Assembly: GCA_030681265.1 (NCBI GenBank)
Contig: JAUXXD010000181.1
Span: forward strand, 1 to 45,869
From: Candidatus Didemnitutus sp.
Lineage (GTDB): Bacteria; Verrucomicrobiota; Verrucomicrobiia; Opitutales; Opitutaceae
DNA length: 45,869 nt
Reading direction: 5' to 3'
The translations under genes and the position numbers were made by a program. This document shows, piece by piece, positions 1 to 45,869 of this stretch. The stretch's first letter is position 1, and every line of letters starts with the position of its first letter. The notes below the pieces were generated by a model, which saw nothing but the letters and a program-made list of their open reading frames with translations, did not search any database and was not told the DNA's origin.

Positions 1-606
1 GCCTTTGGGTTTGTCGCGGTGGAGTGGGCGAAGAGCGACTTGGCCGGTGCGGCGCGCTGGGCGGGCAACATCGACGACGTCGGTCTGCGCAGCTCGGTTT
101 TACGTCGCATCAGTCAGGAGATCGAAGGACATGGAGACGCGAGCAGCAGCTTGGCGTGGGCGCGCTTTTTGGCGGATTCGCCGGAGGCAATGGAGCATGC
201 GGCAACAATCAGTCGGCTCTGGGCGAGAGGAGATGCGCGCGGAGCTTTTGCGTGGGCCGTGCAACTGCCGGAGGAAGCGGAGCGAATGGCGTCGGTGGTA
301 GCGATCGCGAGTATCACGGTGGAAAGCGATCCCGAAGCCACCCGCAACTGGCTGACGCAATTTCCCACTGGTGGGTTGCGTGACGAAGCGGTGTCGGCGA
401 CAGCGCGAACCTTGGCGCAACGCGATCCGGCCGCGGCGGTGCGCTGGCTGTCGATGATTGATAATATTGGAGTCCGCGAAGCGTCGGTCCGTTCGATCGG
501 CGCGCTGTGGATGCAAAAAGATGCGCCCCGCGCGACGCAGTGGATCAAGGAGGCGTCGATTTCCGATACAACCAAGGCCTACTTGCTTGGGGGCAAGCGC
601 CCATGA
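1..606 (+). CDS. Alpha-helical repeat protein, 3' end only
   Basis: The reading frame is open from the first base of the window and stops with TGA at 604-606, so only about 201 C-terminal residues are seen and the true start lies outside. The visible part is rich in Ala, Trp and Arg and repeats a loose pattern of roughly 30-35 residues with a core like A-x-x-W-A or A-x-R-W-L (for example AFAWAVQLP, AAVRWLSMID, ATQWIKEA). This looks like stacked helix pairs, of the kind seen in uncharacterised verrucomicrobial and planctomycete repeat proteins. No catalytic motif is visible. It converges on the HEAT-repeat gene with 33 bases between the stops. Function unknown; a protein-protein scaffold is the natural guess. 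Confidence 0.7.
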   Translation, partial: AFGFVAVEWAKSDLAGAARWAGNIDDVGLRSSVLRRISQEIEGHGDASSSLAWARFLADSPEAMEHAATISRLWARGDARGAFAWAVQLPEEAERMASVVAIASITVESDPEATRNWLTQFPTGGLRDEAVSATARTLAQRDPAAAVRWLSMIDNIGVREASVRSIGALWMQKDAPRATQWIKEASISDTTKAYLLGGKRP

Positions 607-639
607 GCGAAGTTTTGCCGATGCCGCGTTCTGGCTGCG

Positions 640-1812
640 TTAGGGGCCGGCCGGTCCCTTGGTGAGGCGCTCCAGCGCGAGAGTGGCGCTTAGCTGCACG
701 ACCTCCTCGGAATCCTCCTTGGCTGATTGCAAGGCCTGCATCACGGACTCCGAATCTTGGCCAATCGCTCCGAGCGCCTCGATAGTCGCTAGGCGAATTT
801 GCCAGTTGTCGTGGTGCAGTTGGGCGATGAGGCGTGGGGTTGCCAGGGCGGAAGCTTTCCCAATTTGCGTCAGTGCCTGCGTTGCAAAGAGGAGCACCCC
901 GACGTCAGCTTCCCCGAGCACGTCGATGAGGTAGGGGACGGCGGGTGCGCCAACATTAACAAGTGCGGCAACGGCGCCTGCTTGCACGCTCTCGGAGCGA
1001 TTGGGCTGGAACATCGTTAGCACTGCAGGAATCCATTGCTCGAAGTCCAGATTGATTGCGGCAAGCGTCGTGGCCGCGGCGATGCGGGTGGCGCTTGTTT
1101 GGTCCGGCCCGACGAGGGCTATAAGTTGTGGAATCGCACGACGGGCCGCCTTTCCCATCGCGCCGAGAGCCATGATGGCTTGTTGCCGCACTACGGGGAT
1201 ATTGTCCTCCAGCAGAGTGATAAGTTGGGGGATGGTGGCGGCAGCTGCGGGTCCGATGCCGCCCAGAATTTGGGCGGATGTGTGGCGAACTTCCGTTTGC
1301 TCGGCGCTGAGCAGAGCCGTTAGGGTCGGGATCACGCGGGCGGGGTCTTGCGGGGCAATCTGCAGACGAGCATAGGCCGCATAAAGCCGCACGAGCGGAT
1401 TTGGCGCAACTAGTGACTCATCCAACATAGGCAACATCGAGGGACCACGCCAAATTATCGACAGCGATGCATTGTGGCGCACGGTCCAATCGGCATCAGC
1501 AAAGGCGGCGATCAGCGCATGGGCAGCTAGGTCCGATTGGCCCTGTATTTTTCCGAGCGCCCACGCCGCGTTCGCGCGCACCTGCACGTCTTCATCACCC
1601 AACGCCGTGATCAACTGCGGTTGCGCGGCGACGGCGTCGGGTCCGTGTTCGCCGAGTTGATTGGTGGCCGCGCGTCTCATCTCGACATTTTCGCTCTGCA
1701 AAAGGTCGATCAATGTCGCCGTGTCGCGCGCACCAACGCTGGGTGCGATCACCAAGCACGAGGCAATCAGCAAACGGCTAAGAAAAATTGAGAGACAAGC
1801 AGGTGTGGGCAT
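640..1812 (-). CDS. Secreted HEAT-repeat protein
   Basis: A 390-residue protein. The first 28 residues look like a signal peptide (hydrophobic run LSRLLIASCLVIAPSVGA), so it is probably periplasmic. From about residue 30 to the end it consists of HEAT/PBS-lyase-type repeats of 35-40 residues with the usual signature (VQVRANAAWALGKI, EVRHTSAQILGGIG, VVRQQAIMALGAMG, QIRLATIEALGAIG). About nine repeats can be counted by eye. Such solenoids bind other proteins; there is no enzyme domain. The gene is divergent from the NHL/HYR gene at 2118 and convergent with the repeat protein at 1-606. HEAT identity is certain, the biological role is not known. Confidence 0.85.
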   Translation of the reverse strand: MPTPACLSIFLSRLLIASCLVIAPSVGARDTATLIDLLQSENVEMRRAATNQLGEHGPDAVAAQPQLITALGDEDVQVRANAAWALGKIQGQSDLAAHALIAAFADADWTVRHNASLSIIWRGPSMLPMLDESLVAPNPLVRLYAAYARLQIAPQDPARVIPTLTALLSAEQTEVRHTSAQILGGIGPAAAATIPQLITLLEDNIPVVRQQAIMALGAMGKAARRAIPQLIALVGPDQTSATRIAAATTLAAINLDFEQWIPAVLTMFQPNRSESVQAGAVAALVNVGAPAVPYLIDVLGEADVGVLLFATQALTQIGKASALATPRLIAQLHHDNWQIRLATIEALGAIGQDSESVMQALQSAKEDSEEVVQLSATLALERLTKGPAGP

Positions 1813-2117
1813 GAAGAGCGGGGTTGAGGGGGCTGCGCGGCAAAACTCTGAGCAGATTTTTTTGCACGGTCAGGAGGACACTACAAGGGACATTTTGTAT
1901 GCGAGTAGATTTTGAGTCTTGCCCCTCATCTATTGTGCGGATGAATTAAATCAATTCCACGCGCCGGACAGAATTAAACGGCGATACCCCAACACACAAA
2001 TTAGGAAGAAGGCGACCGACATTGCGTCAGCCTGAATCTCCGAATGCCAAGTTTGCCACTTGGTCTTTCGCGAATTTCAGACGCGCGTTGACGATTTCTT
2101 CCATCAGAAGGATCCAC
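1813..2117. other. Divergent intergenic region with a small inverted repeat
   Basis: These 305 bases separate two divergent starts. They contain an A/T-rich stretch around 1940-1980, unlike the G+C-rich genes around it. In it lies a perfect inverted repeat GAATT-5-AATTC (1943-1957), and the octamer GAATTAAA occurs twice (1943-1950, 1971-1978). This is where promoters of both genes should lie, and the repeat could be an operator. A frame continuous with the downstream gene begins at TTG 2022, but I regard 2118 as the real start. Confidence 0.35.
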
Positions 2118-5100
2118 ATGAAAACAGATCGTATCCACCGTCGGAGCTTGGCCCGATTCGGGCAGCTCGCTTGCACCGCACTTGCCTGTGCGATAATTCC
2201 GCTAAATGCCCACGCGAACTCCCGCACTTATACCTCCAACGCTGATTTCGGCGAAGGCAGTTTGTTCAATGTGAATCTGACGCCCGCCGATCAGATTCAA
2301 TTGAATAGTGTGATTACCGCCTTGCCGGTCATGTGGATTGCCAATGGTGGCGAAGACACCGTTTCCAAAATCGATACAAACACCGGTCGGGAGACCGCGC
2401 GTTATCGCACGGGCTTCGGGCCAGCCGGGCAGATCGGGCATATGAACCACCTGGGCAATCCTTGGGCGGGTCCGGCGCCGTCGCGCACGGCGGTCGACGC
2501 GCAAGGCAACGTCTATGTGGCGAACCGCCACTTCGATAATAAGCAAAGCGTGATCGTGAAGATTCTCGCGACCGGCGGCATTGATCGCAACGGCAACGGC
2601 CAGATCGATACCTCATCTGACTTGAATAACAACGGCGTCATCGCAAATCCGAGCGCGGAAATCTTTCCGCTCAGCGACACGAATAACAACGGCTACGTCG
2701 ACGAGAATGAAATTCAGGACGAGCGCATTGCGTGGTTCGCGCGCGTCGGCCCGATCAATGGTTTGGCGCGTTCACTCTCCATCGGGACGGATGGCCACCT
2801 CTGGGTCGGTCTCTATAACAGCCGAACTTATTACAAGGTCAGCAGCGTTGACGGCAGTGTGTTGGCCGGACCGATTTCAGTGGGAACAAATAATCCCTAC
2901 GGCTCGCTGGTCGATTCTGACGGCACCCTCTACGGCGCGGATTTGGGGAATCGCCTGTTGCGGATGAATACCACCGCGCCCTATTCCCCGGCCATTTACA
3001 CCCACAGCGGAAACAATTACGGCATCGCGCTCGGCAACGGCCGCGTCTACCTCGCCAACCGCGATGCAGGCACCAATGTGGTCGCCGTTTTTAATCCAGC
3101 GAACAACACTTTCAGTTACCTTAACGTAGCTGGCACAGCCGGCACCCTTGGCATCTCGGTCGATGGGAATGGCGATATTTTCCTCAGCGCGGCGACCAGC
3201 ACCGTCGGTGGTGGTTACGCGCGTGGCGCGACCAAACTGCGCCCGGACGGCAGCATCATTTGGACGAAGGGCCCACAGGCAGGTGCGGGCAACGGCGACC
3301 AACGCGGAGCCATTGTCGATGCCAATGGTGACGTCTGGACGGTCAACGTGCAGAATAATAACGTTTCGAAATTCCGCGGCACCGATGGCGCGTCGCTCGG
3401 CGTCTTCCCCGTTGGCGATCGCCCCTACACTTACAGTGACGCGACCGGTTCGGCCTTCCTCCAGTCGAATCCAGCGGGCAACTGGACCGTGGTGCATGAC
3501 ACCGGATTTGTCGGCGTTTCCGCGGGCACCATTTCGTGGAATGCACTCAATCCCTCCGGCGCTACCGTGCTGGTCGAAGTGCGCGCCGCCGACACACAAG
3601 CGGGCCTCGCGACCAAGTCATTCGCTGCAGTTTCCAATGGCGGCAGCGTTCCCACCGGCGTCTCCGGACGTTTCTGGGAAGTTAAAGTTTCCCTCGCCGG
3701 TGTTTGGGCAGGACAAACCCTCTCTTCGCCGATTCTCTACGATTTGACCATTTCACCCATCCTCCCAAACACCGCTCCTACGGTGGTGTGCCCGGCAGAT
3801 GTGGCGGCGCAATGTGTCGGTCCTCAAACCTTGCTCTTCCAAGTGGCGGATGCCGACGGCGACAGCCTGTCGTATCAAGCGACGGTTAACGGTAACGCAG
3901 TCAGCGTCGTCGACGCGGGCGGCGGTGTGGTTTCAGTGACGCACAACTTCGCCTCATCCGGTTCCCACGCGGTTTCTCTCACGGTCTCCGATGGCCAAGC
4001 CTCGGCGACTTGCACGATGAACGTTGTGATCGCCGATACCATCGCGCCAGTGCTCGCCGGGATGAGCAATATCGTCGTCAGCAATGACGCCGGCCAGTGC
4101 TCCGCCGCAGTCAACTTCGCGGCTAACGCGAGCGACAATTGCGGCGCGGTCACGCTGAGCTACAGCGCACAACCCGGTTCCGCCTTCGGTCTCGGCACGA
4201 CCACGGTGAACGTCACCGCGACGGACGCTGCCGGTAACCAGTCATCTACTTCGTTCACGGTCACCGTGAACGACACCGAAGCCCCAGCCCTGTCGCTCCC
4301 CGGCAACATGGTTGTCAGCAACGACCCCGGCCAATGCGCTGCCGTAGTCGGCTACACCGCGACCGCCACGGATAACTGCGGCACCGTCGGCATCAGTTAC
4401 AGCATCGCACCCGGCTCGTCATTTGCCCTCGGCACCACCACGGTGAACGTCACCGCGACGGACGCTGCTGGTAATCAATCCTCAGGTAGCTTCACCGTGA
4501 CCGTGAACGACACCGAAGCCCCGGCCATTAATTGCCCGGCCAACATCGTCGTCGGCAACGACGCCGGCCTCTGCTCCGCCGTCGTTAACTATGCTGCCAC
4601 CGCCACCGATAATTGTGGCGCAGTGACCCTCAGTTATAGCATCGCCTCCGGCTCCGTGTTCCAAAAGGGCACGACCGCCGTCACGGTGACCGCTACCGAC
4701 GCGGCGGGCAATCAATCCACCTGCACCTTCACGGTGACGGTCAATGACACCGAGGCTCCCGTCGCCACTTGCGTGGAAACGACAAATCCCTCTGGCAATA
4801 ACACCCCGACAGCGAAGTCCAACGGCAAGAGCGGCCAGAATCCCGACGGGTTCTACCAATTGCTCGCCGTCGATAACTGCGACGCCGCCAGCGCTCTCAC
4901 GCTCTACGTGAAGGATACCGGCAGCAACTTCGTCTCGCCGCCGTTCAAGAGTGGCGACAAAGTTAAGATTACGCAGGCGCCGGGCGTAACGCCAAACAGC
5001 AAGCCGATGTCGGGCGTCATCGTTGCCCATCTGCAACTCAAGGGCGACGGCATGCTCATCGCGGTGGACGCGGCGGGTAACACCTCCGTCGTCGCCATGT

Positions 5101-5126
5101 GCCGCGTCGCTCCGTCACCGCGGTAA
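2118..5126 (+). CDS. Secreted NHL-type propeller protein with HYR repeats
   Basis: A 1,002-residue protein. ATG 2118 is chosen because AGAAGGA (2106-2112) sits five bases upstream and a signal peptide follows at once (residues 1-34, ending NAHANS); the frame is open further up to TTG 2022. Residues about 60-460 look like a beta-propeller with NHL/SMP-30-like blades (GNVYVANR, GTLYGADLGNRLLRM, GDVWTVNVQNNNVSKF). Inside it, about 154-205, lie Asp/Asn-rich loops (DRNGNGQID, DTNNNGYVDENE) like EF-hand/dockerin calcium loops. About 550-640 is a PKD-like domain, and 640-875 are three HYR repeats with a period of 79-81 residues (ATDAAGNQS, TVTVNDTEAP). The last 125 residues are unassigned. No enzyme motif is seen. 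A cell-surface or extracellular binding or adhesion role is likely. A strong terminator follows. Confidence 0.85.
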   Translation: MKTDRIHRRSLARFGQLACTALACAIIPLNAHANSRTYTSNADFGEGSLFNVNLTPADQIQLNSVITALPVMWIANGGEDTVSKIDTNTGRETARYRTGFGPAGQIGHMNHLGNPWAGPAPSRTAVDAQGNVYVANRHFDNKQSVIVKILATGGIDRNGNGQIDTSSDLNNNGVIANPSAEIFPLSDTNNNGYVDENEIQDERIAWFARVGPINGLARSLSIGTDGHLWVGLYNSRTYYKVSSVDGSVLAGPISVGTNNPYGSLVDSDGTLYGADLGNRLLRMNTTAPYSPAIYTHSGNNYGIALGNGRVYLANRDAGTNVVAVFNPANNTFSYLNVAGTAGTLGISVDGNGDIFLSAATSTVGGGYARGATKLRPDGSIIWTKGPQAGAGNGDQRGAIVDANGDVWTVNVQNNNVSKFRGTDGASLGVFPVGDRPYTYSDATGSAFLQSNPAGNWTVVHDTGFVGVSAGTISWNALNPSGATVLVEVRAADTQAGLATKSFAAVSNGGSVPTGVSGRFWEVKVSLAGVWAGQTLSSPILYDLTISPILPNTAPTVVCPADVAAQCVGPQTLLFQVADADGDSLSYQATVNGNAVSVVDAGGGVVSVTHNFASSGSHAVSLTVSDGQASATCTMNVVIADTIAPVLAGMSNIVVSNDAGQCSAAVNFAANASDNCGAVTLSYSAQPGSAFGLGTTTVNVTATDAAGNQSSTSFTVTVNDTEAPALSLPGNMVVSNDPGQCAAVVGYTATATDNCGTVGISYSIAPGSSFALGTTTVNVTATDAAGNQSSGSFTVTVNDTEAPAINCPANIVVGNDAGLCSAVVNYAATATDNCGAVTLSYSIASGSVFQKGTTAVTVTATDAAGNQSTCTFTVTVNDTEAPVATCVETTNPSGNNTPTAKSNGKSGQNPDGFYQLLAVDNCDAASALTLYVKDTGSNFVSPPFKSGDKVKITQAPGVTPNSKPMSGVIVAHLQLKGDGMLIAVDAAGNTSVVAMCRVAPSPR

Positions 5127-5155
5127 GCACGCACCCTAAACAGAAATTCAACTCC

Positions 5156-5185
5156 AGCGGGCACCTTCGGGTGCCCGCTTTTTTT
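5156..5185 (+). terminator. Intrinsic terminator of the NHL/HYR gene
   Basis: Perfect 10-bp stem, AGCGGGCACC (5156-5165) with GGTGCCCGCT (5170-5179), closed by a TTCG tetraloop and followed by a run of seven T (5179-5185). It lies 30 bases after the stop codon at 5126. There is no T-run on the other strand, so it serves the plus strand only. Confidence 0.93.
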
Positions 5186-5311
5186 GTCGCTCGATTGTGG
5201 GGCAGGCATTCTCGGAACGCGCGAACCGTTGCGCATGTGTGAGCGCCCGAGTGCGGCGGTTGCGGTCTGGTGCCACAGTCCGGATTTTTCTGTGGGCCTT
5301 GAGCCGCGCGA

Positions 5312-7444
5312 CTAGAAACGGAAATCGACGCCGACCACGACGTTGCGTCCCGGTTCGTTCAAGCCCGAACCGTGGATTCGATAGGCCTGATCCGTAACAT
5401 TCTCGATCGCTGCGGTAAGCGAAAGCGTTGGGGAGACCTTCCAGCCGCCGCGCGCGTGCCACACCGTATAGCCCGGCGTGCCGCCCGGTGGAATACGCTG
5501 GGTATCACTCGCATCGCCGGGCGAAAGTTTGTCCTGCTTCACCGTCGAGGTGAGGGAAATTTCCGACCAGAATTTTTGATCGGTGCTGCGCCAGCGCCAC
5601 CCGAGATTCGCCGTCGCGGGCATGACGCGTGAAAGCGGACGTAGCGCGAAGACCGTCGGACTGTTCGCGACCATTGTTTCTACTTCACCTTTCATCAATG
5701 TGAAGTTGCCGTGGAGCGTCCATTGCGGATGAACTTTGATCTCCGCCGCCACTTCGAGTCCCCGCACGTAGCCTTGCCCCAAGTTTGCTTTGATCACTTC
5801 GAAGACGGTCGGCGTGGCGGGATTATCCGCGGCAAGGCGGTCAATCAGATCGCTGATGCGCGTGTGGAAAACGGCCACTTGCGCGCGACCGCGTGCGAAA
5901 TCGGCACTGAGGCCGACTTCGAACGACGTGAATCGCTCCGGTTGCAGGTCGGGCGAAGGGAGCTCCAGCTCGCCGCTGCGCGCAATATCGAGTCGGGTGA
6001 GATCGGAAAGATTGGGGGCGCGAAATCCTTGGGAGATTCCGCCGAACGCGCGCCAGTTGGCTCGCTCGCCAAATTTTCGGAGGAAACGAGCGCTGCCGAC
6101 CGTGGCCCGCCAATCGTCGGCCACCGTGAACGCCGCCCCTGTCACCGGATGCTGCACGCGCGCGGCCTGTGCCGCCGCTTGGGTATGCCGCACGCCTAGC
6201 ACGAACTCGGTGCGCGGTCCTGCCTCGATCGTATCCTGGAGATAAATGCCGGATTGCCGGTAAGTGGCCTCGTCGCCGACCGGCCCTTGGATCGCAGTCG
6301 ATTCGAGACTGCCGTCCGCGCGGTAGTTTCGCCGAAACGAATCCACCGCGTCGCGGTAATGTTCTACGCCGTAAATCCACGTGCCGATACTGCTCGGCGA
6401 TTGAAACTGTGCGGAGAGTCCGATCGTGCCGACTTCGACACCTTGGAGATTGGTTTGTCGATTGCTGCGCAGGCGTTCCTCAAATTCAGCCATGCGTTGG
6501 AACGAAACGCTCAAGCGCATCGCTTCGATTGCGCGCCCCGTGCTGGTCTGGTGATACTGAATGTAGCCAAGATCGCGCGACTGGTCGGTCGCCAGTTTGA
6601 GGTCGGTGCCGATGGTGGTGCCGCTCCAACTGCGGCCATAAACCGTGCGATGCGTGCGCCAAACGTCATCTTGCCGCGAAAATTGATAAGCGGCGACGAG
6701 ACGGGCTTCTGGCGACAGATGGTATTCAAGGGCGAAATCACCCGCGCGCTCGTCGTAACCCGTCGTCGGTTGACGGTCCGGCGAGTCGGCCGACCGCAAA
6801 TTGCCAAACCGCTTCGTGGTAAAACCGAGCGAGGCCACCATGCCGTTGTCCCACTGTTGATTGACGCGGGCGTGGGCGATTTGCGAATTCTCTGCCGAAG
6901 AGCCGCGCCAAAATACTGCGCCGTCCATCCGCGCCGCCGCGCCGTAATGGCCGCGCACCGGTGAAAGGACATTGAGCGTGCCTCCGATGGCATCGCTGCC
7001 GTAAAGCACCGAGCCCGGCCCTTTGACCAACTCGAGCCCGCCGATGGAGAAGGCATCCACGGTGTTCCAATATTGGTTCGGCCCTTCGCGAAACACCGAG
7101 TTGTTCAACCGAATTCCATCGACGAGCAACAGTGTGCGATAACCGGTGAAACCACGGATGAATGGCGAGCCCTGACCATGCGCCGTTTTTTGGAGCATCA
7201 CCGAGGGCAACTCACGCAACGCCTCCGGTAACGTGCGCGGCAGGCGCCACGCTTTGATCGCCTCCTCGTCGATTTGCTCGACCGAATAGGGCACGTCTTG
7301 CCGCGCCGTGCTCGTCCCCGTCGCGGTCACGATGAGCTGGGGTAATCGAACCGACAAGGTCGTCGGAGGTGTTGGTGGAGCTACTTGCGCTGAAGCGGTT
7401 GCGGCGATGGCGGCAAGCGCGAGTAGCGTGGAAGGGATATGCAT
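5312..7444 (-). CDS. TonB-dependent outer-membrane receptor
   Basis: A 710-residue receptor. The start at 7444 is preferred over an upstream in-frame ATG at 7489 because it begins directly with a signal peptide (MHIPSTLLALAAIAATASAQ). A plug domain covers about residues 45-165 (DVPYSVEQIDEEAI, LPEALRELPSVMLQ, SPFIRGFTGYRTLLLVDGIRLNN, LELVKGPGSVLYGSDAIGG). The rest is the beta-barrel, ending in an aromatic residue (VVVGVDFRF) as expected for outer-membrane insertion. The sequence has the BtuB/FepA-like plain architecture without an N-terminal CarboxypepD or signalling domain. The substrate cannot be read from the sequence; it could be a metal chelate, a corrinoid or a small glycan. It is divergent from the DUF1573 operon, sharing a 142-base leader region that contains a long inverted repeat. 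It stands alone: no TonB, ExbB or SusD gene is near. Confidence 0.92.
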   Translation of the reverse strand: MHIPSTLLALAAIAATASAQVAPPTPPTTLSVRLPQLIVTATGTSTARQDVPYSVEQIDEEAIKAWRLPRTLPEALRELPSVMLQKTAHGQGSPFIRGFTGYRTLLLVDGIRLNNSVFREGPNQYWNTVDAFSIGGLELVKGPGSVLYGSDAIGGTLNVLSPVRGHYGAAARMDGAVFWRGSSAENSQIAHARVNQQWDNGMVASLGFTTKRFGNLRSADSPDRQPTTGYDERAGDFALEYHLSPEARLVAAYQFSRQDDVWRTHRTVYGRSWSGTTIGTDLKLATDQSRDLGYIQYHQTSTGRAIEAMRLSVSFQRMAEFEERLRSNRQTNLQGVEVGTIGLSAQFQSPSSIGTWIYGVEHYRDAVDSFRRNYRADGSLESTAIQGPVGDEATYRQSGIYLQDTIEAGPRTEFVLGVRHTQAAAQAARVQHPVTGAAFTVADDWRATVGSARFLRKFGERANWRAFGGISQGFRAPNLSDLTRLDIARSGELELPSPDLQPERFTSFEVGLSADFARGRAQVAVFHTRISDLIDRLAADNPATPTVFEVIKANLGQGYVRGLEVAAEIKVHPQWTLHGNFTLMKGEVETMVANSPTVFALRPLSRVMPATANLGWRWRSTDQKFWSEISLTSTVKQDKLSPGDASDTQRIPPGGTPGYTVWHARGGWKVSPTLSLTAAIENVTDQAYRIHGSGLNEPGRNVVVGVDFRF

Positions 7445-7452
7445 AATGATTG

Positions 7453-7564
7453 GCACCCCAAGCTCACTGCATGGGTTTCGGACGCTCAAACTATTTCAAA
7501 GGACTTGGGAAGCGCGGGAGGAAATTTCGTCGGAAACGAGGAGGAGCTTGCAAGTTTGGGGTGC
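7453..7564. promoter_or_regulatory. Long inverted repeat in the divergent leader region
   Basis: GCACCCCAA (7453-7461) is exactly complementary to TTGGGGTGC (7556-7564), and AAGCTC (7460-7465) to GAGCTT (7544-7549), so transcripts of either strand could close a stem around about 80-95 bases. On the minus strand the 3' arm, with the only purine-rich stretch near the TonB receptor start, ends eight bases before ATG 7444, so pairing would hide the ribosome-binding site. On the plus strand it ends 22 bases before the DUF1573 start. I could not match it to any riboswitch class I know (see rejected cobalamin idea). Confidence 0.35.
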
Positions 7565-7586
7565 GTTCCACAAAAAATTCGAAAAG

Positions 7587-8660
7587 ATGGGACTGATGCA
7601 GTGCGGCCCGAAACCAACTATTTTCACTCACACGAGCGTCTGCCGTTTCTTCGCCGGTGTGCTAGTCGGTTGGGCGTTGCTTTCATCCGCTGCTGCATTC
7701 GGCGCGCCGCGCGCGCAGTTTCGCGAGACGTTGATTGATTTCGGTGTTGTATTGCCAACAGCGGTGCAGCGCCATGAGTTCGAACTGAAAAATAGCGGCG
7801 ATGCGGAACTGCAGGTTTTGAGCGTTTCGGCAAGTTGTGGTTGCACCACTTCGGGAGAATGGGATCGCGTCATCGCGCCGGGCCAGACGGGACGGATTCC
7901 CATCGAGTTTGATCCGGTCAGTTTCAATGGCGCAATCACGAAGGCCGTCGTGGTAACGACCAATGATCCCGAGCAACCGGTGCGGTCATTGGAAATTCGC
8001 GCACGGGTGCGGCGTCCCTTCGACATCGAGCCGGCCATCACGAGTTTTCTGCCGGTAGAGGGAGAAGCGCGCAACGAGACCAAACTGGTGCGCCTGACGA
8101 GCAATGACGCGGCGCTGGTGACTCTCGCAGCGCCCGAAAGCACGAATCCACAATTCCGCCCGGAGTTGCGGGAGATCGTGCGGGGGCGCGAGTTTGTGCT
8201 TCTGATTACCTACGATGTGACGCAGCCGCAGTTCGCACCGAATGCGTTGATCAGCATTCGCACCTCTCATCCCGAACAGCCCATTCTCCGCATTTCCGCG
8301 CTGGCATTGCCGCAACCGGCACTCGCGGTGTTACCGGCGGAGATTCGACTCCCTGCCGGGCCATTGCCGGGCAACAACATTCACCGCATTCTCATTCGCA
8401 ATCACAGCGCGACGCCTCTGCGGATTTTCGACGTCGTCGCGACGGACGACAGATTGTCGGTCAGCGTCGATGAGCGCGAACCCGGGAAACAATTTTTTCT
8501 CAACGTGGCTTTTCCGCGCGGCTACAACGCGGTGGAGCAGCCGGACGCGTCAGTTTCCGTGAAGACTTCGCACCCGAAATTCCCCGTCGTGCGTGTGCCA
8601 ATTGTGGTCGGCACAGCCCCGCGTGCGTCGCGCGAGGCGCAAGATGCCGGCCACGAATAA
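7587..8660 (+). CDS. DUF1573 family secreted protein
   Basis: About 357 residues from ATG 7587 (a second ATG at 7596 is equally possible; neither has a clear ribosome-binding site, and the open frame reaches back to 7308 into the TonB gene's antisense). A signal/anchor segment lies at about 17-39 (FFAGVLVGWALLSSAAAFGA). A DUF1573 domain follows at about 45-145, with its hallmark cysteine motif SASCGCTTSGEW and the pattern I-x-P-G-x-x-G-x-I-x-I-x-F-D; a second, degenerate Ig-like unit fills the C-terminal half. DUF1573 proteins are ASPM-SPD-2-Hydin-like periplasmic proteins of unknown function. It is the first gene of a three-gene operon with rhodanese and MauE-like proteins (two bases to the next possible start), which suggests a thiol or sulfur-related envelope task. 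Confidence 0.85.
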   Translation: MGLMQCGPKPTIFTHTSVCRFFAGVLVGWALLSSAAAFGAPRAQFRETLIDFGVVLPTAVQRHEFELKNSGDAELQVLSVSASCGCTTSGEWDRVIAPGQTGRIPIEFDPVSFNGAITKAVVVTTNDPEQPVRSLEIRARVRRPFDIEPAITSFLPVEGEARNETKLVRLTSNDAALVTLAAPESTNPQFRPELREIVRGREFVLLITYDVTQPQFAPNALISIRTSHPEQPILRISALALPQPALAVLPAEIRLPAGPLPGNNIHRILIRNHSATPLRIFDVVATDDRLSVSVDEREPGKQFFLNVAFPRGYNAVEQPDASVSVKTSHPKFPVVRVPIVVGTAPRASREAQDAGHE

Positions 8661-8680
8661 CTGTGCGAGGCACTGCCGTG

Positions 8681-9313
8681 ATGTCGCCGATGTTCGCCAA
8701 TCTTCGTGAAGGTATACTGATCACATTGCTCGGTTTGGGATTTGCGCTGGCGGCCAACGCGCTCTCTCCGCGCGGACTGGAGTTGGGGCGCGATTACTTT
8801 CCCAAAAACCAATCGAGTCCCGTAATTGCGCGGATGCCCGGGCCGGAAAGTATGCGGCGCGACCATGCCGCGGTGAACCCGCCACCGGCGGCTGCTGGAG
8901 TGACGGAGCGGTTAACCTCGAGAGGCTTGCAACTTGTCAGCACCGAAGCCGCGTTGGCGTGGTTTCGCGACCCGCTGCGCGAGCAAGAGCTGATTGTCTT
9001 TGTTGATGCACGGACGGCGGCGCTTTATCGGCAGGGCCACATTCCGGGCGCGTGGCAGTTTAATCACTACCGCGCGGAAGAGTCACTTGCCGCCATTTTG
9101 ACCGCGTGCCTGGGTGCACTCAAGGTAATCGTTTACTGCGGCGGAAACGATTGCGAGGACAGCGAATTTGCGGCGCTGTTGTTGCGCGACGTCGGCGTTC
9201 CTGCGGAGAATCTCTACGTTTTTCGCGGAGGCATGGCGGAGTGGATGCAGCGTGGACCGGTAGTAGAACTCGGTGAACGCAACAGCGGTCAATTGCAACC
9301 GATCTCCCGATGA
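8681..9313 (+). CDS. Membrane-anchored rhodanese-domain protein
   Basis: About 210 residues from ATG 8681; GTG 8678 and GTG 8663 are in-frame alternatives, and GAGG at 8667-8670 supports a start at 8678-8681. Residues 10-30 form one membrane segment (GILITLLGLGFALAANAL). The rhodanese domain covers about residues 85-195: FVDARTAALYRQGHIPGAWQF contains the conserved DAR and GHIPGA motifs, and the catalytic cysteine is in IVYCGGNDCEDS, where rhodaneses carry their active-site loop. A second Cys lies four residues on. The enzyme would move sulfane sulfur or bind a thiol/anion outside the cytoplasmic membrane. The stop overlaps the next start (ATGA, 9310-9313), so it is translationally coupled to the MauE-like gene. 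Confidence 0.88.
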   Translation: MSPMFANLREGILITLLGLGFALAANALSPRGLELGRDYFPKNQSSPVIARMPGPESMRRDHAAVNPPPAAAGVTERLTSRGLQLVSTEAALAWFRDPLREQELIVFVDARTAALYRQGHIPGAWQFNHYRAEESLAAILTACLGALKVIVYCGGNDCEDSEFAALLLRDVGVPAENLYVFRGGMAEWMQRGPVVELGERNSGQLQPISR

Positions 9314-9822
9314 AGACGCAGGCGAGCACACCTGATTCAATGACACCGACCGATTGGTTGACGGTCGGCGCACGCGGCCTGCTCGCGGTGATTTTGCTTT
9401 TTCTCGGCGCGAGCAAAGTGGCGCAGCCGGAAGATTTTCTCAAGGCAGTGCGAGCATACGGAGTATTCGACGCGTCGTTCGGACTTAATCTCACCGCCAT
9501 CGTCGTGCCGTGGCTCGAAATTTTCTTGGGCAGCCTGTTGTTGCTTGGCGTGGCGGTGCGCGGCACCGCGCTGGCGACCGTAGTGTTGATGCTGGTTTTT
9601 ACCGGCTTGATTCTGACGCGGGCGATGGAGATTAGTTCGGCAATGCAACTGGGTCTCTGCGCGATTTCCTTCGACTGCGGTTGCGGCAGCGGCGAGGTGC
9701 CGGTGTGTCCGAAATTGTTGGAGAATGTCGCACTGAGCGGAGTCGCGGCGTGGCTGTCGTTCGGTGGCTCTTCGCGCGGTTGTCTCCGCTTCAGTTTACT
9801 GCGGGAACGTTTCGCAGACTGA
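9310..9822 (+). CDS. MauE/DoxX-like redox-associated membrane protein
   Basis: 170 residues with four predicted membrane helices (about 19-38, 64-82, 85-105, 135-152). The N-terminal motif ARGLLAVILLFLGASKVAQPEDFLKAVRAY and the order of helices match the MauE/DoxX family, which is linked to disulfide formation or methylamine dehydrogenase maturation. The Cys-rich loop CAISFDCGCGSGEVPVC between helices 3 and 4 is the usual MauE cysteine cluster and suggests a vitamin-K-reductase-like thiol relay. Start overlaps the rhodanese stop by four bases. Together with the rhodanese and DUF1573 proteins this makes a coherent extracytoplasmic thiol cassette, though what it acts on is unknown. Confidence 0.85.
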   Translation: MKTQASTPDSMTPTDWLTVGARGLLAVILLFLGASKVAQPEDFLKAVRAYGVFDASFGLNLTAIVVPWLEIFLGSLLLLGVAVRGTALATVVLMLVFTGLILTRAMEISSAMQLGLCAISFDCGCGSGEVPVCPKLLENVALSGVAAWLSFGGSSRGCLRFSLLRERFAD

Positions 9823-9851
9823 CGTTAATCGTTTCCGACGGGCATCACGCA

Positions 9852-9941
9852 TGGCGGAAGGGGAGGGATTCGAACCCCCGGAACCCTTGCGGGCTCAGCG
9901 GTTTTCAAGACCGCCGCGATAGACCACTCTGCCACCCTTCC
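9852..9941 (-). tRNA. tRNA-Ser(TGA)
   Basis: Read on the minus strand: acceptor GGAAGGG (9935-9941) pairs with CCCTTCC (9856-9862), discriminator G, and an encoded CCA at 9852-9854. The anticodon loop CTTGAAA carries TGA (9905-9907), the T-loop is GTTCGAATC, and there is a long variable arm, as expected of serine tRNA. 90 nt. It faces the DoxX-like gene convergently, 29 bases from its stop. Confidence 0.96.
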
Positions 9942-10035
9942 GTGAGTGCGCGTGATTTCGTCTGGCAGCGTTAGCGGATTTTTTCCAGTGTCCAGCCTGC
10001 AAACTCGTGCGCTGGGCCAAGCGTCGTCTGACTTT

Positions 10036-11241
10036 ATGGCCTTATCCAAAGCAAGTGTCGCGGAAATGCAGGGAATCTACGGTCCGTTTACCATGGCGGA
10101 GCGCGTGTTGCAGAAAATCTGGTGGCGACAGGATTTTCTGCGTCGCGACTTGGCCCTCGTCGGTGGGCAATCGCTGGAAATCATCTCGCCCGGTCGGTGG
10201 AATTTGTTGGGCGGACCGGATTTTCACGGCGCGCGGCTGCGGATCAACGGGCAGATTGTCGTGGGTGACGTGGAGGTGCATTTTCACCAACGCGACTGGC
10301 ACGCGCATGGGCACGAACAGAATCCGGCCTACGCGAACGTCGTGTTGCATGTGGTATTGTTCCCGCCGAATGAGGGACAGGTTCCGGCGCGCAGGCGCGA
10401 TGGCGGCGAGATTGCGACGGTCGTTCTCTTGCCGTGGTTGGTCCGCGCGCTCGAGGATTATGTGGTCGACGATGCGCTGGAGGGCATGACCGATCGGGAT
10501 GATTCCCAGGCGATGCTCGAATTGGCCGATGTGCCGCCGGAGGAATTGCGGGCGCGATTGCATGCATTGGCGCGCGCGCGGTGGGAACAAAAGCGGGCGA
10601 CCGCCCGCCTGCGGATTGAGCGCGTGGGTTGGACGAACGCGGCGCACGCCACGGCGTTGGAGATTCTCGGCTATCGGCGGAATCGGTTGCCGATGCTCGC
10701 GGTCGCAGAGCGGTGGCCGTTGGAGCAATGGAGCGCGCAACTGGACGTCGGCACCGTCATGGAGTCAGTGGCGGAACGTTGGGCACGGCACGGCGTGCGT
10801 CCCGCTAATCAACCGACGACTCGTTTGCGGCAATATCGCGAGTGGGTGCAACGAAAACCTGATTGGCCAAGCGACTTGGCGGGATGGGGTCAGTCGTTGG
10901 CAAAAATCGTGGTTCGTGAGGAAGTAGGGACGTCGGTGGTCCGGCGCAGTGCGCGACTTGGGCAATTACGCGCCGACCTGGTCGAGCGCGTGGTTGGGGG
11001 GGCGGTGGGAGGAGATCGCCTGCAAACACTGATTTGCGACGGATTTCTGCCGTTGTGCGCGGCGGAGTCGGGCCATGACCACTTTGGCCTTTGGTTTCAT
11101 TGGCCGGCGGGTGATGTGCCGGCCGTGATACCACGCTTGCTGCGCAATCTGCAGGTTTGCGATGGAAAGTCGCACGTAGCCAATCAGGGCTTCGCGCAAG
11201 GAATGCTGGCTTGGTTGATCCGGCGGGAGGTTTTCGCGTAA
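10036..11241 (+). CDS. DUF2851 family protein
   Basis: 401 residues from ATG 10036; ATG 10066 is a good alternative, because family members usually begin close to the motif that here reads GPFTMAERVLQKIWW. The frame is open back to 9946 but that would place the start right against the tRNA. The N-terminal third carries the family signature: LEIISPGRWNLLGGPDFHGARLRING, then VGDVEVHFHQRDWHAHGH and AYANVVLHVV. DUF2851 proteins are widespread in Bacteroidota and Verrucomicrobiota; their function is unknown, and the conserved Asp/Glu/His set (PDF, DVEVH, DWHxH) could be a metal or nuclease-like site, which is my inference. It stands alone between the tRNA-Ser gene and the nusA leader. Confidence 0.82.
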   Translation: MALSKASVAEMQGIYGPFTMAERVLQKIWWRQDFLRRDLALVGGQSLEIISPGRWNLLGGPDFHGARLRINGQIVVGDVEVHFHQRDWHAHGHEQNPAYANVVLHVVLFPPNEGQVPARRRDGGEIATVVLLPWLVRALEDYVVDDALEGMTDRDDSQAMLELADVPPEELRARLHALARARWEQKRATARLRIERVGWTNAAHATALEILGYRRNRLPMLAVAERWPLEQWSAQLDVGTVMESVAERWARHGVRPANQPTTRLRQYREWVQRKPDWPSDLAGWGQSLAKIVVREEVGTSVVRRSARLGQLRADLVERVVGGAVGGDRLQTLICDGFLPLCAAESGHDHFGLWFHWPAGDVPAVIPRLLRNLQVCDGKSHVANQGFAQGMLAWLIRREVFA

Positions 11242-11282
11242 GTTCCTGATTCAACGGGATTGAGGACGCGTGGGCGGCGTGC

Positions 11283-11312
11283 TTGACAAGCGTTTGGGCT
11301 GGGCCGTAATTT
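11283..11312 (+). promoter_or_regulatory. Candidate sigma-70-type promoter of nusA operon
   Basis: Perfect -35 hexamer TTGACA at 11283-11288, 18 bases, then TAATTT at 11307-11312, a weak -10. It lies 41 bases after the stop of the DUF2851 gene and upstream of the leader terminator. Transcription would start near 11319 and give a leader of about 70 nt. The -35 match is strong, the -10 only partial. Confidence 0.55.
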
Positions 11313-11344
11313 AGTCCCCCAACAATTTAAGTTCACTTTCATTG

Positions 11345-11372
11345 AGTGGGCCCTCGGGTCCGCTTTTTTTTT
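11345..11372 (+). terminator. Intrinsic terminator in the nusA leader (attenuator candidate)
   Basis: AGTGGGCC (11345-11352) pairs with GGTCCGCT (11357-11364 region, two G-U pairs) around the tetraloop CTCG, directly followed by nine T (11364-11372). Only 17 bases separate the T-run from the nusA ATG at 11390. A weak competing hairpin CACT (11334-11337)/AGTG (11345-11348) would use part of the 5' arm. It could end DUF2851 transcripts, but no nusA promoter fits downstream of it, so it must also be crossed by nusA transcription. Confidence 0.75.
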
Positions 11373-11389
11373 CACATTAATCAATCATC

Positions 11390-12622
11390 ATGAGCAGCGA
11401 AATTCTGTCCGTCCTCGAATACATGGAGAAGGAGAAAGGCATTCCCCGTGCCGATATGATCTCCACCATCGTCAACGCGATCAAAACTGCGGCGTTAAAG
11501 GGCGTGAACTCAGGTCAGGATCTCAAAATTGAGATCAGCCCGAAGAACGGCCAGATGCACGCGTGGGCGATGATGAAGGTCGTGGATTCGGTCGCAGACC
11601 CCAAGACCGAAATTCATGTCGAGAAGGCGCAGATTTTCAAAGCAGGCGTGGTGGTCGGCGACTCGATTGAAAAAGAAATCGATCCCTCTTACTTGGGTCG
11701 TATTGCCGCGCAAACCGCGCGCCAAGCAATCATGCAGCGACTCCGCCAGTTTGAGAAGGAGCGCATCTACGACGACTTCAAGGATACCGTCGGCGACATC
11801 GTCAGCGGCACCGTGCGCCGTCGCGAGCGCAACGATCTGTATATCGATATCGGCAAGGCCGAAGCGATCATGCCGGGCAAAGAGCAAGTCCCGGGCGAAG
11901 ATTACGCGCCGGGCGAGCGCATTCGTTGCTTGCTACTCGAGATCGAGAATTCCAGCCGTGGCCCAGAGGTCATTCTCAGTCGCGCCAGTCCGAAATTCGT
12001 GCGGCGCCTCTTTGAGTTGGAAGTTACGGAAATCGCCGATGGCACCGTGAAGATCGAAGCCTTCGCGCGCGAACCCGGTTACCGCACCAAGATCGCTGTC
12101 ACCAGCACGGATCCCAAAGTGGATCCCGTCGGAGCTTGCGTGGGCGCGCGTGGTGCGCGCGTGAAGAGCATCGTGCGCGAACTCGGCGGCGAGAAAATCG
12201 ATATCATTCCCTATCACGCCGACACGAAGGAAATGCTCTGCGAAGCGCTCAAGCCTGCGGTGCCGCGCGAAATTATTCTCGATGAAAAGAGCAAACGCAT
12301 GCTTGTGCGTGTGGCCAATGAGGACCTCGCCGTCGCCATCGGCCGCAAGGGCCAGAATGCGCGCCTGACCTCGCGTCTCGTCGGTTGGCGCCTCGACATT
12401 GAGGAATGGAAAGTCGTCGAAGTCGATCCGCGCGCCGAAGCCATCAAGACGCTTGTCGGCACCTTCAAGTTTGACCGTTCCATCGCGGAACGCCTCGTGG
12501 ATAACGGCATCAACTCACCTGGTGCTTTCGAAGCCGTGGAAGCGAGCGATTTGCTCGATATGGGCTTCTCCGAGGCCGAGGCGCAAAGCGTCATCGCTAA
12601 GGTGCCCGACGTTCAAGGCTGA
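11390..12622 (+). CDS. nusA: Transcription termination/antitermination factor NusA
   Basis: 410 residues. NusA binds RNA polymerase and nascent RNA and controls pausing, termination and antitermination. N-terminal RNAP-binding domain about 1-125 ([20 protein letters not shown]), S1 domain about 134-200 ([21 protein letters not shown]), KH1 about 243-275 ([21 protein letters not shown]), KH2 about 297-340 ([15 protein letters not shown]), then a short helix-hairpin-helix-type tail about 350-405 ([25 protein letters not shown]), like a single C-terminal acidic-repeat unit. This is shorter than E. coli NusA (about 495, two such units) and longer than the minimal form. First gene of the nusA-infB-rbfA cluster; rimP is not in front. 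The leader terminator suggests autoregulation. No clear ribosome-binding site before ATG 11390. Confidence 0.98.
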
Positions 12623-12677
12623 GCGCCGCAATTACCGCACTTACTTTAAACAACACTACTGACACACCGATTACTTA

Positions 12678-15119
12678 ATGAGCGCCCGTATTCACGAGAT
12701 CGCCAAGCAATATAAAATCGAGGGCAAGGAAATGCTTTCCTGGCTCAAGGAGCAGGGCTATGTCTCGGCGGATACCAAGTCGGTCTCAAGCACCGTCAGC
12801 AAGATCTACTACGACGAAATCGAAAAACATTGGGGCACCAAAAAAGAAGAGGCTCCCGTGCCCGAGGCCGCAGTCGAAACACTGGCGCCGCCGGCTGCGT
12901 CGAGAGTGATGCTGCCGCCCGGCGTGTTTGTGAAGTCAGCGCAAGATGTCGTGCGCGAAAAAGAGGAAGCGGCCAAAGTAGTAGCCGACGCGCGTGCCGC
13001 AGAAATCGCCGAGCAAAACGCCGCGAAGCAAGCCGCGACACCGACTTCGGCCGCCACTCCCGCGCCGAAAGCGCCGCCGCTCGTGAAAGCAGCACCGCCA
13101 TCGCCTGCCCCAGTGACCAGTGCGCCTGTGACTCGCGTCGTGCCCCTGCCTCTCCCCGCCAAAGCCGCGCCATTGCCGCCACCGGCCGCTACCAAAGCGC
13201 CTGTGCCGCCACCACCGACTCCGCGCTCGGCCGCGCCAGCAAGCCCGAAAGCGCCGCCGGCACCGCTTCCACCATCGACTCCGGCGCTGGTCACCTCAGC
13301 CACGATTACCGAGGAAGACGGCGTCAAGATCATCCATTTGAAACCGCCGGTTGTCGTGCGCGACTTCGCGATGGCCCTCGGGCTGAAGCCGTTTAAACTG
13401 ATCTCCGAGTTGATGGAGATGGGTATTTTTGCTTCGATGAACCAATCCATCGAAGAAGCGGTTGCCCTCAAACTAGCGGAGAAACATGGCTTCCTGCTCG
13501 ATATCAAGCACCGCGGCGAAACGCCCGTTCCCGTGCCGGTTAACAAGGAAGAAGAAAAAGCGAAGAAGAAAAAACAAGCCGCGCTCGACGACGCCGCCAA
13601 TCTCACGTCTCGTCCCCCGGTCGTTTGTATTTTAGGCCACGTCGACCACGGCAAAACGTCACTGCTCGATGCAATCCGCAAGGCCGACGTCGCCGCAGGT
13701 GAAGCCGGTGGTATCACGCAGCATATTGGCGCTTACCAGATCGAGCACGACAGTAAGAAAATCACTTTCCTCGACACGCCCGGCCACGCCGCCTTCACCA
13801 AAATGCGCGCGCGTGGTGCGAATGTCACTGATATCGCCGTGCTCGTCGTCGCGGCTGACGACGGCTTCATGCCGCAGACCGATGAAGCGTTGAAGCATGC
13901 GCAAGACGCGAATGTTTCACTCATGGTCGCGGTCAACAAGATGGATGTGAAAGGCGCGAACCTCGACCGCGTGAAGGGCCAGATGCAAGAGCGCCAGATT
14001 GCTCCGGAAGATTGGGGTGGCGACGTCATTACGGTGCCAGTCGCGGCGATCAAAGGCCAAGGCATCAAGGAACTGCTCGATTACATTTTGCTCAGTGCCG
14101 AAGTGCTCAACTTGCAGGCGAATCCGAAGGCAGAAGCCAGCGGCGTGATCATCGAATCCCAAGTCGAAGTTGGCCGCGGTGCCTTGGCGACCGTGATCGT
14201 GCAACGCGGCACACTGCGCGTCGGCGATGCACTCGTGTGCGGATCGCATTGGTGCAAAGTGCGCGCGATGTTCGACGACCAAGGGGCCAACATCAAAGAG
14301 GCGCCACCTTCCTCGCCTGTGCGCGTGATCGGTTGGTCGAGCACACCGGACTCCGGGGCGTCTTTCCGCGCTGTCAAGAATCCTCGCGAAGCCGAAAAAC
14401 TCGCAGAGGCCGAAGAGCATCGCGTCAAGAGCGAGGCCTCCACACTCGCCGCCGTGCCGAAGGATACTTCGCTCGACGCGTTGTTTGCCAACATTGCCGC
14501 TACTCAGGATAAAGCACTGAAAGTTGTGCTGAAGTCCGACGTCTTTGGCTCTGTCGAAGCGGTGCGCAATGTCCTCGAAGGCATTAAGAGCAACAAGGTG
14601 AAACTCGAAGTTGTCGCCGGTGAGGTAGGCATCGTTTCCAAAAACGACGTGCTCCTCGCCAGTGCGGCGAAAGCCATCGTGATCGGTTTCAACACCAAGC
14701 AGGAAAACGGTGTTACGCCGCTCGCCAAGCACCACGGCGTGACGATCGAGCATTTCAACATCATCTACCAACTCGGTGATCGCGTGAAAGAATTGATGGC
14801 CGACTTGCTCGAGCCGGATCTCAAGGAAAACAAGCTCGGTGTCGCTGAAGTGCGCCAAGTCTTTCCGGTGGGTCACGGTTTTGTGGCCGGCTGCTTGGTC
14901 ACCGAAGGCAAAATCAATCGCAACATCGCCGCCCGCGTCCGTCGCGGCAAGGAATCCGTCTTTGAAGGCAAGGTCGGCACACTCCGCCGCTTCAAGGACG
15001 ACGCCAACGAAGTTCGCGCCGGCCTCGAGTGCGGTATCCGCCTCGATGGTTTCGATGGTTATCAACCCGGCGACAAAATCGAGTGCTACGAAATCCAAAA
15101 GGTCCGCGCATCGCTCTAA
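12678..15119 (+). CDS. infB: Translation initiation factor IF-2
   Basis: 813 residues. GTPase that brings fMet-tRNA to the 30S subunit and promotes subunit joining. Residues 1-50 are an IF2_N module (IHEIAKQYKIEGKEMLSWLKEQGY); 55-210 an Ala/Pro/Lys-rich linker; 215-275 a second IF2_N-like module (RDFAMALGLKPFKLISELMEMGIF), followed by a basic Lys-rich stretch. The G domain begins near 313 with G1 GHVDHGKTSLLDAI, G3 DTPGHAAF about 364, G4 NKMD about 418. Domains II to IV complete the protein (SDVFGSVEAV, IRLDGFDGYQPGD at the end). 55 bases after nusA, in the same transcription unit; no obvious Shine-Dalgarno. Confidence 0.98.
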   Translation: MSARIHEIAKQYKIEGKEMLSWLKEQGYVSADTKSVSSTVSKIYYDEIEKHWGTKKEEAPVPEAAVETLAPPAASRVMLPPGVFVKSAQDVVREKEEAAKVVADARAAEIAEQNAAKQAATPTSAATPAPKAPPLVKAAPPSPAPVTSAPVTRVVPLPLPAKAAPLPPPAATKAPVPPPPTPRSAAPASPKAPPAPLPPSTPALVTSATITEEDGVKIIHLKPPVVVRDFAMALGLKPFKLISELMEMGIFASMNQSIEEAVALKLAEKHGFLLDIKHRGETPVPVPVNKEEEKAKKKKQAALDDAANLTSRPPVVCILGHVDHGKTSLLDAIRKADVAAGEAGGITQHIGAYQIEHDSKKITFLDTPGHAAFTKMRARGANVTDIAVLVVAADDGFMPQTDEALKHAQDANVSLMVAVNKMDVKGANLDRVKGQMQERQIAPEDWGGDVITVPVAAIKGQGIKELLDYILLSAEVLNLQANPKAEASGVIIESQVEVGRGALATVIVQRGTLRVGDALVCGSHWCKVRAMFDDQGANIKEAPPSSPVRVIGWSSTPDSGASFRAVKNPREAEKLAEAEEHRVKSEASTLAAVPKDTSLDALFANIAATQDKALKVVLKSDVFGSVEAVRNVLEGIKSNKVKLEVVAGEVGIVSKNDVLLASAAKAIVIGFNTKQENGVTPLAKHHGVTIEHFNIIYQLGDRVKELMADLLEPDLKENKLGVAEVRQVFPVGHGFVAGCLVTEGKINRNIAARVRRGKESVFEGKVGTLRRFKDDANEVRAGLECGIRLDGFDGYQPGDKIECYEIQKVRASL

Positions 15120-15167
15120 GCCGCGATTCTCACCTTCTGGCTTTCGGTCCCATCCCGCCAGCCCGCC

Positions 15168-15521
15168 ATGTCCAACCGACTCCTCCGCGTTAACGCTCTC
15201 CTTCAACAGGAGATTAGCTCCTACCTGCGCAAACGCTACACCAGCGAAGCCACGCGTTTGACCATATCCGGTGCCGACGTGACTGGTGATCTACGCGAAG
15301 CGAAAATTTTCTACACCATCATCGGCAACGATGAGGAAGAGATTGCCCGCGCCGGAAAATTTCTGCGCTCCAAACTCGGCGAAATCCGCAGCATGGTCGC
15401 AAAAAATGTCGTGATGCGTCACGTGCCGCTGCTCTCCGTGCACCATGATGCCTCGGGCGAACGCGCCGTGCGCATCGAGCAATTGCTCGACGAGATCGAA
15501 GTGAAGGAGCGCAAGGAATGA
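15168..15521 (+). CDS. rbfA: 30S ribosome-binding factor RbfA
   Basis: 117 residues, the usual RbfA length. It binds immature 30S subunits near the 5' end of 16S rRNA and helps late maturation and cold adaptation. The N-terminal helix (RLLRVNALLQQEISSYLRKR), the strand VTISGADVTGDLREAKIFYTI-like segment and the KH-type fold with RSKLGEIRSMVAKNVVMRHVPLLSV fit the family. 48 bases after infB; its stop overlaps the next start by four bases (15518-15521), coupling translation to the DHH phosphoesterase. Confidence 0.95.
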   Translation: MSNRLLRVNALLQQEISSYLRKRYTSEATRLTISGADVTGDLREAKIFYTIIGNDEEEIARAGKFLRSKLGEIRSMVAKNVVMRHVPLLSVHHDASGERAVRIEQLLDEIEVKERKE

Positions 15522-16519
15522 GCTATTACCCGGAATTTAAGGCGACGTTTGCCCGATTTCTGGGAGCCATCGAGGGGCGGCGCGTGGTGGTAATCGGCCA
15601 CCAGCGTCCCGACGGAGACTGCATTGGCTCGCAAGTAGCCTTGGTCCGCGTGTTGCGCGCGCGCGGAATCGACGCGATTGGCGTCAATCCCGATTCGGTG
15701 CCGCGGCGCATTAAATTTCTCATCGGGGACACGCCGTTTTTCCAACGCGATGCGATCGCGCACGACGGACGCACGGCAGTCTACACTGATTGCGCGGACC
15801 ACAGTCGCGCGGGTGATCGGATGAAGGAAATTTACCCCAACGCGTTCGCCTGCTTCGACCACCATATTTCGAATCGCGGTTTTGCGCAGCACAACCTCGT
15901 CGACACCGCGAGTTCCGCGACGGCGGAGTTGCTGACGGGACTCTTCCTCGATGCCGGCATTGAAATCGACGCGACCTCGGCACAGGCGCTCTACACGGGC
16001 ATCATGACCGACACGGGCCAATTTCGTTTCGCGTCGACGACAAAACGGGTTTTCACGATCGCAGGGGAATTACTCGAGCGCGGTGCCGAACCCGCACGCG
16101 CGGGCCAGGAACTCTACGAGCGCGAATCGCTCGGCAAATTGAAATTGTTGCAGCACTTCATCACCTCGCTGCGCTTGGAGTGCGACGGGCGGGTTTGCCT
16201 CGGCGTATTGCCAGCGGGAATTTTTGAGAAGACTGGCGCATCGGTGGAAGACACCGAAGGCTTGGTTGATTACGCGCGTTCGATCGACGGCGTCGCGATC
16301 GGCGCGTTGATCGAGGAACGCGAAGGCGTGATGAAAGCCAGTCTGCGCGCGCAATGCGCAGAGTATCGCGTCGATTCGATCGCCGCGCAGTTCAATGGCG
16401 GAGGCCACGCGTGCGCCGCCGGTTTGAATTTCCCCGACACCCTGGACAATTTTTATCCCAAACTCGTCGCTGCTTGTGCGCGCCGTTTGGTTGAAGTAGA
16501 GCAAAAGGTAACGAAATGA
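15518..16519 (+). CDS. DHH-family phosphoesterase, NrnA-like nanoRNase/pAp phosphatase
   Basis: 333 residues. The N-terminal DHH domain shows the metal-binding motifs [11 protein letters not shown] (about 28-38), YTDCADHSR (about 88) and the signature DHH in [11 protein letters not shown] (about 112); the C-terminal DHHA1 domain ends with [11 protein letters not shown]. This set is that of NrnA/bifunctional oligoribonuclease and pAp phosphatase, which degrades 2-5 nt RNA and 3'-phosphoadenosine 5'-phosphate with Mn2+. The place between rbfA and truB is a known position of this gene in many phyla. Good ribosome-binding site AAGGAG (15504-15509), eight bases before ATG 15518. Function is assigned by family and context; nrnA as a name is likely but unproven. 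Confidence 0.92.
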
Positions 16520-17244
16520 GCCTTCGCCCACCGCGTCCCGTTGAAGGAGTTTTGTTGGTGGATAAACCGACCGGCATGACGTCGCACGACGTGGTCTATC
16601 GCTTGCGTCGCAAATTTCAGATTCAACGCATCGGCCACGCCGGCACGTTGGATCCGATGGCCACCGGTTTGCTGATAATGCTCATCGGTAAGGCGACGAA
16701 GATTTCGCAATTTCTCATCAGCGTAGATAAAGTTTACGAAGGTGAGCTCACGCTTGGCATCAACACCAACTCGCAGGATGCGGAAGGCGAAGTGATGGAA
16801 ACGCGTCCGGTGCCGCCGCTCACGCGCGAGCAAGTGCTGGCGGCAATGCAGACGTTTCTCGGCGACCAATACCAGAAGCCCCCCATGTTTTCGGCGATCA
16901 AGATTGGCGGTGTGCCGCTCTACAAGATGGCGCGCAAGGGCGAGGAGATTGAGCGCGAGCCGCGCTTTGTGCGCATCGCGACGTTTGACTTGGTGGAGTT
17001 CAACACGCCGAAGATCACGTTCCGGTTGCATTGCACCAAGGGCACCTACGTGCGCACGGTCGCTTACGATTTGGGCGAGAAACTGGGTTGCGGCGGCCAC
17101 TTGTCGGCCCTGCGCCGGACGGGCAGCGGGAAGTTCACCATCGAACAAGGTCTGCCCCTCGCGGAGATCGAAACGATGCCGCTACCGGAATTGGAACAGC
17201 GCCTCATTCCGGTGATCGATGCGGCGCCCAGCGTGGCGTTGTGA
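16516..17244 (+). CDS. truB: tRNA pseudouridine(55) synthase TruB
   Basis: 242 residues. Makes pseudouridine 55 in the T-loop of tRNAs. The N-terminus [22 protein letters not shown] and the catalytic motif [23 protein letters not shown] (catalytic Asp in TLDP, about residue 46) are diagnostic, with [19 protein letters not shown] and the later [18 protein letters not shown] motif. Somewhat shorter than E. coli TruB (314) because the C-terminal PUA domain is missing, which is common. Four-base ATGA overlap with the upstream gene and a GTGA overlap with ribF. AAAGG (16504-16508) is its likely ribosome-binding site. Confidence 0.97.
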
Positions 17245-18212
17245 GAGCAGTGCTTCAATTTACTGCGTTGGAGCGGGTCACCTTGCCGGACGGTCCGACG
17301 CATTTGGCGATCGGGATGTTTGATGGCGTGCACCGTGGGCACCAATCCGTCGTTCAATTGGCGGTGGCCGCCGCGCGCCGCGACGCCGGGTGCGCAGGAG
17401 TGCTGACATTCTGTCCTCACCCCAGTGTGATTTTGCGACAGGAGAGTCCGACGCGTTTGGTTTTCGATGCGGAGACGAAACGGAAACTGCTCTCGGGATT
17501 GGGTATCCGTTTTTTTGTCGAACATCCGTTCACGCCGGAATTCGCCGCGACCAGTGCGCACGAATTTGTCGCCTTGTTGCAACGGTTTGTGCCGGGACTG
17601 AAAGCGGTTTATGTGGGCGAGAATTTTCGCTTCGGCCGCGGTCGGGAAGGGGATATCGCCTTGCTCAAGAGCGCGGCTGAGGCGGCGGGTTTCGCCGTCG
17701 TGACTGCGCCGCGTCTGCAACACAGCGGTGCGCCGATCAGTAGTTCGCGTCTGCGAGACCTGCTCGCCCAAGGGGCACTGGAGGAAGCGAACGAGTTACT
17801 CGGGTTCTCTTATTTTTCGAAAGGAATTGTGGCAGCAGGTCGCCGCCTGGGTCGCGAATTGGGTTTTCCTACGCTCAATTTGCCATGGCAACCGGGGCTG
17901 ATGCCGCGCTTCGGTGTCTATGCGGTGCGTGCAATCGGCCGAGATGGCCGCAGCTATGCGGGAGTGGCCAATTATGGCGTGCGCCCGACGGTGGACGCCG
18001 ATCCGGCCGCTCCGTTGTTGGAAGTGCACGTGTTGGAAGAGACGGCCCTGACCTATGGCGACGAGGTGACGGTGCAATGGCTCCGGTTTTTGCGAGCGGA
18101 GCAGAAATTCGCCACCGTGGACGCGTTGCGCGCTCAAATTGCGAGTGATCGGCAAGCGGCGCTCGCTGCATTGTCGACACTTTCGCCAAGAGAAATTCCA
18201 ATGAGCGCTTGA
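17241..18212 (+). CDS. ribF: Bifunctional riboflavin kinase/FAD synthetase
   Basis: 323 residues from GTG 17241, which overlaps the truB stop (GTGA, 17241-17244); the frame is open to 17031 inside truB but the GTG is the first start consistent with the family's N-terminus. The enzyme makes FMN from riboflavin and then FAD. The FAD synthetase half has the nucleotidyltransferase motif [11 protein letters not shown] (about 25-35) and [10 protein letters not shown] (about 165). The kinase half has [11 protein letters not shown] (about 205-215) and ends in a helical tail ([19 protein letters not shown]). It is the last gene of the nusA operon, followed by tRNA-Asp. Confidence 0.96.
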
Positions 18213-18236
18213 CTTGGAATTCACCAAATCTACGTT
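18209..18236 (+). promoter_or_regulatory. Candidate promoter of tRNA-Asp
   Basis: TTGACT (18209-18214), 16 bases, then TACGTT (18231-18236), a TAnnnT-type -10 like the one proposed before nusA. The tRNA starts 20 bases further on. It overlaps the ribF stop codon, so the tRNA could also be read with the operon. Confidence 0.4.
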
Positions 18237-18255
18237 TCGGCCTCTTTCCCATTTT

Positions 18256-18332
18256 GGGGTGGTAGCTCAGTTGGTTAGAGCGTCTGCCTGTCACGCAGAA
18301 GGTCGCGGGTTCGAGTCCCGTCCATCCCGCCA
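18256..18332 (+). tRNA. tRNA-Asp(GTC)
   Basis: 77 nt with encoded CCA (18330-18332) and discriminator G. Acceptor GGGGTGG (18256-18262) pairs with CCATCCC with one G-U pair. D-loop AGCTCAGTTGGTTAGAGC, anticodon loop CTGTCAC with GTC, T-loop GGTTCGAGTCC. It follows the ribF stop by 43 bases and is followed by a terminator. Confidence 0.97.
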
Positions 18333-18340
18333 GTTTTAGG

Positions 18341-18375
18341 AACGCCCATTCTTCTCCGGAGTGGGCGTTGTTTTT
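18341..18375 (+). terminator. Intrinsic terminator after tRNA-Asp
   Basis: AACGCCCA (18341-18348) pairs with TGGGCGTT (18362-18369); the loop contains the self-complementary CTCCGGAG. Five T follow (18371-18375). It starts nine bases after the CCA end of the tRNA. Confidence 0.85.
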
Positions 18376-18664
18376 AGACGATCAATAATTTAACGAGTCT
18401 TTAGGGCCGCCGCGGGCTGCCGCCTGTTTTAGCCTCGTATCGCTGTTTTAGGTAGAAACCTTGTCAGTGGAATTGGATCGTAATGGTTAGTAAATTAGCG
18501 ATCCAGATTCCTGTTTTCTACCCCGCCGCCTCGCCTGTTGTTTGTTGGCGGGTAGGCTGCCTGAGTTGGCATCGCGGTTAGATACTCGGTCACTTGCTGC
18601 GGCCTGCGCGGAGTATCCAACGGTGGCGTGCTTTCGGCATAAACGGCCCGCCCGCGATTTGCTG
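18376..18664. other. Intergenic stretch without a recognisable gene
   Basis: Between the tRNA-Asp terminator and the stop of the AsmA-like gene. I see no gene, no RNA structure that I recognise and no T-run terminator for the minus-strand operon. A short plus-strand frame at 18542-18784 has no family features and runs into the AsmA-like gene, so I do not call it. Confidence 0.5.
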
Positions 18665-21472
18665 CTAGTGCGTAGGCTTTTGCGCGGGCTTTGCGGGCAA
18701 TCCGCTCTCCGGCGAAGTGGCTGGGGGCGGGTCTGGTTGATTCTTAGGGGCGTCTCGTGTTGTGCTGGAGCCGAGCGAGAATGACCACGCCGGTTTGCGC
18801 ACGGGGCCGACTAGGCGGAGCTCGATGATACTGGCCAACGGATTCACGACGATGCCGACCAACCCCGTGATTAAGCCCCGCGAGCTTTCGTAGGGCCGCA
18901 GTCGGGCGGTGAAATTCAGGTCTTTTTCGATTAACCGATAAGTTCCTTTTCCCTCGATTGCGGCCGAAGGACCAGTGACTCGGAGATCGGAGAATGTCGC
19001 GTTGCCGTCGGCTAGATGAAAACTGCCGCGCATCGTATCTAGTTTCAGCGACGAAAAATTGAGCGACAAGCCGCTCAACACTTGGGAGAGCAGGCCGAAC
19101 AAATGAATCTCACCCAGATCAGCGCGGGTAACCTCCAGATTGCCGCTGCCGAGAAAACTGGCGAGAGCACCGGGATGACCTTGGGCAGAGAGGGCAAAAT
19201 TCAGTCGTCCACCGGTGGCGCGCTGCAACATCTTGTTATTCGTGTCATTGGCCGGTGCGCTGTTCACCTCGGCTTTTTCCCAATTGTTGAGCGCGGTGAT
19301 GGTGTGCGCCAAATCGGCGTCCTTGAGATAAAAATCGAATCCGAGCTGTTGCGCCTCTCCCGCACCTGAGAGATCGGCTTTGGCCGTGCCGATACCGCCG
19401 AGGGCTTGTAACTCGATTTGGTCGAGTCGAACCTTGTCCCCACTGACTTTACCACTGGTAGTGACTGACTCGATGGGGAAGCCGGCGTAAGAAAGTTTAC
19501 CGCTCGCGTGGCCGCGGAAACTCAACTTGGGCACCGCGAGACCGTTGGGAAAATCAATTTGTCCTGCCAACGAAAGCGCGGGTGCCTGCTCAAACTGCCA
19601 TGGTTGCAGCAATGTCCGCGCGGTCGCGCCGCCGAGACGCTCCAAGGCGAACGCGTCAAGATTGCCAGCGAGGTCAAACACCAGCGCGCTCAAGTCGCGG
19701 GACTCGGCATCGGCCACTCGCTTGAACCAGCCAGCGGCGTTTTGGGAGCCATTGGCGCGGCTGGCCTGCAGGTCGAAGATGTGGGCGAAGTGAGGCCGCA
19801 GGAAAATACGTGTGCGGGCCTTTGCGAAATCGACGCCCAGCACCACCGCCTCAGTCGCTTCCGTGCTGCCAAAATAGGTTATGCCTGCAGTCTGGCGCCA
19901 GTTGCCTTCCAAAGCGACATCCGCGACGGGCAACAACCCGGGGAATTGAATGCGTTCCCAGAAATCCAACCACCAATCGCTGCGGAACCAACCGGCGATA
20001 GTCGGTGGTTGCAGTCCTCCCCGGAGGAGCATGCGGAAATCCAGAGAGCTAAAATTCATCCAATACGAACCGCTCGCATAGTTTTGCCCAGCCGTGACGA
20101 AAGCGTCTTCGGCCAGAAAATTGCCGGCCGCATCGACGGTGATGGTGCCGCGAGTGGAGGTGACCTTGACGCCGTTGGAATCGAGATGGCCGCCTCTCAC
20201 GCGGGCGTGTAATTCCCGGAATTTCCAAGCGGGGCCAAACTCCGCCTGCGCATGCACTGTTACCGGATCACCGAAACGAAAATAGGGCGCCAAACGCGGT
20301 GCGTAAACCGGCAGCGTCGCTTTAACGAGCGTCGGCGAAACAGCGCCATCGAATGCAATCTCGGCCCGCTCCGTTCCGAGGTCGGCTTTGGCTTCGAATC
20401 CGAAAATCTCGTCGTGCACCATCGTGGCGAGGGTCGCGGTCACGCTGCCTGTTTTCTCCCATTCGAGAGCGAGCACCGGGGCGAGGAGCGATTGCTCCCA
20501 ACCATCGACGCGCGACGCGGCGAGCCGCAACGAGACGGCTGCTGGCCACGCGCCAAGGTCTGCGCTCAATTCGGTCGCCACGACCGCCGCAGTTCGTCCG
20601 GCCACGACCGTGCTGCGATAATCGAGCGAGGCGAATTCGAGCAGTGTTCGCACGGGCCGCTTTTCAGTGACGTCGAGGCGCACAGTCGTGCTTGCGGTCA
20701 TGGTGCCTAGCGTCAGCGCTTCCCCGAAAGGCCGCTGCACGGCGTCGGCGAAGAAAGTGATTTCGGCCAGATTGCCGATCCCCGGCACAAATTCCAAACG
20801 CGCGGCAAGGGAAGGATGCTCGAAGGCTTGGAGGGCCTCGATTTGCCGCAGCATCAGCCGACCGTTGAGCAGAAATTTGGTCAGACTCGCGGCGAAATTG
20901 GTGGCTGCGCCGGATGGGGTTGGCGGCAGGTGAAAATCTCCTTGTGCCGTGACGGTGAGGTTGCCGACGCGAAACGTAAGTTGGTCGATGTGTAACAGTG
21001 CGCCCTCGATGCGCACGGTCACTGCCCCATCGCGCAGGAGCGGGGCGGCGATGCCGGTGGGCGAGAGTGGTGCCGGTAATTGTAACGTCGCGCCATCGAG
21101 GCGAATTTCCTCGGGAATCGGCGATCCGGACAAGATCGCCCAAATACCTTTGTGCACGTAGGCGCTGTGCGCAACGAGCACGGGATCGGTGTGGGGCAAG
21201 ACCCGCACGCGCACAGCTTCAAGCAGCACTTTCCCGGTCGGATCAAAGTGCGCCCGCTCATAGGAGATCGCGAGATTAGCTGCGGCCAGATGGGCCTGCA
21301 TCTGCTTCAACACGAATTGCGGCACAGGCAATTTTTGAGCGCTGACGATAAATACCTGCACAGCAAGCAGCGCACCAAGCACCAACCACACACACCAACA
21401 CGCGAGCGTGCCCGCGCACGATAGACAAAATCGCGCGAGAGATGGAGCAGGCAGTGGGCGCGGCGGCTTCAC
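18665..21472 (-). CDS. AsmA-like/DUF3971-type envelope protein
   Basis: 935 residues. An N-terminal membrane anchor (about 12-45, FCLSCAGTLACWCVWLVLGALLAVQVFIV) is followed by a long, beta-rich periplasmic part. The C-terminal third has the AsmA family pattern: LEVTRADLGEIHLFGLLSQVLSGLSL, then FSSLKLDTMRGSFHLADGNATFSDLRVTGPSAAIEGKGTYRLIEKDLNFTARLRPY and GLVGIVVNPLASIIELRLVGPVRKPAW. AsmA/TamB/YhdP-type proteins form hydrophobic-groove bridges that carry phospholipids between membranes, or assist outer-membrane assembly. Tail is Pro-rich and low-complexity. Its start overlaps the stop of the DUF4340 gene by four bases, so it is the last gene of the ABC operon; this links the ABC machine to the envelope. 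Exact function unknown. Confidence 0.82.
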   Translation of the reverse strand: MKPPRPLPAPSLARFCLSCAGTLACWCVWLVLGALLAVQVFIVSAQKLPVPQFVLKQMQAHLAAANLAISYERAHFDPTGKVLLEAVRVRVLPHTDPVLVAHSAYVHKGIWAILSGSPIPEEIRLDGATLQLPAPLSPTGIAAPLLRDGAVTVRIEGALLHIDQLTFRVGNLTVTAQGDFHLPPTPSGAATNFAASLTKFLLNGRLMLRQIEALQAFEHPSLAARLEFVPGIGNLAEITFFADAVQRPFGEALTLGTMTASTTVRLDVTEKRPVRTLLEFASLDYRSTVVAGRTAAVVATELSADLGAWPAAVSLRLAASRVDGWEQSLLAPVLALEWEKTGSVTATLATMVHDEIFGFEAKADLGTERAEIAFDGAVSPTLVKATLPVYAPRLAPYFRFGDPVTVHAQAEFGPAWKFRELHARVRGGHLDSNGVKVTSTRGTITVDAAGNFLAEDAFVTAGQNYASGSYWMNFSSLDFRMLLRGGLQPPTIAGWFRSDWWLDFWERIQFPGLLPVADVALEGNWRQTAGITYFGSTEATEAVVLGVDFAKARTRIFLRPHFAHIFDLQASRANGSQNAAGWFKRVADAESRDLSALVFDLAGNLDAFALERLGGATARTLLQPWQFEQAPALSLAGQIDFPNGLAVPKLSFRGHASGKLSYAGFPIESVTTSGKVSGDKVRLDQIELQALGGIGTAKADLSGAGEAQQLGFDFYLKDADLAHTITALNNWEKAEVNSAPANDTNNKMLQRATGGRLNFALSAQGHPGALASFLGSGNLEVTRADLGEIHLFGLLSQVLSGLSLNFSSLKLDTMRGSFHLADGNATFSDLRVTGPSAAIEGKGTYRLIEKDLNFTARLRPYESSRGLITGLVGIVVNPLASIIELRLVGPVRKPAWSFSLGSSTTRDAPKNQPDPPPATSPESGLPAKPAQKPTH

Positions 21473-23466
21473 GGATTACCGCTCTTGCCTGTGGCCGGCT
21501 CGGGCGTGGGGGCCGGGGCGATGATCGGCGGACCGGGATCATGCTGCGGTGCGTAGGTCAAAGCAAAGAGGACATCGAGCAACTCCTGCGTGAGTTCAAA
21601 AGTGACCCCGCCGAAGTCCGCCGTGCCGGCGAGCTGCGTCGTGCCGCCGATGCGTTCAGTGAAGTAGAGTGCCGAGGTCACCGTTTGCGCGGTGCCACCG
21701 GTCAAGGTGAGCGCAAAATCGAGACGATAGCGCCACGGCACCGTGACACTGTTGAATTCGACTCCAGCGACGTCGAAGTTCGGCGAGTTAAACGATTTGG
21801 CGCGTAGTGCGCGCAGGTGGCCGAGCAGACTGACGACTTGTGGCCGCCTCTCGGTGGATTCATCCGCGCCGATGGTCTCGGCGGTGAGGGCACCCTCGGG
21901 TGGTGCGGCTTTTTGTAGCAGCACCGCGTTGGTGGAAAGGTCGGTCAGCGTGATTGCCGTGACGAGTGTGCCTTCGGGCAACTCGCTGAGCAGGCGTTGG
22001 CGGAAGTAACGCGCAACCGTCGGAATATCGGTCAGCAAATCGGGCGCGATTTGATAGACGAACGGCGCATGCGTCACGCGCGCGTAGGCCATGCTGCGTT
22101 CACCGGGACGTGCGCCGATTTGCAACGTCACGCTCGAAGGTTCGTTGGCGCGCGGGCCACCGCCGGTGGTAAGGCTCAAAGTGATTTCGCGTTCCGGACG
22201 ATTGAAGCCATAGTTTTCGAGTTCCGCAGCGGAAGGAGAGTCGCTGAGAAAACTCGTGGCACTGAGCAAGTGCAACCGTTTGAGGAAATCCTGCACCACC
22301 GCGGTATCGGCAGGGAGCGTGAGGGGCGCTTGTCCGGCGCCGTTGCGCACGATCAGTTGCCACGCTTCGCGGGCAGTGGGCGATTCGAGACGCTGGAGGT
22401 TGAACTCGGGGCGATTGGGCGCGGCAAAGGTGAAGGAGCTGACCGTGGACGCTTCAAATTCCAACACGCGTGGGTCGCGCAAGGTTTCTTGTCCACTGCG
22501 TAGGATATCGAGCAGGGCGGCAGGCAACGCGGTGACGAAGACGGCTGGTTTGTCTTCGAATTTTGCGAAGACCTCGACGAGTGCGGTGCCGGCGCTTTCG
22601 CCCTCGCGCGGTGGCGTGATCTGGCCGGTGGGTGCGCCGATGAGCAATGTCTCGCGGCGCGCGTTGCCTTCGAGAGTGACGCGGAGTTGCGGCGAATCGA
22701 GTCCGGTGCGGTCGGCGTCGGGGTCGCGCGGTTCGACGAAGCGTTTTGCGGTGAGGCTGTTGAGGGCGTTGAGGGAGACTTCGACGGCGTTCTTGTTGGC
22801 GCGGGCGAGAATCGGCGTTTCAAACCCCCAGCGCGCACCTTCGCGGCGCAGGCGGATTTTCAAGTTGGCGGGCGGCGCGGTTTGCAGGGCGAGCGAGCGC
22901 ACTTCAAAAATTGGCACCGTAAAAATCGTTTCGGCGCGTAATTGTGCGGTAGCGAGTCCGAGACTGTCGGCGACGCTGCGATTGACGACATGGATGCGCT
23001 CACCGTCGGGCGAGAGGATGTAGAGGCGATTACCAATCTCGGTGCGGTCGCCGATTTTGAGTGAGAATTCGCGCCTGCCAGAGGTGAAGGTGAAGACGAG
23101 GGCGGGCTCGGCCAGACCGTAGTCGGCGAGGGATTGGCTGCCTTTCTCCAGATCGGCGACGGCGAAACTGGTTTCGTGTTCGAGGAACTGCAGTTCGTTG
23201 AGGATGCGCGAGATTGCGTTGGGATTGGCGGGCCACTCGATCGGTTGGGTAAGCCACCAATTATCGGTGCGCTTTTCTGCGGCGAGGGTCGGTGCGTTGA
23301 CGCTGGTGCGGACGAAACGTTCGATCGTGGCGGCTTCGGGCGGCAGCACCCGGCGGCGCGCTTCAAGTTGGGCGCGCTCTGCTCGCCACTTCTGCTCGAA
23401 TTGGAAAATGTAGTAGAAGAGAACGACGTTGAGGAAAAGAAGAACGACTGTGACTTTGGAGCGCAT
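21469..23466 (-). CDS. DUF4340 domain-containing protein
   Basis: 665 residues from ATG 23466 (the open frame extends to 23877 as an antisense shadow of the GldG-like gene; the start at 23466 begins with the membrane anchor MRSKVTVVLLFLNVVLFYYIFQFEQKW). One N-terminal membrane segment, then periplasmic sequence. Repeated DUF4340 units are recognisable: DNWWLTQPIEWPANPNAISRILNELQFLE, DYGLAEPALVFTF, then LKIGDRTEIGNRLYILSPDGERIHVVNRSVADSL, and again later with LENYGFNRPEREITLSL and TLQIGARPGERSMAYARV. DUF4340 proteins nearly always follow a GldG-like ABC auxiliary protein, as here (11 bases from the upstream stop). Their role is unknown. Translationally coupled to the AsmA-like gene. Confidence 0.86.
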   Translation of the reverse strand: MRSKVTVVLLFLNVVLFYYIFQFEQKWRAERAQLEARRRVLPPEAATIERFVRTSVNAPTLAAEKRTDNWWLTQPIEWPANPNAISRILNELQFLEHETSFAVADLEKGSQSLADYGLAEPALVFTFTSGRREFSLKIGDRTEIGNRLYILSPDGERIHVVNRSVADSLGLATAQLRAETIFTVPIFEVRSLALQTAPPANLKIRLRREGARWGFETPILARANKNAVEVSLNALNSLTAKRFVEPRDPDADRTGLDSPQLRVTLEGNARRETLLIGAPTGQITPPREGESAGTALVEVFAKFEDKPAVFVTALPAALLDILRSGQETLRDPRVLEFEASTVSSFTFAAPNRPEFNLQRLESPTAREAWQLIVRNGAGQAPLTLPADTAVVQDFLKRLHLLSATSFLSDSPSAAELENYGFNRPEREITLSLTTGGGPRANEPSSVTLQIGARPGERSMAYARVTHAPFVYQIAPDLLTDIPTVARYFRQRLLSELPEGTLVTAITLTDLSTNAVLLQKAAPPEGALTAETIGADESTERRPQVVSLLGHLRALRAKSFNSPNFDVAGVEFNSVTVPWRYRLDFALTLTGGTAQTVTSALYFTERIGGTTQLAGTADFGGVTFELTQELLDVLFALTYAPQHDPGPPIIAPAPTPEPATGKSGNP

Positions 23467-23477
23467 GGTGGGAACGG

Positions 23478-24947
23478 TTAGTTGCGGCGAGTCCAATAAA
23501 CGAGTAATCCCAGCAGGGCAGCTGTGCCGGGCACGATGAGCAGGAGACCGAGGCGGAGTCGGGAAAGTTCCTCCTGCGAAAGTGTGAGTTGGAAACGCTC
23601 GATCGGACGGGCTGGGATGTTGAGTTGCGTGTCGCGGTCGGTCGTCCAGTTGACGGTGGAGAGGAAGAGGTTGAGGTTGCCGACGTTGATGATGCGATTG
23701 TTGGTCGCGAGGTCGGAGGTGCCGAAGACGGCGAGGCGGCCGCCGCGCACGCTGAGGGGAAGGTTGTTGGCGGGTTTGGTGCGTTCGGCGATGACGAGCA
23801 CGCCGAGTTGGCCGCGCAAATCCTGGCCGGGCGTGTATTGGGGAGGAATCCGCATGCGGTAGTTGGTCTCGCCCCATGCGCTCGAGCCGGTAACTACGAG
23901 CGTCTGCACGCTGATGCCGTCTTCAATCGGTGCGCCAGGATCCGCGCTGATGACGCGGGCCGAACCCACGAGCACGGGCAGTTGATTATTGATCAGTGTT
24001 TCCGTGATAGGATGACGGAGAAAATTGCGCAGGAGCAACTCGCCGGTTTCGGAACTGTAATCGCTGGCGGGCTCGTAAATCAAATTGTCGTAGGCGATGA
24101 CGCCCCAGTCGAAGAGCAGCATGTCGAGGCCGTGTTGCCGCATGGGGTCGAGCATGAGCACGACGCGACCGGCACGCGTTTGGAGATAGTCGCGCAAGAG
24201 CTCTTCCTCGAAACGCTGAAAGCGGCCCTGCTGGCCGATCACCATGACCAAGGCGGCATCTTCGGGCACGCGGCGCAACTGGGCGAGGTCGAGTGCGGCG
24301 AGGTCGAAATTGCGCTGGCGCAGTGCATCGCGCAGCACGGAGATACCGCGCTCGCTTACGTCGTCCGGTTGCAATTCGCCATGCCCTTGCACGAAGTAGA
24401 TTTTTTTGCGCTCCGTCGAGGTCACATCGAGAATCGCGGCGGTAAGCGCCGACTCGCCGCGAAAGGCTTCCCGTGTGACTTTGTTTTTGATGCGATAAAG
24501 TTCTTCGATCGTGACGGTGCGGCGGCGCTCCCCACTGATGACGACGACCGCGTTGGGTTGTTCGATGCCGAGTTCCTCGGCTTCTTTGCGCCGTTGGTAA
24601 ACATCGAGAAACGTCACCGTGATTTGCGCCGTCGCGTTGTTGCGCGAAGAGTAGGAATATTCGCGCATCAAGCCGGTGAGATCGCGAAAAGCTTGGGCGA
24701 CTTCATGGTTCTCCGCATCGTCCGTGAACGTGACAACGATGCGCACGGGCTGTTCGAGGCGCTTGAGGTAGGACTCGGTTTCGGCGGACAGCGAATGACG
24801 GCGACTCTTTGTCAGGTCGAAGCGCCAGGAATTGTTCAGCGCGAGATAGTTCAGCCCGCCAAAAAGTGTCAGAAAAAGAACGGCCTGCAGCAGCAGATTG
24901 ATCAGTCGGATCCAGCGCGCGGTGCGAAAACTATCGACGTGTTTCAT
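23478..24947 (-). CDS. GldG-like ABC auxiliary protein
   Basis: 489 residues. Membrane helix about 12-35 (WIRLINLLLQAVLFLTLFGGLNYLAL), a large extracytoplasmic domain, and a second helix near the end (about 463-485, LGLLLIVPGTAALLGLLVYW). The first part has the family signature (RFDLTKSRRHSLSAETESYLKRLEQPVRIVVTF) and the middle the GldG core (GELQPDDVSERGISVLRDALRQ, then GRVVLMLDPMRQHGL). GldG is part of the gliding-motility/ABC complex of Bacteroidota, but homologues with unknown roles are common in other phyla. Three bases after the permease, 11 bases before the DUF4340 gene. No sign of other gliding genes in the window, so gliding is not implied. Confidence 0.88.
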   Translation of the reverse strand: MKHVDSFRTARWIRLINLLLQAVLFLTLFGGLNYLALNNSWRFDLTKSRRHSLSAETESYLKRLEQPVRIVVTFTDDAENHEVAQAFRDLTGLMREYSYSSRNNATAQITVTFLDVYQRRKEAEELGIEQPNAVVVISGERRRTVTIEELYRIKNKVTREAFRGESALTAAILDVTSTERKKIYFVQGHGELQPDDVSERGISVLRDALRQRNFDLAALDLAQLRRVPEDAALVMVIGQQGRFQRFEEELLRDYLQTRAGRVVLMLDPMRQHGLDMLLFDWGVIAYDNLIYEPASDYSSETGELLLRNFLRHPITETLINNQLPVLVGSARVISADPGAPIEDGISVQTLVVTGSSAWGETNYRMRIPPQYTPGQDLRGQLGVLVIAERTKPANNLPLSVRGGRLAVFGTSDLATNNRIINVGNLNLFLSTVNWTTDRDTQLNIPARPIERFQLTLSQEELSRLRLGLLLIVPGTAALLGLLVYWTRRN

Positions 24948-24950
24948 CGG

Positions 24951-25712
24951 TCAGCCTTGCAACAATTTAGCCTCGACCCCGAGGATGCTGAAGATGAGGG
25001 CGAGGATGGAGCCCGTGAGGTAGAAAAACACTTGGCGCGTATCCACGATGCCGTTGGTGAAATCTTCCAAGTGGCGAAAGATTTGCAACGATTCGACGGT
25101 GTTCTTGAGGGTGAGAAAAGAGTCCTGTTGCAAGAGCGCGGACTCGCCGAAGAAACGCAACCCGATGATCAAACCAAACAACGCGGTGAAGCTCAGAATT
25201 CCCGCGACGGCCTGCGTGCGCGCGAGGGCGCTGGCCAGAATACCGACGGCGACAAAAAGCAATCCGCTCAACGCGATGAAAAGATAGCCGCCCAGCAGCG
25301 GCCCCGCGTCGATGAAGCGGATATCCCGCGCATAGTAATGGAGCACGAAGTGAAAACCCGCCGTCGAACCCCAGAGCAACAAGTAGAGAAAATACGCCGC
25401 CCCAAATTTACCCAACACCACTTCCGTTGTCGTGACCGGTGCCGTGAGCAACGTCTCCAGCGTGCCAAGTCGCCGTTCCTCCGCGAGGCTCTTCATTGTC
25501 AACAGCGGCACCATGAAAAAGACGGGAATCCAAAACAGTTGGAAGAACACGGCAGCCGGCGGCGTTTCCTGCGGCGTGCGACTGTAGGAATCGAGAATGC
25601 CCGCGAAGATAAAGCCCATCACGCCGAGAAAAAGCACCGCCGCAACGTAGGTGCTCGGATTAAAGAGCAACGTGCGAATCTCGTGGGAGAGGATGGTGAA
25701 AAAGTGACGCAT
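24951..25712 (-). CDS. ABC-2-type transporter permease, GldF-like
   Basis: 253 residues with six membrane segments visible by eye (for example TYVAAVLFLGVMGFIFAGIL, AAVFFQLFWIPVFFMVPLLTM, YFLYLLLWGSTAGFHFVLHYY, LSGLLFVAVGILASALA, GILSFTALFGLIIGLRFF and a final one near the C-terminus). The conserved ABC-2 pattern LTMKSLAEERRLGTLETLLTAPVTTTEVVLGKFGAAYFLY is typical of this permease class. It follows the ATPase by 27 bases and precedes the GldG-like gene by three. Substrate unknown; the gene order predicts one complex. Confidence 0.9.
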   Translation of the reverse strand: MRHFFTILSHEIRTLLFNPSTYVAAVLFLGVMGFIFAGILDSYSRTPQETPPAAVFFQLFWIPVFFMVPLLTMKSLAEERRLGTLETLLTAPVTTTEVVLGKFGAAYFLYLLLWGSTAGFHFVLHYYARDIRFIDAGPLLGGYLFIALSGLLFVAVGILASALARTQAVAGILSFTALFGLIIGLRFFGESALLQQDSFLTLKNTVESLQIFRHLEDFTNGIVDTRQVFFYLTGSILALIFSILGVEAKLLQG

Positions 25713-25739
25713 CGCGAAAGAGTAGGGTCGGTGGTGCGG

Positions 25740-26759
<1,020 letters not shown>

Positions 26760-26820
26760 GCGGCGCGGCGCGGTAACGGTCCATTAACACGGGCTTTTGG
26801 ACGGCCTCGCAAGCTTCGTG

Positions 26821-27810
26821 TCAGCCGGTGGGTTTGCCGAGGGTGACTTCGCCGGCGCGGAAGCGTTCCGTGGCACCTTCCGCGGTGCGCACGAGGAGTG
26901 AACCTTGGGCGTCGATACCGGTCGCTGTGCCGCGGACGGTGCGGGTGCCTTGGATGACCGTCACCGGTTTCTCGCGCAAGATGTCGTAGCGATCCCACAA
27001 GAGTTGGCAGGTATCGCGATAGGAGCCGCTGACAAATTGACCATAGGCGCGCATGACGCGACCGATCAGCGCGGCCGTGAATTTATTAACATCGATTGGC
27101 GTTCCGGTGGCCTCGGCGAGCGAAGTGGCAACTTCCCGCAACTCGGGTGGAAAATCCGCCGCCTGACTGTTCAGGTTGAGTCCAAGACCGAAAATCAAAT
27201 CGCGCACTTGGTCGGAATCCACGCGCGCTTCGGTGAGCATGCCGCCGGCTTTGCGGCCATTGAGCAGGAGATCGTTGGGCCACTTGAGCCCGGGCTTTTG
27301 TTTGCAGAAGTTGGAAGTCAATTCGCAGATGTTGAGTCCCATCCAGAGAGTGAAATCCTGCAAACGGGTCGGGTCGAGTTGCGGGCGAAACACAAATGTC
27401 GCGTAGAGATTGCCATTGCGAGCGCTGTGCCAAACCCGCCCGCGTCGACCGCGGCCCTGCTTCTGGGCTTGGGCAAGTATCACGAGGGGCACTGGCTCAT
27501 CGGCGGCGAGGCGACGCTCCGCTTCCGAGTTGGTGCTATCAACACTCTCCAGGCAGACAAGATGCGGCGCGCGTTGGCGACCGAGGTGCGCGCGAATCAA
27601 ATCCGGATGCAATTCCGTCGGCGTGCGCGTGAGGCGGTAGCCGCGCGTGCGCACAGCTTCGAACACAAAACCCTGTTTCGCCAACTTCTGCAGATGCATC
27701 CACACTGCGACACGGGACAGGCCCAACTGTTTCGCGAGACGGGTGCCCGAAACGGGTGCTTGGTCGTGAGCGAGCAATTCGCGAAGGATGGTGACGTCGG
27801 TAGACTGCAC
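26821..27810 (-). CDS. birA: Biotin-protein ligase with HTH domain
   Basis: 329 residues. N-terminal winged helix-turn-helix about 5-60 (VSGTRLAKQLGLSRVAVWMHLQKLAKQGF), then the biotin ligase catalytic domain: SVDSTNSEA (about 90), the nucleotide/biotin loop QGRGRRGRVW (about 118-127), KWPNDLLLNGRKAGGMLTEA (about 180) with the catalytic Lys, and the C-terminal SH3-like domain (TATGIDAQGSLLVRT). Attaches biotin to acetyl-CoA carboxylase BCCP. The presence of the HTH suggests it also represses biotin genes as in E. coli, though no operator was found here. Upstream neighbour starts 46 bases away in the same direction. Confidence 0.95.
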   Translation of the reverse strand: MQSTDVTILRELLAHDQAPVSGTRLAKQLGLSRVAVWMHLQKLAKQGFVFEAVRTRGYRLTRTPTELHPDLIRAHLGRQRAPHLVCLESVDSTNSEAERRLAADEPVPLVILAQAQKQGRGRRGRVWHSARNGNLYATFVFRPQLDPTRLQDFTLWMGLNICELTSNFCKQKPGLKWPNDLLLNGRKAGGMLTEARVDSDQVRDLIFGLGLNLNSQAADFPPELREVATSLAEATGTPIDVNKFTAALIGRVMRAYGQFVSGSYRDTCQLLWDRYDILREKPVTVIQGTRTVRGTATGIDAQGSLLVRTAEGATERFRAGEVTLGKPTG

Positions 27811-27856
27811 GTGGCGAACGTGTCGGTGCGGCCTAGTGCTGGCAAGCCGGTCGGTG

Positions 27857-28333
27857 TTACGGCGGGCCGGTTTTTTTGCCGAAATTGGCGATTCGCTCCA
27901 ACCGCTTGGTTTCCTCGGCGTTTTTCTCGCGTTCGTAGTCCGCCTGGGCGCGTTGGTCGAACGACGGAGTGAGCAAGGGGATGTGCCAGCGGTTGAGCGC
28001 GAGATCGAGGGCGTTCATTTTGCTCTCGGCGAGGCGGATGGCTTTGCGGGATTTGCCTTCCTTGGTCAGCCAGTCGTCAGCGTCCGGCTGGATGACTTTT
28101 TTCTCCACGACTTGATAGTCGGGAAGGGTAGTCACGCCTTCTTGCTCGGCGGGGCGTTCGACTTTGTTGGCCGCGTTTTTGGGCGCCGCACTGGCGGCAG
28201 GATTGAATTTGGGCAACCGGTCGCGCAACGCTTGTTGCACTTTGGGCGATGAGGTTTCCATCGTATAGGCATTGGCGCCACCGGTGAGCGTGCACGCCAA
28301 GGCCAAGCTACTGAGCAGGATTCGCATCGTCAT
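27857..28333 (-). CDS. Small secreted protein of unknown function
   Basis: 158 residues (a second ATG two codons in could be the start). An N-terminal signal peptide is likely (RILLSSLALACTLTGGANA, cut near residue 22). The rest is charged and helical, with Ala/Pro-rich linker sequence at about 45-60 and a Glu/Lys/Arg-rich C-terminal helix (QADYEREKNAEETKRLERI). I know of no family with this sequence. It lies in the long minus-strand run, 38 bases after the membrane protein gene and 46 bases before birA. The consistent codon use and short spacing support a real gene. Confidence 0.7.
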   Translation of the reverse strand: MTMRILLSSLALACTLTGGANAYTMETSSPKVQQALRDRLPKFNPAASAAPKNAANKVERPAEQEGVTTLPDYQVVEKKVIQPDADDWLTKEGKSRKAIRLAESKMNALDLALNRWHIPLLTPSFDQRAQADYEREKNAEETKRLERIANFGKKTGPP

Positions 28334-28371
28334 TTTGCGACCGGAGCAAACGGCAATTGTTCGTCGCGGCG

Positions 28372-28905
28372 TCAGGCTTTTTTGGGCGCAACCATTTTCG
28401 CCAGCACGAGACCGGCCAGCAGCCAGGAAACGGCGTCATAGAACATGGTCATGCCGTTCCAACTCCACGAATGTTGCCACCAGATCGACGTCGCGCCGTT
28501 GCTGTAAAACGTAATGAGCCCGCCGATCACTACGCAGAACATCAAGCGACAGCCGAAAGTGGTCAGCGAGGATTCGCACCGGACCAGCAGCAAGGCCACC
28601 AACACGCAGCTGATAAACCCGTGCAGGTAGCCTTTGATCATCGTCGAACCCATGTCCGCGGGAACTTTGCGGAATTGGATCATCGCGTAAGGTCCGGTTT
28701 TCATCGCTTCGGCCATCGCTTCTTCGCCGATGCGGGGGTCCGGCACCATGTAGGCGCCGTCAACGGTGAGAGAGGAGACCGCCGCGGCGAGGCCCGGGGC
28801 TTGTTCGAGGGCCCGATAAGGCACACCACTGAGACCGTAATAGCAGAAGCCCCAGAAGAACATAACAAGGGCGGCGAGGGCGGGAGCGAGGATGAATTTT
28901 TTCAT
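28372..28905 (-). CDS. Membrane protein of unknown function, four helices
   Basis: 177 residues from ATG 28905; the open frame extends to 28941 but an N-terminal membrane helix directly follows 28905 (KKFILAPALAALVMFFWGFCYYGL). Further helices: about 90-110 (YLHGFISCVLVALLLVRC), 115-140 (FGCRLMFCVVIGGLITFYSNGATSIWW) and 155-172 (FYDAVSWLLAGLVLAKMV). Between helices 1 and 2 lies a 60-residue extramembrane part. No family recognised; similar small proteins occur in Verrucomicrobiota and Planctomycetota. Upstream gap of 124 bases to the kinase gene suggests it may have its own promoter. Confidence 0.75.
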   Translation of the reverse strand: MKKFILAPALAALVMFFWGFCYYGLSGVPYRALEQAPGLAAAVSSLTVDGAYMVPDPRIGEEAMAEAMKTGPYAMIQFRKVPADMGSTMIKGYLHGFISCVLVALLLVRCESSLTTFGCRLMFCVVIGGLITFYSNGATSIWWQHSWSWNGMTMFYDAVSWLLAGLVLAKMVAPKKA

Positions 28906-29029
28906 GTGGGGTAGGGGTTGAATTACCCGTTCAGTCTGCACTGCGACACAATACGCGCAATGCCTCTTTCGCCGACATGCTGTGTGCAGCCGCGCACTCC
29001 CATTGTATTCGCCCGAGAAATCGCGCGAT

Positions 29030-30028
29030 TCAGGTGGTCGTGTTGGCGTGATTTTTTAGCCGCGGCCACATCACTTCGGGAATCGACGCGCCGAGATGCC
29101 GCACCGTTTCCGCACCGAGCATCGACGCAATGGCGCCCGCCTCGCTCAACGAGCGTCCGCGCAAGTAACCAAAGAGAAATCCTGCCGCCCAAGCGTCACC
29201 AGCACCCGTCGTATCAATGAGTCGTTCAACCGGCTCCGGTTCGACGCGGATCAACTCCGCGCCGCGTGCGATCCATGCGCCATCTTTGCCCATCTTGACG
29301 GCGGCGATGCCGCCGAATTGCGCCAGCTCGCGCGCATAGTTTTCGTAGTCATCATCACGTTGGAAGAGCGCCTTGGCTTCGTCCTCATTGGCGAAGACCA
29401 CCTCGATGCCCTCGTGCAGTTGCGCCATAATCCAGTCGCGTGCGAGGTTGACGACTTCGAACGACGCGAGATCGAGACTGACCGTGCAACCGGCGGCGCG
29501 GGCGGTCTGCATGACTTTCTCGGCGAGCGCGGGATTAAACATCAGGTAGCCTTCGACGTGCGCGTGACGGCAGTCGGCAAAGTCCGCCAGCGTGATTTCG
29601 GCGGGCGAAAGCGTCATCGCCGCGCCGAGGTGGGTGCGCATCGTGCGTTGGCCATCGGGCGTGACCATCGAGAGGCAACGGCCGTTGGGCAACATGGCGC
29701 GCTTGAAACGCGAGCCGTCACCACCAGCGGCGACGAAGTTGCTGAAATAATGTTCCGCCGTGGTGTCGCCGCCGATTTTGCCGAGGAAGGCGGTGCGCAA
29801 ACCGAGTCGCGTGGCACCGAGCGTCGTGTTGGCCGCCGCACCGCCGGGGATCATGGCGAGTTTGGTGCCGATGCGTTGCACCAAGTTGGCAATGTCGCTG
29901 TCATCGACGAGCACCATGCCGCCTTTGTCGCCGGCGACGTGTTGCTCGAGAAACGCATCCTCGACGTGCGCGAGGATGTCCATGATCGGATTGCCGACAC
30001 CGAGAAGTTCGAATTGAGCTGCGGACAT
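29030..30028 (-). CDS. PfkB-family carbohydrate/nucleoside kinase, adenosine-kinase-like
   Basis: 332 residues. The N-terminal motif LLGVGNPIMDILAHV with the later PGGAAANTTLGATRLG (PfkB signature 1) and the C-terminal DTTGAGDAWAAGFLFGYLRG (signature 2, catalytic Asp in GAGD) define the family. The N-terminal arrangement (VGNPIMDILAHVEDAFLEQH) resembles bacterial adenosine kinases more than ribokinase, which would make AMP from adenosine; ribokinase or another nucleoside/sugar substrate remains possible. It is read with the DUF6941-like gene upstream (58-base gap). Confidence 0.88.
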   Translation of the reverse strand: MSAAQFELLGVGNPIMDILAHVEDAFLEQHVAGDKGGMVLVDDSDIANLVQRIGTKLAMIPGGAAANTTLGATRLGLRTAFLGKIGGDTTAEHYFSNFVAAGGDGSRFKRAMLPNGRCLSMVTPDGQRTMRTHLGAAMTLSPAEITLADFADCRHAHVEGYLMFNPALAEKVMQTARAAGCTVSLDLASFEVVNLARDWIMAQLHEGIEVVFANEDEAKALFQRDDDYENYARELAQFGGIAAVKMGKDGAWIARGAELIRVEPEPVERLIDTTGAGDAWAAGFLFGYLRGRSLSEAGAIASMLGAETVRHLGASIPEVMWPRLKNHANTTT

Positions 30029-30086
30029 AAGAGAGGCGAAAAGTGGCGAAAAATTGAGAACGGGCGCGAACGCGGCAGTGTTGCGG

Positions 30087-32166
<2,080 letters not shown>

Positions 32167-32241
32167 CGCGCCCCGCGCGGCGCGCGGAGTGGATTTCGCC
32201 TCGTCCGCGCCGCGCTCGTGCTCCAGCCTGAGTTAACTCCC

Positions 32242-33036
32242 ATGCTCTTCGATTCCCAACGCCTGCTCCTCATCGCCGGTCCCTGCTCGCTCGAAAACGA
32301 GGGCGTGTGCCGCGCGGTCGCCACGAAATTGCAAGCACTCGCGTCGGCGCATCCGGAGCTGAACATCATTTTCAAAGGCTCATTCGACAAAGCCAACCGC
32401 ACCTCGCTCGGCGGTGATCGCGGCACGGGAATGCAGGAAGGTCTGCGTCTGCTCGCGTTGATCAAACGCGATTTCGGGTTTCCGGTGCTGACGGATATTC
32501 ACGAACGCCAGCAAGCCGCGACGGTGGCGGAAGTGTGCGACGTGTTGCAAATCCCCGCGTTCCTGTGCCGCCAGACAGATTTACTCCTCGCCGCCGCGGC
32601 GACCGGTCGCGTCGTCAACGTGAAAAAGGGCCAGTTTCTCTCGCCGCAGGAAATGGAATTCGTCGTCGCCAAATTGCGCGACGGTCAAGCAGCAGAGATC
32701 TGGCAAACCGAGCGTGGCACCACGTTTGGTTACCAGAATCTTGTCGTTGATATGCGCAGCTTCGCGATGATGAAGGCGCTCGGCTACCCGGCGATTTTCG
32801 ACGCCACGCACAGTGTGCAACTGCCCGGTGCCGCCGGTGGCAAGACGGGCGGGAAACGCGAATTTGTGCCGCCACTTGCCCGCGCCGCACTCGCAGCAGG
32901 AGCCGACGGCCTGTTCGTCGAAACGCATCCGGATCCGGCCAACGCCATCTCCGACGGACCCAACATGATCCCGCTCGAAGAGTTGCCGCAGATGATCGCG
33001 TCGTGCCTCGCGGTGTGGCGCGCAGTGCGCAGTTAA
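32242..33036 (+). CDS. kdsA: 3-deoxy-8-phosphooctulonate synthase
   Basis: 264 residues from ATG 32242 (the frame is open to 32218). Makes KDO-8-phosphate from PEP and arabinose 5-phosphate, the first committed step for the KDO of LPS, so the cell has an outer membrane. Motifs: [10 protein letters not shown] (about 11-20), [76 protein letters not shown]. The Cys in AGPCSLEN is at the position of the metal-ligand Cys of the Aquifex-type enzyme (Asn in E. coli); together with His and Asp/Glu in DATHS and [12 protein letters not shown] this suggests the metal-dependent class. Confidence 0.97.
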
Positions 33037-33117
33037 GTGGAATTGTCGGCGCGAAGTTATCGCGGCCGTTGACCAGCGCGGAATGTTGCCGCAACTTCGC
33101 GGACCGAATTCTCCACC

Positions 33118-33600
33118 ATGTCTACTTTTATCATCGACGTGCCCATGCCTGCAATGGGTGCCACGGTCAGTGAACTGACCATCATTAACATTGTCGCCAC
33201 CGCCGGCGCGTGGGTGACCAAGGGCCAGAAACTCGCCGAGCTCGAGAGCGATAAGTCGGCCTTCGATTTCGAATCTCCCGCCGACGGCAAGATCATCTCG
33301 GTCCAAGGCAACAAAGGCGACGTGAAGTCCTCCGGCCAGCCGCTGTTCCGGATGGAGACGAGCGACGCGAGTTTGAAGCACCTCGAAGTGGCCGGGGCTG
33401 CTCCCGCGGCGAGTGCCGCACCGACTGACCCTGCGGCACCGGCCGCGTCGGCGAAAGCCTTGGTGTGGACGCCGCGCGCGTTGAAAGTCGCACAGGAAGC
33501 CGGACTCGATCACGCCGCGGTGACCGATATCGGAGCCACTGGTCCCGGCGGTCGCGTTTCTGGTGACGACGTCACCAAATACCTCGCGAGCCGGACCTGA
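33118..33600 (+). CDS. Lipoyl-domain plus E3-binding-domain protein lacking a catalytic domain
   Basis: 160 residues. Residues 1-80 are a biotinyl/lipoyl domain of the 2-oxoacid dehydrogenase type; the lipoyl Lys sits in LESDKSAFDF (about 45), as in E2 proteins. An Ala/Pro-rich hinge follows (about 88-115), then a peripheral subunit-binding domain about 118-158 (WTPRALKVAQEAGLDHAAVTDIGATGPGGRVSGDDVTKYL). A normal E2 would continue with a 230-residue acyltransferase domain; here the frame ends in TGA and a terminator follows within 30 bases. So it is a complete gene for an E2 fragment, able to hold lipoate and dock E3 or E1 but not to catalyse transfer. It follows kdsA by 81 bases. Confidence 0.9.
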   Translation: MSTFIIDVPMPAMGATVSELTIINIVATAGAWVTKGQKLAELESDKSAFDFESPADGKIISVQGNKGDVKSSGQPLFRMETSDASLKHLEVAGAAPAASAAPTDPAAPAASAKALVWTPRALKVAQEAGLDHAAVTDIGATGPGGRVSGDDVTKYLASRT

Positions 33601-33629
33601 TTCGTGCGTGCGCTTTCCTCTCGCATTTC

Positions 33630-33656
33630 AACCCGCGCGACGGCGCGGGTTTTTTA
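33630..33656 (+). terminator. Intrinsic terminator of the pyrG-kdsA-lipoyl unit
   Basis: AACCCGCGC (33630-33638) pairs with GCGCGGGTT (33643-33651) around GACG, followed by a T-run TTTTTT interrupted by A (33650-33656). Thirty bases after the stop of the lipoyl-domain gene. Confidence 0.88.
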
Positions 33657-33670
33657 TTCCCTTTGGGTCT

Positions 33671-33780
33671 AATACCCCGGAGCTCGCTCCGGCTTGGATT
33701 AAAGGGTGGGAGCGAGCAAGCTCGCTCCCACATGTGATGGGACTGTTTTCGGTAATGCCCCGGAGCTTGCTCCGGGGATC
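33671..33780. repeat. Cluster of three related palindromes (REP-like)
   Basis: Three hairpins in 110 bases. Hairpin A: CCGGAGC (33677-33683), TC, GCTCCGG (33686-33692), inside an imperfect outer arm TAAT..ATTA. Hairpin B: GTGGGAGCGAGC (33706-33717), AA, GCTCGCTCCCAC (33720-33731), a perfect 12-bp arm. Hairpin A': CCCCGGAGC (33758-33766), TT, GCTCCGGGG (33769-33777). All share the core GGAGC-NN-GCTCC, and A and A' share a TAATRCCCCGGAGC flank in the same orientation. None is followed by a T-run. Between the terminator at 33656 and rsmE, in non-coding DNA. Confidence 0.8.
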
Positions 33781-33819
33781 TTTACGTCCGCGAATTGCGC
33801 GGCGGCACGCAGCCGTCGC

Positions 33820-34572
33820 TCAGCAATTCAATTCGTAACCGACCACCGCGAGGGCGGCGACGGCGGCGGTGTCGCAGCGCAACACTAGCGGACCGAGCGT
33901 AATCGGCACGCAACCGGCCAGAAGACACTCCGTCATCTCCGCGGGCGAAAAATCACCTTCCGGACCGACGAGCCATAAGACGCGACGCGGCGCGTGGCCG
34001 TGTTTGGCACGGAATGTTTCAATTGTTTTCCGCAACGAAGTCGCACCCGCGTGCAGGCTGGCGACGAGTTTCAACTCGTAGCCGCCCGCGTGCGCGAGCA
34101 AGTCGGCGAGTTTTTGCACGGGCGTGAATGCGGGTAGCCATGGGTTGCCGCACTGCTTGGCGGCTTCGACGGCACCGGTGTGCCATTTTTCCACTTTCTT
34201 GGCAGCGCGTTCGCCGTCGAGATGAACCTGCGTGCGCTCGGTCAGAAGCGGGATGATGCGCACGACGCCGAGCTCCGTCGCTTGGCGCACTATCTCGTCC
34301 ATCGTCGCGCCTTTGGGCAGCGCCTGGGCGAGGGTGAGTTCGGGCGCGCGAGCGGGCGCTTGTTGCGTAGAGCGAACGGTTAAAATCGCGCCGGTTTTCG
34401 CCGGATCGGCGCATTCGCACTGCCACTCGCGCCCGCGCCCGTCGAACACGACAACCGGATCGCCGCGCGAGCAGCGATTGACGACGACGAGGTGGTGGCT
34501 CTCGGCGGCACCGAGGTGCAGTTCGGCGGCGGCGGCAGTCGCAAGAGGGGAATAGACACGGAAATCAGGCAT
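33820..34572 (-). CDS. rsmE: 16S rRNA (uracil(1498)-N(3))-methyltransferase RsmE
   Basis: 250 residues from ATG 34572 (the open frame upstream to 34614 begins with a poor Leu/Pro-rich segment). Methylates U1498 of 16S rRNA using SAM. The N-terminal PUA-like part has AESHHLVVVNRCSRGDPVVVFDGRG; the SPOUT knot domain has LAQALPKGATMDEIVRQATELGVVRIIPLLTERTQ, the SAM-binding knot LWLVGPEGDFSPAEM and the C-terminal LGPLVLRCDTAAVAAL motif. The motif LGxxILRxETA is slightly altered here (Asp for Glu) but intact. Convergent with the lipoyl gene; divergent from tRNA-Leu. Confidence 0.95.
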   Translation of the reverse strand: MPDFRVYSPLATAAAAELHLGAAESHHLVVVNRCSRGDPVVVFDGRGREWQCECADPAKTGAILTVRSTQQAPARAPELTLAQALPKGATMDEIVRQATELGVVRIIPLLTERTQVHLDGERAAKKVEKWHTGAVEAAKQCGNPWLPAFTPVQKLADLLAHAGGYELKLVASLHAGATSLRKTIETFRAKHGHAPRRVLWLVGPEGDFSPAEMTECLLAGCVPITLGPLVLRCDTAAVAALAVVGYELNC

Positions 34573-34695
34573 AGGGGAGGGCGGCGACAGCAGCGTGGGA
34601 AGAGGAAAGCGCAACGGGTGGGAGGCGTAAAGCCCGCGGTGAAAAATCAGGGTTTACAAAGCGGCGGCGCCCGCTTTGGTAGGCGGACTTGGTTT

Positions 34696-34783
34696 GCCCG
34701 GATGGCGGAATTGGCAGACGCAACGGACTCAAAATCCGTCGCCCTCTAAAGGCGTGTGGGTTCGACCCCCTCTCCGGGCACCA
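34696..34783 (+). tRNA. tRNA-Leu(CAA)
   Basis: 88 nt with encoded CCA (34781-34783), discriminator A. Acceptor GCCCGGA (34696-34702) pairs with TCCGGGC (34773-34779). Anticodon stem ACGGA/TCCGT with loop CTCAAAA gives CAA. A long variable arm (CGCCCTCTAAAGGCG) and T-loop GTTCGACCC fit a leucine tRNA. A hairpin CAAAGCGG (34657-34664)/CCGCTTTG (34671-34678) lies just upstream; it has no T-run. The tRNA stands alone between rsmE and the giant gene. Confidence 0.96.
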
Positions 34784-34936
34784 AGTGGTTTTGCGTGACG
34801 GCGGTGCGTTTTTGCGCGGAGCGTCGCTTGGGGCCAAGCCGTGGCTGGTTTCACGGATGGCGGAGCATAATAATTTTCAGGGATTCCCCTAGTGGGTGCT
34901 GCTTGAGTCTGGCGATCCTTTTGCCACGGTTCCGGC

Positions 34937-37900
34937 ATGGTTGCTCGACCCGGTCTCTCCACGCGCGCCTTTGGCCGTGCCCGAAACTTTATTGCAGCTG
35001 GTTTGCTCCGCGCCGTCCTGTTGGGGGTCGGTTTGTCCGCGAGCATCGCGATCGCGCAGGCGCAGGCGCAGGACCAGGGCCCGGTGGCGGTGGTGACCAA
35101 CATTTCCATTTCCAGCTCGTTCAACAACGGCATCGGGCAGGACGCCACCGGCATCACCTACTGGTCGGATGGCTACTCCCTCTATCGTTTGCGCCCGACG
35201 GACAGTTTTCCCTCCACCTTCCTCACCATCGGCGGATCCGGCAACAATTCGGTGCAGCGATTGGGTGTGACCCCAGCCGGATTACTGATCTGGACGGGCA
35301 ACCACACGGTCCACCGCACCACGTCGTCGGGGCAGAGCACGTTGCTCGCCGGCGTGCTGGGACAGAGCGGCTATCGCGACGGGCCGGGGGCGCAGGCGCT
35401 CTTCAACTCCCCGCAAGGTGTGGCGATGGACAGCTCGGGGACGCTCTACGTGGCCGACACCAATAACCACGTCATCCGCAAGATCGCACCGGACGGCACG
35501 GTCTCGACCCTCGCCGGCCGCGCCGGATTCTCCGGCAATGCGGATGGAGTGGGGGACACCGCGCGGTTCATGACTCCGCGCAGCGTGGCGGTGGATGCCG
35601 CGGGCCATGTCTTTGTGGCGGAGGGCACGTCCGCCATCCGCCGCATCACGCCGGACGGGGTGGTGACGACGTTTGCTGGCTCGAAGTCGCTGTCGGGCCT
35701 CGTGGACGGGCCGCCCGGAGTGGCGCGTTTCAATGCCCAGATCCAGGACATCGCCTTCACTCCCAAGGGCGATCTTTACGTCTTGGAAAATTCTTCCACT
35801 CGCGTCCTGCGTCGTGTGAGCCCGGATGGCACCGTGACCACCGTGGCCGGCGTGGCGGGAGCGACCGCCGAGTTGCTGGATGGGGTCGGCAGCGCGGCCC
35901 GCCTGTCGCAGCCGCGCTGGCTCGCTGCCGGCGCGGATGGATCGCTCATCCTCGCCGATTCCTTCCGGCTCCGCCGGGTTCTGCCGGAGGGGCTGCCCTA
36001 TGCTCCGATCATCAACGTCCAGCCGCAGTCCGCGACCGGTGCGCTCGGCCGCACTGTCACTCTGGGCGTCACGGCCTTCGGTTCGCCTGCACCCTCCTAT
36101 TCCTGGCGCAAGAACGGCAGTCTCATCGCCGGCACCGGTGGCCCCACGCTCACACTGACGAATCTCACCAATGCCGATGCGGCCGACTATACCGTGGTCG
36201 TGACGAACAATCTCGGCTCGGTCACCTCCACCGCGGCCACGCTCACGATCGTGCCGGCGCCGACCAACGACGCCTTCGCCACGCGGGCCACTCTCAGCGG
36301 CACGCCGGCCTCGGCGGTGACCGGCTTTCTCGGGGCCACGCGCGAGACCGGCGAACCCGCGCACAACGGCGCCGGCGCGGGCGGTTCGCTGTGGTGGAGC
36401 TGGACCGCGCCCTCGACCGGTTTCGTCAGCGTGGATGCCACCAGCGCCAGCGTCGCCTCCATCGTGAAAATCTACACCGGCACGGCGGTGGATGCGTTGA
36501 CGGCGGTGCCCGCCGCACCCGCCTACGCGAGCACGGACACGGCCGCGCGCCTCACCTTTGCCGCCACGGCGGGCATGACTTATCAGATTGCGGTTGAGCC
36601 GGTGGGCACGGTCAGTGGCACCGCGCGGGTCAGCCTCGGCTACACCTATCTGGTTTCTCCGGTCGCGGGAAACAGCGCGTTGTGGAACGGCTTCGGGTCC
36701 ACCGATGGCACGGGCGGTGACGCACGCTTCAACGGGGCGCACAGCATCGTGCGCGACAGCACCGGCAACTTCTTCATTTCGGATAGCCAGAATAACACCA
36801 TCCGCCGGATGACGCCCGCCGGGGTCGTGACGACCTTCGCGGGCACCGCCGGCAACTACAACTATGCCAACGGCACCGGCGCGGCGGCGGCCTTTCGCCA
36901 GCCGCAGGGACTCGCCATTGACGCGAGCAACAACCTCTACGTCGCCGATTCTTGGAATCACTCCATCCGCAAAATCACCCCGGCCGGCGTGGTCTCGCTG
37001 CTGGCGGGCGGCGGTGGCGAGAGCAACAGCGGTTTCACCAACGCGTCGGGCGCGTCGGCGCGGTTCAATTTTCCCATCGGTGTGGCGGTGGATGCGTCGG
37101 GCAACGTCTATGTCGCCGACTACAACAATCACGTCATTCGCCGCGTGACGGCGGCGGGCGCCGTCACGACCTACGCGGGTTCCGGCACGGCGGGCACAGT
37201 GGATGGCACGGGCACGGCGGCGCAGTTCAATTTTCCCCTCTCGGTCGCCCTCCGCGGCAGCACGCTCTATGTGACCGAGACCGGCGGTAACACCACCAAC
37301 CTGCGGGCCATCAATCTCAGCAACGCCGCCGTCACCACGATCGCCTCATCCCCGCAGATTCCCTACGGTGTGCGGGCCGTGGCGGTGGATGCCACGGATC
37401 ACGTTTACCTGACCAACGGTTCATTCAGCCCCGGCTTTCTCCGCGTATCTCCGCAAGGGGCGGTGGCGCAGATCCTCGGCGGGCAAGTTTCCAGTCCCAA
37501 CGCCTACATCGACGGCGACGGCTTGCGCTCGACGTTCAACACACCCTTCGGTGCGACGCTCGATCCCGCCGGTAACCTCTGGCTCACCAGCTACTACACC
37601 ATCCGCAAGGCGGTGCCCACGTCGGCTGCGCTCGCGCCGGTGTTGATGAGTTCGCCGGTCGACCGCACGGTGGAGGAGGGCACGCGGGTCGCCCTCTCCG
37701 CCGCCGTGTTTGGCGGACCGGCGCTCAGTTACCAGTGGGCAAAGAACGGCACGCCGATCACCGGCGCCACCGGAGCGGGACTGGTCTTTGATCCCGTCGC
37801 GCTCGGCGACGCCGGCAGCTACACCGTCACGATCACCAACGCTTCCGGCAGCGTCGTCGCCGCGCCCGCGCAGTTGCAGGTGTTGCCCGCGACGACCAAC

Positions 37901-40900
37901 GACGCCTTTGTCGCCGCCACTGTTTTCACCGGAACGGGCGCGTCTGTCTCCGCTTTCAACCCGGCAGCCACGCGCGAAACCGGCGAACCGGTGCTCCACG
38001 CCACCGCCACCGGCGGCAGCCTGTGGTGGCGCTGGACCGCGCCGCACGACGGCATGATCGTGGCCGACACGGCGGGCAGCGGCATCCGCACCTGGCTGGG
38101 CGTGTTCACCGGATCGACCGTGGGTGCTCTCACTTCGCTCGGCACGACCTCGACCGACCAAAACGACACACCGGCCCGGCTCTACCTAAATGTGCTCGCG
38201 GGAACGACCTATCACTTCGCCGTGGATGGCAACGCAGGGGCCGTGGGCCTCCTGCGCTTGAACGTGAATTACGCCTACACCGTCACTGACGTCGCAGGTC
38301 TGGGCAATACCGCGGGCAGCACCGATGGCACGGGATCGACCGCCAGATTCTCCTCGCCCCAAGCGCTGGCACGCGATGTCGCCGGCAACCTCTATGTGGC
38401 GGATGGCAACAGCCGCACGATCCGCAAAATCACGCCGGAGGGCGCGGTCACCACGCTCGCCGGTGCGCCCGTATCCAACGCGTATGCCGATGGCACCGGC
38501 AGCGCGGCCCGCTTTGGCTATCCCAGTGGCATCACACTTGATCCCGCCGGCAATATCTACATCGCCGACTCCGGCTCGCAGACCATCCGTAAAGTTACGC
38601 CGGAGGGTGTCGTCACCACGCTCGCCGGTCTCGGCTCGACCAATGGCTCCACCAGCGGCTTCGCCGATGGCACCGGCGATGCCGCCCGCTTCAGCAGCCC
38701 ATCGCAGATCGCCTATGGCAGCGACGGGGCGCTCTACGTGGCGGACAATGGCAATCGCGTGATCCGACGGGTCACGCTCGAGGGCGTGGTCACCACCGTG
38801 GCGGGGGCGCCCGGGCAGGGCGGTTATGTTGACGGTCCGGGGGCGCAGGCGCGCCTCAGCAACAATGTCAACGGGCTCACCGCCGGAGCCGATGGTGCGA
38901 TCTATTTCTCCGATACCACCAACCGCACCATCCGTCGCCTCAGCGTGCCGGGTTACGTGGTGAGCACCGTGGTCGGCAGCCCCTCCTCGTCGAATGTCCG
39001 CGACGGCGTCGGCAGCAACGCCCAGATGGGCAGTCCGGCCGGGCTCAGTGCCGATGCCGCCGGCGTGCTCTACGTGCTCGACACCACCGCGCGGGTGCTG
39101 CGTCGCATTTCGCCCGACGGGCATGTCGTCACGCTCGCGGGTTTGAACGGTAACTCCGGCAATACGATGGGCACGGGCCCGGAGGCGCGATTCAGCAATC
39201 CCGTGGGGATCGTCGCCGCGCCTGACGGCACGGTTTACATCGCCGATTCCTCGGCGCACCTGATCCGCCGCGCCGTGCCCAGCTACGTGCCGCAGGCGCC
39301 GGTCGTGACGGGTGTGCCGACGAATCAGACCGTGCTCGCCGGCTCCGCCGTCACGTTCACGGTCGGCTACATCGGCGCGCCGACGCCGACCTTCCTCTGG
39401 CGGCGCGCCGGCACGCTCGTGGCCACGACCACGGCCGCGACGCTGGTCCTGCCCGCAGTGCAGGCGGGCGACGCGGGCAGTTACACGGTCGAACTCGTAT
39501 CCGGGTCCAACAGCGTCACGACTGCGGCCTTCATCCTGACGGTCACGCCGGCGGCGGCCAACAACAACTTCGCTAACCGCATCGCGCTGACCGGCGCGAC
39601 GGTGCAGACGACGGGCACGAATTATCTGGCCACCAGCGAGCCCGGGGAACCATTGCATTTCGAAGGTGAGGCCAACCGCTCCGTGTGGTGGTCGTGGACC
39701 GCGCCGGCGGACGGCTACTACCTGGTAGACACCCTCGGCTCCTCCATCGTCGCCATGGTGGCGGTTTACACGGGTGATACGCTCGCCAACCTCGTATCGC
39801 GCGGCTCGGGTCTGGATCGCGTGACGTTCGCCGCCACCGCCGGAACGACCTATCACATCGCCGTAGATGGCCGCGCCGGCGCCACCGGCCTCATCAATCT
39901 CCGTATCCAGGCCGGATATCTCGCCACCCCGTGGGCTGCGACGCCCGGTGTCGCGCCGCAGGGCGTGACGCAGGACACGCTCGGCAACGCGTGGTTCACG
40001 GCGACCGATCATGCGATCCGTCGGATTTCTCCGACCGGCGAGGTCACGGTGATCGCGGGCGCGGCGGGAACTTCCGGCAGCACCGATGGCGTCGGTGCCG
40101 CGCGCTTCAACTCGCCCCACGGGATCACCCGTGCGGCCGACGGCACGCTTTTTGTCGCCGATAGCGGTAACAATGTGATCCGCCGCATCGCCACCGATGG
40201 CACGGTCACGACGATCGCCGGGCTGGCCGGCTCGGCGGGCAACACGGCGGGCGTCGGCGGTGCGGCGCGTTTCAATTCTCCGCGCGGTCTCACGCTCGAT
40301 GCGACGGGTGAAAACCTCTACATCGCCGACACGTTCAGCCGCATGATTCGCAAGCTCGAACTTGCGACCGCCACGGTCACGAATTTCTCCGGCAGCGGCA
40401 GCAACGCCACGAGCAGCAGCCACGATGGCGGGGCGACCTTTGCCCGTTACTCTTCGCCCACGGACATCGCCCTCGCGCCGGATGGCAATTTCTATGTCAC
40501 GGACACCGGCATGAGTGCGGTCCGTCGCGTCGCGCCGGACGGCTCGGTGACCACCTTCGCCGGCGTGCGCTTCAGCACCGGTTTCACCGATGGACCCGCC
40601 GGCGTTGCCCGTTTCCAATCCTTGCAGAACATCACCGTCGAACCCTCCGGCTCGCTGCTCGTCTCCGACTCTCACGGCGTGCGCCGGGTCACGATGACCG
40701 GCGAGGTCATCACGGTGCTCGGCGTGGTCAGCTCCTCCGGCGAGGCCAGCGGTCTGGGCGACCAAGCGCGCTTCAATACTGCGCGCGGCCTCTCGCTCGT
40801 CGCGGGCGGCGGATTTCTGGTGGATGCGAACAACCAACGCATCCTGCGCCTGAATTTCGGTTCGACGCTCCTGCGGCCGTTGATCTCCCAGAATCCGGCA

Positions 40901-43900
40901 AGCCGCTCCGCGTTCACGGGAGATGCCGTGACCTTCAGCGTCACCGCTTTCGGCGTGCCGACCGGCCTTACCTACGTCTGGACGCGGAACAACACGCCCA
41001 TTCCCGGCGCCAACGGCCAGACCCTCACGCTCACCAATCTCGCGACCTCGGCCAGCGGCGAATATCGCGTTACCGTTTCGAATACGGTGGGCAGCGCCGA
41101 GTCCGCACCCGCCACGCTCACGGTCACCGAGCGACCGGCCAACGACAGTTTTGCCGCCGCCGCGCAACTCACCGGGGCGGAACCTTTCGCCGTGGGCACC
41201 AACGCTGGGGCAACCCGCGAGCCGGGCGAGCCGCTCATTGCCGGGCAGACGGGCGGCGCCTCGGTGTGGTTCCGCTGGACCGCTCCCGCATCGGGCGCCG
41301 TCATCGCCGACACCGCCGGCAGTGCCTTCAACACCTTGGTCGGCATCTACACCGGCACGGCGTTCGCCAACCTCGCTCCGCAGGCCAGCGCCGTGCCCGT
41401 CACCGTCGGTTCGATTACGCGACCCACGGCCGCGATGTTCACCGCGGTTGAAGGCACCACCTACTGGATCGCGGTGGACAGCGCCTACGGTGAAACCGGC
41501 GACATCCTCCTCCATCTCTCGTTCACCTACAGCTTCAGCACCATCGCGGGCTCTCCCGGTCTGGCCGGCGAGGTCAACGGTGTCGGCTCGGCTGCGCGGT
41601 TCCGGCGCCTTAACGCCTCCGCGCCGGACGGCCTCGGCAACATCTATATCGCCGACCTGAACAACCACGCCATCCGCAAGGTCGCGGCCGACGGCACCGT
41701 CACCACGCTCGCCGGCCTGCCGGGTGTCTTCACCAACGCCTACACCAACGCCACCGGCACGAATGCCCGCTTCAATGCGCCGGCGGGTATCGCCGTCGGC
41801 CCGGACGGTCAAATCTACGTCGCCGACGCGAACAACCACGCCATCCGACGCATCACCACGGCGGGCGTGGTGACCACATTCGCCGGCGCCACCACCGCCA
41901 TCTCCGGCACGGCCGATGGCACTGGCACTGGCGCGCGCTTTAACCAGCCGGTCGCACTCACCTTCGACACCGTCGGCAATCTCTTCGTGGCCGAATATTC
42001 CAATCACGCCGTCCGCAAGATCACTCCCGGCGGGGTCGTCACGACGGTGGCCGGCCTGAAGGGCACCTCCGGCGCCGTGAACGCCAACGGCACGGCCGCG
42101 CGCTTCAACGGCCCCGAGGGCATCGCGGTGGACAGCGCCGGCAACCTCTACGTCGCCGACCTGAACAACCACGCGATCCGTCGCATCGCTCCCAATGGCG
42201 ATGTCACCACCGTCGCCGGCCAGCTCGGCGGCACCGGAGCCAGCGACTATGTGGACGGACCGGTCGCCATCGCCAGGTTCAATGGTCCCAACGGCGTTAC
42301 CGCCCTGCCGGACGGCTCGCTGCTGGTAGCGGATTACTGGAACAACGCGCTGCGTAAGATCACGACCTCCGGCTACGTGCTCACCCTCGCCGGCGGCAAT
42401 GGCGCCGGCCACGCCGACGGCACCGGCCTCGGCCTGAAGTTCAATGGCCCGTCGCAGATCGCCTTTGATAGCACCGGTCGCCTCTACATCGCCGACCAGG
42501 GCAATCACGTCCTGCGCCGCGGCATCATTACCAGCGCGCCCGCCGCGCCGGACATCACGCAGCAGCCCGCGTCGATTCGCATCATCGCCGGCAGCAACGT
42601 CACGCTCACCAGCGGTGCCATCGGCAACCCATTTCCCACCTACCAGTGGCGCCGGAACGGTGTGCCGATCGAGGGCGCGACCTCCGCCACGCTTACGCTG
42701 ACCGGAGCGCAACCAGCCGTCAGCGGCAGCTACACGTTCGTCGCGACCAACACCAACGGCTCCGCGACTTCCGAGGCCGCCGTCGTCGAGATTCTCCCGC
42801 TGCCGGCCAACGACGGCTTCAACCAGCGCGCCCGCCTCCTCGGCGACAACCTGTCCCTCAAAGCCTACAATTTCTCCGCCACCGCCCAGTCCGGCGAACC
42901 GGAGCACGGCGGCGCACCCGCGTCGAAATCCGTCTGGTTCACCTGGACCGCTCCCGCCAGTGGCGACGTGTTCCTCGATACCATCGGCAGCAGCTTCGAC
43001 ACGCGTCTCTCCATCTATGAAGGCGCGACCCTCGCCACGCTGCAGCACCTCGGCTCCAGCGTGAGCGAGTCCGGCAAAAAATTCAGCAAACTGCGCTTCA
43101 CCGTCGCCGCCGGCAACACGATCCACATTGCCGTGGATGGTGTGAACGGCGCCAGCGGCGACTTCCGCCTCACGCTAGGCTACAACTTCGCCTTCGCCCT
43201 CTACGCCGGTGCCACCAACACGCCCGGCAACACCAACGGCAACCTCAGCCAGGCCCGTTTCAACGTGCCGACGGCGATGACGTCCGACGCCACGGGGAAC
43301 CTCTACGTCGTGGACACGGAAAACCACGTCATCCGCCGCATCACGCCCGCCGGCGTCGTCTCCACCTTCGCCGGCACCGCCGGCTCGGCTGGAAGCACCA
43401 ACGGCGTCGGCTCCGCCGCGCGCTTCAACCGCCCCTTCGGCATCACTGCGGACAAGCTCGGCAACCTCTTCGTCGCCGACACGAGCAACCACACCATCCG
43501 CAAAATCGTCGTCTCGTCCGCCACGGTTTCGACGCTCGCCGGCACCGCCGGCTCGACCGGCACCACCGACGACACGGGCGCCGCCGCGCGCTTCAACACG
43601 CCCCTCGGCATCGCCGCCGACGCGTCGAACAACCTCTACGTGACGGATTATAGCAACCGCACCGTCCGCAAGGTCACGCAGGCCGGTGTCGTCACCACCT
43701 TCGCCGGCACGCCCGCCACCTCCGGCAACCTGCCGCGCTACTTCAACACGCCGTGGGGCGTCGCGGTGGACGCCGCGGGCAATGTCTTCGTCTCCGACCG
43801 GGCCGACATCCGCAAGATCGCGCCCGACGGCACGGCCTCGTATTTCGTCGGCGACCAGAACGGCTTCGATGGTTATGCCGACGGCGCCGGTTCCGCTGCG

Positions 43901-45869
43901 CGCTTCTACACCCCCACGCAGCTGACGATTGATCCGGCCGGCAACCTTTACGTCGCCGACCAGCTCAACCACGTCATCCGCCAGGTCACGCCCTCCGGCG
44001 AGGTCCGCACCCTCGGCGGACATCCGGGCGAGCCCGGACACCTCAACGGCACGGCGAACGACGCCTTCTTCGCGCATCCGATCGGCATCCACTTAGACCC
44101 CGGCGGTTTCCTCTACGTCGGCAGCTCGAGCATGCACATCATCACCATCGGCCTGCGCCAGGCCGGGCCCCGCGCGCCGTTCATCAGCATGCAACCCGCC
44201 GACCAAGCCGTCACGGCGGGTGGCAGCGCGAGCTTTGTCGTCGTCGCCGCTGGCCAGCCCGCGCCGACTTACCAATGGCGGAAAAACAACGTGAACATTT
44301 CCGGCGCGACGAGCGCCGTGCTCACGCTGAACAACCTCTCCTCCGGCGACGTCGCCAACTACGACGTCGTGATTACCAACGCCAACGGCTCCGTCACCAG
44401 TCGCGCCGCGTCGCTCACGCTGGCGACCGCACCTGCAAACGATGCCTTCGGCAGTGTCAACCTGCCCAACGGCACGGCCGCAATCGCCACCGCCTTCCTC
44501 ACCGCCGCCACGGTCGAGAGTGGCGAGCCCGCCCACGCCGGCAAACCCGCCGCGCGCTCGCTCTGGTGGAACTGGACCGCGCCTGCCGGCGGCACCGTCG
44601 TGCTGCACACCCTTGGCAGCGGGGTGGACACGCGCCTCGCCGTCTATACCGGCGCCGCCGTAAGCAGTCTCGCGTTGGTCGTGGAAAATGACGACGCGCA
44701 CGCCGATGGCACCAGCCGCGTGCAGTTCACGGCCACCGCCGGCGTCACTTATCGCATCGCCGTCGATGTGAACGGCCCCGCGGCCGGCATCGTGCGGCTC
44801 AATCTCGACTACGCGCCCGTGATCGCAACGCTCGCCGGCTCGGCGGGCAGCGCCGGAACCACTGACGGCCCCGCAGTCAACGCGCGGTTCGACGGACCTT
44901 TCTCCCTCGCGCGCGATTCCCAGGGCAATCTCTACGTCGCTGATTCGCTCAACCACACGATCCGCCGGATCACACCAGAGGGTGTCGTCTCCACTTTCGC
45001 CGGTTCGCCCGGCCAAGCGGGCAGCACCGACGGCACCGGTTCCGCCGCACGTTTCAACACGCCGACCTCCGTCGCCGTGGACGTGCTCGGCCGCGTCGTG
45101 GTTGCTGATTTTGGCAACCACACCATCCGGCGCATCACGCCCGAAGGCGACGTCTCGACGGTTGCCGGATCGTCTGGCCAGACCGGCAGTGCCGACGGCA
45201 CCGGTTCCGCCGCCCGTTTCAACGGACCGCTCTCCGTCACCACCGGCCCCGTCGTCAACGGCGGCGGCACGATCTACGTCACGGACTTCAACAACCACAC
45301 CGTCCGTCGCATCACGACGGCCAACGTCGTCACCACGCTCGCCGGCAGCGCCGGCCAGTCCGGTTTCGCCGACGGCACCGGGAGCGCCGCACGCTTCAAC
45401 GGACCGCGCGGCATCGCTGCAGACGCTTCCGAGAATCTTTATCTGGCCGACTTCAGCAACCACACCATTCGCCGGATCACGCAGGCCGGCGAGGTTACGA
45501 CGTATGCTGGTTTCCCCGGCAGCGCTGGACACACCGACGCCGTCGGCAACTCGGCCCGTTTCTCGAGTCCCGCCGCCGTCGCCGTGGATAGTAACGGCCG
45601 CCTCCTGGTCGCGGAGCTCACCAACCGAATCCGACTGATTGATGGGAGCCGTATCGTCTCCACGATTGCGGGCACGAGTGCGGCAGGCAGTGCCGACGGC
45701 ACCGGGCTCACGGCTACCTTCGATGGCGCCATCGGTATCGCTGTCGGCCCGCAGGGCCGCTTCTACGTGGCGGATTACAACAGCGACACCCTCCGTATCG
45801 CCACGCCGTCGAATCTCGTCGTCGTGCCACAGACGATCACCTTCGCGCCGCTGCCAAACCGGCAGTTCA
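34937..45869 (+). CDS. Giant secreted NHL-propeller/Ig-like repeat protein, 3' end outside window
   Basis: More than 3,640 codons in one unbroken frame from ATG 34937, still open at the last base. Signal peptide about 1-47 (LLRAVLLGVGLSASIAIAQAQAQ). Seven NHL blocks of six recognisable blades each (about residues 55-355, 570-895, 1115-1450, 1660-1973, 2198-2532, 2752-3072, 3294-3622; blade core GNLYVADxxNHxIRKI, TTxAGTAGS, DGTGSAARFNxPxGIAVD) are separated by six units of an Ig-like domain (about 85 residues, YQWRKNGxxIxGAT, DAGSYTVxVTNxxGSV) plus a PPC-like domain (about 125 residues, ATxETGEPxH, SVWWxWTAP, DTxGSxFDTxLAVYTG). At the very end QTITFAPLPNRQF starts another domain type. Likely an exported adhesion or matrix protein. 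A/T-rich CATAATAATTTT (34866-34877) could hold its promoter. Confidence 0.93.
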   Translation, partial: MVARPGLSTRAFGRARNFIAAGLLRAVLLGVGLSASIAIAQAQAQDQGPVAVVTNISISSSFNNGIGQDATGITYWSDGYSLYRLRPTDSFPSTFLTIGGSGNNSVQRLGVTPAGLLIWTGNHTVHRTTSSGQSTLLAGVLGQSGYRDGPGAQALFNSPQGVAMDSSGTLYVADTNNHVIRKIAPDGTVSTLAGRAGFSGNADGVGDTARFMTPRSVAVDAAGHVFVAEGTSAIRRITPDGVVTTFAGSKSLSGLVDGPPGVARFNAQIQDIAFTPKGDLYVLENSSTRVLRRVSPDGTVTTVAGVAGATAELLDGVGSAARLSQPRWLAAGADGSLILADSFRLRRVLPEGLPYAPIINVQPQSATGALGRTVTLGVTAFGSPAPSYSWRKNGSLIAGTGGPTLTLTNLTNADAADYTVVVTNNLGSVTSTAATLTIVPAPTNDAFATRATLSGTPASAVTGFLGATRETGEPAHNGAGAGGSLWWSWTAPSTGFVSVDATSASVASIVKIYTGTAVDALTAVPAAPAYASTDTAARLTFAATAGMTYQIAVEPVGTVSGTARVSLGYTYLVSPVAGNSALWNGFGSTDGTGGDARFNGAHSIVRDSTGNFFISDSQNNTIRRMTPAGVVTTFAGTAGNYNYANGTGAAAAFRQPQGLAIDASNNLYVADSWNHSIRKITPAGVVSLLAGGGGESNSGFTNASGASARFNFPIGVAVDASGNVYVADYNNHVIRRVTAAGAVTTYAGSGTAGTVDGTGTAAQFNFPLSVALRGSTLYVTETGGNTTNLRAINLSNAAVTTIASSPQIPYGVRAVAVDATDHVYLTNGSFSPGFLRVSPQGAVAQILGGQVSSPNAYIDGDGLRSTFNTPFGATLDPAGNLWLTSYYTIRKAVPTSAALAPVLMSSPVDRTVEEGTRVALSAAVFGGPALSYQWAKNGTPITGATGAGLVFDPVALGDAGSYTVTITNASGSVVAAPAQLQVLPATTNDAFVAATVFTGTGASVSAFNPAATRETGEPVLHATATGGSLWWRWTAPHDGMIVADTAGSGIRTWLGVFTGSTVGALTSLGTTSTDQNDTPARLYLNVLAGTTYHFAVDGNAGAVGLLRLNVNYAYTVTDVAGLGNTAGSTDGTGSTARFSSPQALARDVAGNLYVADGNSRTIRKITPEGAVTTLAGAPVSNAYADGTGSAARFGYPSGITLDPAGNIYIADSGSQTIRKVTPEGVVTTLAGLGSTNGSTSGFADGTGDAARFSSPSQIAYGSDGALYVADNGNRVIRRVTLEGVVTTVAGAPGQGGYVDGPGAQARLSNNVNGLTAGADGAIYFSDTTNRTIRRLSVPGYVVSTVVGSPSSSNVRDGVGSNAQMGSPAGLSADAAGVLYVLDTTARVLRRISPDGHVVTLAGLNGNSGNTMGTGPEARFSNPVGIVAAPDGTVYIADSSAHLIRRAVPSYVPQAPVVTGVPTNQTVLAGSAVTFTVGYIGAPTPTFLWRRAGTLVATTTAATLVLPAVQAGDAGSYTVELVSGSNSVTTAAFILTVTPAAANNNFANRIALTGATVQTTGTNYLATSEPGEPLHFEGEANRSVWWSWTAPADGYYLVDTLGSSIVAMVAVYTGDTLANLVSRGSGLDRVTFAATAGTTYHIAVDGRAGATGLINLRIQAGYLATPWAATPGVAPQGVTQDTLGNAWFTATDHAIRRISPTGEVTVIAGAAGTSGSTDGVGAARFNSPHGITRAADGTLFVADSGNNVIRRIATDGTVTTIAGLAGSAGNTAGVGGAARFNSPRGLTLDATGENLYIADTFSRMIRKLELATATVTNFSGSGSNATSSSHDGGATFARYSSPTDIALAPDGNFYVTDTGMSAVRRVAPDGSVTTFAGVRFSTGFTDGPAGVARFQSLQNITVEPSGSLLVSDSHGVRRVTMTGEVITVLGVVSSSGEASGLGDQARFNTARGLSLVAGGGFLVDANNQRILRLNFGSTLLRPLISQNPASRSAFTGDAVTFSVTAFGVPTGLTYVWTRNNTPIPGANGQTLTLTNLATSASGEYRVTVSNTVGSAESAPATLTVTERPANDSFAAAAQLTGAEPFAVGTNAGATREPGEPLIAGQTGGASVWFRWTAPASGAVIADTAGSAFNTLVGIYTGTAFANLAPQASAVPVTVGSITRPTAAMFTAVEGTTYWIAVDSAYGETGDILLHLSFTYSFSTIAGSPGLAGEVNGVGSAARFRRLNASAPDGLGNIYIADLNNHAIRKVAADGTVTTLAGLPGVFTNAYTNATGTNARFNAPAGIAVGPDGQIYVADANNHAIRRITTAGVVTTFAGATTAISGTADGTGTGARFNQPVALTFDTVGNLFVAEYSNHAVRKITPGGVVTTVAGLKGTSGAVNANGTAARFNGPEGIAVDSAGNLYVADLNNHAIRRIAPNGDVTTVAGQLGGTGASDYVDGPVAIARFNGPNGVTALPDGSLLVADYWNNALRKITTSGYVLTLAGGNGAGHADGTGLGLKFNGPSQIAFDSTGRLYIADQGNHVLRRGIITSAPAAPDITQQPASIRIIAGSNVTLTSGAIGNPFPTYQWRRNGVPIEGATSATLTLTGAQPAVSGSYTFVATNTNGSATSEAAVVEILPLPANDGFNQRARLLGDNLSLKAYNFSATAQSGEPEHGGAPASKSVWFTWTAPASGDVFLDTIGSSFDTRLSIYEGATLATLQHLGSSVSESGKKFSKLRFTVAAGNTIHIAVDGVNGASGDFRLTLGYNFAFALYAGATNTPGNTNGNLSQARFNVPTAMTSDATGNLYVVDTENHVIRRITPAGVVSTFAGTAGSAGSTNGVGSAARFNRPFGITADKLGNLFVADTSNHTIRKIVVSSATVSTLAGTAGSTGTTDDTGAAARFNTPLGIAADASNNLYVTDYSNRTVRKVTQAGVVTTFAGTPATSGNLPRYFNTPWGVAVDAAGNVFVSDRADIRKIAPDGTASYFVGDQNGFDGYADGAGSAARFYTPTQLTIDPAGNLYVADQLNHVIRQVTPSGEVRTLGGHPGEPGHLNGTANDAFFAHPIGIHLDPGGFLYVGSSSMHIITIGLRQAGPRAPFISMQPADQAVTAGGSASFVVVAAGQPAPTYQWRKNNVNISGATSAVLTLNNLSSGDVANYDVVITNANGSVTSRAASLTLATAPANDAFGSVNLPNGTAAIATAFLTAATVESGEPAHAGKPAARSLWWNWTAPAGGTVVLHTLGSGVDTRLAVYTGAAVSSLALVVENDDAHADGTSRVQFTATAGVTYRIAVDVNGPAAGIVRLNLDYAPVIATLAGSAGSAGTTDGPAVNARFDGPFSLARDSQGNLYVADSLNHTIRRITPEGVVSTFAGSPGQAGSTDGTGSAARFNTPTSVAVDVLGRVVVADFGNHTIRRITPEGDVSTVAGSSGQTGSADGTGSAARFNGPLSVTTGPVVNGGGTIYVTDFNNHTVRRITTANVVTTLAGSAGQSGFADGTGSAARFNGPRGIAADASENLYLADFSNHTIRRITQAGEVTTYAGFPGSAGHTDAVGNSARFSSPAAVAVDSNGRLLVAELTNRIRLIDGSRIVSTIAGTSAAGSADGTGLTATFDGAIGIAVGPQGRFYVADYNSDTLRIATPSNLVVVPQTITFAPLPNRQF
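36010..44815 (+). repeat. Six-fold super-repeat (Ig-like + PPC-like + NHL propeller) inside the giant gene
   Basis: Ig-like domains start near 36010, 37630, 39290, 40885, 42540 and 44170, that is every 1.59-1.66 kb (530-555 codons). Each super-repeat is Ig-like, PPC-like, then a six-bladed NHL propeller; the next copy follows. Copies are diverged (blade and Ig motifs are shared, long exact runs are not), so old duplication is likely. The seventh propeller (44815-45800) belongs to the last unit, the first propeller stands before the first Ig-like domain. Confidence 0.85.

Follow-up and report, generated by a model that had tools for sequence, protein, structure and literature searches.

A giant, putatively exported protein of Candidatus Didemnitutus organized as a chain of seven six-bladed NHL propellers

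The ring fold of NHL repeats is represented by TRIM71, Thin, NHLRC2 and the designed Pizza6, each of which has one ring. Far larger numbers of blades in one polypeptide are also on record. In the survey of highly repetitive propellers by Pereira and Lupas (2022; PMC9218822), the largest blade count reported is 47, found in a fungal protein whose near-identical blades (median 81%) gave no good model. Teneurins and bacterial teneurin-like proteins, as described in PMC13018210, place a six-bladed NHL ring within a large protein of the surface or toxin type. The Candidatus Didemnitutus protein described here has seven rings in a single chain. It resembles the 47-blade fungal protein in its large count, but its blades are diverged and are grouped in six-blade blocks spaced by Ig and PPC domains; where that survey describes recently amplified, near-identical blades, its rings are diverged and conserved in order. 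In contrast to teneurins, a Pfam scan of this protein gives neither a YD shell nor a toxin part. Among the matches listed in the open-licence PMC literature, there was no paper on such a seven-ring chain or on the C-terminal module discussed below.

The window, i.e. the whole stretch of 45,869 nucleotides that was analysed, is an entire contig (C35) of the host genome G000, an Opitutaceae (Verrucomicrobiota) assembly of 3.56 Mb in 220 contigs that is 98.9% complete. A frame that starts with ATG at position 34937 runs on the forward strand to position 45868 with no stop up to the window edge (3,644 residues in the ORF list), and the gene is thus cut off by the assembly. The part present amounts to approximately 369 kDa and contains no cysteine. 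Two complete relatives are found in another Candidatus Didemnitutus genome (G003): an orthologue on contig C199 (JAMPXH010000042.1; locus L136), with a stop-to-stop frame of 3,853 residues, and a paralogue on contig C163 (JAMPXH010000030.1; locus L137) of 3,786 residues, or 3,776 from the first Met. The first residues of the window protein (34937..35068, + strand) resemble a signal peptide by eye, with a basic start, a hydrophobic core and an AQA-type end near residue 44, and the N-termini of both relatives look similar. Such a start, seen in all three proteins, agrees with the secreted polypeptide of the sequence-only reading and suggests that the giant protein may be exported by the Sec pathway.

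How many propellers does the chain contain? The NHL family (Pfam PF01436) is matched in 24 stretches with an E-value of 4e-155 (497 bits, cut-off 20), which places the protein in that family. The matches fall into seven blocks on the forward strand, at 35099..35983, 36656..37615, 38288..39277, 39920..40858, 41525..42526, 43193..44155 and 44822..45829. A blade profile made from 11 seed blades, all taken from the giant protein itself, detects 40 blades, with 5, 5, 6, 6, 6, 6 and 6 in the successive blocks and an iE of 0.012 for the weakest; the count is 39 when iE < 0.01 is required. Blade-sized gaps at residues ~65-119 in block 1 and ~804-853 in block 2 would accommodate two degenerate blades, and the spacing thus points to 42 blades (7 x 6). 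The position of the block 2 gap gives a weak blade match in the orthologue (iE 2.4e-4), and six blade cores can be seen by eye in every block of the unit alignment. The six blades per block noted in the sequence-only reading are upheld, 40 of them by profile and two by inference. By eye, blocks 2, 3, 5, 6 and 7 open with a VTTLAG-type motif of an outer strand, which is less clear in blocks 1 and 4 and lacking at the end of all seven. Such a motif at the start of a block with none at its end is the usual sign that the first strand closes the ring. The E-values, together with co-linear conservation in another genome, exclude a chance origin of the array. Antisense to the propeller repeats runs an open frame of 1,646 residues (window 38186-43126, - strand), most likely produced by GC-rich codon usage.

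The blocks are joined by six linkers, each consisting of an Ig-like and a PPC-like domain, all on the forward strand. The Ig-like domains lie at 35984..36247, 37616..37879, 39278..39541, 40859..41122, 42527..42790 and 44156..44419. All six correspond to Pfam Ig stretches, the fifth being seen also in a predicted structure. The PPC-like domains follow at 36248..36661, 37880..38293, 39542..39925, 41123..41530, 42791..43198 and 44420..44827, and are recognized by a WW core, the fifth also by predicted structure. For the whole protein, Ig_3 scores 219 bits (cut-off 30) and I-set 184 bits (cut-off 23.7), with six stretches each; every linker has an Ig core and, in its PPC-like domain, a WW core, and the six Ig domains are secure. 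The PPC label is plausible but weak. PF04151 scores 18.7 bits over the whole protein, short of its cut-off (25.9), and is matched at E<=0.1 by 11 of 18 single PPC-like domains (best 8.7e-7), and a profile of the domain finds two weak rows among solved structures, one of them a metalloprotease domain (E 0.21). Thus, of the six near-regular linkers of Ig-like plus PPC-like type that had been proposed, the number and the Ig half stand, and the PPC-like half is plausible. The spacing from one PPC-like core to the next is 527-556 residues.

Do the blocks close as separate rings? AlphaFold was applied to residues 2197-3073 (block 5, Ig, PPC-like domain, block 6), with an alignment of 18 equivalent two-unit stretches drawn from the window protein and its two relatives. 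The model has a mean pLDDT of 89.9 and a pTM of 0.58. With strands assigned to blades by hand, block 5 consists of model strands 29-64, 86-121, 142-176, 197-232, 255-290 and 309-335 + 2-10, and block 6 of 582-617, 637-672, 693-728, 743-776, 797-832 and 852-876 + 556-561. Both are predicted to be closed six-bladed NHL propellers, as had been supposed for all seven; for the remaining five, the blade count is what speaks for closure. The pTM of 0.58 gives limited confidence in the placement of one domain relative to another and in the extension of the chain. In a Foldseek search with the two-unit model, the top rows by E-value are teneurins, and the single-ring matches comprise TRIM71 (TM by target 0.87-0.88), Thin, NHLRC2 and Pizza6 (0.77-0.88 overall). 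Blade count, linkers and the predicted closure of two blocks together bear out the picture of beads on a string.

The orthologue is co-linear with the window protein and 65.2% identical to it over 3625 aligned residues; the paralogue is 48.4% identical over 3,544. Both share with the window protein the seven NHL units, the Ig/PPC-like linkers and their order, and both, unlike the truncated window protein, have a complete C-terminus. The comparison of super-repeat copy number in Opitutae that had been proposed thus gives seven units in each relative. Six blades in each of seven blocks does not extend to the paralogue as detected, where blocks 1, 2 and 4 are eroded, with 4, 3 and 3 blades at iE < 0.01.

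When did this array arise? In unit-versus-unit BLAST, every window unit (7/7) matches the same-position unit of the orthologue best, and six of seven do so with the paralogue, unit 3 being slightly better matched by unit 5; between the orthologue and the paralogue, the same position is best in five of seven. Units within the window protein are mutually only 34-47% identical. Same-position best matches combined with this low internal identity make it most likely, judging from the sequences, that the seven-unit array predates the divergence of the paralogues and has escaped homogenization. A very recent origin of the array is rejected on account of the same 34-47% identity, and with a co-linear orthologue in addition, misassembly of repeats is unlikely. 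The dN/dS ratio, calculated with a script of the Nei-Gojobori type, is 0.34 between the window protein and the orthologue, and 0.58 and 0.67 in the comparisons with the paralogue: the giant protein is under purifying selection. Blade columns 19, 21 and 36 are the most divergent between orthologues (0.64-0.68), a weak result, as the columns were grouped after the numbers had been seen. These columns seem to lie at the entry of strand A and the B-C turn, which might hint that those loops bind.

The genomic context was also compared. Upstream of the window gene are genes for an RNA methyltransferase, a DAHP-synthetase-type protein and CTP synthase, and a tRNA-Leu; with housekeeping functions and a tRNA next to the gene, the context names no partner. 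Within the 1-5 kb flanks of the orthologue and paralogue no conserved neighbourhood was seen, the tRNA being absent and the frames different. A short transposase-like frame lies downstream of the orthologue (L136 15183-15476, + strand; by eye). Elsewhere in the window, a 1,034-residue ORF (2022-5126, + strand) with HYR and bacterial Ig-like domains represents another probable surface protein, and DUF4340, ABC_transp_aux and ABC ATPase genes lie close together on one strand (21469-26759, - strand), an arrangement that presumably resembles a GldG/ABC-2 type cluster. A search of the host genome with residues 1153-2621 revealed neither a second copy nor a counterpart of the paralogue, the best match apart from the gene itself having an E-value of 1.5e-22.

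Among 95 genomes, the host included, some match to the giant protein is found in 77, but a comparable one outside the host in G003 alone (E 6e-254; the next genome gives 1.6e-97). The orthologue is present in one of 12 other genomes of the genus. In a survey of 384 genomes of the class, in which two candidate stretches were scored per genome and G003 was outside the sample, some match to such repeats occurs in 246, and none of the 383 genomes other than the host matches a two-unit query over its full length; the best match outside the host covers 522 of 1,098 residues at 41%.

Giant proteins with many rings do occur elsewhere, as seen in a comparison of 177 loci that was followed by seven further stretches from six places. 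In Flavipsychrobacter, a frame that runs off the locus on either side (L119, 1-16595; 5,531 residues or more) contains at least nine blocks of six and no fewer than 54 blades. It is similar to the window protein in its many six-blade blocks, but its linkers are of another kind and its blocks are 51-85% identical, compared with 34-47% for the window units. A Holophagaceae locus (L068) likewise has many blades in one chain, 44 detected in four groups of 11, again with different linkers. In another member of the class, a frame of 10,747 residues (G589:C10 1-36000; L228, L229) carries 42 blades, grouped by six into seven blocks as in the window protein, but the blocks are divided 4 + 3, more than 4,000 residues apart, and have other linkers. 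The layout is therefore not unique, given the complete six-blade NHL blocks in the Flavipsychrobacter and G589 giants. A chain of more than 40 blades had been called unusual, and what remains of this is narrower: what sets the window chain apart is that Ig-PPC linkers space it regularly and that its seven diverged rings are each conserved at their own position.

The end of the gene lies outside the window, and the sequence-only reading had placed the sorting signal, of the PEP-CTERM, T9SS or another type, beyond it. What do the relatives have at this end? In both, block 7 is followed by no Ig/PPC linker; instead there is a stretch that we take to be MBG-like and then, at the C-terminus, a module some 130 residues long. 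The end of the window protein (45818..45868, + strand) already aligns with the beginning of the MBG-like stretch, the rest being off the contig. By this alignment the window gene likely ends about 190-195 residues further on, and its own end would carry the module as well. No continuation of the gene was found in the host genome among 25 matches to the last 240 residues of the orthologue; a match at the start of contig C116 was considered as a candidate and rejected, the sequence there being the tail of another gene, and none of the other matches was seen to qualify.

The orthologue's module (L058 14528-14923) has no clear match in Pfam, NCBIfam or the sequences of solved structures. An alignment of the module retained 22 of 28 rows, after five short or divergent rows and one from locus L103 were left out. 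Among these 22 members the best library rows, all weak, are DUF3999 (E 3.7e-4, 2/22), EF-hand_1 (0.0096, 1/22) and Amuc_1099 (0.012, 4/22), and no sequence of a solved structure is matched at E<=1. AlphaFold predicts a compact fold (pLDDT 93.6) with helices over the DxDxDG/EYALG region, followed by the strands of a sandwich that ends in FFRLRVT-type residues. Foldseek and VIA-align return generic sandwiches of the fibronectin/Ig type, mostly over residues 44-131, with the helical part barely covered; the best match has Z 9.6 and rmsd 3.0 over 78 aligned residues, and no sorting domain appears among the 50 matches listed per search.

The host genome contains 23 matches to the module, in about twenty proteins. 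Among the host loci analysed, 20 of the 21 frames with a complete 3' end stop no more than 10 residues after the module; in a wider first look the distance was at most 15 residues in 26 of 28. Judged by a crude rule, the start is signal-like in 15 of 17 module frames whose 5' end is complete and in 11 of 49 other frames, a poor control in that many of the latter are probably not genes. In the phylum, 96 of the 193 genomes with a completeness of >=90% contain the module, as do two of three further genomes labelled Verrucomicrobia or Prosthecobacter; it is absent from 16 genomes assigned to other phyla. Could it be a variant of a described sorting signal? NCBIfam and Pfam presumably both include PEP-CTERM models, and NCBIfam also models of the T9SS CTD. 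No PEP-CTERM model from either library is matched within the last 240 residues of the orthologue, although the host genome has four exosortase matches, and the orthologue's C-terminus gives no match to a T9SS CTD model. SprA_N, as a marker of T9SS, was not found in either Candidatus Didemnitutus genome but was found in all four positive-control genomes. The orthologue is thus classed with neither kind of cargo; it does have a candidate C-terminal element, but one that matches no model of the two named types. Tentatively, and with the odds somewhat against it, the module might mark proteins for export or attachment by an outer-membrane route of Verrucomicrobiota that has yet to be described, with the seven-ring chain among the largest cargoes of that route.

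What might such a chain do? The reading preferred here, to which about even chances are given, is a Sec-exported protein of the cell surface or matrix whose long chain would serve for multivalent binding, i.e. a putative adhesin or scaffold. It would leave the cytoplasm through its signal-like N-terminus, and the C-terminal module would then mediate passage over the outer membrane or attachment to it. Along an extended chain, the rings would present their loop faces, seven different ones, each perhaps with a partner of its own: a polysaccharide, a matrix protein or another surface polymer. Separate partners are proposed because the units are conserved by position and have not been kept alike. 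The earlier suggestion of many copies of one ligand fares less well on this point, as units that are 34-47% identical yet conserved by position suit seven different faces better. The rarity of the orthologue in the genus and class is also consistent with a dispensable protein.

The main rival, though an unlikely one, is a passive stalk, in which the chain sets the distance to a terminal part and the propellers bind nothing. The regular spacing of the PPC-like cores would suit a stalk, as would the Pfam scan at E<=1, in which no lectin family appears. However, if the chain were a mere spacer, there would be no need to conserve seven different rings each at its own position, and the two complete relatives have no large head domain after block 7 that would have to be held at a distance. 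Could the rings instead sense a soluble signal, making the protein a receptor and not an adhesin? By eye, the frame immediately upstream of the orthologue in G003 looks like a response regulator, a hint of this, but the scanned neighbours of the window gene include no such frame and the Pfam scan shows no signalling domain, which leaves the receptor improbable.

The Pfam scan also bears on a secreted array of enzymes, in which the rings would be lyases or similar proteins of the Vgb propeller type. At E<=1 the 3,644 residues match 24 families, including many propeller enzymes whose scores pass the cut-off: Vgb_lyase (PF24684) with 140.9 bits (cut-off 50) and SGL with 140.5 bits (cut-off 26.3), in eight stretches each, and the PhoX, phytase-like and arylesterase families likewise. 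These are propeller families, however, and their scores, like those of the teneurin and Scy models, may well reflect blade similarity added up over 42 blades; the NCBIfam Vgb(A) model, which has a cut-off of 600, yields 31 bits, and an enzyme array is accordingly held to be quite improbable. Summation is also visible in the Scy models. ScyD/ScyE (NF033206) scores 154.6 bits, above its cut-off of 80, as a sum over 14 stretches of this very long repeat protein, which is not assigned to that family despite the passing score; the ScyF NHL PEP-CTERM protein (NF035926) stays below its cut-off of 350 with 327.6 bits, even though summed over 15 stretches. Kinship with teneurin-like or polymorphic toxin proteins, with the NHL part as an accessory, can be dismissed as highly improbable: the TEN_NHL model scores 377 bits (cut-off 27.1) and the bacterial teneurin-like protein 9ifo is the best match among solved structures by sequence and by Foldseek E-value, but the sequence match is confined to the NHL part (residues 1151-1348), of the FN-plug, NHL and YD shell that together define a teneurin-like protein the NHL model is matched while the 24 families include no YD/RHS repeat or toxin domain, and no toxin family is matched by the orthologue's C-terminus.

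For the putative binding chain, the significance lies in the propellers having diverged while their count and order were conserved; ring number and ring identity both seem to have been selected. The uncatalogued C-terminal module is a more promising lead than the chain. It constitutes a concrete, testable candidate for the means by which these bacteria deliver large proteins to the cell exterior.
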